Positions 1 to 64,000 of a DNA stretch of 64,000 nucleotides are shown here, piece after piece. The notes under the pieces are model-generated. The model was given only the letters and a program-made list of their open reading frames with translations, ran no database searches and was not told where the DNA came from. Source of the stretch: Vibrio lentus (lineage in GTDB: Bacteria; Pseudomonadota; Gammaproteobacteria; Enterobacterales; Vibrionaceae); assembly GCF_030409755.1 (NCBI RefSeq), contig NZ_JAUFQE010000002.1, positions 3,472,001 through 3,536,000 of the forward strand. The letters are read 5' to 3'. A program made the position numbers and the translations under genes. The first letter of the stretch is position 1; each line of letters starts with the position of its first letter.

Positions 1-13
1 CAAAGGTAAAGAG

Positions 14-1822
14 ATGGCCAATTTAGATTTTCATATCGTAAAAAGACTTCGTGACCAGATTGCCCAAGGTGGCAACCGTACAGCTTTGAAGCACAAAGTA
101 GACAATGTATGGCAAGGTATTAGCTGGGAACAATTTGGACAGCAAATCGATACGCTTTCATTAGCATTGTTAGCTCAAGGATTGAGAGTTCAAGATAAGA
201 TCGGTATCTATTCCAATAATATGCCTCAGTGGACTGTGGCAGATTTTGCATCCTTACAAGCTCGTCTTGTGACAGTGCCGATTTACCCAACGAACACCGC
301 TGCACAGTCTTCTTACATTATCCAGAATGCGGATGTGAAGATCTTATTTGTTGGTGAGCAAGCTCAGTTTGATGCTGCTGTTAACATCTTCGAAGAGTGT
401 GAACAGCTTGAAATCATCGTCGCTATGTCTGCTGATATCGATACTCAAGAGCACAGTTTTGCTGTGTCTTGGCAAGATTTTATGGCGCGTGGGGCTGAAG
501 CTCAACAAGTTGAACTTGACGCTCGTCTCGCAGCTGCAAGCATGGATGATCTACTCACTCTCATCTATACCTCTGGTACTACAGGCCAGCCGAAAGGCGT
601 AATGCTTGATTACACTAATATTGGCTATCAACTAGAAGGCCACGATGAGCGTCTTAGCCTGACTAAAGACGATGTTTCACTGTGTTTCTTACCTTTATCA
701 CATGTATTTGAGCGCGCTTGGACTTTCTATGTCCTTTATAAAGGCGCAACCAACTGCTATCTGCAAGACACTATGCAAGTTCGTGATGCGTTGAGCGACG
801 TTAAACCAACGGTTATGTCTGCAGTTCCTCGCTTCTACGAGAAGATCTTCTCAGCGATTCACGAGAAGGTATCGAAAGCACCGTTTATCCGTAAAGTGCT
901 CTTTACTTGGGCAGTGAACATGGGGGCTAAGCTCTCTGTTTGTCACCAAGAAGGTCGTACACCATCGTTAATGTTGAAGAAGAGCCATGCGCTAGCCGAT
1001 AAGCTTGTGCTCTCTAAACTTCGAGCATTGCTAGGTGGCAACATTAACTTCATGCCATGTGGTGGCGCGAAGCTAGATGAAACCATTGGCCGCTTCTTCC
1101 ATGCTATTGGTATCAACGTAAAACTTGGCTACGGCATGACAGAAACAACGGCGACAGTATCATGCTGGGATGATCGTTGTTTTAACCCTGATTCTATTGG
1201 TATGTCGATGCCAGGCGCAGAAGTGAAAATTGGTGCGAAGAACGAGATTCTTGTTCGTGGCCCAATGGTGATGCGCGGTTACTACAAGATGCCAGAAGAG
1301 ACAGCGAAGACTTTTGATGAGCACGGCTTCCTGAAAACCGGCGATGCGGGTCATTTTGATGAAAATGGAAACCTGTTCATTACCGACCGTATCAAAGAGT
1401 TAATGAAAACCTCTGGCGGCAAGTACATTGCACCGCAAGTGGTGGAAGGCGCGATTGGTAAAGATCACTTTATCGAACAGATTGCTGTTATCGCTGATAC
1501 ACGCAAATTCGTTTCTGCGCTGATTGTTCCTTGTTATGACTCGCTAGAAGAGTATGCCAAAGAACTGAATATCAAGTATCACGACCGCGTTGAGCTTGTT
1601 AAGCATCACCAGATTGTCGAGATGCTAGAGAAGCGCGTGAATGACCTCCAGCAAGAGTTGGCTAAGTTTGAACAAGTGAAGAAATTCAAGTTGTTGCCAA
1701 AAGCATTTTCTATGGATGATGGCGAACTGACACCTACTCAAAAATTGCGTCGTAAAGTTATCAACGATAAGTATCAAGACGAAATCGAAGAAATGTACAA
1801 TGAAAAGCCTAAAGATAAGTAG
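14..1822 (+). CDS. Long-chain acyl-CoA synthetase (AMP-binding family)
   Basis: This 602-residue enzyme of the adenylate-forming (ANL) superfamily is predicted to activate a fatty acid with ATP and join it to coenzyme A. The phosphate-binding signature [12 protein letters not shown] lies near residue 190, followed by the adenylate-contact stretch GYGMTETTA near 370 and the hinge and C-terminal lid around [11 protein letters not shown] and [10 protein letters not shown]. It is longer than classical E. coli FadD (about 560) and has the architecture of the FAA1-like bacterial long-chain ligases, so I do not give it the fadD symbol. The start follows an AAAGAG ribosome site at the window edge. 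It stands alone, with a terminator directly after it. Confidence 0.88.
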
Positions 1823-1852
1823 TTTTCTGCTTAGATAAATTTTCAGTTGTTT

Positions 1853-1897
1853 AAAAATCCCCCTACGAATGTGATTGCATTTTTAGGGGGATTTTTT
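1853..1897 (+). terminator. Rho-independent terminator after the acyl-CoA synthetase
   Basis: A strong hairpin pairs ATCCCCCTA with TAGGGGGAT and is followed by a run of T, 30 bases after the stop codon. Confidence 0.9.
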
Positions 1898-2282
1898 ATG
1901 CCTACTGACACAGCACAATGTGCGAAAGCGCACATCAATAAGGGCGTAATTAATCGATAAACTGCGATTCATTTGAATATTTAGCTCTTTTTTTTAGGTG
2001 TTAACTAGTTTTTAAATCTAACTATTAGCTTTGTCTTGGGTTTTTTTTGATGCTTTCAGCTAATAGTTGGTTTTTTGACATGATTGTTGGATCTCTGGTG
2101 TTAGACCAGATGATAATAAAGCGTTAAAGTTGTTTCGTATTACTGTTTGTTGTTATCACGACAGACAGCCATAGCCGAAAAAGTGGAAGTATTTCGAATT
2201 AGGCTACGAATAAGCCCTAGACTATGTAAAACCAGCCCAACATGTTCACCAAATGTGATTGGAAACTGGTGAGGAGAGCAAT
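1898..2282 (+). promoter_or_regulatory. ilvI leader region with attenuator-like hairpin
   Basis: These 385 bases upstream of ilvI hold no convincing gene. At 2018-2030 and 2058-2070 a 13-bp stem (CTAACTATTAGCT with AGCTAATAGTTGG, one wobble pair) encloses a 27-base loop and is followed at once by TTTTTT (2071-2076), the shape of an intrinsic terminator about 205 bases before the ilvI start. I found no obvious leader peptide rich in Ile, Leu or Val, so classic ribosome-stalling attenuation is not shown. The region may instead respond to Lrp or a trans-acting factor, which is inference. Confidence 0.5.
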
Positions 2283-4022
2283 ATGACAACAAAACCTGAA
2301 ACAGCAATGTTATCCGGCGCTGAGATGGTGGTGCAGTCTCTAATTGAAGAGGGTGTAGAACAAATCTTTGGTTATCCAGGTGGTTCTGTACTTGATATCT
2401 ATGATGCCCTGCATGCTAAAACTGCTGAAATTAAACACGTATTAGTACGACACGAACAAGCCGCTACCCATATGGCAGATGGCTATACTCGTTCGACCGG
2501 TAAACCGGGTGTGGTACTTGTATGTTCTGGTCCGGGCGCGACCAATACCGTAACGGGTATTGCTACGGCGTACATGGACTCAATTCCAATGATTGTTATT
2601 TCTGGTAACGTACCAAATAGCTTGATTGGTAACGACGCCTTCCAAGAGTGTGATATCGTGGGTGTATCCCGTCCGATCGTTAAACACAGCTTCCTCGTTA
2701 AGAAAGCGGAAGATATCCCAGACGTTGTTAAAAAAGCATTCTATATTTCAACGACAGGACGTCCCGGTCCTGTGGTTATCGATCTGCCTAAAGATATTCT
2801 AAACCCACAAATCAAACTTCCTTATGAATACCCAGAAACAATAAAAATGCGTTCGTATAATCCAACGCTCACTGGGCATAAAGGACAGATCAAGAAGGCA
2901 TTGAAGGCACTTCTTGAAGCGAAAAAGCCGGTGCTTTACGTCGGTGGTGGTGCGGTTATTTCTGAGGCAGATAAGCCACTGTTAAAATTGGCAGAAGCAC
3001 TGAATTTACCAGTCGTAAGCACCCTAATGGGGCTTGGGGCTTTCCCGGGTACTCATAAAAACTCTTTGGGTATGTTGGGTATGCATGGTTTGTATGAAGC
3101 CAATATGGCGATGCACAATGCGGACTTGATCTTTGGTATTGGCGTACGTTTCGATGACCGTACCACCAATAACTTAGACAAGTACTGCCCTGATGCGAAG
3201 ATCATGCATATTGATATCGACCCATCTTCTATCTCTAAAAACGTAAAAGTGGATCTACCGATTGTAGGTTCAGCAGAGAAAGTACTAGAGAGCATGGTTA
3301 ACCTGCTTGTTGAGCAAGGCGGAACCAATGACGCGCAAGCGATGGAAAGCTGGTGGAGCGAAATCAAGCAATGGCAAGAACGTGATTGCTTAGCGTATGA
3401 CAAATCTTCTGAGCGCATTAAGCCACAACAAGTTATTGAAACACTTCATAAAGTAACCAATGGCGATGCCTATGTTGCTTCGGATGTTGGTCAGCACCAA
3501 ATGTTTGCTGCACTGTACTATCCGTTCGATAAACCACGCCGTTGGATTAACTCTGGTGGTTTAGGCACGATGGGCTTTGGTCTACCTGCAGGTATGGGCG
3601 TTAAGTTTGCTAAGCCAGATGAAGAAGTCGTTGTTGTAACGGGTGATGGCAGTATTCAGATGAATATCCAAGAGCTATCGACGGCGCTTCAATACAATAT
3701 TCCGGTTAAGATCATTAACCTGAACAACCGTTTCTTAGGAATGGTAAAACAGTGGCAAGACATTGTTTATCAAGGTCGTCACTCTAACTCATATATGGAC
3801 TCTGTTCCTGATTTCGCTGCGATTGCAGAGGCTTATGGCCACGTTGGCATGCGTATTTCATCTCCGGATGAATTGGAATCAGGCTTGGAAAAAGCATTAG
3901 CAATGAAAGACCGTCTGGTATTTGTCGACATCAGTGTTGATGACACCGAGCACGTATACCCAATGCAGATCAAAGGCGAGGGTATGGATAACATGTGGCT
4001 AAGCAAAACGGAGAGAACATAA
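2283..4022 (+). CDS. ilvI: Acetolactate synthase isozyme III, large subunit
   Basis: This is the catalytic subunit of the thiamine diphosphate enzyme that condenses pyruvate with pyruvate or 2-oxobutyrate, the first common step of valine, leucine and isoleucine synthesis. The N-terminal TPP domain shows [14 protein letters not shown] with the catalytic Glu in VRHEQAA, and the C-terminal domain has the Mg-TPP motif [16 protein letters not shown] start at ATG 2283 because GAGGAG lies just upstream. A TTG 24 bases earlier would extend the frame but has no ribosome site. The product is 579 residues, normal for the family. The stop is one base before ilvH, so the two are co-transcribed. Confidence 0.97.
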
Positions 4023-4023
4023 T

Positions 4024-4518
4024 ATGAGACACATCATTTCACTATTAATGGAAAACCAACCAGGCGCACTTTCTCGAGTGGTTGGCTTGTTTTCTCAGCG
4101 TGGCTACAACATCGAGTCTTTGAATGTATCTCCTACGGATGATCCAACGCTTTCTCGTCTTAATGTCACTACTAATTCAAGCGAAATGCAGCTTGAGCAG
4201 ATTCAGAAGCAGTTACACAAACTGATCGACGTACTTAAGGTACAAGAAGTGTCTGAGCTTGAGCATATCGAGCGTGAACTTCTGATGGTAAAAGTACGCG
4301 CTAGCGGCTTTGCTCGTGCCGAAGTGAAACGCACCGCGGATATTTTCCGTGGTCAGATCGTTGATGTAACGGCTTCGCAATACACGGTGCAAATGGCCGG
4401 TACTAGCGAGAAGCTTGATGCTTTCATTCAGGCATTGTCTGAGGTAACGGAAGTGCTTGAAGTGGCTCGAAGTGGTGTTGTTGGCATTGCTCGCGGTGAG
4501 CGTGCACTAAAAGCGTAA
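4024..4518 (+). CDS. ilvH: Acetolactate synthase isozyme III, regulatory subunit
   Basis: This 164-residue small subunit activates IlvI and makes it sensitive to valine. The N-terminal ACT domain (residues 1-75) has the conserved ENQPGALSRVVGLFSQRGYNI stretch in which valine binds, and the C-terminal half matches the ACT-like dimer domain of this family. It begins one base after the ilvI stop, within an AGAGAACATA ribosome site, and is followed by a terminator, so ilvIH is a two-gene operon. Confidence 0.97.
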   Translation: MRHIISLLMENQPGALSRVVGLFSQRGYNIESLNVSPTDDPTLSRLNVTTNSSEMQLEQIQKQLHKLIDVLKVQEVSELEHIERELLMVKVRASGFARAEVKRTADIFRGQIVDVTASQYTVQMAGTSEKLDAFIQALSEVTEVLEVARSGVVGIARGERALKA

Positions 4519-4544
4519 GCGATCGTTATTGGAAAAATAGTTTT

Positions 4545-4575
4545 AAAGCCGCTTTTTTAAGCGGCTTTTATTTTG
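4545..4575 (+). terminator. Terminator of ilvIH
   Basis: AAAGCCGCTT pairs with AAGCGGCTTT and a T-rich tail follows, 27 bases after the ilvH stop. Confidence 0.88.
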
Positions 4576-4631
4576 TTCATTATTTAGAGTGCTATAATCC
4601 CGCGCTTCACTTCCATTCACCTGAGTTAGCA

Positions 4632-6515
4632 ATGAGAAATAAAAAATCAATAATTACATTGCTGATTATCTCTATCACACTGTCTTCTGCTGTAGGTCTT
4701 TATTACCTACAACGCTATCAAGAAGTGAAACAGCAGAGCTTCGACTACTCAGCGAAACAAGCCGTTCATCAGTTAGTGTATGCCAAACGAGATTATGATC
4801 TTCTTAAGACCCAATTAGTCTCCGTGATGGGGCTGTTAAGTCACAGTCAAAGCTTGGTTGATTTTGCTTCTTCTCCATCTAACCAAACCAAAGATCTACT
4901 TGAAGAGGTTTGGCAGTCTGTCCTAGTGAACCAGAAATGGTATACGCAGATCCACCTGTTAGATATCGCGGGTAAAGAGCTGGTTCGCGTAAATTATTCC
5001 GCTGAAACAGGCTATATAACGATACCTCAAGAGCTTCAAGATAAGTCTGACTCTAGCTACTTCGAATATGCTCAAGAACTAGAAGCCGAGCAGATTGGCG
5101 GCTGGGGCATTGAACTTGAAACTGAGCATGGTGAGGTAATCTTGCCTTATATTCCGGTAATTCGTGTCTTTACTCCCGTAGAAACACCTGAAAAAAGAGT
5201 CGGCTATCTTGTTATAAATCTCGACGTATGGGGTTTATCGTCGCGTCTTAGTTATTCACCTGATAATGACCTTAAAGCAGAAGTGCTCAATGAAGCCGGT
5301 TATTATATCGCGAGTAACAACAGCGGTAAGCTATTCGGCGACTCTATTCCTGAACGAAAAGGCTTCAACCTAAAAAACATCGCACCGAAGACTTGGGATG
5401 CAATCTCCAATGAGCAGGCGGGACACGTTTTTGAGGATGGTAATTTGTTTGCGTTTAACACGGTTATGCTAGCGAACAATCAAAAGGTCCATTTGCTCAT
5501 TCAACTTAATGAAAAACAGCTTCTTGCTCGTGCAGAGCGCGATCTCAATGATCTTGCTCATGAAGAGATCATCGTCCTCTTTACTGTTTTGATCTTTGCC
5601 TTTCCGTTCGCTTATCTGGTAACTCACTATCGACGACGCAGCTTAGAAAGTAAATTAGCGCGAGCTGCATTGAATGGTATGTCAGCGGTGATGATCTCTG
5701 ATAAGCAACATCGTGCCATGATGATCAATAACGAGTTTGAAAACATAACGGGTTACAGTAAAAAGCAAGTCATTGGACAGAACGCCTTACAACTGCTTCT
5801 GGAAAATACCGAGCAGACACTCTCTAGTGATTCAATCTGGCAGCACCTAGAGCAAGAAGAAGTTTGGGAAGGGGAAGTGTTGTGTAAGAACAAACTTCGT
5901 ATTCCTTTTACTGCGATCATGCGAGTTCACGCGGTCAAAAACAACTCGGGCAAAATCAGTTACTACATTACGTCACTGGTCGACATCTCGGTGAGAAAAG
6001 AGCTTGAAGTCCGTTTACGAGTTCTAAGCGAGCGAGACTCTTTGAGCAACCTCTGGAACCGTCGCAAGTTCGAAGAGCAGCTCGCCTACTATTCTCGTTT
6101 AGTTGAGCGTTACCCTAACGAAGCGACGACTTGCTTGGCTTTGGTCGATATTGATAACTTCAAGCGAATTAATGACGAGCTTGGACATGATGAAGGCGAC
6201 CGTGTGATTGCTGGTGTTGCCAAGCTTTTGCAGGACAGCCTTCGCAGTACTGACTTTGTCGCTCGTGTTGGGGGAGAGGAGTTTGCGCTGCTGATGCCAC
6301 ACACCACTCTGCCTGAAGCAAAACGCGTTTTGGATCGTTTACGCATCGAGATAGAGCTCGCCGCGGGGACTAAAGTGACAGTAAGCGTCGGCTTTACGGA
6401 TTTAACCAGTAACAGTACTCGGTCGTACAAATGTGCCGATGTTGGGCTCTACGAATCCAAATCGTCAGGTCGCAATACAGTGTCTTTGTGCCCAAGTCAT
6501 GCTGATGTCGCTTAA
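4632..6515 (+). CDS. Membrane-bound diguanylate cyclase with PAS domain
   Basis: This 627-residue sensor is predicted to make cyclic di-GMP from two GTP. An N-terminal membrane segment (residues 7-26) and a second at about 310-332 bracket a periplasmic sensor region of roughly 280 residues. A PAS domain follows (around residues 345-450, with MISDKQHRAMMINNEF), then a GGDEF domain carrying the active-site signature GGEEF. An RSTD motif (RxxD inhibitory site) sits five residues before it, so product feedback inhibition is expected. No EAL domain is present. It stands alone downstream of ilvH. The ligand cannot be read from sequence. Confidence 0.9.
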   Translation: MRNKKSIITLLIISITLSSAVGLYYLQRYQEVKQQSFDYSAKQAVHQLVYAKRDYDLLKTQLVSVMGLLSHSQSLVDFASSPSNQTKDLLEEVWQSVLVNQKWYTQIHLLDIAGKELVRVNYSAETGYITIPQELQDKSDSSYFEYAQELEAEQIGGWGIELETEHGEVILPYIPVIRVFTPVETPEKRVGYLVINLDVWGLSSRLSYSPDNDLKAEVLNEAGYYIASNNSGKLFGDSIPERKGFNLKNIAPKTWDAISNEQAGHVFEDGNLFAFNTVMLANNQKVHLLIQLNEKQLLARAERDLNDLAHEEIIVLFTVLIFAFPFAYLVTHYRRRSLESKLARAALNGMSAVMISDKQHRAMMINNEFENITGYSKKQVIGQNALQLLLENTEQTLSSDSIWQHLEQEEVWEGEVLCKNKLRIPFTAIMRVHAVKNNSGKISYYITSLVDISVRKELEVRLRVLSERDSLSNLWNRRKFEEQLAYYSRLVERYPNEATTCLALVDIDNFKRINDELGHDEGDRVIAGVAKLLQDSLRSTDFVARVGGEEFALLMPHTTLPEAKRVLDRLRIEIELAAGTKVTVSVGFTDLTSNSTRSYKCADVGLYESKSSGRNTVSLCPSHADVA

Positions 6516-6927
6516 TTCTCTGTATTCAATCGTGTTTTGAATACGCATGAAACCTTCACTATTACTCTCCACTTATGCCTCTTCACTTATCTCAATTGAA
6601 CCATCAATCTTCCTAATCTCCGCATTGAATAATTCTGCAAATCTCACTTTGAAAAGATCTGTATCACAAACATTAGCTAGTTAGACTAAAGTCTAATGCT
6701 GGCGATAATTTGAGCTAAACTGAACAATAAGCAAATGGCTGTACTTCAGATTTCATCGTATCAAACGGTGCAATAAATAGAGTGTTTACCAGTAGTAGAA
6801 GGATGACACCGTTAACTTAATTCAGTGGATTAGATCGTTTTATCAATGAGTTGAAGCGTAGCAATCGAATTGATTTAGCTGGAGCAAGCATTTGGGGATC
6901 ATACTGTCGAGTGAAAAGAGGCGTAGT
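6516..6927. other. Gene-free stretch with a perfect 7-bp palindrome
   Basis: I see no gene in these 412 bases. At 6520-6545 a weak hairpin (GTATTCAA/TTGAATAC) without a T tract may end the diguanylate cyclase transcript. At 6681-6696 the sequence TTAGACTAAAGTCTAA is a perfect inverted repeat (TTAGACT/AGTCTAA) and could be an operator, though no regulator can be assigned. Confidence 0.4.
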
Positions 6928-7059
6928 ATGTTTGTCGATTTTTTAGTGAGGTTAACCATAGGCACATTAGTCATTCTTGGTTTTCAACTGAGTGCGTTGT
7001 ATTTTTTACCTATGGTTGTGCTGCTCAATACTCATCACAAAGAGTTTTTTGGGTGGTAG
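6928..7059 (+). CDS. Small predicted membrane protein (43 aa)
   Basis: This short frame runs from ATG to TAG and encodes 43 residues: a positively charged start (FVDFLVRLT), one long hydrophobic stretch (about residues 9-33) and a polar end (NTHHKEFFGW). AGAGG lies about 8 bases upstream of the start, and a terminator follows 20 bases after the stop, giving a complete miniature transcription unit. The shape fits a single-span inner-membrane small protein. I do not recognise a family, and chance cannot be excluded at this length. Confidence 0.5.
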   Translation: MFVDFLVRLTIGTLVILGFQLSALYFLPMVVLLNTHHKEFFGW

Positions 7060-7078
7060 TTCAGTCGTAATACTGGAA

Positions 7079-7110
7079 ATAAAAAACGGAGCCATTAGGC
7101 TCCGTTTTTA
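7079..7110. terminator. Bidirectional terminator
   Basis: AAAAACGGAGCC and GGCTCCGTTTTT form a hairpin with A and T runs on both sides. It lies between the small ORF on the plus strand and the GntR gene on the minus strand and can serve both. Confidence 0.9.
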
Positions 7111-7139
7111 TGTGGTTAGAATCTATCTTGGCTTGATGT

Positions 7140-7799
7140 TTATGCCGCTTCGATAACTTCTTCAATTCGTTTCATTGAGCTTAGTAGGTGTTGATCCAGC
7201 AGCTCTGTCGCTTGATCGACATTTTTAGCGAGTACTAGCTTCATGATCATTTCGTGTTCATCGATATTGAACAGATCGTCTGTCACTGTTTCAGCCGATA
7301 GAACTAGGAAACGATAACGCTTAACTTGGTTGATCAAGTCATCAAAGAATTTAAACATGTTCTCTGAATCCGCGCCTTCAAGTAGTGATACATGGAACTG
7401 TTGGTGACGTTCTTCCCACTCAGCGCAGTCAAACTCTTCTGCCACATATTGGATTTTAGACAGTTTATGGTAAGACGTCAGTACTTCTAATTCCCAGCTC
7501 TCATCGCCTGATGAAATGGCTTTTTTAAGCAAAACTGAAGAGACAACACGAAGGCTTTCGTATAAATCGTTAAGCTCTTTCTTTGATACCGGAGATACCC
7601 AGCAGCCTTTTTGTGGCTCTAGTTTTACGTACTTGCTCCAAGACAATTGTACCAAGGCTTCACGAATTGGCGATGCACCCACGTTGTATCTACTTTTTAG
7701 ATCAGCAACAACGAGTTTTTGGCCAGGGAGCAATTCACCATTCAGGATATCTTGGCGAATCATTTTCGATACTTTATCAGTGAGAGTAGGACTAGACAT
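7140..7799 (-). CDS. GntR-family transcriptional regulator, FCD subfamily
   Basis: This 219-residue DNA-binding regulator has the winged-helix motif of GntR proteins near the start (GQKLVVADLKSRYNVGASPI then REALVQLS) and an all-helical FCD effector domain from about residue 80 that probably binds a small carboxylate through a metal. I take ATG 7799 because GAGG is spaced correctly for it; an ATG 12 bases upstream sits inside that ribosome site. It is a single gene downstream of pykF on the same strand but separated from it by the pykF terminator. The ligand and targets are unknown. Confidence 0.82.
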   Translation of the reverse strand: MSSPTLTDKVSKMIRQDILNGELLPGQKLVVADLKSRYNVGASPIREALVQLSWSKYVKLEPQKGCWVSPVSKKELNDLYESLRVVSSVLLKKAISSGDESWELEVLTSYHKLSKIQYVAEEFDCAEWEERHQQFHVSLLEGADSENMFKFFDDLINQVKRYRFLVLSAETVTDDLFNIDEHEMIMKLVLAKNVDQATELLDQHLLSSMKRIEEVIEAA

Positions 7800-7937
7800 T
7801 ACAAACCTCATGTATATATTTGATTTCTAGTCTGCTAATCCGTCTCTTGGAAAGAGTCAATTGGAAGTTAACAGTACGTAGTTCTATTATGTATTGATAA
7901 TACAGCGTACTGAAAAGTTAGGCAAGATATTGTTTCA

Positions 7938-7966
7938 TAAAAAAAGAGGGCCGAAGCCCTCTTTTA
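7938..7966 (-). terminator. Terminator of pykF
   Basis: The stem GAGGGC/GCCCTC with a CGAA-type tetraloop and a T run on the minus strand lies 26 bases beyond the pykF stop. Confidence 0.9.
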
Positions 7967-7991
7967 TATTTTATTGCGTTGCTGTTCTCGA

Positions 7992-9404
7992 TTATAGAAC
8001 GTGAACAGACGCTGTGTTTGTAGTACCAGAAGCAACTAGAGCACCAGAAACCATAACTACGATGTCGCCTTTGTTACCTAGGCCAGATTGTAGAGCGATT
8101 TCTTTACCGTTGATGTAGAAAGCGTCTGTGTTCTCGATAGAGTCAACAAGAACTGGCTTAACACCTTTAGTAAGAACTAGCTGTGCAGCTGTCTTTTCGT
8201 TAGTTGTTAGAGCAAGGATGTTTGCAGTTGGGAAGTACTTACGTACTGAACGTGCAGACTTACCGCCTTCAGTTGCAACAACGATTAGAGGAGCAGCTAG
8301 CTTCTCTGCTGTGTCCACAGCGCCTTTACATACTGCTTCAGTGATGCGTAGACGTGGGCTGTCTAGACGAGAACCTAGTTCAGCTTTAAGAGCTGAATCA
8401 GTACGGTTCGCGATTTGAGCCATGATAGTAACAGCTTCAACTGGGTACTTACCTTTAGCAGTTTCACCAGAAAGCATTACTGCATCAGTACCATCCATGA
8501 TTGCGTTCGCAACGTCACCCGCTTCTGCGCGAGTTGGACGTGGGTTGCTGATCATAGAGTCAAGCATTTGAGTTGCAGTGATAACCATCTTACGTGCACG
8601 GTTGCACTTCTCGATCATCATTTTCTGAGCGAAGATTACTTCTTCAGCTGGGATTTCAACACCTAGGTCACCACGAGCAACCATGATGCCGTCAGAAGCT
8701 TCAAGGATTGAATCGAAGTTATCTACACCTTCTTGGTTTTCAATCTTAGAAATGATGTGGATGTTTTCGCCACCGTTAGCGTTTAGAAGCTCACGGATTT
8801 CTTTAACATCGTCTTCTTTACGGATGAAAGAAGCAGCTACGAAATCAACGCCTTGCTCACAACCAAACTTAAGGTCAGCTTTGTCTTTCTCAGAAAGAGC
8901 TGGAAGTTGAACAGAAACGCCAGGAAGGTTAACACCTTTGTTTTCGCCTAGAGCACCGTTGTTAAGAACTTTACACTTAACTTCAGTTTCTGTTGTTGCG
9001 ATAACTTCCATTTCGATTAGGCCGTCATCAACAAGGATAGTGTTACCTGCAGTTAGGTCTTTAGCGAAACCTAGGTAAGTTACTGCTACTACGTCTTTGT
9101 TACCAACAACTGTTGCGTCAGTTGTGAAAGTGAACTCTTGACCAGCTACTAGATCTACGTCGTTACCATCTTCAAGTTTGATAGTACGGATTTCAGGACC
9201 TTTAGTATCTAGAAGGATAGCAAGTTGCTCACCTTTGTTTTCCATTACTTTACGGAAGTTCGCGATACGAGTGCCGTGTTCTGCGAAATCACCGTGAGAG
9301 AAGTTAAGACGCATAACGTTCATGCCAGCATCTACTAGTTCAGTTAGCTTCTCTACAGATTCAGTTTTAGGGCCAATCGTACATACGATTTTGGTCTTTT
9401 TCAT
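7992..9404 (-). CDS. pykF: Pyruvate kinase I
   Basis: This 470-residue glycolytic enzyme converts phosphoenolpyruvate and ADP to pyruvate and ATP. The start [16 protein letters not shown] is typical, with the barrel motif MRLNFSHGD, the active-site lysine stretch [13 protein letters not shown] and the metal/substrate motif [12 protein letters not shown]. The C-terminal allosteric domain ends in TNTASVHVL. The length equals E. coli PykF. The strongly biased codon choice (GGT, CGT, AAC, TTC) agrees with high expression. The divergent DeoR regulator and glmS lie upstream, the same order as in V. cholerae. Confidence 0.97.
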
Positions 9405-9833
9405 GGAAGGTACTCTCCGGTAAGTATTGTTACAATTTGAAATTTATTTAAGTTCTGAAGATTGGTCCGCTACATCAACATTTTGTGCCTGTTGTGTAAA
9501 AGCGCGGGACTTCCAATATGTCCTTCAGAGTTGTAAGTCTTTCATCAATTTTAGTCATTTTATGACTAAAAGATTTTGATTCAACGTCGGGTTTCTGTGA
9601 CTTATACCAATATATCAGGTGAAAGTTGCAGAAAAATAACGGTCAGTTTTGTAATTTTTTTTCTTTTCGGGTGCGGATTCTACCACCTAATGAGTTCAAT
9701 ATCACTGCTTAACAATTGTCTTAGGACAAGGTTTTATCGCTATTTATTAATTTTTTGGATCAAAATAAATGGACTAAATAGTTTCGTTGTAACTATAATA
9801 TGTTTCATATCGAAACTTTATGGCCTTTTCTAA
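9405..9833. promoter_or_regulatory. Divergent promoter region between pykF and the DeoR gene, with GTTTC/GAAAC repeats
   Basis: These 429 bases hold no supported gene. An open frame at 9576-9833 has no ribosome site and an implausible composition. Just before and across the regulator start, GTTTCG (9781), GTTTCAT (9802), ATCGAAAC (9809) and GTCGAAACGAAAC (9836) repeat with roughly 20-base spacing. DeoR-family proteins commonly bind such repeated short motifs and control themselves, so this is a likely autoregulatory operator; the assignment is inference. Confidence 0.45.
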
Positions 9834-10604
9834 ATGTCGAAACGAAACACCCAGCTCAGAAGACATGCAATTTCTAATCTAGTGAATGAAAAGGGGGAGG
9901 TTAGTGTTGATGAATTATCCGCTAAGTTCGAAACCTCAGAGGTCACGATTAGAAAGGACTTGGCGTCTTTAGAGAAAAACGGTCAGCTTTTACGCCGTTA
10001 TGGTGGTGCGATTTCATTACCGAAAGAGGTTGTGAACGAGGAACTGGGTCAACAAGTTTCGACTCGAAAGATTTCATTAGCAAAAGCCGCTGCAGATTTG
10101 ATTCGCGACCATAATCGCATTGTCATCGATAGTGGCAGCACGACTGGCGCCTTGATTCAGCAGCTTAATACTAAGCGTGGTTTGGTTGTTATGACCAACT
10201 CATTACACGTGGCTAATGCGCTTAATGAGCTTGAAAGTGAACCAACGTTATTAATGACGGGTGGCACTTGGGATACCCATTCGGATTCTTTCCAAGGCAA
10301 GGTCGCAGAGTCGGTACTTCGTGCTTACGATTTTGACCAATTGTTCATCGGTGCTGATGGTATCGACCTTGATAGAGGCACTACTACGTTTAATGAATTG
10401 ATTGGCCTGAGCAAAGTTATGGCTGAAGTGTCACGAGAAGTGATCGTGATGGTTGAGTCTGAAAAAGTGGGACGAAAGATCCCGAACTTAGAGCTGGCGT
10501 GGGAACATATTGACATCTTGATTACCAATACAGACTTAGGCGAAGAATCCAAAGCAAGTATCGAATCACATGATGTTCGAGTGATCCTGACTGATCCAGC
10601 GTAA
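9834..10604 (+). CDS. DeoR/GlpR-family transcriptional regulator
   Basis: This 256-residue regulator has the DeoR helix-turn-helix at residues 5-58 (VSVDELSAKFETSEVTIRKDL, then the LLRRYGGA hinge) and the DeoRC sugar-phosphate sensing domain with VIDSGSTTGALIQQL. It lies 106 bases upstream of glmS on the same strand. In several gammaproteobacteria a DeoR protein in this position controls amino-sugar genes, so control of glmS is plausible but not shown. Regularly spaced GTTTC/GAAAC motifs overlap its own promoter and start codon, suggesting autoregulation. Confidence 0.88.
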   Translation: MSKRNTQLRRHAISNLVNEKGEVSVDELSAKFETSEVTIRKDLASLEKNGQLLRRYGGAISLPKEVVNEELGQQVSTRKISLAKAAADLIRDHNRIVIDSGSTTGALIQQLNTKRGLVVMTNSLHVANALNELESEPTLLMTGGTWDTHSDSFQGKVAESVLRAYDFDQLFIGADGIDLDRGTTTFNELIGLSKVMAEVSREVIVMVESEKVGRKIPNLELAWEHIDILITNTDLGEESKASIESHDVRVILTDPA

Positions 10605-10710
10605 AAACAAATTTAAGTATTATGCATTACCTTCCTATAATTGATCTTAATAAAGATCTGGCCTTTGCTTGCTGCCAATAGGAATAAAACGAAATTGATG
10701 GAGTGAAACT

Positions 10711-12543
10711 ATGTGTGGAATTGTTGGTGCAGTAGCACAGCGTGATGTAGCCGAAATTTTAGTAGAAGGCCTTCGCCGCCTAGAATATCGTGGCTACGAC
10801 TCAGCGGGTGTCGCTGTAGTTGATACTGAATCTAACCTAACTCGTGTGCGCCGCCTTGGTAAAGTACAAGAGCTAGCAGACGCAGTCGATCAGCAGCATG
10901 TTATTGGCGGCACTGGTATCGCTCATACACGCTGGGCGACGCACGGTGAGCCATCTGAAGCGAATGCACACCCACACATGTCTGGTGATATTGCTGTTGT
11001 ACACAATGGTATTATCGAAAACCACGAAGCACTGCGTGCTCTTCTTCAAGAGCGTGGTTATGTGTTTACTTCACAAACGGATACTGAAGTTATCGCTCAT
11101 TTAGTTGAATGGGAACTTCGTACTTCAGCTTCTTTGGTTGAAGCGCTTCAAAAGACAGCGAAACAATTAGACGGTGCATACGGCACGGTGGCGGTTGATC
11201 GTAAAGATCCTAGCCGTATTGTAGTCGCTCGTTCAGGTAGCCCGATCGTTATCGGTTTTGGTGTTGGTGAAAACTTCCTAGCCTCTGACCAGCTTGCACT
11301 ATTAAGCGTAACTCGTCGCTTCATGTACCTAGAAGAAGGTGATGTTGCTGAGGTTACTCGTCGTGATGTAACGGTATTTGATGTAGCGGGCGAGCGTGTT
11401 GAGCGTGACATCGTTGAATCAAACGCAGAGCATGATGCAGGTGACAAAGGTCAATACCGTCACTTCATGCAGAAAGAAATTTTTGAGCAGCCAACAGCGC
11501 TGATCAACACGATGGAAGGTCGTATCTCTGACACTTCTGTAATCACTAATGCAATCGGTGTTAAAGCTGAAGAGATCTTAAGCAAGGTAGAACACGTGCA
11601 GATCATCGCATGTGGTACGTCTTACAACTCAGGCATGGCAGCTCGTTACTGGTTTGAGTCTCTAGCTGGCGTAAGCTGTGATGTAGAGATTGCTTCTGAA
11701 TTCCGTTACCGTGATTTCGTTGTTCGTCCGAACAGCCTATTGGTGACTCTGTCTCAATCTGGTGAAACGGCGGATACGCTTGCTGCACTTCGTCTTGCGA
11801 AAGAGAAGGGTTATATGTCAGCAATGACGATCTGTAACGTTGCCGGTTCTTCGCTAGTTCGTGAATCTGATTTTGCCTTCATGACTCGCGCAGGTACTGA
11901 GATCGGTGTTGCTTCAACTAAAGCCTTCACAACACAGCTAGCGGCTATGCTGATGATGGTAACTTCAATTGGTCGTCTACAAGGTCGTATCAATGAAGAG
12001 AAAGAAGCGGAAATCGTTCAAGCACTTCACCAACTGCCTGCTGATATCGAGAAAGCATTGGCATTTGATAAAGAGATTGAAGCGCTAGCCCCTGATTTTG
12101 CAGATAAGCACCACACACTGTTTCTAGGTCGTGGTGAGTTCTACCCAATCGCAATGGAAGCGTCTCTTAAGTTGAAAGAGATCTCTTACATTCACGCAGA
12201 AGCATACGCGGCTGGTGAGCTTAAGCACGGTCCTTTGGCTCTTATCGATGCAGACATGCCTGTAGTCGTTATTGCACCAAGCAACGACTTACTAGAGAAG
12301 CTGAAATCAAACGTTGAAGAAGTACGTGCTCGTGGCGGTCTACTTTACGTATTCGCAGATGAAGACGCTGGCTTTGAAAGCGATGAGAACATGAAGATCA
12401 TCAAGATGCCTCACGTAAGTGAAGTAACAGCACCTATCTACTACACAGTACCGATGCAGCTGTTGTCTTACCATGTCGCGCTAATCAAAGGTACCGATGT
12501 TGACCAACCTCGTAATCTAGCGAAAGCGGTAACGGTTGAGTAA
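10711..12543 (+). CDS. glmS: Glutamine-fructose-6-phosphate aminotransferase (isomerizing)
   Basis: This 610-residue enzyme makes glucosamine-6-phosphate from fructose-6-phosphate and glutamine, the entry to peptidoglycan and LPS amino sugars. The N-terminal glutaminase domain starts with the nucleophile Cys2 ([13 protein letters not shown]). Two SIS sugar-isomerase domains follow ([17 protein letters not shown] near residue 302; [17 protein letters not shown] near 475), and the protein ends with the conserved [11 protein letters not shown] tail. GGAG precedes the start. It is the single gene before a strong terminator. Confidence 0.98.
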
Positions 12544-12572
12544 TCGCCAGCCTATTTAAGAAAATTAGATAA

Positions 12573-12602
12573 TAAAAAGCCCATCCTGTGATGGGCTTTT
12601 TT
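12573..12602 (+). terminator. Terminator between glmS and metY
   Basis: AAAGCCCATC and GATGGGCTTT form a 10-bp stem with a CTGT loop, followed by T. It lies between convergent genes and may serve both. Confidence 0.92.
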
Positions 12603-12647
12603 GTGTCTGTTAGTTAACGAGCAGTGTTAGAGCTAGCTGTAGCGTCA

Positions 12648-13916
12648 TTAAGCGCTAAGTGCTTGTTCTAGGTCAGCCAAGATATCGTCAATGTGCTCAA
12701 TGCCTACTGAGAGGCGGATCATCTCTGGTGATACACCCGCTTGTTTTTGTTCCGCTTCGCTCAATTGGCGGTGTGTTGTAGAGGCAGGGTGACAAGCGAG
12801 AGATTTCGCATCGCCGATGTTCACCAAGCGCTTGAAGATTTGTAGCGCATCATAGAAACGAACACCCGCTTCATAACCATCTTTCAAGCCAAAAGATAAA
12901 ATGGCCGATGGCTTACCTTGCATGTATTTCTCAGCCAACGGATAGAACTCAGACGTTGGTAAACCAGCGTAGCTCACCCAACTCACTTTCTCATGTTGCT
13001 GAAGGTACTCTGCTACTTTTAGTGCGTTCTCTGTGTGTCGCTCCATGCGTAACGACAATGTCTCTAAGCCTTGCATTAGCATAAAAGCATTCATGGGTGA
13101 CAATGCTGCGCCTGTATTACGCAGTGGAACCGTTCGAGCACGACCAATAAACGCGGCTTCGCCAAAAGCCTCGGTATAAACCACACCGTGGTAAGAAGGT
13201 TCTGGCTGATTAAATACTGGGAAGCGATCTTTGTGCTCTGCCCATGGGAATTTGCCTGAGTCGACAATCACACCACCCAATGTTGTTCCGTGACCGCCAA
13301 CGTATTTGGTGAGCGAGTGCACCACAATATCAGCACCAAAATCGATAGGTTTACACAACACAGGTGTCGCCACCGTGTTATCGACAATCACAGGCACACC
13401 TTGTGCGTGAGCAAGCTCAGCAACACGTTCTAAGTCGATAATATTGCCTGCTGGGTTACCGATACTTTCACAATAAACCGCTTTGGTTTTTTCATCGATC
13501 AGTGCAGCCAAGCTTTCAGGCTTGTCGTCTTTGGCAAAGCGAACCTCTATGCCTTGGTTTGGTAGCATGTGAGCAAATAGGGTGTAAGTACCACCGTAAA
13601 GCTGAGGTGTGGAGACAATGTTGTCACCGATCTGTGCCACCGTCTGAATAGCGTAGTTGATCGCGGCACTGCCCGCACTTACCACTAAACCTGCAATACC
13701 ACCTTCTAAGGCTGCCATGCGTTTTTCCAACACATCGTTGGTTGGGTTCATTATGCGAGTGTAGATATTGCCCGGTACCGCAAGGTTAAACAGGTCGGCG
13801 CCGTGTTGTGCATCATCGAATTCATAAGCAACAGTTTGGTAAATAGGAGTCGCAACTGATTTGGTGGTTGGATCGGTTTCGTAGCCGAAGTGAATCGAGA
13901 GTGTTTCGTCTTTCAT
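12648..13916 (-). CDS. O-acetylhomoserine sulfhydrylase-type PLP enzyme
   Basis: This 422-residue member of the Cys/Met metabolism PLP family is predicted to form homocysteine (or a related thioether) from O-acetylhomoserine and sulfide. The start MKDETLSIHFGYETDPTTKS and the length match the O-acetylhomoserine aminocarboxypropyltransferase/cysteine synthase branch (MetY-like). The PLP lysine lies in VHSLTKYVGGHG, with the phosphate contact SAGSAAINYA upstream. Sequence alone cannot decide between acetyl- and succinyl-homoserine, so I leave out the symbol. It stands alone, convergent with glmS. Confidence 0.85.
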   Translation of the reverse strand: MKDETLSIHFGYETDPTTKSVATPIYQTVAYEFDDAQHGADLFNLAVPGNIYTRIMNPTNDVLEKRMAALEGGIAGLVVSAGSAAINYAIQTVAQIGDNIVSTPQLYGGTYTLFAHMLPNQGIEVRFAKDDKPESLAALIDEKTKAVYCESIGNPAGNIIDLERVAELAHAQGVPVIVDNTVATPVLCKPIDFGADIVVHSLTKYVGGHGTTLGGVIVDSGKFPWAEHKDRFPVFNQPEPSYHGVVYTEAFGEAAFIGRARTVPLRNTGAALSPMNAFMLMQGLETLSLRMERHTENALKVAEYLQQHEKVSWVSYAGLPTSEFYPLAEKYMQGKPSAILSFGLKDGYEAGVRFYDALQIFKRLVNIGDAKSLACHPASTTHRQLSEAEQKQAGVSPEMIRLSVGIEHIDDILADLEQALSA

Positions 13917-14076
13917 GTGTCTTCCCTGAACTATTGAACGATTTATGTACGTTCATATTGCCGCCTTTTTTATAAAAGAAAAGTAAGCTTAGTCACAGAG
14001 AAGCAATTGGAACTGTGTGCGGGGCGATTCGTTATTTGTAGGGAATACAGCGTGAGTTGTGCAGATCTAGAAAAGC

Positions 14077-14112
14077 AAAAAGCCAGAGCAGTGTGAACTG
14101 TTCTGGCTTTTC
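14077..14112 (-). terminator. Original terminator of the disrupted tRNA gene
   Basis: A hairpin pairs AAAAGCCAGAACAGT with ACTGCTCTGGCTTTTT (minus strand, one mismatch) immediately downstream of the tRNA 3' end. It survives although the tRNA is now split. Confidence 0.85.
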
Positions 14113-14117
14113 TAATT

Positions 14118-14172
14118 TGGTGGCCCCTCCCAGATTTGAACTGGGGACCGAACGATTATGAGTCGTGCGCTC
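14118..14172 (-). pseudogene. 3' half of a split tRNA-Ile2 (CAT) gene
   Basis: On the minus strand this reads anticodon loop CTCATAA, variable loop, T arm (TTCAAAT loop), acceptor AGGGGCC and encoded ACCA. The T arm and acceptor are complete, but the sequence breaks off just upstream of the anticodon stem, where the island begins. The missing 5' part (acceptor GGCCCCT and D arm) is at 28310-28336. Joined, the halves give a normal cloverleaf resembling E. coli ileX/ileY tRNA-Ile2, whose C34 is modified to lysidine so that it reads AUA. Annotation pipelines often call such genes tRNA-Met. Confidence 0.88.
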
Positions 14173-14199
14173 GTATATGCCCTATATAAAGGTTACAAC
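14173..14199 (+). repeat. Left terminal sequence of the island (outer site)
   Basis: GTATATGCCC, a 10-base spacer and TTACAAC. It matches the right end (28285-28309) in inverted orientation and a second copy at 14261-14287. It is a probable recombinase binding site. Confidence 0.6.
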
Positions 14200-14216
14200 A
14201 AATAACAACACAATGC

Positions 14217-14245
14217 TTGATTTCATCCAATATATCTCTTATTGT
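14217..14245 (+). promoter_or_regulatory. Candidate promoter of gmtYZX
   Basis: TTGATT (14217-14222) and TATTGT (14240-14245) are separated by 17 bases and point into gmtY 54 bases downstream. The promoter lies between the two left-end recombinase-like sites, so binding of recombinase there could repress it (inference). Confidence 0.45.
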
Positions 14246-14260
14246 TCCAATATAAAGAGG

Positions 14261-14287
14261 TTATAACCCCCTATAAATAATTACAAC
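14261..14287 (+). repeat. Subterminal copy of the island end motif
   Basis: TTATAACCCCC, nine bases and TTACAAC. The TATAACCCCC core is identical to that at the right terminus (read on the minus strand). It ends 11 bases before the gmtY start. Confidence 0.55.
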
Positions 14288-14298
14288 AAAGACACAGC

Positions 14299-15699
14299 AT
14301 GAAATTCAGAGCGCGAAATTATCCCAACCCATTGCATCATGTCACTGTTAAGCAGCATGTCGTTTTAAAAAGCGGTAAGCGTGACCAGTTCATGATTCTC
14401 TATATAAAGCCGCTTGGCGCGGATGCTCCTATAGTCTTCCATGAGCTATTTAAGTATTTTGCGAGAAATGCATCAAATAGTCTCTCATGGCAGAGGCATG
14501 TAGCACGAGCTATTGGTCTGTTTTATGACTTTTGTTTAGTAAAGGCATCGGCATACAAGAATGATAATAGTATCGCTGATGCATTGAGAGGGTTCATTGA
14601 GTGCTCATTAACTGGTGATGAAGAGCTTGGTTGGACACCCTCCAGCCAAAAGACAGTCATGAGGAATTTTGCATACATCATAGATTTTTCTAAAGATCTC
14701 TCTGACCACGTCTCTGAGTCGCTTATCCCTGCAAAGGACTCAACAAATCTTAGGTACTTTTATCATGCCTATGCGATAAAAGATAATGTATCTCTCAGTC
14801 ATGTAACAAACGTGAAGAATGTTGCAGCAAGAGTTCAAGCTACTTCAAACGACCATATCTATAAGTTCAACGGCAACCCTAAGAGTAGAAATATTCATGT
14901 GTTTCCAGAGGATCTGATTGAGCCTTTGTTTAAGTACGGTTTCAAAAAACGTGATGGAACTGAAGATGTTGGTGCCAAGATGATTACCGCCATGTTGTTA
15001 TTTGGTGGTATGCGTGAAAGTGAACCGTTCCATGTTTGGTACAATGACTTCAAACTCGACACTTCGACAGGAAGAGTAAGGATAAACCTACACCACCCCT
15101 CAGAAGGTGCTACTGACGTTCAGCCTTATCCTAAGATGTTAAGAAAAGAGTATTTGATGCACCGTAAACTCCAACCAAGAAATGAGCGAGCGGTCTCTAA
15201 AAGCTACCACGCAGGGTGGAAAGACCTAGCTGTAAATAGTGACTATAAGACAGAAATCGTATTAATTCATACGGAAATAGAACAACATTTTTGTGACTGG
15301 TTTGCTGAGTATTTATATCTTAGAGAGGTCTGCATGGAAAACTATAAACAGAAGCATGGTCACGATCATCCATTCTTTTTTGTCAAAATGGGTGACAAAA
15401 GTGACCTTGGTGCCCCTCTATCTATACGTGCATACGTTAGAGCATTACAAAGAGCTGTAGGAAGGCTCGAAAAAATGGGCTATATGGCAGAGTATGGGTA
15501 TGAGGATGGTATTTCCCCACACCCTATGAGGCATTGGTTTGTAACAACGCTTGCAAACAATGGAGCTGGTAACAAAATCATTCAAATATTAGCCAATCAT
15601 CGAAATATCTTGTCTCAAGAAGTGTATAAAGGCGCAACTGCCAAAGATATAAATGCCGCTTTAAGTGAAATTTCAACAAACTACACAATAATTTTATAG
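14299..15699 (+). CDS. gmtY: Tyrosine recombinase, GmtY type
   Basis: This 466-residue site-specific recombinase is the first gene of the island, 126 bases inside its left end. The catalytic domain lies in the C-terminal half: first arginine in GGMRESEP (about residue 240), HxxR in SPHPMRHWF (about 413), the later histidine in ILANHRN and the nucleophilic tyrosine in SQEVYKG near residue 445. The N-terminal region is probably the core-binding domain. It is followed after 7 bases by gmtZ, and the trio arrangement fits the published Gamma-Mobile-Trio islands. The name rests on gene order, sizes and recognition from memory, not on a search. SE-type intA or Tn554 tnpA-like proteins are the nearest alternatives. 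Confidence 0.75.
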   Translation: MKFRARNYPNPLHHVTVKQHVVLKSGKRDQFMILYIKPLGADAPIVFHELFKYFARNASNSLSWQRHVARAIGLFYDFCLVKASAYKNDNSIADALRGFIECSLTGDEELGWTPSSQKTVMRNFAYIIDFSKDLSDHVSESLIPAKDSTNLRYFYHAYAIKDNVSLSHVTNVKNVAARVQATSNDHIYKFNGNPKSRNIHVFPEDLIEPLFKYGFKKRDGTEDVGAKMITAMLLFGGMRESEPFHVWYNDFKLDTSTGRVRINLHHPSEGATDVQPYPKMLRKEYLMHRKLQPRNERAVSKSYHAGWKDLAVNSDYKTEIVLIHTEIEQHFCDWFAEYLYLREVCMENYKQKHGHDHPFFFVKMGDKSDLGAPLSIRAYVRALQRAVGRLEKMGYMAEYGYEDGISPHPMRHWFVTTLANNGAGNKIIQILANHRNILSQEVYKGATAKDINAALSEISTNYTIIL

Positions 15700-17630
15700 A
15701 GTCTTTATGTTAGGTTTAAAAAGCACTGATGTTGAAAAGTTTTTAGAACGAGAAGGTGAAGTTGAGTACCTATCAAACTCTGCGATTATAGAGGTTTGTC
15801 TCGTTTGTTTGACTAATAAAAATGAATATGAACGTGGACTAAAACTTCTTAGCACTCTTCGTGATAGAGGCATATGTTTCTCCGAGTTTTACTACTTCGC
15901 TAAGCACCAATGGTCTACTGCCTATCTAACCAGTTTGAGTATACAGGCGAAAAAGCAAGAAAGAATCTCTTCGCTATATGAAGAGTTTGATAAAGCTGCT
16001 GAGGCAAACGGTTATGGAGTTAATTCATCACCAAGACAGAAAGGTAGGGTGTTTGCACTACTTTATGGATACTTCTACGAAAAGCATTCTTTGATGGAAG
16101 TGACCCTTGAAGACGTTAATAAGTTGAGATGTTTGGTTATAGATAGGCACGCTCTTTTTACTGGTGACATCAATACAATAGATCATAAGTACATCAAAAA
16201 AGAACTGTTTGGCATATTGGAATTTTTGATTGTTGGTTATAGAAACAACAACCAGAAGTTAGATTCAAAACTAGAAACAGATATAATACCTAATGGTTTA
16301 TCACGTCCAAGAGGGCTATCTCTTTCCCGTTCCAAACGAAAGTCTGAGGTAAGACTAGAGAACTATTCTTTTCTTATTAGCGAATACGAGAGATATAAGG
16401 ATACGCTAAAGCTAAAAAACCCCAAAGAGGTAGATGCTGCTCTAAGGGTGTTACTGGAATATATCTGTAACCGCATAGATATTATGGAGGTTAAATCAGT
16501 TGAAGACTTTCAGGATTTAATGAAAGTTGGAAGAGATGGAGAGTATCGATGGTTCAATTTTCTAAATGAAGGCGAAAAAAAAATAAGAAGTAAGGCTCTA
16601 GCTATCTTTGATTTTGCCAACTGGTTGATGATTGAACATGCTATCGACCAAGATGATGGATACGAAGCATTATTGTCTAGAGTAGAGTACGACAAGGTTA
16701 TTAGATTAGTAAAAAACGATGGCAATGGAGCCAAAGATGAAACACCGAAAGCACTTATTCCTTATCGAGTTCATCAGATAGCAACTGATATACTTTACGA
16801 TCCTTCATATGAATGGGCTAGGAGCCTAGACTATATGTATTTTCGGGATGAAGAAGGCGTCAATACTTTTAACCCAACAATTGTCAATTTACTAGCTTTA
16901 TTGTTTACGATTCCAATTCGAGGGATTCAAGCTCAATGTCTAGATAGCGGTGAAGGTGATCCTTACAAATATAATTTTGACGATGTTGTATGGGAAGAAA
17001 ATGACAGCAAATTAGCCTGTTACTGGAAGGCTAAGGGACACGTAAATGATGCTAGAGGTTTCTTGAACAGAGCGAAGAGCTTAGTTCGTGAAGCCAAAAA
17101 AAGTAAAGAGTTTGATGATAGTGGGTATCCTATCATTAGACGTGCTTACATGTATGTGAATACCAATAAGACAGCAGATAGAAATGTTGCCTTTAGTGAC
17201 AGTAGTGGGTATGTGATTCCGTGGCATCATGAGGATGTAATAAAAATTGTTGAGAGACAATTGAAATTTATTGAAGAACACCACCCAGTGGACAGCCCTA
17301 GTTGTTTGCGAGATCTTGAAAAAAAAGATTTGCGGCAAATCCTTGGCGCCCCTCCGACTAAGCTGGTTTTGAAGTTAATACCAGATAGATTTTACCTATT
17401 TAGGTGTAACTTGAATCCGGTTAAAAACACGCATAACTTTCCCCCTACGAAGAAATTACTAGTACGCACGTGGAATAATCTAATGATTGAGATTCAGCGA
17501 AGACTAGAGGATGAAGGGGCTGACTTCTCAGTTATATCAGCAGATAAGATAGAGAAGTTTAAGAAGAATATAGGGGGAGGAAACTCTTATATAAGTGATC
17601 TGATCTGCTCCAGTCAGACTGGACACTTAG

Positions 17631-18482
17631 CTAAGCGACATTTTGCTTTTCAAAGTTCATTGGGCTTAGATACCCAAGTGCACTGTGCCTTCTCGTTCGA
17701 TTATAATCAACTTCTATGTACTCGAAGATCGTTTGGCGCATCTGCTCTCTCGTCATGATCGGCTCATATTGGATTGCTTCAACTTTCATTGAGTGGAAGA
17801 AGCTCTCAACACATGCGTTGTCCCAACAGTTCCCTTTTCTACTCATACTTTGTTTTAAATTATAAGTACTTATGAGGTCTCGATAGTCTTTCGAACAGTA
17901 CTGACTACCTCGATCGCTATGAGTTATAACCTGCTCAGGAAACCCTCGACGGAATAAAGCCATTGATAAGGCATCACAGACCAGTGAGGCCGTCATTCTC
18001 GTATCCATAGACCAACCAATAACTTGCCTTGAATAAAGGTCAATAATGACAGCTAAGTACAGCCAGCCTTCGCTTGTGGCAACATAGGTGATGTCTCCTG
18101 CCCATTTTTGATTCGGAGCCGTTGCGTTAAAATCTTGAGCGAGCAAGTTCGGAGCAACGGGCATTTTATGCTTACTGTCTGTTGTACACTTAAACTTGCG
18201 TGCTGCTTTCGCTACTAAATCCTGACGTTTCATACTGGCGGCAATGGTCTTAACATTATGGTTATCACCGCTCTCTGCCAGCTCTTTCTGAATACGTCTT
18301 GAGCCATCTCGCTCTTTGCTAACGTCAAAAGCTTCTTTTACTTTGGTATCAAGCTTTTGGCGCTCTGTCTCACGTTGAATCGCCTTGTGGCGATTCTCAA
18401 CCCAATAATAAAACCCACTTCGAGAAACTCTGAACACCTTAGCCATACGGGAAATACTGAAACTCAGCAGGTGTTCGAGCAT
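17631..18482 (-). CDS. IS3-family transposase OrfB (DDE domain)
   Basis: This is the catalytic part of the IS3 transposase, 283 residues from its internal ATG. The HTH_21 helper region comes first (MAKVFRVSRSGFYYW), then the integrase core with the DDE residues in WAGDITYV, HSDRGSQY and the glutamate of NACVESFFHS. It is normally made as an OrfAB fusion: a -1 shift on AAAAAAG (18536-18530) in orfA leads without a stop into this frame through REKSKVNCYEFMLEHLL. The frame ends 30 bases before the left IS boundary. Confidence 0.95.
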   Translation of the reverse strand: MLEHLLSFSISRMAKVFRVSRSGFYYWVENRHKAIQRETERQKLDTKVKEAFDVSKERDGSRRIQKELAESGDNHNVKTIAASMKRQDLVAKAARKFKCTTDSKHKMPVAPNLLAQDFNATAPNQKWAGDITYVATSEGWLYLAVIIDLYSRQVIGWSMDTRMTASLVCDALSMALFRRGFPEQVITHSDRGSQYCSKDYRDLISTYNLKQSMSRKGNCWDNACVESFFHSMKVEAIQYEPIMTREQMRQTIFEYIEVDYNRTRRHSALGYLSPMNFEKQNVA

Positions 18483-18496
18483 AAATTCATAGCAAT

Positions 18497-18781
18497 TTAC
18501 TTTAGATTTTTCGCGAAGTAGGTGGCGGCCTTTTTTACGATTTCTAGCTCTTCTGCTTGCTCTGCCAACTGCCTCTTTAGCTTAGCGACTTCAACGGCCA
18601 ATTCTTGTTCTCGTTGGCTAATACTCGAATTCTTCTTTGTGGCTTTTCGCCAACCGTAGATCTGAGATTCATGTAACGAGAGCTGTCTTGCGGCTGCAGC
18701 GACTCCCACTTTCTCTGCCAGCTTCAGGGTTTCTGCTTTAAATTCAGGAGAATGGATAATACGTTTCTTCTTAATTGTCAT
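18497..18781 (-). CDS. IS3-family transposase OrfA
   Basis: This 94-residue DNA-binding part of the IS3 transposase has a helix-turn-helix in the first 50 residues (HSPEFKAETLKLAEKVGVAA, HESQIYGWRK) and a leucine-zipper-like coiled coil after it (EVAKLKRQLAEQAEELEIVKK). It ends shortly after the A6G slippery site that feeds the -1 frame of orfB. Its start lies 62 bases inside the right IS end. Confidence 0.93.
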   Translation of the reverse strand: MTIKKKRIIHSPEFKAETLKLAEKVGVAAAARQLSLHESQIYGWRKATKKNSSISQREQELAVEVAKLKRQLAEQAEELEIVKKAATYFAKNLK

Positions 18782-19870
18782 GGTTCACCTCATTAGTTAT
18801 TGTACTCACTTAACTCAGTGTCCAAAACTGCTGGTGCGGATCAATCTTACTATCCATTGCACTAGGGTTACGGGTATAACTCGACTAGAAGAAGCGGGCG
18901 TGCCGATAAATATTATTTCAAAGTTTATTGCGGGTCATGCAAATATACGAACAACATATCACTATGTAAAACATGATGCGCATTATGTTGAAACTGAAAT
19001 TTCTGAAGCGCAAGCGAAGGTTTCTATGAAAATGCAGTTGTCACTATCGTCTGATTTAAAGAAAAAGCCAATAAGTAAGGCACGAGCGATGGCGTATATT
19101 TCTGATGCCTATGACTCATCTTGGGAGATAATTAGAGACCGAGCATGGAATTCAAACACACTTGGCATCTGTCCTAACGCCGCCACTCTTTGTGATGAGG
19201 CCCATCAAGATAGTGATTTTAGATTTAAAGGTGTAGGGAAGTGTGCCAACTGTAAATATTTAGTAAGTGGGAAACCATACCTTATTACAATTTGGTCACA
19301 CATAAATACATTGCTTTATAAAGCTAAGAAAATTGGTGATACCTACAATCAGTTACAAGAAGAGCAAAAAGAGTTAGTTAAGCTTAGAAGGCAGGAGTAT
19401 AAGACTAACGGTAAGACAGAGCTATTCTATTCGTATGATAATCAGGTAAAAAAGGTTGAAAATCATATGGAGTCCAATGAAGGTGATGAGAACCTTATCT
19501 TAGCCGAAGTTTACTACACCAATCTTTTGTTTGAGAAAGTTCGTGAAGTAACTAATACAGAGGATGATTTTGTTGGAGGCTTAGGGTTTGAAGAGTGTTC
19601 GGACTTTGAACATTTGAATTCTATCGTTGAGTCAGAAAGGTTTTTGCCGCACTTCACTAAAGATAAAGATTTGAAGTTTAAGCGAGATACCTTTGTTGAC
19701 ATGGCTTTAGTTGCATTGGGTGAGCAGCCCCTCTTTTTAAAACCGCTTTCTGATGACGAAAGACAAGCTGCAATATCCTCTACTGCAAAGGCAATCGAGC
19801 ATGACTTGCAAAAACTAGAGGGTAAGTATTTAGGTGCTGTTATGAAAATTCAAAACTTGGGAGATATTAC

Positions 19871-20581
19871 ATGTCTACCATAATAGAAGCTGTATTAGAG
19901 AGATTATGCTCAGAGTCGAGTAGTAGTGTTGAAACAAAGCTAAGAGCAATCCACAAGATAATTCAAGGCTTCAAACGAAACAACGTAGAGCTTACGGCCC
20001 CAAACCTTACGGATGCATTAATGGCTTTGGGAATCAAAATGAGCAAAAGCTCAATTTACAACAAGAAATCGAGAGGAAAAGATAACCCTTATCGAGTTCT
20101 TGTTGATGCGTGGCAGGATGATATTAATGATGCCAAGGTCTCTAGGGCTTCAAAATCTTCCAAGATAGATATTACCGTCATGAGCAACTCAGACTATGAA
20201 TCTATAACTAGTGATTTGGTCAAATTCAAGATACAGAACATGTATAACGAACTTAAGTCTGCAAGACACCAAGTTAACCTTCTGAAAGAGATTCAAGGTC
20301 TGCCTATCATTCAAGAGGGCGGCGATGACAAATTACTGTTTCACAATAGTGAACAGTCGATATCTTCCACAAAGCCTCCTGAAGTTATTGATGTTCCAAA
20401 GGATTCTGACATACACATTGAGGTGATTGAAGACTTCTTGGAAAACAGCACCAAGGTGATGTTTGATGAAGACGGATGCTTGGTAGCATCTAAAGCTATT
20501 AGAAAGAGTGATCTCCTCAGTGATATAGGTCTACAACAAGCGTTATCCATCGCAATCCAAATTATGAAAAATCAATCTTAG
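19871..20581 (+). CDS. gmtX: Recombination accessory protein, GmtX type
   Basis: This 236-residue protein closes the recombination trio. Its start overlaps the last 13 bases of gmtZ, so it is translationally coupled. The first 100 residues look like a helical DNA-binding region with small polar and basic residues (AIHKIIQGFKRNN, KMSKSSIYNKKSRGKDNPYR). The middle is helical (KFKIQNMYNELKSARHQVNL) and the end is acidic then helical. No catalytic motif is visible. Position and size match GmtX of Gamma-Mobile-Trio islands and, more distantly, the small third protein of Tn554-like or SE elements. The exact role is inferred. Confidence 0.68.
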   Translation: MSTIIEAVLERLCSESSSSVETKLRAIHKIIQGFKRNNVELTAPNLTDALMALGIKMSKSSIYNKKSRGKDNPYRVLVDAWQDDINDAKVSRASKSSKIDITVMSNSDYESITSDLVKFKIQNMYNELKSARHQVNLLKEIQGLPIIQEGGDDKLLFHNSEQSISSTKPPEVIDVPKDSDIHIEVIEDFLENSTKVMFDEDGCLVASKAIRKSDLLSDIGLQQALSIAIQIMKNQS

Positions 20582-20660
20582 TGTAAGAAAAGGCATACTT
20601 AATTTACACAATTGCAGCACCTCTAGAGTCTCCGTCCCGTGGGTTCATGGGGCGGATACG

Positions 20661-20826
20661 CTTAAAGCAACAGTATCTCCCTAGAAGCGTGTGACGTTTG
20701 TAGCTTAAGGCAACAGTATCTCCCTAGAAGCGTGTGACGTTTGTAGCTTAAAGCAACAGTATCTCCCTAGAAGCGTGTGACGTTTGTAGCTTAAAGCAAC
20801 AATATCTCCCTAGAAGCGTGTGACAT
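20661..20826 (+). repeat. Four tandem copies of a 43-bp repeat
   Basis: The unit begins CTTAAAGCAACAGTATCTCC, continues CTAGAAGCGTGTGACGTTTG and ends TAG. It starts at 20661, 20704, 20747 and 20790, with an exact period of 43. The copies are nearly identical; differences are one A to G in copy 2, one G to A in copy 4 and a broken last end. It sits 79 bases after gmtX, between the recombination module and the cargo. There are no spacers, so this is not a CRISPR array. It could be iterated protein-binding sites. Confidence 0.85.
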
Positions 20827-21230
20827 ATCAACTCAAAATCCTTGTAGAAGTTGAGGTGATGAAGGCACCACTGTATTTGTCTTGTGGACTAATGGAACAC
20901 GTATGGTAAAGCCCTACAGGCGCTGGTACATAGAGTCGAATATAGTAACTGGCTTGTAGTAACCAATATTTAGGTTGCCATATCATATATTCATCAATGC
21001 TGAATGGCTGGGTATATAGATGATGTTTATTTGTAATAAACAATCTCTTTGGACTACATACAGGCTGTTGCTAGGTGTTGTTGTAAGGATACCATTTGAC
21101 GTGATCTTTACACTAAGAAGGTCTAAGATAAGTGGGGCCTAGCTATGTTGAATGGATGGTATGCGTTTTGTTTAATGGTTGTTCAAGGGAATGTCTTCAG
21201 TTTTAAGACATGTAGAGTGATGTGATTAAG
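20827..21230. other. Gene-free stretch inside the island
   Basis: Apart from the end of the repeat array I see nothing I can name here. An open frame of 71 codons on the minus strand (20828-21043) has no ribosome site or recognisable motif and is not supported. Confidence 0.5.
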
Positions 21231-21401
21231 ATGAAGAGATTAAATATGGGACAAGAGTTTACATATGAACAGATGCAGACGCTGCTGCATTTAGTAAAAA
21301 CGGAAATGAATAGTATTTGCGGTGACCTCGGCTATGCAGAGTTATCAAAAATACGAACTATCTTAGAGCAGAAGCTAGATGACTTTCCACCTCCTGATTA
21401 G
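21231..21401 (+). CDS. Small hypothetical protein (56 aa)
   Basis: This frame from ATG to TAG encodes 56 residues predicted to be mainly one helical hairpin (YEQMQTLLHLVKTEMNSICG, YAELSKIRTILEQKLDD) with a short proline-rich end. Small helical proteins of this kind are common in Vibrio islands. A weak AAG/GATTAAG site precedes the start; a second ATG six codons later, with ATGGGACAAG, is a possible alternative. I do not recognise a family. It lies alone between the tandem repeats and the antitoxin gene. Confidence 0.45.
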   Translation: MKRLNMGQEFTYEQMQTLLHLVKTEMNSICGDLGYAELSKIRTILEQKLDDFPPPD

Positions 21402-21447
21402 ATTACGGTAAACAGTAAAGACTGGGACTATTGAACGTATCCGCCTA

Positions 21448-21466
21448 TGTATGAGTCAGTATACTT
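21448..21466 (+). repeat. 19-bp direct repeat, left copy
   Basis: TGTATGAGTCAGTATACTT matches TGTATGAGTCAGTACACTT at 27960-27978 with one difference. The two copies bracket nearly all of the variable cargo. Confidence 0.6.
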
Positions 21467-21849
21467 CACCTCTGATAGTTCATGTTCAGAAAATGCCTTA
21501 TTTTTGATATACCGACAAAACCCTCGCCCACCATAACTTCCATCGGAGTACGTCCATCGAGCTTTGTATTGCGCATATTTACCCAGCCATATTTGATCTC
21601 TGGATTATACGGGTAGAGCATACTGAGATGTTTGTGGATCGCCAATAGGTTGATAACTCGCTCGTGTGAATCCAGTCCCCTAGGGATACCAGTAGCTCCC
21701 ACCTCCATTGCTCGTAACCTGTTGCTGTTCGTTAAACCTATACCGAGCAGCGAACACTGAGTAGTACGTGAGATATTCCAATAGTCAAACAGCCTCATCA
21801 CGGCTCTTGCTAACGTTACAGACGTATTTTTGCTCAGCCTCTTAGACAT
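21466..21849 (-). CDS. Xre/MbcA/ParS-type antitoxin, orphan
   Basis: This 127-residue protein resembles antitoxins of the DUF2384 (MbcA/ParS/Xre toxin-binding) family. An N-terminal helical part is followed by the domain pattern ERVINLLAIHKHLSMLYP, GWVNMRNTKLDGRTPMEVMV and a final G-rich helix. In most systems of this family the partner is a RES-domain toxin encoded next to it. None is present here: the gene downstream is on the other strand and small, and the upstream neighbour is a decayed PIN/NYN-like frame. It may therefore be a survivor of a broken toxin-antitoxin pair or a solitary regulator. Family confidence is moderate. Confidence 0.7.
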   Translation of the reverse strand: MSKRLSKNTSVTLARAVMRLFDYWNISRTTQCSLLGIGLTNSNRLRAMEVGATGIPRGLDSHERVINLLAIHKHLSMLYPYNPEIKYGWVNMRNTKLDGRTPMEVMVGEGFVGISKIRHFLNMNYQR

Positions 21850-21941
21850 ACTGATACCTCTTGAGTTGCAAATGATATAGTTTGTTCACCAGTTAAGCGG
21901 GTCGAACTCATAGTGTGCATTAGTTTATTGCTCATAAGCGC

Positions 21942-22280
21942 TTACGCCACATTGGGGTAGCATTGGCAATTGATGTAGTGTTGGTTCACAAACGCCTGAA
22001 CCGCTCTAGCTAGTGCTTTATCGGCAGTAACCATTATTACATCAGAAATATCCCTGTGCTGAATTTCCTGAGTTAATCTAGCTATCAATCGGAAATCAGA
22101 GGCATTTTCGTAGGTATCAACAGTTTCCACCAACTGGCCTACCATTTACTCTCGGTAACCTGCATGGATTGTTGGCTACGGCGAGTACAATAACATCCGC
22201 CCTAGAAAACAACGTGGCATCTCTAGGCATATTTTGTTGTTATCACAGTCAATTACAACCGCCAAAGTTCGGTCAATCAC
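21942..22280 (-). pseudogene. Decayed PIN/NYN-like nuclease gene
   Basis: Three short stretches look like parts of one PIN/NYN-fold nuclease. TLAVVIDCDNNK (first acidic strand) lies near a GTG at 22280. ADVIVLAVANN follows in a frame shifted by one. The C-terminal part then returns to the first frame (TYENASDFRLIARLTQ and ISDVIMVTADKALARAV, where the conserved acidic residues of the fold sit). In the first frame TAG (22178-22176) and TAA interrupt the gene before ATG 22145. The reading needs one +1 and one compensating shift, so it is a pseudogene if the interpretation is right. It lies 92 bases upstream of the antitoxin and 10 bases after the small ORF at 22291-22443. Confidence 0.45.
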
Positions 22281-22290
22281 CTTTGACGTC

Positions 22291-22443
22291 CTACCTATTC
22301 AGAGTTAGCAGAACACTGAGCTGGTCGTCATCAGGGTCGATGTCACCGTTAACAACACTCCTAGCTATAACCCACATAATCTGGTCACTAGAAACTCCCA
22401 AAGCGTCGGCTTTGGCAGCCAACATCATGTCAAAATCCACCAT
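22291..22443 (-). CDS. Small hypothetical protein (50 aa)
   Basis: This 50-residue frame starts at ATG 22443 behind an AGGA site spaced seven bases; a longer frame beginning at 22491 lacks one. The sequence is helical then acidic (LAAKADALGVSSDQIMWVIA, NGDIDPDDDQLSVLL). It seems to be the first gene of a minus-strand group with the decayed nuclease and the antitoxin. I do not recognise it. Confidence 0.42.
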   Translation of the reverse strand: MVDFDMMLAAKADALGVSSDQIMWVIARSVVNGDIDPDDDQLSVLLTLNR

Positions 22444-22927
22444 GCAAATTCCTATAAATAACTGTGTTTTTATACAGATTGATAGTGGCATTTTGGTGCG
22501 TGTTCAATGATCTCAATTCGTTACAGGCACAACTATCGACTAATAACCCTGACTCCATCAGGCATTGGTGAACTACCGTCATCTTCCTCTCAGATCATGC
22601 AGATATTCAGGTTGCATTGAGGAAAGAGCTAAATAAGAAATGTCCAGAACCTTGCTGAAGGAGACTTAACACGAAATGCCCCAAACCTTCTCAGAACCTG
22701 CGAAAGGAACACCTGACCAGTACACCAATAGACAAAGTTAATCTAATCCGTACTTTGATCTCTTATACAGAACTTTTCCGTAATTCACCCCTACAACTAC
22801 ATGCCGATTCACATAACAGGTTGATACCAGTTGAGTTTCACAATTAATGGCAGCAACATAGACGGAATACAAAGACGGAAAAAGTACGTCAATAAAACGT
22901 TATGCGCTAAGGCAATTCGAGGTAATA
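22444..22927. other. Gene-free stretch with a degenerate tandem repeat
   Basis: These 484 bases hold no gene that I can support. Around 22627-22700 a diverged repeat is visible: AAGAAATGTCCAGAACCTTG and CGAAATGCCCCAAACCTTCT, about 40 bases apart. Multiple short end repeats containing AAATGTCCA are typical of some insertion-sequence termini, so this may be the leftover end of a lost element (weak inference). Confidence 0.3.
22899..22907 (+). repeat. Cassette-like border upstream of the DUF4062 gene
   Basis: GTTATGCGC, 20 bases before the start codon, is the exact reverse complement of GCGCATAAC at 23922-23930, which overlaps the stop codon. Integron gene cassettes in Vibrio are bounded in this way. 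Confidence 0.4.
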
Positions 22928-23929
22928 ATGGATAAGAGATATCAAGTATTTGTAAGCTCTACATATATAGACTTAAAAGATGAGCGACAAAGTGTACTTC
23001 AAACATTAATGGAAATGGATTGTATTCCTGCCGGAATGGAGTTATTTCCCGCTGCTGACGAAGAGCAATGGGAGTTTATCAAAAAAGTCATCGATGACTG
23101 CGACTATTATCTGTTAATAATTGGTGGGCGGTACGGTTCAACGGCCGATGATGGTTTAAGTTACACGGAGAAAGAGTTTGATTATGCTGTAAGCAAAGGA
23201 ATCAAAGTAATTGCTCTGTTACATGAGTCACCAGACTCATTACCTCGTTCAAAAAGCGAAATGTCCGAAGAATCAGCGGAAAAACTAGAACTCTTTCGAG
23301 AGAAAGTAAGTGAAGGAAGGTTAGTTCGCTATTGGAAGGAGTCAGCTCAGCTTCCCGGTGAAGTTGCTCTAAGTCTAAATAAGACAATTAAAATGTTTCC
23401 CGCTGTAGGTTGGGTAAGAGCTGATTCTTCTGCGTCACCAGAATTGCTTGCTGAGATTAACGTATTGCGTAAACGCAATGAAGACTTAGCACTTCAACTT
23501 GAAGAACAAAAGCCACAACAATCCTTGCTGCCTGATGACGAACTTGCTGATTGGGAAAGTGAAATAGAATTAGCTGGCTCTTATCAAATTTACGCTCGTT
23601 CTATGCATGATCGAACACAGAACCATACGTGGTCTAAATCAGTGACATGGAGGCAACTATTCTCAACTCTATCTCCACTTTTAGCTGACAATGCATTTGA
23701 TAGCAGTGTAAATAGTTTTGTTGCTGAGCAATTTAGTGGTGCTGATAGGAACAATGTTCACATATCATCTTTGGAGATTGACAGCCAAATCCTTTATACA
23801 ATTCGAATTCAGTTCCTAGCTCTAGGTCTGATTTCCATTAATAACGATAACCCTCAAGCACAGTGGAGTCTCACTGATTATGGTTTACAAACCATGATTA
23901 AGGAAAGGGTTGTCGGCAAAAGCGCATAA
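22928..23929 (+). CDS. DUF4062 domain protein, candidate anti-phage gene
   Basis: This 333-residue protein begins with the hallmark of DUF4062, [19 protein letters not shown], followed by [20 protein letters not shown] and [12 protein letters not shown]. The domain (about residues 1-120) has a TIR-like fold in its family and is often found in signalling and defence genes. A coiled-coil stretch follows at about 180-200 ([18 protein letters not shown]). The C-terminal 130 residues are helical with a winged-helix-like end ([32 protein letters not shown]) and unrecognised. A GAGGT site precedes the start. It is a single-gene unit inside a mobile island with integron-cassette-like borders. A defence role is inference. 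Confidence 0.72.
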
Positions 23930-23930
23930 C
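23922..23930 (+). repeat. Cassette-like border at the end of the DUF4062 gene
   Basis: GCGCATAAC followed by AAGCGTATAAG resembles the start of Vibrio attC sites (TAACAAGCGTTTAAG-like). No complete attC hairpin can be drawn, and no integron integrase is present. Confidence 0.4.
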
Positions 23931-23938
23931 AAGCGTAT

Positions 23939-24031
23939 AAGGTTTCAAGATACTTATTCTAATCTGTATTGAGCGCGTTAGACCTTAAGCTGTGCGTTAG
24001 ACCTTAAGCTCTAACGCGTTTCTGCCCCAAG
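23939..24031 (+). repeat. Dispersed repeat, left copy
   Basis: AAGGTTTCAAGATACTTATT then CTAAT (23939-23963) recurs at 27817-27841 with one difference, followed in both places by a degenerate stretch ending near TAACGCGTTT. The left copy also holds two direct GCGTTAGACCTTAAGCT units and an inverted TCTAACGC, which can fold as a stem. The two copies bracket the decayed integrase and the racemase operon. Confidence 0.55.
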
Positions 24032-24105
24032 ACGTGTTTAGAACGCATGAAACCATCATGAGATTTATTTAGGCAACAGCCTGTTGGACAAACTCTCAGA
24101 TTCAA

Positions 24106-24560
24106 TTGTGCAAGGGGTTCTTGCCCTATTGCGAAACAACTTGTTTCGTCAAAAAACCTTTTCGGATTGAGGAAATTTTGCGGAGCAGAACCAGATTAGA
24201 AATTGAAAATAATTTGACGCAACTTGCCTTGTTCAACTTAGCCATTGATAGCAAACTTAGAGCGAGTGATTTGCTTTCCCTAAGGGCTTGCGAGGTCTCT
24301 TCGCAAAATAGGATATTTAGCCATGTTAAGAATATTCAGCAAAAAATAGACATTGAAGTCCAATTTGAGAAAAAGACAAGAACTCGACAGAGTCTAATGA
24401 AATGGGTTTTGATGGCTTCCTACATGCCAGCAATTTTCTTTTCAAAGCCAAAGATTAGCTATTCGTACTAAATGAGGGTATGGGCTTCTTGGATTGGACC
24501 CTAACTTGTATGGCACTCACTCATGAGGTGAACAAAGGTAGATAACACAATCCGCTACTT
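24106..24560 (+). pseudogene. Remnant of a small tyrosine recombinase
   Basis: The readable part (121 residues to 24471) matches the N-terminal half of a small integrase family: KPFRIEEILRSRTRLEIENN, then LALFNLAIDSKLRASDLLSL with the first catalytic arginine, and VQFEKKTRTRQSL. After this the frame loses similarity and stops. A continuation is recognisable downstream in another frame as LYGTHS followed by a stop where the HxxR segment should be, and as RYFES further on. It is a decayed gene and cannot be active. The start is uncertain. Confidence 0.6.
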
Positions 24561-24625
24561 TGAAAGTTGTTACCCACTCACCGCTACACTTGATTATTTT
24601 CAATACGTTAAGTGCAAATACTACT

Positions 24626-24664
24626 AATCTGTCCAAGGTTTAGATGACCTTGAACAAATTAGAT
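24626..24664 (-). terminator. Hairpin downstream of the racemase operon
   Basis: CTAATCTGTCCAAGGT and ACCTTGAACAAATTAG pair over 14 of 16 positions, 16 bases beyond the last gene of the minus-strand operon. The T tract is poor, so terminator function is uncertain. Confidence 0.4.
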
Positions 24665-24679
24665 ATACACGAGCTTAAA

Positions 24680-24910
24680 TTAAACGTTGGAACGCACGTT
24701 TTTCTTCTTTGATTTATAGGCTTTCATTGAAATTTTTAAAGCAAGCTGTTTTTGTTTAATTGAAATGAGTTGTCTAGTTACGACCTTATCGTGTAACTCT
24801 GTGATAAAGTTTTTTTCCCAAGGCGTAAGGCGGTCAAACCTCAATAAAATAGTGTCATTGAGTACATTGAACAACTCGTATTGGCTTTTATCCATTCGAC
24901 TGCTAAGCAT
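24680..24910 (-). CDS. Small basic protein of unknown function (76 aa)
   Basis: This 76-residue protein begins at the base next to the lipoprotein stop (TGA then ATG), which marks it as the last gene of the operon. It is helical and ends very basic (LKISMKAYKSKKKNVRS). The stretch RLTPWEKNFITELHDKV followed by LISIKQKQLALKI recalls short modules seen in some replication- or phage-associated proteins, but I cannot name it. No membrane segment or signal peptide is visible. Confidence 0.5.
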   Translation of the reverse strand: MLSSRMDKSQYELFNVLNDTILLRFDRLTPWEKNFITELHDKVVTRQLISIKQKQLALKISMKAYKSKKKNVRSNV

Positions 24911-25276
24911 TCAATTAGAGCACTTAGCTAGAGAAATGACGTTAAGGCTTTCTACTTTCTCATTTTTTCCTAAGGTAATGATTCGATAAGAGATCCCACT
25001 CTCTAATAGTGGTCTTATTTCGATGTTGTCACAAAAACTAACGGCGACTTTTTCTACTAAGCGGTCCATATTCAAAGTTTTATTTTTTACGAAAACAAGA
25101 GTGACACTATCGCCCTCTGACTGTGCATTTACGAGTGTGATTGAGCCTAACTCTTGTGGAAGTTGGCTTGAAATAACTGTCGCTCTATAATCGGCAAGTC
25201 CATTAGATTTTATTGGGCTTATCTGACAACCGTTAAGCATGACACTGACGAAGAGAATTACAGTTGTTCGTAGCAT
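24911..25276 (-). CDS. Predicted lipoprotein of unknown function
   Basis: This 121-residue protein starts at ATG 25276 behind GAAGGAG. It begins with a lipoprotein signal, LRTTVILFVSVMLNGCQ, where cysteine follows an LNG lipobox, so it should be lipid-anchored and exposed to the periplasm. The mature part has the pattern of a small mixed fold (YRATVISSQLPQELGSITLV, SGISYRIITLGKNEKVESLN) with cysteines near the end. A longer frame upstream is only overlap with the racemase gene, whose last 44 bases it shares. I do not recognise a family. Confidence 0.65.
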   Translation of the reverse strand: MLRTTVILFVSVMLNGCQISPIKSNGLADYRATVISSQLPQELGSITLVNAQSEGDSVTLVFVKNKTLNMDRLVEKVAVSFCDNIEIRPLLESGISYRIITLGKNEKVESLNVISLAKCSN

Positions 25277-26369
25277 TATGCGCTCCTTCTTCCTTTCTTC
25301 TCCCTTTAGGTGCCTTAAAATATTTATGGATATAACGTGAAGATATAGAAGATAAGAGCGCACTGTAATCTAAACTGAATGTGACTTTTTCCCCTACAAA
25401 TAGTGGTTTCTGTGAGGATTCAAGGACAAGATGATCACTGGTTGAAGACATGATCTTAATCCCATTCGGAGCCTTAAGCCCGCTGACACAAACATCTTGG
25501 CGGCCTAATGCTAGAATAGCTTGTGAGACCTCCCCTCTATCTTGAAGGTTTTCTTTTTCACCAAAAGCATTTAACCCCCGACTCCCCCAAGGCAAAGTCG
25601 GTTTAGTCTTGGATTCAATCACTTCAGCGGTCAAAGAAACCGCATCCGTATGTAAGCCTTTGATATTTTCGTGCTCTAAAGGCTCACAGCCTAAAAAAAT
25701 TGCTTCTCCTATACGAAGGTTATTGACTCGAGTTAAGCCTGTTCTCTGAAGAGCCCAGTTAACTGAAGCAGAATTACCCCCTGAAATAATTTCTAGACTG
25801 ACCCCAAATGTAGCTTCAATTCCATCGGCAAGCTCAGAAAGAATACTCATATTTTGATCATCTGGAGCGACACCATACCGACAGGCTAAATTCGTACCAA
25901 TTCCTTTTATCGTGATGTTTGGTAAAGAAATAATCTCTCGGATAAAATCAATCACGCGATTTGGCATCACACCTTCTCTGAGATCGCCAAGCTCAACCAT
26001 AATAATGATACCGTGACAGCAATTTTGTTGTTCCGCTGCATGTGAAAGCCTCTGAATCACTTCAACTTCAGAGTTTAAACTCATATCACTGTATTTTATT
26101 ACGCTCGCCACTTGACTGAGCATGGGTGTACGTATCAGCATTTTAGGGATAGCAATGCCAGATTCAGTCATCTTTTGAAGATTTTCGATTCTTGAATCGG
26201 CTAACATTGTTGCGCCAGCATCAATAAGAACTTGTGCGATGATAGGGTGGCCGAGGAAGGCTTTTGTTACAGGCGTAACGGATATATTTTTCAGTGAGAG
26301 CTGAGAAATCAGGAACTGAGCGTTATGATGAACTTTCCCACAATCGATGTCTAACCTAGGGTAGTTCAC
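25233..26369 (-). CDS. PLP-dependent amino-acid racemase, ornithine racemase (Orr/YhfX) type
   Basis: This 378-residue fold-type III PLP enzyme is related to alanine racemase. The PLP lysine lies in VTKAFLGHP near residue 35, followed by ADSRIENLQKM, SLNSEVEVI, MVELGDLREG, GIGTNLACRYG, ISGGNSASV, NNLRIGEAIFLG and LALGRQDV, all hallmarks of the alanine/ornithine racemase branch rather than of Alr or DadX. It should interconvert L and D forms of an amino acid, possibly ornithine; the substrate is not readable. It overlaps the DUF1611 gene by four bases (ATGA) and the lipoprotein gene by 44, a tightly coupled operon. Confidence 0.85.
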   Translation of the reverse strand: MNYPRLDIDCGKVHHNAQFLISQLSLKNISVTPVTKAFLGHPIIAQVLIDAGATMLADSRIENLQKMTESGIAIPKMLIRTPMLSQVASVIKYSDMSLNSEVEVIQRLSHAAEQQNCCHGIIIMVELGDLREGVMPNRVIDFIREIISLPNITIKGIGTNLACRYGVAPDDQNMSILSELADGIEATFGVSLEIISGGNSASVNWALQRTGLTRVNNLRIGEAIFLGCEPLEHENIKGLHTDAVSLTAEVIESKTKPTLPWGSRGLNAFGEKENLQDRGEVSQAILALGRQDVCVSGLKAPNGIKIMSSTSDHLVLESSQKPLFVGEKVTFSLDYSALLSSISSRYIHKYFKAPKGRRKEEGAHNATNNCNSLRQCHA

Positions 26370-27571
26370 CCTTTTTCGGCCAGTTTACTTGCTATTATAG
26401 GAAAGGCTGACGTTACGATGTGCAGTAGATGTTCAACAGGCTGTGACAAGACATCAGTAACCGGTAAACCAAATTCGGTAGTGTAAGTGTCTATCGCACA
26501 ACGTGTTTCATCCAACGACATATCTTCATGATTCAGTGTTAGTCCAATAACATTGGTATTAGAAAACGTTTCGATAAGATTGATTTCTGAGGCAATCGAA
26601 GGCATTGGGCAATCAGGAAAATCACTACGATATAAACGTTTAGGGGCATGTTGCAGTATCACACCCGTTGGACAACTGCCACGTAAGATAAAAGCGCTGG
26701 TTGAAAACGCAGGGTGACTCAAGGCTCCTTGCCCTTCAATAATAATCAGATCCGGATTTTCTTTTTCATAGGCCTGTACAATGACAGATTCCAACTCACC
26801 GGCACAAAATTGTGAAGGAACAGCATCGAGTGCAACGCAGTATTGTGCGCCCTGCATAATGCCTGTTTGACCAGTGGCAATCAGAACGACGTTAAGGCCT
26901 TTTTTAGTCAGTTCATTCGCCAATATTGTTGCTGTTGTTCGTTTTCCTAGCGCGCAATCCGTCCCCATTACAGCAATTCTCGGGCATTTAACGTTGTGTA
27001 TTTTCCCGCTAAACGTTTTCAGTTCGCCTTTATTTTTGGGTTTGCGAGTATCGAATATTCGAACGTTATTCTTTAAGCTGGCTTCTAAAAATAGAGGATC
27101 ATCGGTTAGGAATTCATGTAAGCCATTTACGATGTTCATTCCTAGTGACATGGCATTTAAAATGATGCTTTTATCTAAGTCAGATAAAAAGCCACTTGAT
27201 GGCGCAATGCCAAAAATGAAGTAATCAGGAATGCTTTCTGCGTGAATGATAGCTTCTTCAGCATTAGCAAGGATCGGTATTCCATTGGCTTTGTTATCAA
27301 GAACTTCACCAGCATCTAAGCCAGCAGACTCACTATCAATAACCGATAGAATACGATAGCTTAACGAATGTCTCACTAACCCATTAGCGGTTTTACCATC
27401 AATTTTACCGAAATTACCTTCGCAATATATAATCGCAGAAGGGATGACAGATTTTACTTTTTGAGCAAGTGGTAACCAAGGTGCGAAATGGGGTACGTCG
27501 TTGTTGATTTCTACATTTTCAATTCTAGTGAGTTTGAAGATGTTTCTTAACTTTTGAGTTGAAATGGACAT
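26366..27571 (-). CDS. DUF1611 family P-loop protein (DgcN-like)
   Basis: This 401-residue protein of the DUF1611 family has an N-terminal Rossmann-like domain (about 30-180, with YFIFGIAPSSGFL) and a C-terminal P-loop domain whose nucleotide motif is GTDCALGKRTTA near residue 205, followed by IEGQGALSHP. A DUF1611 protein named DgcN acts in D-glutamate catabolism with an N-acyl-amino-acid epimerase partner (established for some marine bacteria). Here the partner is a PLP racemase, so an acylation or ligation step on a D-amino acid is plausible but unproved. It is the first gene of the four-gene operon. A stem AAGCCT/AGGCTT lies directly before its start and no good ribosome site is visible. 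Confidence 0.78.
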   Translation of the reverse strand: MSISTQKLRNIFKLTRIENVEINNDVPHFAPWLPLAQKVKSVIPSAIIYCEGNFGKIDGKTANGLVRHSLSYRILSVIDSESAGLDAGEVLDNKANGIPILANAEEAIIHAESIPDYFIFGIAPSSGFLSDLDKSIILNAMSLGMNIVNGLHEFLTDDPLFLEASLKNNVRIFDTRKPKNKGELKTFSGKIHNVKCPRIAVMGTDCALGKRTTATILANELTKKGLNVVLIATGQTGIMQGAQYCVALDAVPSQFCAGELESVIVQAYEKENPDLIIIEGQGALSHPAFSTSAFILRGSCPTGVILQHAPKRLYRSDFPDCPMPSIASEINLIETFSNTNVIGLTLNHEDMSLDETRCAIDTYTTEFGLPVTDVLSQPVEHLLHIVTSAFPIIASKLAEKG

Positions 27572-27816
27572 AATTAAAGCCTGCGGTGAGGCTTAGGAGG
27601 GCAACTAAGGAGTGCCGAGATGCGAGTTCGGAAAAGAAAAGAAGTCCCCACTAAGCGGTAGGGATAACAACCAAGGTAACACACTCACCAGACTTTTGTT
27701 GGTTATTATTAATACGCTTTCTAAGTCTATCACTTTCAGGCTTCACCCATACTAACGTGACTGATTAGAGATCTAAGACTCATTGTTCAACGTCGCCGTA
27801 TCAACCTCTCAGCTTT

Positions 27817-27901
27817 AAGGTTTCAAGATACTTTTTCTAATATCAGTTAAGTGAATTAGAGTTTTGAGTTTAACGCGTTTTTGTCCAGAAGCGTTTTTGG
27901 T
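27817..27901 (+). repeat. Dispersed repeat, right copy
   Basis: AAGGTTTCAAGATACTTTTT then CTAAT (27817-27841), with degenerate similarity continuing through TTTAACGCGTTTTTG. It is the partner of the copy at 23939-24031. Confidence 0.55.
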
Positions 27902-27959
27902 GGCATATAAGACAGTCTGTACGACTAGGTCACGCTTCCTCACCATAAGTGTCAGATTG

Positions 27960-27978
27960 TGTATGAGTCAGTACACTT
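27960..27978 (+). repeat. 19-bp direct repeat, right copy
   Basis: TGTATGAGTCAGTACACTT is the partner of 21448-21466, 6.5 kb apart, one mismatch. Confidence 0.6.
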
Positions 27979-28048
27979 AATGATACTCAGCCAGCAGGTG
28001 AAGGGGCGTTCGAGTGCCTTTAGCTAGAATGTTGCCATGTAGAAACCA

Positions 28049-28078
28049 AAAAAAAACCGCTCATTGAGCGATTTTTTA
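28049..28078 (-). terminator. Terminator after the island tRNA
   Basis: CGCTC-AAT-GAGCG with A and T runs on both sides, 6 bases beyond the 3' end of the tRNA on the minus strand. Confidence 0.75.
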
Positions 28079-28083
28079 GAAAT

Positions 28084-28161
28084 TGGTGCGCCCACACGGA
28101 CTTGAACCGTGGACCTGCCGATTATGAGTCGGATGCTCTAACCAAACTGAGCTATGGGCAC
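28084..28161 (-). tRNA. Island-borne tRNA with CAT anticodon, probably tRNA-Ile2
   Basis: The minus strand folds as a complete tRNA with encoded CCA: acceptor GTGCCCA/TGGGCGC, D stem GCTC/GAGC, anticodon loop CTCATAA, T arm CACGG-TTCAAGT-CCGTG, discriminator A. The acceptor has C4-G69 and C5-G68, known determinants for the lysidine synthetase TilS, and lacks the G2-C71/C3-G70 pairs of elongator tRNA-Met, which favours Ile2 (AUA decoding). The top anticodon-stem pair (27-43) is T/C, a mismatch. Its sequence differs clearly from the disrupted host gene, so it was brought in from outside. It is followed by a terminator. Confidence 0.85.
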
Positions 28162-28284
28162 TTTGTAGAAATGCATTCTGCACTTAATAGCCGTTGTTGT
28201 CAATAACTCAAGTTGTAAGTCCAACTTGCATTGTTGTTAACTAACAACACGGCAACCCCTTGTATTAACTCACTCACTCTCTGC
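28162..28284. other. Right-end spacer of the island
   Basis: This is a short AT-rich stretch with several GTTGTAA/TTACAAC and GTTGTT/AACAAC words, some in inverted pairs (GTTGTTAACTAACAAC at about 28232-28247). They resemble the terminal motifs and may be accessory recombinase sites. It contains no gene. Confidence 0.4.
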
Positions 28285-28309
28285 GTTGTAACGAAAGTGG
28301 GGGTTATAC
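28285..28309 (-). repeat. Right terminal sequence of the island
   Basis: Read inward on the minus strand: GTATAACCCCC, seven bases, TTACAAC. Inverted relative to the left end at 14173-14199. Confidence 0.6.
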
Positions 28310-28336
28310 CTGCTCTAACCACTGAGCTAAGGGGCC
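28310..28336 (-). pseudogene. 5' half of the split tRNA-Ile2 gene
   Basis: The minus strand reads GGCCCCTTAGCTCAGTGG and TTAGAGCAG: acceptor 5' strand and full D arm of an ileX-like tRNA, ending at the island junction. The remainder is at 14118-14172. The promoter at 28348-28376 is intact, so transcription still starts here and enters the island. Confidence 0.88.
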
Positions 28337-28347
28337 GTAGGGCATAG

Positions 28348-28376
28348 ATTATAGGGGAACCATTCAGTGGTGTCTA
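28348..28376 (-). promoter_or_regulatory. Promoter of the split tRNA gene
   Basis: On the minus strand TAGACA (28376-28371) and TATAAT (28353-28348) are 17 bases apart, with the tRNA 5' end 12 bases downstream. Its transcript would pass the half tRNA and about 150 bases of island end and then read through the intact island tRNA to the terminator at 28049-28078. Confidence 0.7.
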
Positions 28377-28431
28377 GACACTATAAGGGGCAATTCCGCT
28401 TACATCTTAGCCACTTAAATCACGCAGGCAC

Positions 28432-28461
28432 AAAAAAGGTGAGCCAACGCTCACCTTTTCT
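28432..28461 (-). terminator. Terminator of the rpsU-dnaG-rpoD operon
   Basis: GGTGAG and CTCACC flanked by A and T runs, 39 bases beyond the rpoD stop. Confidence 0.9.
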
Positions 28462-28499
28462 ATTTTATGCTTAAAAGCTAACCACACTAAAGCGTGTAA

Positions 28500-30344
28500 T
28501 TACTCGTCTAGAAAGCTGCGCAGAGTTTCTGAGCGGCTTGGGTGACGAAGTTTACGCAGTGCTTTTGCTTCGATCTGACGGATACGCTCACGAGTAACGT
28601 CGAACTGTTTACCAACCTCTTCAAGAGTGTGGTCAGTGTTCATGTCGATACCGAAACGCATACGCAGTACTTTCGCTTCACGCGGTGTTAGGCCTGCAAG
28701 AACGTCTTTAGTTGCGCCGCGTAGGCTTGTTGCCGTTGCAGAGTCTAAAGGCAGTTCTAGAGTTGTATCCTCGATGAAATCACCTAGGTGCGAATCTTCG
28801 TCGTCACCGATTGGTGTCTCCATTGAGATTGGCTCTTTAGCAATTTTCAGTACTTTACGGATCTTGTCTTCAGGCATTTGCATGCGCTCAGCCAGTTCTT
28901 CCGGAAGTGGTTCACGACCCATCTCTTGTAGCATTTGACGAGAGATGCGGTTTAGTTTGTTGATCGTTTCGATCATGTGAACCGGAATACGGATAGTACG
29001 AGCTTGGTCGGCAATCGAACGAGTGATTGCTTGACGGATCCACCAAGTAGCGTAAGTAGAGAATTTGTAACCACGACGGTATTCAAATTTATCTACAGCT
29101 TTCATCAGACCAATGTTACCTTCTTGGATTAGATCCAGGAATTGTAGACCACGGTTTGTGTACTTCTTAGCAATCGAGATTACTAGACGTAAGTTCGCTT
29201 CAACCATCTCTTTCTTCGCACGACGAGCTTTCGCTTCACCGATAGACATACGACGGCTGATATCTTTAATGCTTTGAACAGTAAGAGACGTCTCTTTCTC
29301 GATCATATCCAGTTTTTGGATTGAGCGACGAATATCGTTCTCGTTACGTTTGATCTTTTCTGCGTATGGCTTGTCTGAAGCTAATACTTCGTCCAACCAT
29401 GCTTCGCTAGATTCATTACCCGTAAATAGAGCAATGAAAGATTTCTTCGGCATTTTGCCGTACTCAACCGTTTGACGCATGATTAGGCGTTCTTGAGTGC
29501 GTACGCGATCCATTGACGTACGCAGTTCGTTTACTAGATAATCAAACTGTTTAGGCGTTAGACGGAACTCTTTGAATACGTCTTGCATCATTGTCGTTGC
29601 AAGTGTTGCTTTCGGGCTTTCGTGGCCGTATTCATTGATCGCTAGTTGACGGTTTTGGTAGCTAGTACGAAGTGCTGTGAACTTCTCAAGAGCAAGCTCA
29701 GGATCAATACCTGTATCTTCCTCTTCTTCTTCCTCGTCGTCTTCTGCTTCTTCTTTGTCTTCGTCTTCTAGATCTGTTTTAGCAAGTTCTGAACCGATGT
29801 GAGTCGCCGTTGGCGCAGCTGTGCCATCGTCGTCTGGGTCAACAAAGCCATTGATTAGGTCTGTTAAGCGAATCTCTTCAGCTAGTACGCGGTCAAACTG
29901 TTCCAAGATGTATGGAATTGTTCCTGGGTATTCAGCAACAGATAGTTGAACGGTATTGATACCATCTTCAATGCGCTTCGCAATGTCGATCTCGCCTTCA
30001 CGAGTCAGTAGCTCAACCGTACCCATTTCACGCATGTACATGCGAACTGGGTCAGTCGTACGGCCAATCTCGCTTTCTACGCTTGAAAGCGCAGCAGCAG
30101 CAGCTTCAGCTGCATCTTCATCTATATTGGCATCGTCATCATTAAGAGCTAGATCATCAGCGTCAGGTGCAGTTTCTACTACCTTGATACCCATGTCGTT
30201 GATCATTTGAATGATGTCTTCTACCTGTTCAGAATCCACGATTTCTGCAGGTAGGTGGTCGTTTACTTCGGCGTAGGTCAGATAGCCTTGTTCCTTGCCT
30301 TTAATAACAAGTAATTTAAGCTGTGACTGCGGATTTTGATCCAT
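28500..30344 (-). CDS. rpoD: RNA polymerase primary sigma factor (sigma-70)
   Basis: This 614-residue housekeeping sigma factor recognises -10 and -35 promoter elements. Region 1.1 is at the N-terminus ([20 protein letters not shown]), region 1.2 includes [21 protein letters not shown], a long acidic non-conserved insert follows ([12 protein letters not shown]), then region 2 ([32 protein letters not shown]), region 3 and region 4 ([32 protein letters not shown]). It is the last gene of the macromolecular synthesis operon, downstream of dnaG, and borders the tRNA locus where the island is inserted. Confidence 0.98.
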
Positions 30345-30443
30345 AGATGATATCCAACTTCAGGTCTGGTGAAGGACGTTGCATTCTCAAATGCAAACCA
30401 ATTATGTTAACAAATTTATTAAATGCTGACTAATCAAACAGGG

Positions 30444-32195
30444 TTACGCTTTTAGATCTAGCATTAAAGCTAGTAGCTCCCTTTTTTCTTCGGCTGATAA
30501 ACCGACGCTTCTTGCTTTGGCCTGCAGGTTTTCAATTTGTTTTTCAACGCACTGGGCAAGTATGTTGTCCAGTGAGTCTAAAAATATGTCTTCTTGATTG
30601 TCTTCGTCGAGGGGGATTTCCCAGCTCGCGAGACGAGACAGAAGAGCCTCATGTTTATTGTGTCGCCAATGCTCTAATAATTGGCCTGTGTTGATATGGG
30701 GATGCGCGTGGCATTTATCAAGTACTTCGACGAATAAACTTAGTCCAGGCAACTGTAAGCCTTTGACACTTGATAAATCCGGTACCATATCAGCATAGCT
30801 CGGATTTTGGATAAGCAAAGCGATAACTTCTCGCATTGGCGTGCGTTTCAGTTCTTTATGCGGTTGAGGCGTCGGGTTCTTAGTATGAACACGAGCTCGT
30901 CTCAGTTGGTTATCAAAACCAGTACGCTCATCCAATAATTTTTCGAGCAGTTCTTGGAAATAACTGTCAGGGATTTTGTTAATCAAGGCGCTTGCGTGTG
31001 CTCGCAGTGCCGACTTCCCTTCCGTTGTTCCCAAGTTCAACTTGTGTATCTCAATAAGATTATCGAACAAGTAAGTAGAAAGCGGTGTCGCATTCTGTAC
31101 CAGTTGTTCGAAGGCCTCTTGGCCATTCTCTCTTATATAGCTATCTGGGTCTTCGCCGTCGGGTAAAAATAGAAACTTGAGCGTGTTACCTGTTTTCAGG
31201 TATTCAAGCGCATTTTCTAGTGCGCGCCACGCTGCTTCTTTACCTGCTCGGTCACCGTCGTAACAACAAACCACTGTACTGGTTTGGCGGAACAACATTT
31301 GAACGTGGTCACCGGTTGTCGAGGTGCCCAATGATGCCACTGAGTAATCAACACCATATTGCGCTAATGCCACGACATCCATGTAACCTTCAACCACAAG
31401 TATTTGAGGCGGTTCACGGTAGGCTTGCAGCACTTCATAAAGGCCGTAAAGCTCTTTGCCTTTATGGAAGATAGGCGTTTCTGGTGAGTTCAGGTATTTC
31501 GGTGTGCCGTCTTCTAAGACACGACCACCAAAACCAATCACTCGACCACGACGGTCGCGAATCGGGAACATGACACGTCCACGGAATCGGTCGTATCGGT
31601 TGCCTTTATCGTTTTCTATCAACATGCCGCCAGTAACGAGCATGTCTTGGGCTTCTTTTTGTTGCCCAAAATTCTTACGAACCAAGTCCCATTCATCAGC
31701 GACGTAGCCAATGCCAAACTTCTGTACGATTTCACCAGACAGTCCACGATTCTTTAGGTAATCAATCGCAGGCTTGTTAGCTGATATTTTCAGTTGAGAG
31801 CGGTAAAAATTACTGATGCCGCCCATCAAATCGTAGAGGTTACGTTTTTGTTCGCTGTTGGCTCTTGGCGCCGTGGATATTTCACCACTGCGCTGTTCTC
31901 TAGGAACATCAAGGCCTAAAAATGAGGCAAGTTCTTCAATCGCTTCAACAAAGTCGAGACGTTCGAACTCCATAATGAAGTCGATGGCATTGCCATGTAC
32001 GCCACAACCAAAGCAGTGATAAAACTGTTTTTCTTGGCTTACGCTAAAAGAAGGGGTCTTCTCGTTGTGAAATGGACAACAAGCACCATAGTTTTTGCCT
32101 TTTTTCTTAAGTTTCACGCGTGCGTCCACAATATCGACAATGTCGAGACGCGCTAGGAGATCATCGATGAAACTACGCGGGATGTGTCCTGCCAT
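30444..32195 (-). CDS. dnaG: DNA primase
   Basis: This 583-residue primase makes the RNA primers for replication. The CHC2 zinc finger is near the start (CCPFHNEKTPSF, YHCFGCG), followed by the RNA polymerase core with RGRVMFPIRDRRGRVIGFGG and the TOPRIM motifs VVEGYMDVVAL and CYDGDRAGKEAA. The C-terminal DnaB-binding domain covers the last 150 residues. Like other bacteria, it sits between a terminator-bearing gap after yqeY and rpoD, which lets its level be set separately from rpsU. Confidence 0.97.
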   Translation of the reverse strand: MAGHIPRSFIDDLLARLDIVDIVDARVKLKKKGKNYGACCPFHNEKTPSFSVSQEKQFYHCFGCGVHGNAIDFIMEFERLDFVEAIEELASFLGLDVPREQRSGEISTAPRANSEQKRNLYDLMGGISNFYRSQLKISANKPAIDYLKNRGLSGEIVQKFGIGYVADEWDLVRKNFGQQKEAQDMLVTGGMLIENDKGNRYDRFRGRVMFPIRDRRGRVIGFGGRVLEDGTPKYLNSPETPIFHKGKELYGLYEVLQAYREPPQILVVEGYMDVVALAQYGVDYSVASLGTSTTGDHVQMLFRQTSTVVCCYDGDRAGKEAAWRALENALEYLKTGNTLKFLFLPDGEDPDSYIRENGQEAFEQLVQNATPLSTYLFDNLIEIHKLNLGTTEGKSALRAHASALINKIPDSYFQELLEKLLDERTGFDNQLRRARVHTKNPTPQPHKELKRTPMREVIALLIQNPSYADMVPDLSSVKGLQLPGLSLFVEVLDKCHAHPHINTGQLLEHWRHNKHEALLSRLASWEIPLDEDNQEDIFLDSLDNILAQCVEKQIENLQAKARSVGLSAEEKRELLALMLDLKA

Positions 32196-32261
32196 AAAAC
32201 CTTAGAAAAATGCACTAACTGAGAGTGTGGATAATAATAGTTTGAATAGGTTACAGATACA

Positions 32262-32298
32262 AACAAGCCGTGCGTTCCGAAGGATTGCACGGCTTGTT
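32262..32298 (-). terminator. Hairpin between yqeY and dnaG
   Basis: ACAAGCCGTGC pairs perfectly with GCACGGCTTGT over 11 bp. The T tract is short (TTTG), so it is probably a partial terminator that reduces dnaG and rpoD transcription relative to rpsU, as in E. coli. Confidence 0.65.
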
Positions 32299-32314
32299 GC
32301 AATTTGATTTGGGA

Positions 32315-32758
32315 TTAAGCGAGTTTAGAACGAACTAAACCACTAACTTTTCCCATATCTGCACGCCCTTGAATTTGTGGTTTCAAGATAGCCATTACTT
32401 TACCCATGTCTTGCATGCCCGCTGGTTGAGCTTCCGCGATTGCGCTATCAAGTAGTGCAACAACTTCTTCTTCAGTTAACGGTTGAGGCATAAAGCCTTC
32501 AAGTACAGTAATTTCTGCTTTTTCCACGTCAGCAAGATCTTGACGATTTGCTGATTCATATTGAGCAACAGAATCGCGACGTTGCTTAACCATTTTAACT
32601 AATATAGCAATTATGTCGTCGTCGTTCAGAGTGATCCGTTCGTCAACTTCACGTTGCTTAATTGCTGAAAGAGCTAAGCGGATAGTGCCAAGGCGCGGTT
32701 TGTCCTTGGCTTTCATCGCTAATTTTTGCTCTTCTTTGAGTTGTTCAATAAGAGCCAT
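32315..32758 (-). CDS. yqeY: GatB/YqeY domain protein
   Basis: This 147-residue member of the YqeY family corresponds to the tRNA-binding tail of the GatB amidotransferase subunit as a separate protein. Typical features are LKEEQKLAMKAKDKPRLGTI, LAMKAKDK-like basic helices, ILVKMVKQRRDSVAQYE and the end GRADMGKVSGLVRSKL. Its own role is not established. It is the second gene of the rpsU operon in many Vibrionaceae. ATG 32758 is preceded by AAGGACTGAG. Confidence 0.92.
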   Translation of the reverse strand: MALIEQLKEEQKLAMKAKDKPRLGTIRLALSAIKQREVDERITLNDDDIIAILVKMVKQRRDSVAQYESANRQDLADVEKAEITVLEGFMPQPLTEEEVVALLDSAIAEAQPAGMQDMGKVMAILKPQIQGRADMGKVSGLVRSKLA

Positions 32759-32783
32759 AACTCAGTCCTTATGGATTAAGTTA

Positions 32784-32999
32784 TTAGTACAGGCGAACGC
32801 GACGTGCGTTTTCGCGAGCTAGCTTCTTAGCGTGACGCTTTTGAGCTGCTGCTTTAGCGCGTTTGCGAACTGTAGTTGGCTTTTCGTAATGCTCACGACG
32901 ACGCACTTCAGAAAGGATACCTGCTTTTTCACAAGAGCGCTTGAAACGACGTAGTGCAACGTCGAACGGTTCGTTTTCACGTACTTTAACTATTGGCAT
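32784..32999 (-). CDS. rpsU: 30S ribosomal protein S21
   Basis: This 71-residue, highly basic S21 protein helps the 30S subunit select mRNA near the Shine-Dalgarno duplex. The sequence [20 protein letters not shown] and the basic tail ([20 protein letters not shown]) match the family over its whole length. It is the first gene of the macromolecular synthesis operon, with AGGTGAAAGG upstream of the start. Confidence 0.98.
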
Positions 33000-33257
33000 A
33001 TGCCTTTCACCTCAGGGGTTATTCATTATCGCTGGTCACTCAGTACCAAATCAGAGAAGTTACCCATCGAGCTAACTCTCTATTCGCGTTTGGCCATTAA
33101 CCAGCTTGATCAAAAATGGTGCGGAATTTTAATCCGATCACAGTGGCTTTGTAAAGCACTTTGTCGATTATAGTCTGTACAATATTTGTTTGAAGAGCTT
33201 AGGCAGGGTAATATTGCGCTAATTTCCCATTTTAGACGAAAGCGTGCCGAGAAAATT

Positions 33258-34274
33258 ATGCGCATTATTGGTATTGAAACCTCTTGTGATGAGACAGGAA
33301 TTGCGATTTATGATGATGAGCAAGGCCTGCTTTCTCATCAATTATACAGCCAAGTTAAGTTGCACGCCGATTATGGTGGTGTGGTTCCTGAGTTGGCATC
33401 GCGTGATCACGTAAAAAAGACCATCCCACTGATTAAAGCGGCATTGGCTGAAGCTAATCTGACGTCAAAAGACATTGATGGTGTGGCTTACACTGCAGGA
33501 CCCGGCTTAGTCGGTGCTCTGCTGGTTGGTGCAACCATTGGTCGCAGTATCGCTTATGCTTGGGGTGTACCAGCTGTACCTGTTCACCACATGGAAGGTC
33601 ACCTTCTTGCTCCTATGCTAGAAGATAACCCGCCACCATTCCCATTTGTTGCTCTGCTGGTTTCTGGCGGACATACCATGATGGTCGAAGTGAAAGGCAT
33701 CGGTGAGTATCGAATCCTTGGTGAGTCGATTGATGATGCTGCCGGCGAAGCGTTTGATAAAACCGCGAAGTTGATGGGTTTAGATTATCCAGGAGGTCCA
33801 TTGCTGTCTCGTTTGGCAGAAAAAGGCACACCAGGCCGTTTTAAGTTTCCGCGTCCAATGACCGATCGTCCAGGACTCGATATGAGCTTTTCTGGTCTAA
33901 AAACATTTGCTGCGAACACCATTCGTGCGAATGACAACGACGATCAGACACGTGCTGATATCGCTTACGCTTTCCAAGAAGCCGTTTGTGCGACCTTGGT
34001 AATTAAATGTAAGCGTGCCTTGGCGGAAACAGGCATGAAACGTATAGTGATTGCTGGTGGCGTAAGTGCCAACAAACAGCTACGTATTGAGCTTGAAGCG
34101 CTAGCGAAGAAAATCGGTGGCGAGGTTTACTACCCACGAACTGAGTTCTGTACTGATAACGGTGCGATGATTGCTTACGCTGGTATGCAACGCCTTAAAA
34201 ATGGTGAAACGGCTGATTTGTCTGTTCATGCCACGCCGCGTTGGCCAATTGACCAACTAGAGCCAATTGCTTAA
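33258..34274 (+). CDS. tsaD: tRNA threonylcarbamoyladenosine transferase, catalytic subunit
   Basis: This 338-residue subunit transfers the threonylcarbamoyl group to A37 of tRNAs that read ANN codons, with TsaB and TsaE. The start [20 protein letters not shown] is canonical; the ORF could be extended upstream by 24 codons, but that stretch is not family-like. Metal-binding histidines are in HHMEGH, and the nucleotide site includes [19 protein letters not shown] and [12 protein letters not shown]. It is divergent from rpsU, as in other enterics and vibrios. Confidence 0.97.
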
Positions 34275-34311
34275 TCATAACCAATCGCCAAATAAACCAT
34301 AGTATTTCGAT

Positions 34312-34340
34312 AAACGGTCGCTGAGTGCGGCCGTTTTTAT
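34312..34340 (+). terminator. Terminator of tsaD
   Basis: AAACGGTCG and CGGCCGTTT (one mismatch) around CTGAGTG, followed by T. Confidence 0.8.
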
Positions 34341-34398
34341 ATCCTAGCTTACCGACTATATGTCGATAAATAATTGCTGATAGAGATTAGGGAAGAAA

Positions 34399-35214
34399 AT
34401 GAATAAGTTCACCGTAGACAATCAATCGATGACGTACCTAGATGAAGGTCAAGGCCCGGTTGTTGTACTAGGCCACAGTTACCTTTGGGATAGTGCAATG
34501 TGGCAACCACAGGTCGAGGCTCTAAAAGCTCACTATCGCTGCATTGTTCCAGAGCTTTGGTCTCATGGTGAGTCACAAGCTGCGCCGAACTCGATGCGTA
34601 ACCTGAAAGATTACGCTCAACACATTTTGGATCTCCTTGATCATTTAGAAATCGAAGAGTTTTCCGTTGTCGGCCTATCGGTTGGCGGTATGTGGGGAAC
34701 AGAACTGGCGGAGTTAGCACCAGCACGAATCAAGTCTTTGGTACTTATGGACACCTTTGTTGGTTTAGAGCCAGAAGTTGCTCATGCTAAATACTTCAGC
34801 ATGTTAGACACCATTACTCAAACCAAAATGGTTCCTCAACCGATTGTTGAAGCCGTGGTTCCACTGTTCTTTGCCAATGATGCTCAAACAAACTCACCAG
34901 CTTTGGTTGATAGCTTTACTCAGCATTTGTCTGAACTTCAAGGTGATAAAGCGGAAGAAGTCGCGCGAATCGGTCGAATGGTCTTTGGGCGTCGTGACAT
35001 GATTGAAGCGGTAGAGAGCTTTGCACTGCCAGTTTTGATTGCGGTTGGACAAGAAGATAAGCCACGTCCGGCACTGGAGTCATACCTAATGCACGATTGC
35101 ATTACGGGCAGTGAGTTAGTGGTCATTCCTGGTGCTGGTCATATTAGTTCGCTTGAGCAACCAGAGTTTGTTAACTCTATGCTGAAGACGTTTTTAGATA
35201 AACATCTGCTGTAA
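34399..35214 (+). CDS. Alpha/beta hydrolase
   Basis: This 271-residue hydrolase of the alpha/beta fold has the oxyanion stretch VVLGHSYLWDS near the start, the nucleophile elbow GLSVGGMWG (Ser near residue 94) and the catalytic His in PGAGHISSLEQP near the end. An Asp around VAVGQEDKPRP completes the triad. The substrate is unknown; similar proteins are esterases or lactonases. It is a single gene with GGGAAG before the start and a terminator that extends into the 3' end of plsY. Confidence 0.85.
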   Translation: MNKFTVDNQSMTYLDEGQGPVVVLGHSYLWDSAMWQPQVEALKAHYRCIVPELWSHGESQAAPNSMRNLKDYAQHILDLLDHLEIEEFSVVGLSVGGMWGTELAELAPARIKSLVLMDTFVGLEPEVAHAKYFSMLDTITQTKMVPQPIVEAVVPLFFANDAQTNSPALVDSFTQHLSELQGDKAEEVARIGRMVFGRRDMIEAVESFALPVLIAVGQEDKPRPALESYLMHDCITGSELVVIPGAGHISSLEQPEFVNSMLKTFLDKHLL

Positions 35215-35287
35215 GATCTTAAATACTGAATAGTATTGATCGACTTAGGCTTGCGTTGGTTTAAACGTATCTCGGTTTAAAAATGAT

Positions 35288-35323
35288 TCGGCTTAGACAT
35301 GACAGTTTAAGCCGATTTTTTTT
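35288..35323 (+). terminator. Terminator of the hydrolase gene, overlapping the plsY end
   Basis: TCGGCTTA and TAAGCCGA with a T8 tail. Its right arm contains the plsY stop codon. Confidence 0.85.
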
Positions 35324-35903
35324 GTCCGAGCTTTGGCTCGCTGCCATCGAGAAGGCGGCGGATATTCTGATGGTGACGCAACACAATCAAGCAACACAGC
35401 ATCGCTACTGGCAGCGTATATTGTGGTTTGACTAACCAAGCGTAGAAAGGTGCGAGCAACACAGTAACCAGTGCCGCTAAAGAAGAGTAACGAAACAAAA
35501 ATGCCACAACCAACCAAGTCGCCATGATCATTCCCGTTAGATCGAATCCAATTGGGGCGATGGCTCCGAGTGCCGTTGCAACGCCTTTACCACCTTTAAA
35601 GTGGAAGAATATTGGGTACATATGACCAAGACACGCCGCTATCGCCACGACGCCTAAAATGATCGAGTCGATATTGAGGTAGTAGCCAAGCCATACTGGA
35701 ATGGTACCTTTAAGCATGTCACACAAAAGGACGGCAGCAGCTGCGCCTTTACCGCCAACACGCAGAACATTGGTTGCTCCAGGGTTGTTAGAACCTACCG
35801 TTCGGGGATCAGGGAGTCTTAAAACTCGGCATATCAAGACCGCACTCGAGATTGAACCTAGCAAATAGGCAGCAATGATCATGATGAGAGCCAAAGGGGT
35901 CAT
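35307..35903 (-). CDS. plsY: Glycerol-3-phosphate acyltransferase PlsY
   Basis: This 198-residue polytopic membrane enzyme transfers an acyl group from acyl-phosphate to glycerol-3-phosphate, an early step of phospholipid synthesis. It has about five hydrophobic segments. Active-site motifs are in [20 protein letters not shown] and [12 protein letters not shown]. The length is normal. The short gap to divergent folB (137 bases) should contain both promoters. Confidence 0.95.
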
Positions 35904-36040
35904 GTCTGTCCTTAACGGTTATAAGCCTAACGATGGGAAAATAATGCTCAATCCCAGAGTTATTGATATCATATCCGGAATTACGCAAATAATACGTTTT
36001 TTTCCCCAATATGGGTATCCGACCTCTAAAAGGACAAGTC

Positions 36041-36400
36041 ATGGCACTGGATAAAGTTATCATTGAACAGCTAGAAGTAATTACAACGATCGGTGTTTAC
36101 GATTGGGAACAAGAGATCAAACAAAAACTTGTGCTTGATATTGAAATGGCTCATGACAACCGCCCAGCCGGTAAGAGTGATGATGTTGTCGATGCTTTGG
36201 ATTACTCGACAGTCAGCACTGCCGTACTTGACCACATTGCGAATGGCCGATTCCTATTGGTTGAGCGTGTGGCAGAAGAAGTCGCTGAACTAATCATGAC
36301 TCAGTTCTCCGTGCCTTGGATTAAAATCCGTTTAGCGAAGCCTGGCGCAGTGCCACAAGCAAAAGCAGTCGGCGTGATCATCGAACGAGGTCAAGCATGA
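36041..36400 (+). CDS. folB: Dihydroneopterin aldolase
   Basis: This 119-residue folate-pathway enzyme cleaves dihydroneopterin to 6-hydroxymethyl-dihydropterin and glycolaldehyde. Motifs include TTIGVYDWEQEIKQKLVLDI, DALDYSTVS and LVERVAEEVAELI, with catalytic Lys in IRLAKPGAV. I start at ATG 36041 because it has AAAGGA upstream and matches family starts; a longer frame begins ten codons earlier. Its stop overlaps the folK start by 4 bases. Confidence 0.94.
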   Translation: MALDKVIIEQLEVITTIGVYDWEQEIKQKLVLDIEMAHDNRPAGKSDDVVDALDYSTVSTAVLDHIANGRFLLVERVAEEVAELIMTQFSVPWIKIRLAKPGAVPQAKAVGVIIERGQA

Positions 36401-36879
36401 CAATAGCCTATGTTGGTGTTGGCACGAACATAGACCGCGACAAGCATGCAAGGGTGGCATGGACAGAGCTTCAATCGTTAGGGACTGACCTTAAATGCTC
36501 TAAGATCTATCATTGTGAGCCTGTAGGGTTTGAAAGCCATTCGTTTTATAACTTTGTGATAGAGCTCGACACATCACTCTCATTGACTGAATTTTCACAG
36601 CAACTTCGTAAAATTGAGTTTAAATGGGGTCGCTCTCAAGATGCTCATAAACTTCAAGATCGAAAGCTCGATCTTGATATTGTGCTGTTTGGAGACGTGG
36701 TTTCTGAAAGCGAACCAGAATTGCCACGCAGTGATATCTATAAATATCCTTTTGTAACACAACCGCTTTATGATCTCTGTCCTGCGAGAGTGATCCCGCA
36801 AGATGGAAGAACCGTCAGTGAAATATGGCAGAAGATGCAGCAATTAGACTCGCTCTCTGTCGTAGATATAAAACTATAA
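36397..36879 (+). CDS. folK: 2-amino-4-hydroxy-6-hydroxymethyldihydropteridine pyrophosphokinase
   Basis: This 160-residue enzyme transfers pyrophosphate to 6-hydroxymethyl-dihydropterin before dihydropteroate synthesis. It begins MTIAYVGVGTNIDRDKHA, carries the substrate stretch FYNFVIELDT and the conserved RKLDLDIVLFGD with the magnesium aspartates, then LPRSDIYKYPFVTQPL. The ATGA overlap with folB and 15-base gap to uppP make a three-gene operon. Confidence 0.93.
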   Translation: MTIAYVGVGTNIDRDKHARVAWTELQSLGTDLKCSKIYHCEPVGFESHSFYNFVIELDTSLSLTEFSQQLRKIEFKWGRSQDAHKLQDRKLDLDIVLFGDVVSESEPELPRSDIYKYPFVTQPLYDLCPARVIPQDGRTVSEIWQKMQQLDSLSVVDIKL

Positions 36880-36894
36880 TTTTTAAGGTAAGTA

Positions 36895-37698
36895 ATGAGT
36901 TATTTTGAAGCGTTTATGTTGGCGTTGGTGCAAGGCTTTACTGAGTTTTTACCTATTTCCAGTTCTGCACATTTAATCCTTCCTTCTGCTGTATTAGGTT
37001 GGGAAGATCAAGGCTTGGCCTTTGATGTGGCTGTCCACGTTGGTACTCTGGCCGCAGTAGTTATCTATTTCCGCAAAGAAGTGGTCTCTCTTTTGAGCGC
37101 ATTCTTTGGTTCCGTGTTTAAAGGTGATCGCAGTAAAGAAGCGAAGCTCGCGTGGATGATCATTCTCGCGACGATTCCAGCGTGTATCTTTGGTTTGTTG
37201 ATGAAAGATATTGTTGAGCTTTATTTGCGCAGTGCGTGGGTAATTGCTACGACAACGATTATTTTTGGTCTGTTGTTATGGTGGGTGGATAAGAACTCAA
37301 GCCTACGTGATGACGAATACCAAGCGGGTTGGAAAAAGGCGCTGTTTATTGGTCTTGCTCAAGCAATGGCGATCATCCCGGGCACGTCTCGTTCTGGCGC
37401 AACCATTACCGCAGCGCTTTACCTAGGTTTCACGCGTGAAGCGGCGGCTCGATTCTCTTTCTTGATGTCTATTCCTATCATCACTTTGGCTGGTGGATAC
37501 TTAGGCCTGAAGTTAGTGACCAGTGGTGATCCTGTTCATGTTGGCACTTTGCTAACGGGTATCGTGGTTTCTTTCATCAGTGCTTATATCTGTATTCACT
37601 TCTTCTTGAAGCTTATCTCACGTATGGGCATGACACCGTTTGTTATCTACCGCCTGATTCTAGGTTTTGGTCTATTTGCTTTCTTGATGATGCAGTAG
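36895..37698 (+). CDS. uppP: Undecaprenyl-diphosphate phosphatase
   Basis: This 267-residue integral membrane enzyme (also called BacA) recycles the lipid carrier of cell-wall synthesis by removing one phosphate. Family motifs are [12 protein letters not shown] near residue 17 and [11 protein letters not shown] near residue 163. Some eight hydrophobic segments span the length. A ribosome site (AAGGTAAG) precedes the start and a terminator follows. Confidence 0.96.
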
Positions 37699-37744
37699 CA
37701 CTAGACTTACGTAGACAAATGTTTCGTCCTACAGATTGAAACGG

Positions 37745-37771
37745 AAAAACCCGCCTAGTAGCGGGTTTTTT
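37745..37771. terminator. Bidirectional terminator between uppP and cca
   Basis: AAAAACCCGC and GCGGGTTTTT around CTAGTA. Confidence 0.9.
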
Positions 37772-37798
37772 AATACCGGAGAATCAGCGCTTTGGCGA

Positions 37799-39067
37799 TT
37801 AATTATCTGCGAGTTCTAATAGGGCGCTCTCAATTGCGGCAGCTCTGCGCTTCTCTTGCTCTTCTCGAATATCTTTACCTTGAAAACCATCAGCAATAAT
37901 CGATTTCACTTCGACTTGAAGCGCTGCTTGGTAAGCCACTTCAAAACGCGCTTTCTGAGGGTAAGGCTGATCTTCTAACCCTTTACGGCCAGCATGATCG
38001 GCTTGGCAGCAAAGCAGTATATCGTCGAGTCTATCTGGCTTACGCCATACATCGAACTTGTTGAGAACCTTGAGAAAGGTGGTTGGCTTTAGCTCGCCTG
38101 CACGATGGATATTAGAATGCTGCTCACACACTAACAACGCAAGGTCTTTGAATTCATTGGGCACTCTGACTCTTTCACACAGCTTCTTAATGATTTTTAA
38201 GCCTGTATGGCAATGCATCTTGTGGCTTGGCCACTCACTTTCTGGCGTGACGCCTTTACCTAAATCATGTACTTGAGCTGCAAAACGCACTGGTAATGAT
38301 GAGCTTAATCGCGCAGCTTGCTGAGCAACCATCAGAGTGTGAATACCCGTGTCGATCTCAGGGTGCCATTTTTCAGGTTGAGGGACGCCAAACAGCGCGT
38401 TAATTTCAGGTAACACAACAGCCAATGCACCGCACTCTTTCAGTACAGAAAGGAACACTTCAGGGTGCGGAGTACTAAGAGATTTATGCCACTCCTGCCA
38501 AACTCGTTCAGCAGTGAGGTGTGCCAGTTCACCGGATTGCACTATCTCACTCATCATCACCATGGTTTCAGATGCAACCGTGAAGTTAAGGTGGTGAAGC
38601 TTGGCGGCGAAGCGAGCCACACGCAGCACACGCAGTGGATCTTCAACAAAAGCGGCCGAGACGTGTCTTAGAATGCGGTCATCAAGATCTTGCTGGCCAT
38701 GGTAAGGATCGTAAAGCTGGCCTTTGTCATCTTGAGCGATGGCGTTGATCGTTAGATCTCGACGCATCAGATCTTCTTCCAAACTCACATCTGGTGCAAA
38801 GTAACATTCGAAACCTGTGTAACCTGAACCTGATTTTCTCTCAGTACGAGCCAGTGCGTGCTCTTCTTTGGTTTTTGGGTGTAAGAATACAGGGAAATCT
38901 TTCCCGACAGCAGTAAAGCCAAGGCTTTCCATTTCTTGAGGGGTACTTCCTACCACGACCCAATCTCTATCATAACTATCAATATTGAGTAGCTTATCGC
39001 GTACCGCTCCACCGACTAGATAGCGCTGTAGCCCATTGTCTTTTGGTAGGCTATCGTATATTTGCAA
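37799..39067 (-). CDS. cca: Multifunctional CCA tRNA nucleotidyltransferase
   Basis: This roughly 422-residue enzyme adds or repairs the CCA end of tRNAs. The nucleotidyltransferase motif is YLVGGAVRDKLL with DRDWVVVG, followed by RRDLTINAIA. The HD domain typical of the gammaproteobacterial form follows (QVHDLGKG, HTLMV). I choose TTG 39067 as start because AGGTGA lies at the right distance and the following QIY agrees with family starts. ATG 39115 in the same frame would add 16 unconserved residues. The gene is divergent from gspA and its 5' region overlaps that frame's unlikely extension. Confidence 0.94.
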   Translation of the reverse strand: MQIYDSLPKDNGLQRYLVGGAVRDKLLNIDSYDRDWVVVGSTPQEMESLGFTAVGKDFPVFLHPKTKEEHALARTERKSGSGYTGFECYFAPDVSLEEDLMRRDLTINAIAQDDKGQLYDPYHGQQDLDDRILRHVSAAFVEDPLRVLRVARFAAKLHHLNFTVASETMVMMSEIVQSGELAHLTAERVWQEWHKSLSTPHPEVFLSVLKECGALAVVLPEINALFGVPQPEKWHPEIDTGIHTLMVAQQAARLSSSLPVRFAAQVHDLGKGVTPESEWPSHKMHCHTGLKIIKKLCERVRVPNEFKDLALLVCEQHSNIHRAGELKPTTFLKVLNKFDVWRKPDRLDDILLCCQADHAGRKGLEDQPYPQKARFEVAYQAALQVEVKSIIADGFQGKDIREEQEKRRAAAIESALLELADN

Positions 39068-39151
39068 CTTATCACCTCGAAATGTTTTATCACTGCTGGA
39101 CTTTACTGCGAGCAATGGTACTTTCCATTAATCGTAATTATAGGGCAGCAC

Positions 39152-40822
39152 ATGTATAAGGAATATTTTGGCTTCGTTGAGATGCCATTTTCGATTGTAC
39201 CAAATTCTCGCTATTTGTTTTTGAGTCAGCGTCATCAAGAAGCGATGCAGAACCTACAAGCCGGTTTAGGCGAGGGTGGGGGCTTTGCGATGCTTACTGG
39301 TGAAGTAGGTACAGGAAAAACAACGGTCGCCAAAGCGATGTTGTCATCACTCGATAATCAGACTCAAGCTGGCCTTATACTCAACCCTACGTTTTCCAAT
39401 ACGGATTTACTAGAAGCTATTTGTGATGAGTTTGAGGTGGAATACCCTGAACAAGCATCGCTCAAACAGCTCAGCCAAGCGATTCATTATTTTTTGTTGG
39501 ATAGCCATGCAGAAGGTATTCAAACCTTATTGGTGATCGATGAGGCACAACACCTTGCAGCTGACGTATTGGAGCAGCTACGCCTTCTAACCAATCTAGA
39601 AACAGACAGTCGTAAGTTGTTAAAAGTGCTGTTGGTTGGTCAGCCGGAATTACAACAGCATCTACAAACAACACAATTGCGCCAGCTAGCGCAGCGCATT
39701 ACAGGTCGTTATCACTTACTGCCTCTTAATACTGAAGAGACTGGCAAGTACATCGCGTTTCGCTTGGAAACGGCGGGTGGCGAGCAGATGTTGTTTTCGA
39801 ATCGTTCTATCAAGCTGATTGCCCAATATACTCATGGCATTCCGAGACTTATCAATTTGGTGTGTGATAAGGCTCTACAGCTCGCTTTTCATGATGGTGA
39901 GCAAGCGCCCTCCAATGAAACGGTCAACCGAGCGTGCCAGCAGATCATGGCCTTTCAGGCCGATGTATATCATGTTGAAAAACAGCACGCAGTTACCGTG
40001 GCACCAAAGCTACTCAAATATGCTGGTTTAGCGACGTTAAGCATTGGCTTAGCCTTTACTACTTTTAATTTCGCCCCGTCATACATAGATTCATGGATAT
40101 CAGCTAACACTTCAAGCGAAGCTAAAACTGAAGTGCTGGCACATGCACAGCGCTCATTGGTGGCAGATACGGCTAAGTTAGCGGCAGAGCCGAAGCCTTC
40201 AAAGTTTGCACTACCACAAGATATTCAACAGCATTTAATGCAAGGGACTAACCGTTCTCTTGCGATTAAAGATCTTTATACCTTATGGGGGTATCAGTCT
40301 TCTTTGCGTGATGGTTTGTGTTTAAGTGAACCTCAAAGCGTGTTCGTGTGTGAGCAACAACAGACCAACCTAGCTGATCTGTTGGAGCTTGGGGTACCTG
40401 TGGTTCTCAACCTTGAACTCGATCAAGAGCCTGTATTCGCTGTGCTTTATGGAGAGTCTGCTGACTCGGTTGAATTACTCATTAACGATAAGTTGTTGGT
40501 GTTGCCTAAACGCTCGTTAGAACAAGTGTGGCAAGGCGATTATGTCGCTATTTGGAAACAACCACTGAGAGAAACCCTAAAAGAGGGTTATCAAGGCGAA
40601 GCCGTAACATTATTGGATTTACTGTTGTCTGAAGTGTTAGGTGAAGTCGTTTCAGGAAATGATGTGTTTGATAATGAATTAAAAATGAAAGTCGAAGCCT
40701 TTCAAACTTGGCAGGGGATGTCTGTGGACGGTATTGCGGGCAAACGTACATTGGCAAGATTGCAAAGGTTGGCTCAACTGGATTCACCTAAGTTGATGTC
40801 ACTCGATGGAGGAGCCAGCTAA
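39152..40822 (+). CDS. gspA: General secretion pathway protein A (ExeA-like ATPase)
   Basis: This 556-residue inner-membrane ATPase works with GspB to place the type II secretin in the outer membrane through the peptidoglycan. The AAA part has Walker A GEVGTGKTTVAKAM and Walker B LLVIDEAQHL. A membrane segment lies at about residues 290-308 (KLLKYAGLATLSIGLA), and the periplasmic end carries a peptidoglycan-binding domain (FQTWQGMSVDGIAGKRTLARL). The start MYKEYFGFVEMPFSI is family-like; 30 extra upstream codons are not. TAATG couples it to gspB. Confidence 0.93.
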   Translation: MYKEYFGFVEMPFSIVPNSRYLFLSQRHQEAMQNLQAGLGEGGGFAMLTGEVGTGKTTVAKAMLSSLDNQTQAGLILNPTFSNTDLLEAICDEFEVEYPEQASLKQLSQAIHYFLLDSHAEGIQTLLVIDEAQHLAADVLEQLRLLTNLETDSRKLLKVLLVGQPELQQHLQTTQLRQLAQRITGRYHLLPLNTEETGKYIAFRLETAGGEQMLFSNRSIKLIAQYTHGIPRLINLVCDKALQLAFHDGEQAPSNETVNRACQQIMAFQADVYHVEKQHAVTVAPKLLKYAGLATLSIGLAFTTFNFAPSYIDSWISANTSSEAKTEVLAHAQRSLVADTAKLAAEPKPSKFALPQDIQQHLMQGTNRSLAIKDLYTLWGYQSSLRDGLCLSEPQSVFVCEQQQTNLADLLELGVPVVLNLELDQEPVFAVLYGESADSVELLINDKLLVLPKRSLEQVWQGDYVAIWKQPLRETLKEGYQGEAVTLLDLLLSEVLGEVVSGNDVFDNELKMKVEAFQTWQGMSVDGIAGKRTLARLQRLAQLDSPKLMSLDGGAS

Positions 40823-41739
40823 TGTCGCGCATTATGCAAGAGCTCAAACAATCCGAGCTTAGAGGCTACCAAAGCCATCATGTCCCAAATTCTGCTGTGG
40901 CGATCAGTAAAAAGAAAGGTTCATCGCTCGCTATGGGGCTTCTTTTACTATTAGTCCCTTCTTTGTTGGTCGGTGGGACGCTGGCTTATCAGTCTTATAC
41001 TTCTTCTGCTCAAGCGCTCAGCCAGTCGACGGAGACAATGCCTCTTAAGTCTGAAGATAAAGCGACCGCTTCAAAGGCGTCAGTAACGAATGAAACAGTG
41101 GCAGTTACGCAAGATGAGTCGCCATTTTTGATTCGTACAGCACCCACACATAACGAATTAAAAGTATTGCCGCGCAAAGAGGTGTATGCCCAAGTGAATA
41201 TCAGCAATGCCGCTGATATGAATGACTCGAACGTCATGTTTGCACGAACTGATGTTTCTGAGCCAAATCCAGAGTTAAATTCTGAGCCAAGTACAGAGAG
41301 CTTCGAACCTTCATCGCCACAGTCAAACTCACCTGAGCGCAGTAATGAGTTGCAATCGGACAGTGATTTACTGCAAGGGCTAGACCTCAGTGAGTTACCA
41401 CCTGATTTAGCATTGAAGCTTGAATCTATTATGGGTGACCAACAAAGCGCACCTGAGCCAATGGATTCTCGCCCCGCTGAAAGCATGGAATCTCCGGTCA
41501 TCGAATTAGAGTCTCATGGCAGTAGTTTGTCTGGAGTTCTGCCAAAGCTAGATTTACAAACTCATATGTACTCGAGTAGTGAAACAAAACGTTGGGTCAA
41601 AGTGAACGGTCATGAGGTGGCGCAGGGAGATTGGATTGGACAAGACATTCAGTTGTTAGAGATTAAACCACAATCGGTGATCATTGAGTTTAATCATCAG
41701 AAGATAGAAATCCCGGCTCTATACGAGTGGAAAGGCTAA
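40822..41739 (+). CDS. gspB: General secretion pathway protein B
   Basis: This 305-residue partner of GspA has a short cytoplasmic start (SRIMQELKQSELRGYQ), one membrane segment at about 36-55 (AMGLLLLLVPSLLVGG), a long acidic Ser/Glu/Pro-rich periplasmic linker and the conserved GspB domain at the end (LPKLDLQTHMYSSSE, WVKVNGHEVAQGDW). The start codon overlaps the gspA stop. It is followed by a strong terminator. Confidence 0.9.
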   Translation: MSRIMQELKQSELRGYQSHHVPNSAVAISKKKGSSLAMGLLLLLVPSLLVGGTLAYQSYTSSAQALSQSTETMPLKSEDKATASKASVTNETVAVTQDESPFLIRTAPTHNELKVLPRKEVYAQVNISNAADMNDSNVMFARTDVSEPNPELNSEPSTESFEPSSPQSNSPERSNELQSDSDLLQGLDLSELPPDLALKLESIMGDQQSAPEPMDSRPAESMESPVIELESHGSSLSGVLPKLDLQTHMYSSSETKRWVKVNGHEVAQGDWIGQDIQLLEIKPQSVIIEFNHQKIEIPALYEWKG

Positions 41740-41785
41740 TTAATAGGGATTAGCGCCGTGACTTGAATATAAAACCAAGACAAAT

Positions 41786-41813
41786 AAAAAGGAGCACCTC
41801 GATGCTCCTTTTT
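41786..41813 (+). terminator. Terminator of gspAB
   Basis: AAAAAGGAGCA and TGCTCCTTTTT around CCTCGA. Confidence 0.92.
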
Positions 41814-41876
41814 GATATTCGATACTGAATTTATTCTGTTTAACGCAAGGTAGGCTAAGCAGATAAAACGATCAGC

Positions 41877-42488
41877 TTACGACCAGCCGTTTGGTGACTT
41901 TCTGCGACGAGGCATAATGTGTGGCAGGATAAGTCCAAGAAGTAGACCAATACCAGCAACACCGCCACCGTACATGAAGTACTTCAGCAATAGATCATCT
42001 TTTTGTGTGTCTAGCTTAGCGCGTAGCTCACGATTCTCTGTTTGAGAGCTCGTTAGCTGCTGGCTAATCTCGCTGTAGTTTTGCTCAAGTTCAGCAATTT
42101 GCTTGTTACGAGAGTCTAGAGAGCTCGCTAGGCCAGCTTTCTCGCTGTCTGCACTTTGGCGAGCATTTGCAAGCTTGCCTTTTACGTCAGTCAGTTCTTT
42201 CTCTAGCTTAGGCATACGCAGAGCCATGCTTTCTTGAGTGCTTACAAACTTACTTTCTACCCAGCCTTTACGGCCGCGGTTGTCTTGAACCTGGGTGTAA
42301 CCCGTGCTCTTGTTAGTTTGTAGGTAAGTAATCTTTTCACCAGCATCAACACTACCGATAATACGGAATGTGTTGTTTGGGCCAGAATGCATATAAGTAA
42401 ATAGTTTGTCAGCAATATAACGGTCTTGTGCAAAGGCAGCTGGAGCCGCAAGCATTGCGAGCAAAACTAAGCTAATCAGTTTTTTCAC
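41877..42488 (-). CDS. SH3-domain membrane protein, YgiM family (TIGR04211)
   Basis: This 203-residue envelope protein starts with a signal peptide (KKLISLVLLAMLAAPAAFA). A bacterial SH3 domain follows (about 25-90: YTYMHSGPN-like start, GEKITYLQTNKSTGYTQVQD), then a coiled coil (about 95-165) and a C-terminal membrane helix (YGGGVAGIGLLLGLILPHIM) with a basic tail. Its role is not established; relatives are near CYTH-domain genes, as here (ygiF is 4 kb away). It stands alone downstream of pit. Confidence 0.85.
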   Translation of the reverse strand: MKKLISLVLLAMLAAPAAFAQDRYIADKLFTYMHSGPNNTFRIIGSVDAGEKITYLQTNKSTGYTQVQDNRGRKGWVESKFVSTQESMALRMPKLEKELTDVKGKLANARQSADSEKAGLASSLDSRNKQIAELEQNYSEISQQLTSSQTENRELRAKLDTQKDDLLLKYFMYGGGVAGIGLLLGLILPHIMPRRRKSPNGWS

Positions 42489-42570
42489 AGTAAATCCCTT
42501 AACGATTCAAATTGGGTAGGCGTATGAGTCAGCCTCAATGAGCAAATAATATTTAGTTTCTTTATGCGGT

Positions 42571-42602
42571 GCAACAAAGAAGGGAGGCAAAGCCTCCCTT
42601 TC
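42571..42602 (-). terminator. Terminator of pit
   Basis: AAGGGAGGC and GCCTCCCTT around an AAA loop, about 92 bases beyond the true pit stop codon. Confidence 0.88.
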
Positions 42603-42803
42603 TGTGCGTTTGAGTCAATAATGACATGGTATTTACATATCGTTACCGAAGCTCACCGTTTTCTGACGCTAATATTTACTAACGTCAAGGCTATTACATT
42701 GTAAACATAGCCTGAATTGCGTAGAAGAACACAACTGCAAGTAGTGCACCAGCAGGTAGCGTTACAATCCAAGAAGCAACGATGTTACGCACAACGCCTA
42801 GGT

Positions 42804-44125
42804 CTTGCGAATCCCCTCATAATCAGGCTTAAAAACAATGAGGTAGACGTGCATCGCCGTCTTTGATCTAATGAATATCGCTGAACACACATTTCGAACA
42901 AGTGGGTTAATAATGCGCGACATTCAGATTCTACAACAAACCATACAAAACCAATGCCCCTCCATTCACAAAAAACGCGTTAGTTCTCTGATACTTGCTA
43001 CAAAAAGTGTACTTGACGGCTCAGACTTAACGCTGACTAAACTAGGTCGCAAACTAGAAACTAATACCACGGTAAAACATGCGATCAAACGCGTTGATAG
43101 ACTGCTTGGAAATCGCCAACTACATCGTGAAAAAGACCTTATTTATAAATGGCATGCCTACTTAATAACGGGCGCTAACCCATGCCCTGTGATCCTTGTG
43201 GATTGGTCTGATGTTCGTGAACAACTTCGTTATATGACGTTAAGAGCATCCGTTGCACTTGATGGTCGAGCCGTCACAATCTTTGAACAAGTTTTTGAGT
43301 ATGGCCAATACAATTCACCGAAAAGTCACCAAACATTCCTCGATAAATTGCAGAGTATTTTGCCGAATAAAATCAGTCCGATCATCGTTTCTGATGCGGG
43401 TTTTAGAAATACTTGGTTCCGCCAAGTTCAGGAGAAAGGTTGGTTTTGGTTAGGTCGTGTCCGAGGTGAAGTATCAATCAAACAACCTCAAAAACCTTGG
43501 GTCTCAAATAAAACCTTTTATCCAAACGCTGTCCATAAACCCAAATATCTTGGCAACTGCTTATTAGCAAAGAGATCACCGATATCTTGTGAAGCCTATG
43601 TTTATAAGGGATTAGAAAAAGGCCGAAAAGCCCAGCGCCATAGTAGAACCAGCCAAAAACACTCCGCTACACATCTCTATCAACGCAGTGCAAAGGAGCC
43701 GTGGCTACTCGCGACTAATGTCCCTCGACATATCTTAAATGAAGTACAAATTACCAATCTGTACGCCAAGCGTATGCAGATAGAAGAAGCCTTCCGCGAT
43801 CTAAAGAGTACCGCCTATGGGATCGCACTTCGTCACAACAGAACTCGCTGTACTAAGCGATTAGATATCCTGCTTCTTATTGCGTTGCTCGCTGAAATCT
43901 TGATGTGGTGGAATGGCCTAATTGCAGTACAAGCCAAATGGCATTTTGACTTCCAAGCCAACAGCATTAAACACCGCCGAGTTCTATCCATACCTCGTCT
44001 AGGGAGAGAGGTACGAAATCATCGGCGATATCAAATTAATGAATCCCAATATCAATGGGGAATGTTCGAATATCAAAGGCTCACACACAACGCAGGACTA
44101 GGGAAATTATGAGGGGATCCGTCAG
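42804..44125 (+). mobile_element. IS10-like (IS4 family) insertion sequence in pit
   Basis: This 1,322-bp element has ends CTTGCGAATCCCCTCATAAT and, inverted, CTGACGGATCCCCTCATAAT, 17 of 20 identical and closely matching IS10 ends. It is flanked by a perfect 9-bp duplication CGCCTAGGT (42795-42803 and 44126-44134), the length used by IS10. The transposase gene is intact, so the copy should be active. Confidence 0.95.
42913..44112 (+). CDS. IS10-like transposase
   Basis: This 399-residue DDE transposase of the IS4 family aligns with IS10 transposase from near the start to the final GLGKL: VDRLLGNRQLHREKDL, VILVDWSDVRE (first Asp), PIIVSDAGFRNTWF (second Asp) and the YREK-like motif KRMQIEEAFRDLKS with the catalytic Glu. 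I use ATG 42913 because its length then fits IS10 (402); a longer frame starts at 42871. The gene fills the element. Confidence 0.94.
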   Translation: MRDIQILQQTIQNQCPSIHKKRVSSLILATKSVLDGSDLTLTKLGRKLETNTTVKHAIKRVDRLLGNRQLHREKDLIYKWHAYLITGANPCPVILVDWSDVREQLRYMTLRASVALDGRAVTIFEQVFEYGQYNSPKSHQTFLDKLQSILPNKISPIIVSDAGFRNTWFRQVQEKGWFWLGRVRGEVSIKQPQKPWVSNKTFYPNAVHKPKYLGNCLLAKRSPISCEAYVYKGLEKGRKAQRHSRTSQKHSATHLYQRSAKEPWLLATNVPRHILNEVQITNLYAKRMQIEEAFRDLKSTAYGIALRHNRTRCTKRLDILLLIALLAEILMWWNGLIAVQAKWHFDFQANSIKHRRVLSIPRLGREVRNHRRYQINESQYQWGMFEYQRLTHNAGLGKL

Positions 44126-45415
44126 CGCCTAGGTTCAGAGCTGCGATACCACGAGCAAAGCCTACACCCAATACCGCACCAACCAATGTTTGTGTGGTTG
44201 AGATTGGAAGGCCAGTACCAGAAGCAAGAACAACAGTACACGCAGTTGCAAGCTGAGCTGCGAAACCACGGCTAGGTGTTAGTTCTGTAATACCAGTACC
44301 CACAGTCGCCATTACTTTATGACCCATGGTAGCAAGACCAACAACGATACCAATACCACCTAGTGGAAGAATCCACCATGCGATAGTGCTCTTACCTGAG
44401 ATTTCACCCATGTGCTCAACCGTTGAAACAACAGCAGACAGTGGACCAATCGCGTTAGCTACGTCGTTTGAACCGTGTGCGAATGCCATTGCACAAGCTG
44501 TGATAACCATAAGTACGCTGAAGATACCTTCAACGCCTGCAAAGCCATGGTCTTCTTCGCGATTAGCAAATTTCTTTTGAATGTATAAGTAACCGCCAAT
44601 CATGACTAGCGCAGAAACACCTGCTGCCCATAACCATGCTTCAGTACCGCTTAGGTGAAGACCAACGTGCTTAAGACCTTTCTTGATCGTTACCAGTGCA
44701 ATGACCATTGTCGTAATGAACATGTACACAGGCACAAAACGCTTAGCGTTAAACAACGGATTTTCTGTATCGAATATCAGTCGTTGGGCACTTACAAAAA
44801 TGAGATAGGCGAAGATGCCGGAAATCAACGGTGTGACAATCCAACTACCCACAATACCTTGAACGCTGTTCCAGTCTACGGCTTCTGTACCTACAGACAC
44901 ACAAGCGAAACCGATGATTGCACCGATGATTGAGTGAGTCGTTGATACTGGCCAGCCCATGTATGATGCTAGAAGCAACCATGTACCAGCAGCTAGTAGT
45001 GCAGACATCATGCCGTACACAAGTACGTCAGGTTGATGAGCGAATAGAGACGTTTCGATAACACCTTTACGGATCGTGTCTGTTACTTCGCCGCCCGCAA
45101 GATAAGCACCTGCGAATTCAAAGATCATTGCGATAATGATCGCTTGTTTAACGGTTAGAGCTTTAGAGCCTACTGAAGTGCCCATTGCATTCGCAACGTC
45201 ATTTGCACCAATACCAATAGCCATCAAGAAACCGAAAGCTGCTGCAACAATAATCAGGACAGTGCCGTAGTTAGCAAGGATATCCATCGTAATACCTAGT
45301 TGTTTGATAACAAGCGGAACAAATTTAGACGCAAAAAACCGCTCAGCGAGAGGAATACTCAGCGCATAAGTGGTTTGGTTAAAAAATGCTCTTCGTTATA
45401 TAGTTAGCGTATGAT

Positions 45416-46096
45416 TTAAGATCGAGAAAGCATTACTTCAAGACGAGCGCCAACACGCTGTGCTTGATCTGCAATACCACCAACCCATTCAAGAATCTTG
45501 TACAAGAACATGATGTCAACTGGATTCAGATCTTTCTCTATCGCCATAAGTTGTTGGCGTAGTTCGATCTGCATCGCGTCCGTGTCATCTTCAATTACAT
45601 CTAATTGATGAATCATTTCAGCAACGAGTGTTACTTCACGGCCTTTAAAGCCCGTTTCAAGCAATTCGTCTAATTCATTGATTACGTTTTGTGCTTGGTT
45701 CGCTGCATCTAGACAACGTTTAACGTAAGCGATGAAGTTCTGTTGCATTGGAGCAGGAATGACAAGTTGACGACCATATACACGGCCAGCAATGTCTTTC
45801 GCTAGGTTTGCTAGTTTGTCTTGTTGAGTTAAAAGCTCCAACATATCGGTGCGATCAACTGGCATAAACAAACCGCGAGGAAGTTTAAGGCGAATTTCAC
45901 GTTTTAGTACGTCAGCTTCTTTCTCAAGGTGAGAAATCTGAGCTCGAATTTCAGAAGCTTTCTCCCAGTCACCCTTTGAAGAAACTTCAAAGAAATTAAC
46001 TAGGTGAGAACAACATTCGTTCACGCATACTACGTGACGCTGCAAAGGTTTAATTGGGGACTTTGCAAATAACCCCATAATTGTATTTACTGGCAT
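45416..46096 (-). CDS. DUF47 / PhoU-like phosphate transport regulator (TIGR00153)
   Basis: This 226-residue helical protein of the PhoU-related DUF47 family typically precedes pit and probably regulates phosphate uptake. The start PVNTIMGLFAKSPIKPLQRH and helices such as RTDMLELLTQQDKLANLAKD and LYKILEWVGGIADQAQRVGA are characteristic. ATG 46096 gives the family-like start; an ATG two codons upstream lies closer to the ribosome site and is possible. It is 128 bases upstream of pit and probably co-transcribed, so its operon partner is now broken. Confidence 0.88.
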   Translation of the reverse strand: MPVNTIMGLFAKSPIKPLQRHVVCVNECCSHLVNFFEVSSKGDWEKASEIRAQISHLEKEADVLKREIRLKLPRGLFMPVDRTDMLELLTQQDKLANLAKDIAGRVYGRQLVIPAPMQQNFIAYVKRCLDAANQAQNVINELDELLETGFKGREVTLVAEMIHQLDVIEDDTDAMQIELRQQLMAIEKDLNPVDIMFLYKILEWVGGIADQAQRVGARLEVMLSRS

Positions 46097-46303
46097 GGTC
46101 ATCCAACCTAATAAATAATAACCTTAAAACAACATACACCATATTCATGGTGAAATGTTAAGCGATGGCTACAAAGTCGCGCATGTTAACCTAATCAATG
46201 TCTCATTAAAACTGTTTTAGATCATCATAAGGGCGATATTTCTGACTTGCTGACTTTTCAAATTGGCAATATCCTGTCCCTATCTTCACAGAAAGGTATA
46301 ACT

Positions 46304-47821
46304 ATGGAAACCGAGATAGAACTGAAGTTTTTTGTTTCTCCTGATTTTTCAGAGACTTTACGCAATAAAATTGCTGAAACTAAAGTACTTCAGCACAGTT
46401 GTCGTGAGCTAGGTAACATCTACTTTGACACCCCTGACAACTGGCTACGCAAGCACGATACAGGCTTGCGCATTCGACGTTTTGATGACGTGTTTGTACA
46501 AACCGTTAAGACCGCAGGTCGTGTGGTTGCTGGCCTGCATCAAAGACCAGAATACAACGCAGAACACGACAGCAACGAGCCTAAGTTATCCTTACATCCT
46601 GAGGATATTTGGCCTGCAGGTAAGGACATCGAAACGCTGCAAGCCGAGCTGACTCCTCTATTTTCTACCAACTTCACACGTGAGCAGTGGTTGATTGGTA
46701 TGCCTGATGGCAGTCAAGTCGAGGTCGCATTCGATCAAGGTTTTGTTGAGTCTGGTGGCCTACAAGAACCCATTTGCGAAGTTGAATTAGAGCTCAAATC
46801 AGGTCAAACCGATGCTCTGTTTACATTATCTCGTCAATTCTGCGAGCAAGGCGGCATGCGTTTAGGCAATCTTAGCAAAGCGGCTAAGGGTTATCGTCTT
46901 GCTCAAGGTTATCAAGGAGATGAAGTCACTCCTTTGACATTAGTTGATACTGACAAAAGTGATACGGTTGAATCGTGTTTCATTCAATCTTTAGAGCATG
47001 CTCTCGCTCATTGGCATTATCACGAACAGATTTTCACCGAGCGCCAATCAATTGAAGCGCTGCATGAGATCAGTCACTCGCTGAGTTTTATCCGTCAAAC
47101 CTTCACTATTTATGGTGGAATCGTGCCAAGGCGCGCGAGTGCTATTTTACGTCAAGAGTTGAAGTGGCTTGAGCAAGAGCTCGACTGGCTGAAAAGCTAT
47201 GACCACTTCGAAGATTTGCTCGAAGATAAAGGCCACGTGCTGCGTAAGCTCGATGCGCGTAAGTTCTTAGTCGCTGAACTCAAAGAGATGCAAGAGCAAC
47301 TGCCAGATCGCGAAGAATTGCTGACTTTGCTTAGCTCTGCTCGTTATACAGGTTTATTGTTAGATCTGAGCCGTTGGATCTTGTCTCGTGGCTGGCAACC
47401 TTTCTTAGATGAGAAAGCGCGTGAGCAAATGGGGCGTGGTATCGAATGGTTTTCTGTGCAGCAACTCGATCGCACATGGGCAGACTTGATGGAAGCCTTC
47501 CCGCCAGAGCGAGTGATGACCAGCCAAGCCTATATTGAGCAGCAATACCGCTTGATGCGAAATCTATATTCTGGCGTTGGTTTCGCGAGTTTATATGATG
47601 ACGTTGAGCGAAACAGCTTCCGCTTGCCATGGGCCGATATGGTGCAAGGCATTGATGACCTACTAGCACTTAAGACATTAGAGCCGTTAACCGAGAAATT
47701 AGAAGGCGATGAGAAGGTTCAGCTAGAGCGTTGGTTGGCTCGTCAAGAGGTGTCTATCCTGCATGCGATGGAGCAGACGCGCCAAATCAGTGTCGAAGTT
47801 GAGCCATACTGGCAAGACTAA
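46304..47821 (+). CDS. ygiF: Inorganic triphosphatase, CYTH-CHAD protein
   Basis: This 505-residue protein has an N-terminal CYTH domain with the metal-binding ExExK motif (METEIELKFF) and IRRFDDVFVQTVKTAG, and a C-terminal CHAD domain (from about residue 225, with conserved HEIRVxxKRxR-like basic helices such as LHEISHSLSFIRQTF). It matches YgiF, which hydrolyses inorganic triphosphate. ATG 46304 behind GAAAGG is chosen because the CYTH strand starts at its first residues; the longer frame from 46247 would precede it with unconserved sequence. In enterics and vibrios it precedes glnE, as it does here apart from two genes. Confidence 0.9.
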   Translation: METEIELKFFVSPDFSETLRNKIAETKVLQHSCRELGNIYFDTPDNWLRKHDTGLRIRRFDDVFVQTVKTAGRVVAGLHQRPEYNAEHDSNEPKLSLHPEDIWPAGKDIETLQAELTPLFSTNFTREQWLIGMPDGSQVEVAFDQGFVESGGLQEPICEVELELKSGQTDALFTLSRQFCEQGGMRLGNLSKAAKGYRLAQGYQGDEVTPLTLVDTDKSDTVESCFIQSLEHALAHWHYHEQIFTERQSIEALHEISHSLSFIRQTFTIYGGIVPRRASAILRQELKWLEQELDWLKSYDHFEDLLEDKGHVLRKLDARKFLVAELKEMQEQLPDREELLTLLSSARYTGLLLDLSRWILSRGWQPFLDEKAREQMGRGIEWFSVQQLDRTWADLMEAFPPERVMTSQAYIEQQYRLMRNLYSGVGFASLYDDVERNSFRLPWADMVQGIDDLLALKTLEPLTEKLEGDEKVQLERWLARQEVSILHAMEQTRQISVEVEPYWQD

Positions 47822-47854
47822 ACTCAACATCTGTATCAAAATAAGTATGAATTT

Positions 47855-47883
47855 CTAAATAGGGCCTCGGCCCTATTTTTTTG
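47855..47883. terminator. Bidirectional terminator between ygiF and the channel gene
   Basis: AATAGGGC and GCCCTATT around CTCG with T runs. It overlaps the 3' end of the channel gene. Confidence 0.88.
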
Positions 47884-48622
47884 TTTGTTGCTCAAGCTTC
47901 TCTAGTCGTTCGAGGATCTTTTGTTGTTGCTCTATGATCTTTTCAAGATGCTTCTCTTTGTTTTCAGCCCGTTGATTCTCATGATGAGTGGGAGAGGTGA
48001 TCAAAGAAGTAATCAAGCCTGAAATCATACCAAACACACCCACGCCGCAAATAATAACCAAAGACGCTACTAATTTCCCTGAGCTTGTCACTGGGTAGTG
48101 GTCGCCATATCCCACAGTACTGATGGTAACGAAAGCCCACCATAAAGCATCTTGGCCAGTGGTAATGTTGGCATTAGGGTCTTTGTGCTCTATCAGAAGT
48201 ATTGTTCCTGCACCTATGGTTAAGAGAATGACCAGAAGCAGAATGATCGAAGCGAGAGTGGTCTCTTTTCGATTGCGAAATAGCTCTCTGAAAACGCGTT
48301 TACCCGAGCGCAAAACCAGAATCACACGCAAGATCTGAAAAATGCGAGCGAAACGGAGCGGCTCGACCATCGGGATACTTGCTAAGAAATCGATCCAGTG
48401 TACTTTTAGGTATTCTTTCTTGTTTTGTGATCTGAATAGATCAATCGTGAGCTGAAAAAGAAAAACACTACAGATTATAAAATCGAGGCCGATAAGGACT
48501 TGTTTCGATTCTTTATCAATCGGTGCAAACAATAAGCCTGAGATCACAAATAGCGCTAAGAAAGAGAGAATCAGTGATAATAAGCTCATCGGCTTGGTTG
48601 TGTCTTTGATACTATTTAACAT
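47873..48622 (-). CDS. Potassium channel of the voltage-gated type
   Basis: This 249-residue ion channel has hydrophobic segments at about 14-32 and 40-60, an arginine-bearing S4-like segment (RFARIFQILRVILVLRSGKR), a further membrane pair at about 125-145 and 180-200, and between them the selectivity filter TVGYGDHYPVT. The cytoplasmic end is a coiled coil (KHLEKIIEQQQKILERLEKL), which suggests tetramer assembly. It is a single gene convergent with ygiF. The voltage sensor is small, so gating is uncertain. Confidence 0.88.
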   Translation of the reverse strand: MLNSIKDTTKPMSLLSLILSFLALFVISGLLFAPIDKESKQVLIGLDFIICSVFLFQLTIDLFRSQNKKEYLKVHWIDFLASIPMVEPLRFARIFQILRVILVLRSGKRVFRELFRNRKETTLASIILLLVILLTIGAGTILLIEHKDPNANITTGQDALWWAFVTISTVGYGDHYPVTSSGKLVASLVIICGVGVFGMISGLITSLITSPTHHENQRAENKEKHLEKIIEQQQKILERLEKLEQQTKK

Positions 48623-48719
48623 TCATACGAGGCTCAAAATAAATCGCGAACTTTGACTGACATAGCCATCTCGCGGATATAGAAGCCATCAATATATAAG
48701 AGTTAATGGAGAACTGACA

Positions 48720-49976
48720 ATGACTAAACTGTCATTCAAGCCGTGGGAAAGGGTAATCTCTGACGTTCGTCTCGTTCCAAAAATGATCATGTTGATGATA
48801 TTCAGCACGATTCTGATCATTTCGAAGCAGCTATGGGACGCGAGCACGTTTTACGATTCATTACTTGCAGTAACGAACAATGCTCAAGTTGCACAGCAGC
48901 ATTACGAGACTTACCTAGTTCAAGTGGCTTGGCAAACAGCCTTAATGATCATTGTGTTTGTGGTTCTTCTATTAGCCGCGGCGCGCGTTATGTTGCGCCA
49001 AACTCAATACCTAAATGATGCAATCAAAACCATGGCAGACAAGAATCTGTCAGTGCCAATTCATATGGATTGTAAAGATGAATACGGCGACGTGGCACGA
49101 GAACTCGAAAAAACTCGAGTCCAGTTGAATGACATGATCAAAACTCAGGTTGCCTCTTCAGATGAGCTGTTTGCTCTGACGGAAGTGATGACCATCAGCA
49201 TGTCAGAAACCAAAGACTCGGCTCAAGAAGAGTTCAATGAGATCGATCAGTTAGCGACAGCAATGAGTGAAATGACCTCTACCGTACAAACTGTCGCTGA
49301 GCATGCACAAAGTGCGTCTTCATTGACTGAACAAGCATCAGGCCAAGCATTGACGGGGCAGAAGTTTGTTCAAGGATCTGTTTCTAAGATGAGCGAGTTG
49401 TCTTCCGACATCGCAGCCTCTGCAGCAGCGGTAAACCAAGTCGAAGAGCGCGTTGATTCAATCGGCAGCGTTGTTGGTACGATTCAAGGCATTTCAGAAC
49501 AAACAAATTTACTGGCATTGAACGCAGCGATTGAAGCGGCGCGTGCGGGTGAAGCGGGTCGTGGTTTTGCCGTGGTGGCCGATGAGGTTCGTAACCTTGC
49601 ACAGCGCACTCAACAAGCGACAGTCGAGATTCAAGATATGATCAGCCACCTACAAAGCAGCGCTAACTCTGCGGTAGAGCTGATGGAAAAGAGTGTTGTG
49701 GAAGCGGCTGAAGGTGTCGATCTTGTGACGAATGCCGGTTCTGAGCTTGACGGTATCGTAAGCCAAGTAAACCAAATCAATGACATGAACTTCCAGATCG
49801 CAACAGCAGCAGGTCAACAGAGCAGTGTAGCTGAAGAGATGAGCGTCAACCTGACCAATGTTCGTGAGCTTGTCGAAGCGTCTGTCGTGGTGGTTGGTGA
49901 GCTTCTTGAGACTTCTCAGCTTATGGAAAGCAACGCGCAAGAACTCGACGGTAAGATTAAGCAGTTTAAGGTTTAA
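48720..49976 (+). CDS. Methyl-accepting chemotaxis protein
   Basis: This 418-residue receptor has two membrane helices (about 21-38 and 70-92) around a very small periplasmic loop of only some 30 residues, a HAMP linker ([20 protein letters not shown]) and a complete signalling domain with the hairpin tip [20 protein letters not shown] then [12 protein letters not shown]. The short loop leaves little room for ligand, so it may sense the membrane, an internal signal or act with partners. No CheR/CheB-tethering pentapeptide is visible at the end. It stands alone. Confidence 0.92.
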
Positions 49977-50048
49977 TCCTTGGCCCTTGTCTTATTCCCA
50001 AAGACTTATTCATAGAGACATCGGCCTAACTCAATAAGTTCACAGATA

Positions 50049-50080
50049 AAACGCCCACATTGCTAATGTGGGCGTTTTTT
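50049..50080 (+). terminator. Terminator of the chemotaxis gene
   Basis: AAACGCCCACAT and ATGTGGGCGTTT, a 12-bp perfect stem with a T run. Confidence 0.93.
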
Positions 50081-50185
50081 ATTGGCGTAACTTTGGTATA
50101 ACTGATCTTTAGTTTTAAAACTCACTATTGAAGACTAGAACCGATACCCCGAACGTTCGTCGCATAGCTTACACAAGGAAGAAAC

Positions 50186-53035
50186 ATGCCATTGCCTCCT
50201 CAGCTCGTCACTCATTCGCAGTCTGCTTTTGAGCATTTACTAGAACATCAGAGTGAAGCCATTAATGCGTGGCCTGAGCCACTTGTTGACGATCTTAAGT
50301 ATGTATTAGGTCTGAGCGGCTTCATTGGTGAATGCCTGCAGCGTGATTCGGTTTTATCTAGCGCTTTACCGGACATGCTTAAGTGCGATGAACGTGCTCA
50401 AGGGTATCGTGAGCGATTAGCCGAGTTACTTTCTGGTTGTGCTGATGAAATGAGTGGCCAACGAGTGCTGCGCCAATTCCGCAACCGAGAAATGACCTAC
50501 ATTGCTTGGCGCGACTTTATGGGCTCTTGGCAACTTGAGCAGAGCTTAAGCCATTTATCTATGTTGGCTGAGGCGATGATCTTCGAGACCTACCAGTGGC
50601 AATACGACATTTGCTGTAAAGAGTGGGGCACTCCTTGCAATCAACAAGGTGAAGCGCAGCCTATGTTGATCATTGGTATGGGCAAGTTAGGTGGCGGAGA
50701 ACTTAATTTTTCTTCGGATATCGACCTAATTTTTACTTACCCTGAAAATGGTGAAACACAAGGCGCGCGACGAAGTATCGCCAACGCCCAGTTTTTCACT
50801 CGCCTAGGGCAGCGCATTATCAAGGCGCTCGATCAACAAACCTTTGATGGGTTCTGTTATCGCGTTGACATGCGCCTACGTCCATTCGGTGAGAGTGGAC
50901 CATTAGTCATGAGCTACGCTGCGCTGGAAGACTATTACCAAGAGCAAGGCCGTGACTGGGAACGCTACGCGATGGTTAAGGCGCGAGTCATGGGCTGTGA
51001 AATGTATCCTCAGTACCAAGAACTTCGCCAAATGCTACGTCCATTCGTGTTCCGTCGTTACATCGACTTCAGTGCTATTCAATCGTTAAGACGCATGAAG
51101 TCGATGATTGGCAGTGAGGTTCGTCGGCGTGGCTTATCGAATAACATCAAGCTTGGTTCTGGTGGTATCCGTGAAGTGGAGTTTATTGCTCAAGTCTTCC
51201 AATTGATTCGTGGGGGACGTGAACCGAGCCTTCGCGGGCGAGGTCTACTTGAAACGCTAAGTGCGATTGACGATCTGAATTTGCTTGAGAGTGAAGAGGT
51301 CGGCCACTTGCGTGATGCCTACCTGTTTCTGCGTCGCCTTGAGAACCTGTTGCAAGCGATGGGTGACAAGCAGACTCAAACCTTACCTGACAATGAGCAA
51401 GAGCAGCTAAAGCTCGCGATAGCAATGCAGTTTGCCGATTGGGGTGGTTTGATTGATGCGACTCGTGCGCACATGGCGAACGTGCACACGGTATTTGAAG
51501 ATTTGATTGGGGTTGATGAAGAAGATGCAAACCCAATTGCGAGTCACTTTAGTGAGCTGTGGGATATGGCCCATAAGCCGGATGTGATTGAGCAAGTGCT
51601 AGAACACGATATTGCAATCGCTAGCCCTCCAGAAGCAGCAAAAACGATTATCCAGTTTAAAGCAGACTTGGCTAAAAAGACGCTTGGTCCACGCGGACGT
51701 GAAGTGCTCAATCGTTTAATGCCTAAAGTATTCCAAGCATTGTATACCGCGAAGGATGCCGAGTTTGGTTTATCTAGAGTATTGCACCTGCTGCAAAAAA
51801 TAGTGACTCGAACCACGTATCTAGAGCTGCTTGATGAACACCCCGCGGCTCTGACTCAGTTAGTTCGTCTATGTACTGCCAGCCCGATGATTTCGGAGCA
51901 GCTTGGTCGTTATCCTATTCTTTTAGATGAACTTATCGACCCTCAACAACTCTATAATCCTGTGCCATTAGAGTCCTACAAAACAGAGTTGCGTGACTAT
52001 CTTGCTCGCATTCCTGAAGATGATATGGAGCAGCAGATGGAAGGTCTGCGTCAGTTTAAGCAGACTTGTATCCTGAGGATTGCTGCCGCGGATATTGCGG
52101 GCGCTTTACCTGTAATGAAGGTCAGTGATCACCTGACCTATTTAGCGGAAGCGATTGTTGAGGCGGGTATTAATCAAGCATGGCTGCAAGTGTCGGCTAA
52201 GTTCGGTGAGCCCACTCATGTGAAAGATCGAGAAGGGCGCGGTTTTGCGGTGGTTGGTTATGGCAAAGTTGGTGGCTGGGAGCTGGGTTACAACTCCGAT
52301 CTTGATATTGTGTTCATGCACGATTGCCCAGTACACATCTATACTGATGGTAAGAAAGAGATTGATGGACGCCAATTTTATCTAAGGTTGGCACAGCGCA
52401 TTATTCATATTTTCTCGACCAGAACTGCTTCCGGAATTTTATATGAGGTCGATACACGCCTACGACCTTCAGGCGCATCTGGCTTACTTGTGAGCCCAAC
52501 CGATGCGTTTGATGAGTATCAGCACAATGACGCATGGACGTGGGAGCACCAAGCCTTGACTCGCGCTCGTATGATTTATGGCGACGAACTCCTGGCGTCT
52601 GCGTTTAATAAAACACGTCATGAAGTGTTGTGCTTATCGCGTGATGAAGCGACGCTTAAAAAGTCCGTTGTGGATATGCGTGAAAAAATGCGCGGTCATT
52701 TAGGCGGTAAAAAATCCGATCGATTCATGCTGAAACAAGATGCGGGCGGTATTACTGATATTGAGTTCTTGGCTCAATATCTAGTGCTGAGATACAGCAA
52801 CGAAAAACCTAAGCTCACCCGTTGGTGCGACAATGTCCGAATCTTTGAAAGCTTGTTGTCGCAAGATATTATGGACGAGCAACAAGGTATGGCATTGACC
52901 AATGCCTATACGACATTAAGAGATGAAATTCACCACCGTAATCTACTCAACCTCGATGCGGATGTGGCGATTGATAAGTTTGAAATGGAAAGAGAACATG
53001 TTGTTCAAGCATGGAAGCAATGGATGGAAGCTTAA
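50186..53035 (+). CDS. glnE: Bifunctional glutamine synthetase adenylyltransferase/deadenylase
   Basis: This 949-residue enzyme attaches AMP to glutamine synthetase or removes it, setting nitrogen assimilation. It contains two nucleotidyltransferase domains with the GxGKxGGxEL signature: [20 protein letters not shown] near residue 165 (deadenylase half) and [20 protein letters not shown] near residue 695 (adenylylase half), each followed by the R-rich [12 protein letters not shown] or [15 protein letters not shown] 50186 is preceded by AGGAAG. The next gene, hldE, follows after 122 bases, as in E. coli. Confidence 0.97.
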
Positions 53036-53157
53036 CCTTGGTTAATGCTTACTGATTGCAGTACCTATCGTGATAGGTGTTTGCTGATTTTTCTATGGTT
53101 TAGCCACTGTAATCAGTGTGCTAGACTCTGGCCAGATTTGATTTTTGGAGATCAATA

Positions 53158-54588
53158 ATGAAACCAATTCTACCTGACTACAGTCAATCAGGTGTTCTTA
53201 TTGTCGGTGACGTAATGCTTGATCGTTACTGGTATGGTCCAACTGGCCGTATTTCACCAGAAGCACCAGTACCCGTTGTAAAAGTAGAAAATAACGAAGA
53301 GCGTCCAGGTGGTGCAGCCAATGTAGCGATGAATATTGCATCTCTTGGTGGTCACGCTCATGTTGTTGGTTTAACGGGTAAAGATGAACCCGCTGAGGTG
53401 TTAAAAAACACCTTAGGTGCGCTCAATGTTAAGTGTGATTTTGTTGAGTTGGACGATTACCCAACCATCACTAAATTGCGCGTGATGAGCCGAGGTCAAC
53501 AGCTGATTCGTCTTGATTTTGAAGACAAATTTGAGAACACGGCTCCTGAACTTGTTTTGTCTCGTATGGAACAAGCGCTACCTAATGTACGTTCGGTCAT
53601 CCTATCGGATTATGCGAAAGGCGCACTTGAGCACGTCCAGAGCTTTATCCAAAAAGCACGTGCGGCGAATGTTCCGGTATTTATCGACCCGAAAGGTGCG
53701 GATTTAGAGCGTTACCGTGGTGCGACTTTACTTACGCCAAACATGGCTGAGTTCGAGTTGGTGGCTGGTAAGGTTAAGTCAGAAGAAGATCTTATCGAAA
53801 AAGGCATCGCCTTAATCGAAAAATATGACTTTGAAGCTTTGTTGGTAACGCGCAGCGAACATGGTATGACGCTACTTCGTAAAGATCAGGCACCATTCCA
53901 CTTGCCGACTCAAGCGAAAGAAGTGTATGACGTTACAGGTGCGGGTGATACCGTTATTTCAGTACTGGCGGCTTCTGTTGCTGCAGGTAAGCCACTGGAT
54001 GAAGCGTGTGCATTAGCGAACGCTGCTGCTGGTGTGGTAGTGGGTAAGCTAGGTACATCTACGCTGTCTACTATTGAGTTAGCGGAAGCGATTCACGGTA
54101 GCCAAGATACCGATTACGGTGTGATTTCTGAAACGGCACTGGTTGAAGCGGTAAAACGTGCTCGTGCGAAAGGCGAGAAAGTGGTTATGACTAATGGCTG
54201 CTTTGATATCTTGCATGCTGGTCATGTCTCTTACATGAACCATGCGGCTGAGTTAGGCGATCGTTTGATCGTTGCCGTTAATACGGATGACTCAGTGAAA
54301 CGTTTGAAAGGCCCTGGTCGTCCTGTGAACCCAACCGATCGCCGTATGGCAGTATTGGCTGGTTTAGGTGCGGTTGATTGGGTTGTTCCGTTTTCTGAAG
54401 ATACGCCTCAACGTTTGATCTCTGAGGTGTTGCCAAGCATTTTGGTGAAAGGTGGTGATTACAAACCCGAAGAAATCGCTGGTGGCGAGGAAGTGATTGC
54501 GGCTGGTGGCGAAGTTAAAGTACTTAACTTTGAAGATGGTTGCTCTACGACTGAAATCATTAAAGCGATTAAAGGTGGTCGAGGCTAA
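53158..54588 (+). CDS. hldE: Bifunctional heptose kinase/adenylyltransferase HldE
   Basis: This 476-residue enzyme makes ADP-heptose precursors for the LPS inner core. The N-terminal ribokinase-type domain (1-320) has [23 protein letters not shown] and the active-site [12 protein letters not shown]. The C-terminal cytidylyltransferase-like domain has [16 protein letters not shown] and [20 protein letters not shown] lies ahead of the start. The ADP-heptose product family is also a signal to animal hosts (established), but nothing here suggests a special role. Confidence 0.96.
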
Positions 54589-54663
54589 CCCTTAGCCTTC
54601 TAGTTTCAACCCTTTAGCCTCAAGCTTATAGTCAGATTGTAAATCTAGCTTTTGATAGTTAAT

Positions 54664-54692
54664 AAAAATGCCGCTCAATGAGCGGCATTTTT
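54664..54692. terminator. Bidirectional terminator between hldE and tolC
   Basis: AAAAATGCCGCTC and GAGCGGCATTTTT around AAT. Confidence 0.93.
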
Positions 54693-54755
54693 GTAACTGT
54701 AATCTAGTTACTTGATTAAAGACTCAGGTTAGAGTCTTTAATAAGGATTTAAGAA

Positions 54756-56084
54756 TTACTTACTTGCTACTTTTAGACCTGCGTTTACATCAACAATGTC
54801 TTGTTCGCTCAGTGTACCAACCGCTTGACGAAGCTGAAGAACACTTAGGATGTAGTTGTAACGAGCATCTGAAAGGTTTTTGTTTGCATCGTATAGACGA
54901 CGAGTTGAATCTAGTACGTCAACGATAGTACGAGTACCCACGTCAAAACCTGCTTCTGTTGCTTCTAGAGCAGACTGAGCAGAAACAACAGACTGTTCGT
55001 AAGCGCGTAGAGCACCGATCGAAGCTGTGATGTTGTTGTTGAATGCACGTACGTCTTTTACAACGCTACGGTAAGTGGCTTCTAGATCTTCACTTGCTGC
55101 AACGTAGTTGTATTCAGCCTGTTTAGTCAAAGAAGTTGTGCTACCACCGGTGTATAGAGGTACATTTAAGTTAACGCCAACATTGAAGTTGTTTGTTGTA
55201 CCGTCAGAAGTATCACTTGAACCAATATCAGTGTAGTCATATCCGCCATCAAGAGTTAGAGATGGTAGGTGACCTGAACTCTGTAGGGAAATATTGTCTT
55301 TAGCTATATCTTGCGAGATACGCGCAGCAAGTAGGCTTAGGTTCTTTTGCTCAGCTTGTTCAACCAGTGCAGTAGCAGACTCTGAAGATTTGCTTGCTGA
55401 GAAACGATCAGTATCTAGGATGCTTAGGTTAGAGTGTTCCTGACCTGTAATCTCACGTAGACCTTCGTAGTTATTAATCAGAGTGTTCTCTGCTAAAACT
55501 TCGTCAGCCAATACGCCATCGTACTGAGCTTGCGCATCATGTACATCGGTGATTGCTGAAAGACCTACTTCAAAGCGCTGCTTTGTTTGTTCTAGTTGAC
55601 GAGCAACCGCGGCTTTTTCTGCACGAACAAACTCTAGGTTATCTTGAGCTCGAAGTACTTCGAAGTAAGCTGTCGCAACACGAAGGATCAAAGCTTGTTG
55701 CTCTGCCGCGTACGATGAATCAGATTGACGAGCAGTTTTCTCAGCTGTATCTAGCGTGATCCAAGAAGAGCGTTGGTACAGTTCTTGAGAAAAGCTAATG
55801 CCGGCTGTCAGAGCGTTTTGATCATTATCTCGCGTTGGTGATGAATCTAAATCTGTCTCACCACGAGTAAGGTTGTATCCCGCAGTCAAATTGATTTGCG
55901 GTAACAAAGAGCTACGGCTTGACGTTACTGCTTCAAAAGCGGCATCGCGCTGCGCTGCTGAACGAAGAAGTTGTGGATCGTTCTGTTTTGCTTGGTCGTA
56001 AACTTCAGCTAGCGTATCAGCAAAAGCTGACGAACTCAGGCTGCCAATTGCTGCACTGATAAATAGTGGAAGCAGTTTTTTCAT
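54756..56084 (-). CDS. tolC: Outer-membrane efflux channel TolC
   Basis: This 442-residue outer-membrane channel serves multidrug pumps and type I secretion. The signal peptide is KKLLPLFISAAIGSLSSSAFA. Two internal repeats of the outer-membrane efflux protein family follow, each with long helices (AEVYDQAKQNDPQLLRSAAQ; LVEQAEQKNLSLLAARISQD) and beta-barrel strands (INLTAGYNLTRGE; SLTLDGGYDYTD). The conserved GTRTIVDVLD segment near the end matches family. It is divergent from nudF, as in V. cholerae and E. coli. Confidence 0.96.
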   Translation of the reverse strand: MKKLLPLFISAAIGSLSSSAFADTLAEVYDQAKQNDPQLLRSAAQRDAAFEAVTSSRSSLLPQINLTAGYNLTRGETDLDSSPTRDNDQNALTAGISFSQELYQRSSWITLDTAEKTARQSDSSYAAEQQALILRVATAYFEVLRAQDNLEFVRAEKAAVARQLEQTKQRFEVGLSAITDVHDAQAQYDGVLADEVLAENTLINNYEGLREITGQEHSNLSILDTDRFSASKSSESATALVEQAEQKNLSLLAARISQDIAKDNISLQSSGHLPSLTLDGGYDYTDIGSSDTSDGTTNNFNVGVNLNVPLYTGGSTTSLTKQAEYNYVAASEDLEATYRSVVKDVRAFNNNITASIGALRAYEQSVVSAQSALEATEAGFDVGTRTIVDVLDSTRRLYDANKNLSDARYNYILSVLQLRQAVGTLSEQDIVDVNAGLKVASK

Positions 56085-56311
56085 TTTCCTATTCCTGCCT
56101 TTTATGGAATTTTCTTTAAAAGAGTTTAACCCAGTTTGGTGGTAATTTACTCGAAACTTTGCACTTTTTTACATTTAACTGTCCACTTGTGCAATATTTA
56201 TTTTTTAAAACTTAACTTTAATTATAAATTTTATATAAAAAGTTGAACCTAATCCTTGGTAGTTAACTCGGACAATGAGTAAACTGTAAAGATCACTTAG
56301 TGAGGTACCAA

Positions 56312-56941
56312 ATGCAACAGTATGACAATCAACGACATGAGTTTACTCCGCAAGATGTGGAAATAGTCTCAAAAGAGACGCTGTTTCGTGGTTTTTTCAA
56401 AATGGTCAAATACACATTCAAGCATAGGTTGTTTGAGGGAGACTGGAGCCAACCGATAGAGCGTGAAATGTTTGAACGTGGTCATGCCGCCGCTTTGTTA
56501 CCTTACGATCCTGTCCGTGATGAAGTTGTGATCGTGGAGCAGATCCGTGTTGGCGCTTTAGAGCATCAGAACCCGTGGCAATACGAAATTGTTGCTGGGA
56601 TCATTGATACCGACGAATCCCCACAAGATGTAGCTCGTCGTGAAGCAATGGAAGAAGCGGGAGTCGAAGTCGGATCTGTATTACCGATCACTTCGTATTA
56701 CCCTTCATCTGGAGGCTGTTCAGAAAGACTCGACGTCTTTGTTGGTTGCGTTGATGCCACGACAGCAAAAGGTGTACACGGATTGGATTACGAAGGTGAA
56801 GATATTCGCGTGCAAGTGATGAGTCGCGAGGCGGCTTATCAGTTAGTAAAAGAGGGTGTGTTTGAAAATGGGGCCACGATCATTGCGCTGCAGTGGCTAC
56901 AATTGAACTACCAAGAATTACAGTCAGAGTGGATAGATTAA
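56312..56941 (+). CDS. nudF: ADP-ribose pyrophosphatase
   Basis: This 209-residue Nudix hydrolase splits ADP-ribose to AMP and ribose-5-phosphate. The complete Nudix box is GIIDTDESPQDVARREAMEE followed by AGV, and YYPSSGGCSERLDVFVG is typical of the NudF branch. ATG 56312 behind GAGGT is the start; four codons upstream is a weaker option. It is the first gene of a row with yqiB, cpdA, yqiA and parE that is conserved in gammaproteobacteria. Confidence 0.93.
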   Translation: MQQYDNQRHEFTPQDVEIVSKETLFRGFFKMVKYTFKHRLFEGDWSQPIEREMFERGHAAALLPYDPVRDEVVIVEQIRVGALEHQNPWQYEIVAGIIDTDESPQDVARREAMEEAGVEVGSVLPITSYYPSSGGCSERLDVFVGCVDATTAKGVHGLDYEGEDIRVQVMSREAAYQLVKEGVFENGATIIALQWLQLNYQELQSEWID

Positions 56942-56945
56942 CGTT

Positions 56946-57386
56946 ATGCCAAATATAGCGGTCAAAAAACCGTATCATGTTGATCTTGCTGAATTGATGC
57001 GAGTTTACGAAACCAATTATGCCAAACTTAACGCTTTGTTACCTGTTGGGCATGAGGTCGGTGACGTTCGCTGTTACCAAGCCGTTAATATGGTGTATCA
57101 ATTGACAGTGAATGAGGTCACAAAATACACCACATTAATAGATATATGTCAGAGTGACGCGATGCCAGTGTTTCCTTTGCCAAAAATGTCTGTCAGGCTA
57201 TATCACGACGCTCGAGTTGCAGAAGTGTGCGCTAGCGGGGATTTTTCACGTGTCAAAGCGAAATATGACTATCCCAACACTAAGCTTCTGCAAAAGGATG
57301 AGAAATTTCAATTGAATAAATTTCTTGGGGAATGGTTAACGTTTTGTTTAAAAACTGGTATCAGCCGTACGCCAATTCCTTTTTAA
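56946..57386 (+). CDS. yqiB: DUF1249 family protein YqiB
   Basis: This 146-residue protein of the DUF1249 family has motifs KKPYHVDLAELMRVYETNYA and TKYTTLIDICQSDA, PMPKMSVRLYHDARVAEV-like central strands and the end NKFLGEWLTFCLKTG. It lies four bases after nudF and before cpdA, which is its conserved position. Its function has not been established. Confidence 0.9.
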   Translation: MPNIAVKKPYHVDLAELMRVYETNYAKLNALLPVGHEVGDVRCYQAVNMVYQLTVNEVTKYTTLIDICQSDAMPVFPLPKMSVRLYHDARVAEVCASGDFSRVKAKYDYPNTKLLQKDEKFQLNKFLGEWLTFCLKTGISRTPIPF

Positions 57387-57446
57387 TTGAGCCTATTTTA
57401 AGAACACTTTTAAAGTCTAAACAGTAACGTATCTGGATTTGTTATT

Positions 57447-58271
57447 TTGGAATTATCACACACTTCAAAATTTGATGAGAGCAGTATTAAGCTTGTGCAG
57501 CTAACGGACACGCATTTATTTGCACCGAGCAATGGCAGCTTATTAAGCATCAACACACAAGATAGCTTTCGTGCTGTAGTCGATGGCATTGTTAGCCACA
57601 ACTTTGACTATTAAGCGATCTTAGCTACCGGCGATATTTCGCAGGACCACAGTGCTGAATCGTACCAAAAGTTTGAGTCGGGCATTCAGCCTTTGGCGAA
57701 ACCATGTTATTGGTTGCCAGGGAATCACGATTTCAAGCCTAATATGGGCAGTGTATTACCATCGCCACAAATACAGTGTGTTGATCACGTTCTGCTAGGA
57801 GATAACTGGCAGATGGTTATGCTGGATTCTCAAGTGGTTGGTGTGCCGCATGGACGTCTGAGCGATCAACAACTTGATCTGCTGGAACAAAAACTCTCAG
57901 AGTTCCCCGAGCGAAATACCTTGGTTCTTTTGCATCACCACCCTTTACTGGTGGGTAGTGCATGGCTTGACCAACACAACTTGAAAGATGCTGAGCAGTT
58001 CTGGGATGTGGTTCAACAGCACTCTAATGTAAAAGCGGTACTGTGTGGTCACGTTCATCAAGACATGAATCGCAATCATCATGGTGTACAAGTCATGGCA
58101 ACCCCATCGACTTGTGTTCAATTCAAACCAAACTCGAACGACTTTGCTGTTGATACATTATCTCCAGGCTGGCGAGAGATTGAATTGCACCAAGATGGTA
58201 CCGTTACGACAGAAGTTCGCCGTTTACCTCATGGGCAATTCCTACCTGATTTTGCTGCAGGAGGATACTAA
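57447..58271 (+). pseudogene. cpdA: 3',5'-cyclic AMP phosphodiesterase with an in-frame stop
   Basis: The gene begins at a TTG (57447) and reads LVQLTDTHLFAP, the first metal-binding motif (DxH). It meets TAA at 57612-57614 in place of a sense codon (HNFDY-stop-AILATGD) and then continues in the same frame with LATGDISQDHS, LPGNHDFKP, LLHHHPLLVG and CGHVHQDMN to the normal end. A restart at ATG 57693 would give 192 residues without the DxH and GD metal ligands, so it should be inactive. A single base change such as CAA to TAA could explain it. It overlaps the yqiA start. A sequencing error or suppression cannot be excluded. Confidence 0.9.
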
Positions 58272-58876
58272 TGTCTGACTCAAATGAGCAAGCCGGTAAG
58301 CCATCACTACTACTTTATATTCACGGCTTTAACAGTTCATCACGTTCTCACAAAGCGAATGTGATGGCGGATTACTGTGCTCAGCACCGTACGGATATTA
58401 AAGTGGTTACTCCTCAATTGCCGAGCTTCCCTCAACAAGCTGCTCTTCATTTGCAGCAGTTGGTCGAGCAATATAAAGATAAATATCAGATCGCATTAGT
58501 CGGTAGCTCTTTGGGGGGCTACCTTTCAACATGGCTGAATAGTCACTATGGTTTCAAAGCGGTGGTTGTAAACCCAGCCGTGAAGCCGTATGAACTTCTT
58601 GCTGACTATTTAGGTGAGCAGGTAAACCCATATACAGATGAACGATATGTGTTGGAAACAAAACACATTGATGAACTGAAGGCATTAGAGGTTCCGGCTC
58701 TCGCTAAGCCGAGCGACTTTTGGTTACTTCAGCAAACGGAAGACGAAGTTCTGGATTACCGACAAGCGGTAGAGAAGTACCAAGGTGCAACGCAAACAGT
58801 AGAAGAGGGCGGTGATCATAGCTTTGTTGATTTTGAGCGCTACCCACAACAAATTGTCACATTTCTAAACCTTTAA
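58271..58876 (+). CDS. yqiA: Esterase YqiA
   Basis: This 201-residue alpha/beta hydrolase has LLLYIHGFNSSSRSHK, the nucleophile motif VGSSLGGYLSTW (Ser near residue 80) and the catalytic His in EGGDHSFVDFE near the end. It corresponds to YqiA, an esterase active on short acyl esters. Its start overlaps the cpdA stop (TAATG), so it is in the same operon and precedes parE. Overall length is normal. Confidence 0.92.
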   Translation: MSDSNEQAGKPSLLLYIHGFNSSSRSHKANVMADYCAQHRTDIKVVTPQLPSFPQQAALHLQQLVEQYKDKYQIALVGSSLGGYLSTWLNSHYGFKAVVVNPAVKPYELLADYLGEQVNPYTDERYVLETKHIDELKALEVPALAKPSDFWLLQQTEDEVLDYRQAVEKYQGATQTVEEGGDHSFVDFERYPQQIVTFLNL

Positions 58877-59115
58877 CCTGTTTCATCAACAGAGTGATTT
58901 TCTCTTGTTTGCCTGTTATTTCATCTATCAATGGTGAAATATCATAGTTTGATGTCTTAGTTTTTGAACTAGCTTGACATCATTACTCAGCTTCCAGACT
59001 ATATTCCCCAATACTTCGCTCGTTCGCTCTACTATGAAGGTTCATAGTAATAATTTTGCTTTAGTGAAACTAGAGCCTGCGAACTGACGCAAACTTTTTG
59101 AGTAAACTCCGTATT

Positions 59116-60996
59116 ATGACTGAACAATATAATGCAAAAGACCTCGAGGTACTTGAAGGTCTCGATCCTGTGCGACACCGCCCAGGTATGTATACAGAGA
59201 CAGAAAGGCCGAACCACCTTGCCCAAGAAGTCATTGATAACTCGGTCGACGAAGCATTAGCGGGACACGCTAAGAAAATTAAAGTCGTGCTTCATGCTGA
59301 CCAATCATTAGAAGTTACCGATGACGGCCGTGGTATGCCGGTTGATATCCACCCTGAAAAAGGGATCTCAGGTGTTGAGCTGATTTTAACTAAGCTCCAC
59401 TCTGGCGGTAAATTCTCAAACAACAACTACAAGTTTTCAGGTGGTTTGCACGGGGTAGGTATCTCGGTAGTAAACGCATTGTCTAAACGTGTAGAAGTGA
59501 CCGTTCGCCGTGAAGGGCAAGTGCACGAAATTGCCTTAGAAGGTGGACATGCAGTGACTGAACTCACTGTGACTGGCACTTGTGGTCACCGCAATAGCGG
59601 TACATCTGTTCACTTCTGGCCTGATCCTAAATACTTCGATAGCTCTAAGTTTTCAGTCTTACGTCTTATCAATAACCTGCGCGCGAAAGCAGTACTTTGC
59701 CCAGGTTTAGAAATCACTTTCATCGATAAAGTGGGCGGTGAAGAACATAAGTGGTACTACGAAGACGGCCTAAAAGATTACCTTGCTGAAGGTGTGAAAG
59801 GTTATACCTTACTGCCTGAAGAGCCTTACGTTGGCGAGTTTGTTGCTGAAACAGAAATGGCGAACTGGGCTATTATCTGGCAGCCAGAAGGCGGTGATAT
59901 GATCACCGAGAGTTACGTGAACTTAGTACCAACTAAACAAGGTGGTACGCACGTAAACGGTCTTCGCCAAGGTCTGCTTGATGCGATGCGTGAGTTCTGT
60001 GAATTCCGTAACTTGTTGCCTCGTGGCGTTAAGCTAACGGGTGATGACATCTTTGACCGTTGTTCTTACGTTCTATCGGTGAAGATGCAAGATCCACAAT
60101 TTGCGGGTCAAACCAAAGAGCGCTTATCTTCTCGTCAAACCGCTGCGTTTGTTTCTGGTGTGGTTAAAGATGCGTTCAGCTTGTGGTTGAATGAAAAGCC
60201 TCAGCTAGCAGAATTACTTGCAGAAGCGTGTATTGCTAACGCTCACCGTCGTATGCGAGCAAGCAAAAAGGTTGTACGTAAGAAAATCGCTTCGGGTCCA
60301 GCACTGCCGGGTAAGCTAACCGATTGTTCGGTTCAAGATTTAAGTCGTACCGAAATCTTCTTCGTGGAAGGGGACTCGGCGGGTGGTTCTGCTAAACAAG
60401 CTCGTGATCGTGAGTTCCAAGCAGTAATGCCACTGCGTGGTAAAATTCTCAACACATGGGAAGTGTCTGCCGACCAAGTTCTGGCTTCACAAGAGGTACA
60501 TGATATTTCGGTTGCTCTCGGTATCGACCCTGACAACGATGATTTATCAGGTTTACGTTACGGTAAGATCTGTATTCTTGCCGATGCGGACTCGGATGGT
60601 CTTCATATCGCGACGCTGTTGTGTGCACTATTTACTCGCCACTTCCATGCATTGGTTGAAGCGGGTCATATCTATGTGGCAATGCCTCCTCTGTATCGTA
60701 TCGATTGCGGTAAAGAAGTGTTCTACGCACTCGATGACGCAGAGAAAGATGGTGTACTTGAGCGACTATCGCAGAAAAAAGCCAAGATCAACGTACAACG
60801 ATTCAAAGGTCTGGGTGAAATGAACCCACTTCAGTTACGTGAAACCACGATGGATCCAAACACTCGTCGCCTTGTTCAGTTGACTATCGATGACAACGAC
60901 GCAACCAACGAGATGATGGACATGCTGCTTGGTAAGAAACGTGCAGATGATCGCCGTTCATGGCTACAGACTAACGGTGATATGGCCGAGGTATAA
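59116..60996 (+). CDS. parE: DNA topoisomerase IV subunit B
   Basis: This 626-residue ATPase subunit of topoisomerase IV separates replicated chromosomes. The GHKL ATPase has EVIDNSVDEALAGHA, VTDDGRGMPVD and GGLHGVGISVVNAL. The TOPRIM metal-binding region shows FVEGDSAGGSAKQARDREFQ and ILADADSDGLHI, and the end is YGKIC, RFKGLGEMNPLQLRETTMDP. ATG 59116 is used; TTG 59098 in frame has no good site. It lies 240 bases after yqiA with room for its own promoter. Confidence 0.97.
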   Translation: MTEQYNAKDLEVLEGLDPVRHRPGMYTETERPNHLAQEVIDNSVDEALAGHAKKIKVVLHADQSLEVTDDGRGMPVDIHPEKGISGVELILTKLHSGGKFSNNNYKFSGGLHGVGISVVNALSKRVEVTVRREGQVHEIALEGGHAVTELTVTGTCGHRNSGTSVHFWPDPKYFDSSKFSVLRLINNLRAKAVLCPGLEITFIDKVGGEEHKWYYEDGLKDYLAEGVKGYTLLPEEPYVGEFVAETEMANWAIIWQPEGGDMITESYVNLVPTKQGGTHVNGLRQGLLDAMREFCEFRNLLPRGVKLTGDDIFDRCSYVLSVKMQDPQFAGQTKERLSSRQTAAFVSGVVKDAFSLWLNEKPQLAELLAEACIANAHRRMRASKKVVRKKIASGPALPGKLTDCSVQDLSRTEIFFVEGDSAGGSAKQARDREFQAVMPLRGKILNTWEVSADQVLASQEVHDISVALGIDPDNDDLSGLRYGKICILADADSDGLHIATLLCALFTRHFHALVEAGHIYVAMPPLYRIDCGKEVFYALDDAEKDGVLERLSQKKAKINVQRFKGLGEMNPLQLRETTMDPNTRRLVQLTIDDNDATNEMMDMLLGKKRADDRRSWLQTNGDMAEV

Positions 60997-60999
60997 TGG

Positions 61000-63258
61000 A
61001 TGTCTAACGAAATTACATATGATGGCGTTGAACAATTGCCGATGCGCAAGTTCACCGAAGATGCCTATTTAAATTACTCAATGTACGTGATCATGGATCG
61101 TGCATTGCCTTATATCGGTGATGGCTTGAAGCCAGTACAGCGTCGTATTATCTATGCGATGTCTGAGTTGGGTCTTTCTGCTGCATCGAAATATAAAAAA
61201 TCAGCTCGTACGGTTGGTGACGTTCTAGGTAAGTACCACCCACACGGCGACTCTGCTTGTTACGAAGCCATGGTATTGATGGCGCAACCATTCTCTTACC
61301 GTTACCCATTGGTGGACGGTCAAGGTAACTGGGGTGCACCGGATGATCCTAAATCATTCGCTGCGATGCGTTATACCGAGGCAAAACTGTCGAAGTTTGC
61401 TGAAGTCCTGCTTGGTGAATTAGGTCAGGGCACTGTTGATTGGCAACCAAACTTTGATGGCACGATGAAAGAGCCTCAGATGTTGCCAGCACGTCTTCCT
61501 CACATCTTGCTTAACGGCATCACAGGTATTGCGGTTGGTATGGCGACTGACATCCCGCCTCACAATGTCCGTGAAGTGGCGAACGCAGCGATTCATTTGA
61601 TTGATACGCCGAAAGCTGAACTTCCAGATGTGATGGGTTTCATTCAAGGTCCTGATTACCCGACAGAGGCTGAGATTATTTCGCCGAAGTCGGACATCGA
61701 AAAGATCTATCGTACAGGCCGCGGCAGCATCAAGATGCGCGCGGTATGGCACAAAGAAGGCTCTGATATTGTTATCACGGCTTTACCTCATCAAGTGTCA
61801 GGTGCGAAGTTATTGGAGCAAATCGCGAACCAGATGCGAGCTAAAAAGCTGCCAATGGTTGACGATCTGCGTGATGAATCTGATCACGAGAACCCAACGC
61901 GTATCGTCGTGGTTCCTCGCTCGAACCGTATCGACTGTGACCAATTGATGAGTCACCTATTCGCTTCGACGGATCTAGAGAAAAACTTCCGCGTTAACTT
62001 GAACATGATTGGTTTAGACAATCGTCCTCAAGTGAAAGGCTTAGTTCAGATTTTGAAAGAGTGGATTGAGTTCCGTCGCACAACGGTTCGCCGTCGTTTG
62101 CAATACCGTCTAGATAAAGTGTTGGCTCGTTTGCACATCTTAGAAGGTTTACTAGCGGCTTACCTTAATATCGATGAAGTGATTGAAATCATTCGAACAG
62201 AAGACGAACCATGTCCTGTCCTAATGAACCGTTTCAACATTTCTGAAATTCAAGCCAATGCGATTCTTGATATTAAACTTCGTAACTTAGCTAAGTTAGA
62301 AGAGTTTAAGATTCGAGCTGAGCAAGAAGAGCTTGAAGCTGAGCGTGAGAAGCTTGAAAAGCTACTAGGTTCAGAGCGTCGCTTGAATACGCTGATCAAA
62401 AAAGAAATCCAAGCCGATGCAGATAAATACGGCGATGATCGTCGTTCACCATTGATTGAGCGTGCTGAAGCGAAAGCGCTAACAGAACGTGACTTAGTAC
62501 CAAGCGAACCAATTACGGTTGTGTTGTCTGAGAAAGGTTGGATTCGTCATGCTAAAGGACATGAGGTTGACGCTGAAGGCTTGAACTACAAATCAGGTGA
62601 TAAATTCTTAGCGAGCGCTAAGGGTAAGAGTAACCAACAAGCGGTGTTCCTCGGCAGTGATGGCCGAAGCTACTCCCTTGAGTCTCATTCATTACCGTCG
62701 GCTCGAAGCCAAGGTGAGCCAATTACAGGCCGCCTGAACGTCAGTCCGGGTACTTCGATTCGCCAAGTGGTGATGGGAGAGAATGAACAGCTATGGTTAG
62801 TTGGTTCTGATGCTGGATATGGCTTTGTTTGTAAGGGCAGTGATCTACTGTCGAAGAACAAGAGCGGTAAAGCGTTGGTGAACTTACCACAATCTTCAGA
62901 AGTGATGCTGCCAAGCCCAATTGCTGACCTTGAAAGCAACCAGATTTTGGCGATTACTAACCAAGGTCGTATGTTGTTGTTCCCAATTAAAGACCTGCCG
63001 CAGCTTAGCAAAGGTAAGGGCAACAAGATCATCAACATCCCTTCAGCGAAAGCGAAAGAGCGTGAAGAATTTGTGTCACACTTGATGGCTATCCCTGAGA
63101 ATGCGACGCTGACTATCTATGCGGGTAAACGTAAACTGGGTTTAAAACCATCAGATCTTGAGAACTTCCGTGGTGAACGTGGTCGTCGTGGTGGTTTACT
63201 GCCAAGAGGTTTGCAACGCGTGACTCGCATCGATATCGAAGATCCAAGCGAATCATAG
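61000..63258 (+). CDS. parC: DNA topoisomerase IV subunit A
   Basis: This 752-residue DNA-cutting subunit carries the active tyrosine in [11 protein letters not shown] (about residue 120). The quinolone-resistance region reads [14 protein letters not shown], with serine at the position (E. coli Ser80) and glutamate-equivalent that are typical of sensitive enzymes. The C-terminal beta-pinwheel domain ends in [18 protein letters not shown]. It begins 3 bases after parE and closes the row, followed by a terminator. Confidence 0.97.
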
Positions 63259-63298
63259 AGACGTTTGCTATCTTGATCAGATAAGATGATTAGATAAA

Positions 63299-63328
63299 AG
63301 AAAACCCAGCCTGAGAGCTGGGTTTTTT
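63299..63328 (+). terminator. Terminator of parEC
   Basis: AAAACCCAGC and GCTGGGTTTT around CTGAGA. Confidence 0.92.
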
Positions 63329-63386
63329 GTATCTGTATTTTTAGATGTGTACGTTGGCGGTTTGAATCGCGCCGGTAGTGTTAAAC

Positions 63387-63731
63387 CTACAAGCGTGTAT
63401 CTTCGGCAATCGTCACTTTCAGAGTTTTGTTTTTACCTTGGCGTAAAATACCCACATCGATCACCGTACCTGGGCGCAGGTCGGTAACAATGTCCATAAC
63501 GCTTTGGCGGCCATTAACTTGGGTGTTGTTGATGCTGACAATAATATCTTGTGCTTCAAAGCCTGCATCGGCTGCTGGACCGTTCGGATCAATGCCTAAT
63601 ACTACAATACCACCGATGTTCTTATTGCCCAGTAAGCGTGATGTCACTGAGTTAATATCTTGTCCATCAATGCCGATGTAACCACGAATTACACGACCAT
63701 CAGCGATGATTTTTTGCATGATTTTATTGGC
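63387..63731 (-). pseudogene. degS: C-terminal part of the periplasmic protease DegS, cut by an IS200-type element
   Basis: The readable 110 residues are the end of the protease core and the PDZ domain of DegS, which senses misfolded outer-membrane proteins and starts the sigma-E response: KIIADGRVIRGYIGIDGQ, IVVLGIDPNGPAADAGFEAQ, DIIVSINNTQVNGRQSV. Homology begins at ANKIM (63731) and is replaced upstream by the terminal hairpin of an insertion sequence. The rest of the gene, if present, must lie beyond the window. An intact DegQ elsewhere cannot be excluded as the identity; the lone single PDZ and its sequence favour DegS. Confidence 0.78.
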
Positions 63732-64000
63732 TCCTCAAAACCACCGCCTAGGGCGGTGGTGATTGTTCCTTGAGGCTATAGCCTGAAGAAGTGCCCATGT
63801 TAGAAGTAACCTCTTATTCACCACAAGTAAGAGGAAACAACCACATGGGCGATTACAGAAGTTCATCACATGTCTATTGGCGTTGCAAATACCATATAGT
63901 TTGGACTCCAAAGTACAGATATAAGATTTTGAAAGATAAGGTAGGAAAGGAGCTTTATCGTTCAATCTATATTTTGTGCAATATGAAAGACTGCGAAGTT
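63732..64000 (+). mobile_element. IS200/IS605-type insertion sequence (left part)
   Basis: The element starts at the point where DegS homology ends. The left end carries the perfect hairpin ACCACCGCC-TAG-GGCGGTGGT (63740-63760), another palindrome AGGCTATAGCCT, and a stem CCTCTTA/TAAGAGG (about 63810-63834) just before the transposase. In the family, end hairpins guide single-strand transposition and the leader stem limits translation. The right end is outside the window. Confidence 0.8.
63845..64000 (+). CDS. tnpA: IS200-type Y1 transposase, N-terminal part
   Basis: Fifty-two codons remain before the window ends. They show the family start YRSSSHVYWRCKYHIVWTPK, followed by YRYKILKDKVGKEL. 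The HuH motif and catalytic tyrosine would lie further on. The transposase is on the opposite strand to degS. Confidence 0.85.
   Translation, partial: MGDYRSSSHVYWRCKYHIVWTPKYRYKILKDKVGKELYRSIYILCNMKDCEV

Follow-up and report, generated by a model that had tools for sequence, protein, structure and literature searches.

The tRNA(CAT) gene beside rpoD, which we take to be ileX, is split at tRNA positions 22 to 27 by a 14,137-bp recombinase-trio island (14173-28309) in the window, the whole 64,000-nucleotide stretch of Vibrio lentus DNA analyzed here. Comparison with related genomes makes it very probable that such islands split a single-copy host tRNA gene midway and bring along, at their promoter-side end, a complete spare gene with the same anticodon that takes its place. 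A spare with the matching anticodon was found in all nine assessable insertions, and seven of the nine spares contain a group I intron predicted to be self-splicing. The genome to which the window belongs (G000) has 5.9 Mb; relatives are labeled G plus a number, with one genome per species.

The split tRNA gene and the limits of the island

Downstream of rpoD (28500-30344, minus strand) lie a promoter and then the first 27 nt of the split gene (28310..28336, minus strand). The 55-nt 3' half is located at the other end of the island (14118..14172, minus strand) and is followed by a terminator-like hairpin recognized by eye (14075..14110, minus strand). The preliminary description had read these two stretches as halves of one CAT tRNA gene, and both were confirmed: joining of the flanks by script restores a 76-nt cloverleaf tRNA identical to the intact rpoD-adjacent gene of two relatives (G009 and G319). 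The island limits of 14173 and 28309 were set from the six-base junctions and from the joining of the flanks.

The two halves share one six-base position, which reads GAGCAG on the promoter side (attR, 28310-28315, within the 5' half) and GAGCGC on the other (attL, 14167-14172, within the 3' half). The attL bases are those of the intact gene of relatives; the attR bases are those of the other ileX type and not native, as would be expected if six bases had been carried along from a previous location. The island ends, GTATATGCCC and GTATAACCCC, are imperfect inverted repeats. The 5' tRNA half continues straight into island DNA, and no attP identity block restoring the target gene was found there.

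The recombinase trio and its cargo

The island encodes a GmtY-like tyrosine recombinase of 466 amino acids (14299..15699, plus strand; PF00589; NF040693, E 3.7e-72, 244 bits against a cut-off of 340), a GmtZ-like integrase gene in two pieces, and a GmtX-like protein of 236 amino acids (19871..20581, plus strand; NF040692, 44.1 bits, above the cut-off of 40). The first gmtZ piece (15707..17758, plus strand; PF13009) has an open reading frame that continues past the break; it reaches 108.8 bits against NF047926 and the second piece (18780..19883, plus strand) 119.5 bits, each against a cut-off of 600 for a gene that is here interrupted. Between them lies an insertion sequence (17631..18781, minus strand) with two transposase-like open reading frames recognized by eye. 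With gmtZ interrupted, the island in its present form can probably no longer move, though the tRNA has been kept. The gene order gmtY-gmtZ-gmtX is that of the gamma-mobile-trio (GMT) islands, reportedly described by Mahata et al. in 2024, and NCBIfam matches were obtained to all three proteins, those of GmtY and GmtZ below the cut-offs.

The cargo comprises a weak Xre/MbcA antitoxin-like gene (21466..21849, minus strand; PF09722, E 1.5e-4, below cut-off), a DUF4062 protein (22928..23929, plus strand; PF13271), a type II secretion pilotin-like protein (24911..25363, minus strand; PF16549), an ornithine-racemase-like protein (25233..26369, minus strand; NF040742, E 8.7e-113, below cut-off), and a DUF1611/DgcN-like protein (26366..27571, minus strand; PF07755; NF041892 below cut-off). 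An open reading frame at 24106-24471 has weak phage-integrase similarity (PF00589, E 0.015) and is perhaps a relic. Numbers of the codons ATA, AGA, and AGG are 10, 11, and 6 in GmtY, 9, 5, and 1 in GmtX, 1, 0, and 0 in rpoD, and 8, 5, and 1 in dnaG; these codons, read by the two tRNAs that are taken over, are thus frequent in the recombinase genes and also in dnaG.

Order-wide, GmtY at E <= 1e-90 was found only in G000 and G262 of 394 genomes. Close GmtY proteins are named from Alteromonas and Paraglaciecola. A pattern search of 30 genomes gave no match, and searches for GmtY in phages, for P0003 in plasmids (E 1e-30), and with the A1 profile in viral contigs led nowhere. P0016 matched 117 plasmid records, all under 60% identity, and a search of genome contigs yielded one Bacteroidota locus (33% over 48 residues).

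A complete tRNA-Ile2 gene inside the island

The spare tRNA, of the tRNA-Ile2 type with anticodon CAT, is 78 nt long (28084..28161, minus strand; ARAGORN; Rfam tRNA, 64.1 bits against a gathering score of 29) and sits 148 bp inside the promoter-side end of the island. A terminator follows it (28051..28077, minus strand; terminator search), so that the complete and clearly different CAT tRNA noted earlier about 150 bases inside the right end, with its terminator, is borne out. ARAGORN labels the spare as Met because of its CAT anticodon. Its identity is 73% to the elongator tRNA-Met and 69% to the initiator tRNA of the same genome, 76% to the broken host gene, and 77 to 86% to the CAT tRNAs of 29 relatives (rpoD-side or best-match tRNAs), which were the best matches of a similarity search and hence picked for likeness. 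The body of the spare is therefore nearer to ileX than to either Met tRNA, and an assignment to elongator Met was rejected on these values.

The cloverleaf of the spare holds C4-G69, C5-G68, U12-A23, C29-G41, and A73, which are determinants for TilS or IleRS; the first two pairs had already been pointed out in the preliminary description. A tilS gene was found in G000. The spare differs from the native gene in both acceptor and T stems, and the pair closing its anticodon stem is a T27-C43 mismatch, against C27-T43 in the native gene. By eye, about 2 of the 15 bases to the right of the core differ from native in the spares of G000 and G262, neither of which has an intron.

tRNA inventory of the genome

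From 455 first-look candidates in G000, 150 were scored and gave 125 Rfam tRNA matches. ARAGORN typed 125 tRNAs in the stretches holding these matches; 13 have a CAT anticodon (4 elongator Met, 8 initiator, and the island spare), and a TAT anticodon occurs in none of the 125 uninterrupted tRNAs. A pattern scan of the genome returned 15 matches, namely, 12 Met-type genes, the split half, the spare, and one chance match. The spare is thus the only tRNA-Ile2 gene, and no tRNA-Ile(TAT) gene was found, among the uninterrupted genes that the inventory and the scan detect; intron-containing genes can escape both. With the intron-bearing Ile2 spare of the second island type (below) as the query, two weak matches were obtained in G000 (best E, 1.2e-6). 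Neither tRNA-Arg(TCT) nor tRNA-Arg(CCT) is among the 125 typed uninterrupted tRNAs; the latter may be truly absent or also interrupted.

When up to 3 mismatches were allowed, the 41-base core of the spare was matched in 2 of the 329 family genomes (G000 and G262), in each of them within such an island. The observation that would have spoken against substitution, the same tRNA next to rpoD in island-free strains, was therefore not made among these genomes. The island tRNA matched 742 plasmid records at 60 to 90% identity and none more closely, and a search for the spare core in viral contigs gave nothing useful.

A diverged island at the same site

G262 was reached by a GmtY search of the 329 family genomes in which the tRNA was not used. 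Its island (L052, 5096-19181; 14,086 bp) lies beside rpoD and cuts the same gene in the same place. The GmtY protein is 54% identical to that of the window, homologues of GmtZ and GmtX are present, and the cargo is different. The joined flanks equal the ileX of other genomes (e.g., L030 and L033).

As anticipated for related islands at this site, the G262 island carries the same tRNA in the same place. The two spares are identical at 75 of 78 positions (96%); of the three differences, two face each other in a single T-stem pair, which by eye changes from A-T to T-A. Between island end and spare, the leader matches at only 79 of 153 positions (52%; Fisher p 1.7e-13 against the spare). Conservation of the spare far above that of its leader indicates that the tRNA is under strong constraint. 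The attR bases of G262, GAACGG, differ from the native GAGCAG and may be either an import from an earlier site or the product of decay. A second, altered and inverted ileX 3' fragment was observed about 6 kb from this island (L054, 19272-19320).

Islands of the same kind in tRNA-Arg(TCT)

GmtY matches at E <= 1e-40 were obtained in 5 of the 329 genomes, G000 included. The remaining three (G009, G017, and G319; GmtY at 30 to 33% by tblastn) have the 3' half of tRNA-Arg(TCT) at attL, where the cut falls on the corresponding six positions (GAGCAC). In G009 and G017 the 5' half is present at the other end, and a complete tRNA-Arg(TCT) follows 177 and 256 bp behind its start, in both with its anticodon loop interrupted by a group I intron. 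The contig of G319 stops before the promoter-side end, and no 5' half was found on it. A tRNA gene is thus split by all five islands of the GmtY search (ileX in two, tRNA-Arg(TCT) in three), and a spare with the same anticodon is present in all four whose promoter-side end is assembled; with the window excluded, the counts are 4 of 4 and 3 of 3. These counts cover this clade, and more distant GMT islands lie outside them.

A second island type and a predicted case

The four genomes with the weakest ileX in the similarity search (G017, G047, G116, and G046) were followed up. An uninterrupted ileX-like pattern match is present in G116 and G046. In the two weakest, G017 and G047, another recombinase-trio island interrupts the T arm of ileX (promoter-side core, CAGTTC), and a tRNA-Ile2 spare with a group I intron lies 181 to 182 bp behind the captured start (93.9 and 90 bits); the pattern scan found no uninterrupted tRNA-Ile2 in either genome. 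The trio proteins of this second type have 480, 1,032, and 222 amino acids in G302 (see below) and 465, 1,041, and 213 in G047. Of these, the first belongs to the tyrosine recombinases (PF00589) and weakly resembles GmtY (29 to 37 bits against the cut-off of 340), the large protein has weak GmtZ similarity in one of the two scanned (21 bits against 600), and nothing convincing matched the small protein. Two further observations concern G017. An isolated anticodon arm plus T arm with the loop CTCATAA, which ARAGORN does not call a tRNA, is found at C1:832382 (L100), and a retron-type reverse transcriptase lies by the broken half in the ileX island (L101, 16294-17271; NF038233, E 3.7e-41, below cut-off).

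With the intron-bearing spare as the query, the 329 genomes gave two further strong matches, in G302 and G324 (98.9 and 98.6 bits). These two are not counted for the rule because the spare itself was the query. The contig of G324 stops just past the spare, so that only the promoter-side end, and no recombinase, is seen. In the same search, a second ileX 3' half was observed 4 to 11 kb off in other genomes (e.g., G065:C30, G007:C1, and G316:C1), which suggests ordinary 3'-end-restoring islands at the same gene.

The tRNA-Arg(TCT) missing from the inventory of G000 led us to predict an island-split gene, which was found afterwards when 400 kb of the genome were inspected where synteny with G017 and G009 placed the gene. 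A 30,872-bp insert (C2, about 2087450-2118380; L185 and L186) cuts the T arm of the folD-linked tRNA-Arg(TCT) (core AGGTTC), and its intron-bearing spare (RF00028, 59.5 bits) lies 192 bp downstream of the captured start. The joined flanks yield an intact tRNA-Arg(TCT); this empty-site join for tRNA-Arg(TCT) was taken from the G000 site alone. Open reading frames of 481, 1,115, and 229 amino acids lie by the spare, the first two 29% and 22 to 23% identical to the corresponding Y and Z proteins of the second type and the third assigned to the trio by position only. The only tRNA-Ile2 and the only tRNA-Arg(TCT) genes found in G000 are thus island borne.

All searches together yielded ten insertions. 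Islands of the window's kind occupy ileX in two genomes (G000 and G262) and tRNA-Arg(TCT) in three (G009, G017, and G319); those of the second type occupy ileX in four (G017, G047, G302, and G324) and tRNA-Arg(TCT) in one (G000). The seven predicted introns all exceed the RF00028 gathering score of 50 (93.9, 90, 98.9, 98.6, 72.7, 76.6, and 59.5 bits).

An intron-bearing tRNA-Arg(TCT) was also observed in G213 (C1, near 1877830; L118 and L151; RF00028, 69.3 bits), between tig-clpP-clpX and folD (gene names by eye) and behind a promoter resembling the argU promoter of other genomes. No match to the trio was found in the fetched 60 kb, and this tRNA is perhaps a spare left after loss of an island. 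In L152 of G213, ARAGORN reports an intron-containing tRNA-Ile(gat).

Promoters of the spares

The promoter of the split gene, TAGACA-17-TATAAT (28348..28376, minus strand; sigma-70, 11 of 12 consensus bases), is intact and points into the island toward the spare, as first described, and no terminator-like site was found on the same strand between the two in the window. In all nine assessable insertions the spare lies at the promoter-bearing end, 163 to 256 bp behind the start of the captured gene and in the same orientation. A promoter-like site, TTGACA-17-CAGAAT, is located 13 nt upstream of the spare in G000 (28175..28203, minus strand) and 17 nt upstream in G262, with the hexamers and their spacing kept and the spacer sequence changed. 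Its score was reached by 4 of 1,000 shuffles in G000 and 9 of 1,000 in G262 (14 and 9 of 3,000 in another run). Such sites were scored for eight of the nine spares, all but the argU spare of G000. The argU spare of G017 has a marginal site, TTGAAA-17-TACTAT (61 of 1,000 shuffles), and the five others are at chance (371 for G009, 207 for the ileX spare of G017, 840 for G047, 605 for G302, and 509 for G324, each per 1,000).

The claim that the island substitutes for the broken tRNA gene therefore stands as far as the spare is concerned, which is the only uninterrupted tRNA-Ile2 found in its genome and recurs in G262. Promoter capture, the other half of that claim, has partial support: it agrees with the position and direction of all nine spares, but the site upstream of the spares in G000 and G262 may make it unnecessary there. 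The captured host promoter and the spare's own site may both serve the spare, and conservation of the hexamers may also reflect recombinase binding to ACAAC repeats near the island ends.

Alternative explanations

The most serious alternative, which we consider possible but less likely than not, is that the spare is expressed wholly from a promoter of the island and that the captured one plays no part. The hexamers kept in G000 and G262 despite the change in the spacer speak for it, and the weaker site of the G017 argU spare agrees with it. Against this, five of the eight scored spares have no site above chance, all nine sit at the end that bears the promoter and run the same way as the captured gene, and the conserved hexamers may have the recombinase-binding role just mentioned. 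That the extra tRNA is instead defense or codon-supply cargo (e.g., a variant that an anticodon nuclease fails to cut, or one that helps the genes of the island by additional decoding of AUA), with the host break tolerated thanks to the spare, appears improbable. The differences between spare and native gene in the acceptor and T stems would suit such a role, as would the 10 ATA and 11 AGA codons of GmtY against 1 and 0 in rpoD, but dnaG also has 8 ATA codons, and the anticodon of the spare is that of the broken gene, Ile or Arg, in nine of nine cases at a fixed place, whereas the cargo varies.

It is still less credible that the tRNA halves act in trans, or that the cell can do without the host gene and merely carries the island tRNA as a passenger. 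Both halves remain readable in G000, but the junction bases GAACGG of the 5' half in G262 would break the D stem (possibly as imported bases rather than through decay), and on this ground trans-acting halves were judged unlikely; strong conservation of the spare relative to its leader and the lack of another tRNA-Ile2 gene among those found also argue against a passenger. An assembly artifact or a chance tRNA-like sequence can be practically discounted, given the same arrangement in the separate genomes G262, G009, G017, G047, and G302, empty sites that can be regenerated, and a 78-nt tRNA far above the Rfam gathering score; nothing was observed in favor of either.

Under replacement of the host gene by the island-borne spare, the reading that we prefer, the recombinases would cut within the six-base core, and the spare would be transcribed from the captured host promoter, its own promoter, or both. 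The transcript would then be modified by TilS and read AUA. Insertion would thus be survivable and would leave the cell dependent on the island for an essential tRNA, a dependence that would discourage loss of the island.

Relation to known elements

Carriage of a target-gene homologue is known from SE-6283, which inserts in bcp and carries a bcp homologue (PMC9345347). As described for SE-6283 and its relatives, elements of this family share with the islands studied here imperfect terminal inverted repeats, a six-base footprint/fingerprint, and two unequal tyrosine recombinases (PMC9345347, PMC10214605). They differ in targeting a protein gene and in having four core genes, intA-tfp-intB-srap, in place of three in the order Y-Z-X, and the word tRNA is absent from the main texts of both reports (PMC9345347, PMC10214605). 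The repeats and the footprint thus agree with SE membership, but a four-gene core in which tfp separates intA from intB was not found, and in both G000 and G262 the GmtZ-like gene directly follows the GmtY-like gene. Both SEs and Tn554 are described as taking six bases of their former location along with them (PMC10214605). Tn554 and Tn552-II have a three-gene tnpABC set and import donor att bases at one end, and Tn552-II carries a target-gene-like gene with a suggested rescue function; these elements are staphylococcal and have a protein target (PMC12486829). GInt islands likewise have a site-specific recombinase operon and six-base staggered cuts, but four genes, with protein genes and intergenic sites as the targets described, and tRNA is absent from the main text of that report (PMC5385486).

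Ordinary tRNA-targeting islands and prophages also use a tRNA gene as attB and keep the target function. According to PMC10111431 and PMC8371274, they rebuild one hybrid gene through an attP segment, whereas the islands studied here leave the host gene broken and supply a complete second gene. According to PMC8371274, which cites Williams 2002, bacterial integrases use three regions of tRNA genes, namely, the anticodon stem-loop, the T stem-loop, and the 3' end. The second island type, with its cut in the T arm, falls within these regions, and the cut at positions 22 to 27 falls outside. Bacterial group I introns in tRNA genes are listed for cyanobacteria and for alpha- and betaproteobacteria in PMC4033280. 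A similar arrangement is described for a Caldiarchaeum tRNA-Thr locus, where the 5' fragment of a tRNA and a recombinase gene accompany a complete tRNA that contains an intron, with integration proposed as the cause; that case is a single locus with an archaeal intron type, in contrast to the recurrent arrangement with bacterial group I introns reported here (PMC3293823). Escape of interrupted tRNA genes from integration is an idea ascribed there to Randau and Soll 2008 (PMC3293823).

Whole-gene replacement by an element is known for protein genes, and its tRNA version, as recognized here from gene arrangements, may be new: no tRNA case was among the literature matches listed, a literature that does not extend to the main GMT paper.

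Implications

At tRNA genes, tyrosine-recombinase elements are expected to restore the target through an identity block. An element that brings a whole spare along could use any place in an essential tRNA gene as its target. One practical consequence is that an island-borne, intron-interrupted copy of an essential tRNA can be overlooked in annotation and the tRNA listed as absent, as G000 seemed to lack tRNA-Arg(UCU).

We also offer, tentatively and as something short of probable, the wider proposal that trio islands take over the genes of the rare-codon tRNA-Ile2 and tRNA-Arg(UCU) as a form of addiction without a toxin, with introns shielding the spare. If this is true, the broken host copy leaves the island as the only source of that tRNA, and an intron in the anticodon loop keeps the spliced RNA correct while destroying the DNA target of the recombinases. 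This would offer one reason why tRNA genes of bacteria acquire group I introns, and it would extend the idea of Randau and Soll to bacteria. The arrangement as such links mobile elements to essential decoding capacity and to the way in which group I introns spread among the tRNA genes of bacteria, and it makes the proposal that introns shield tRNA genes against integration directly testable.
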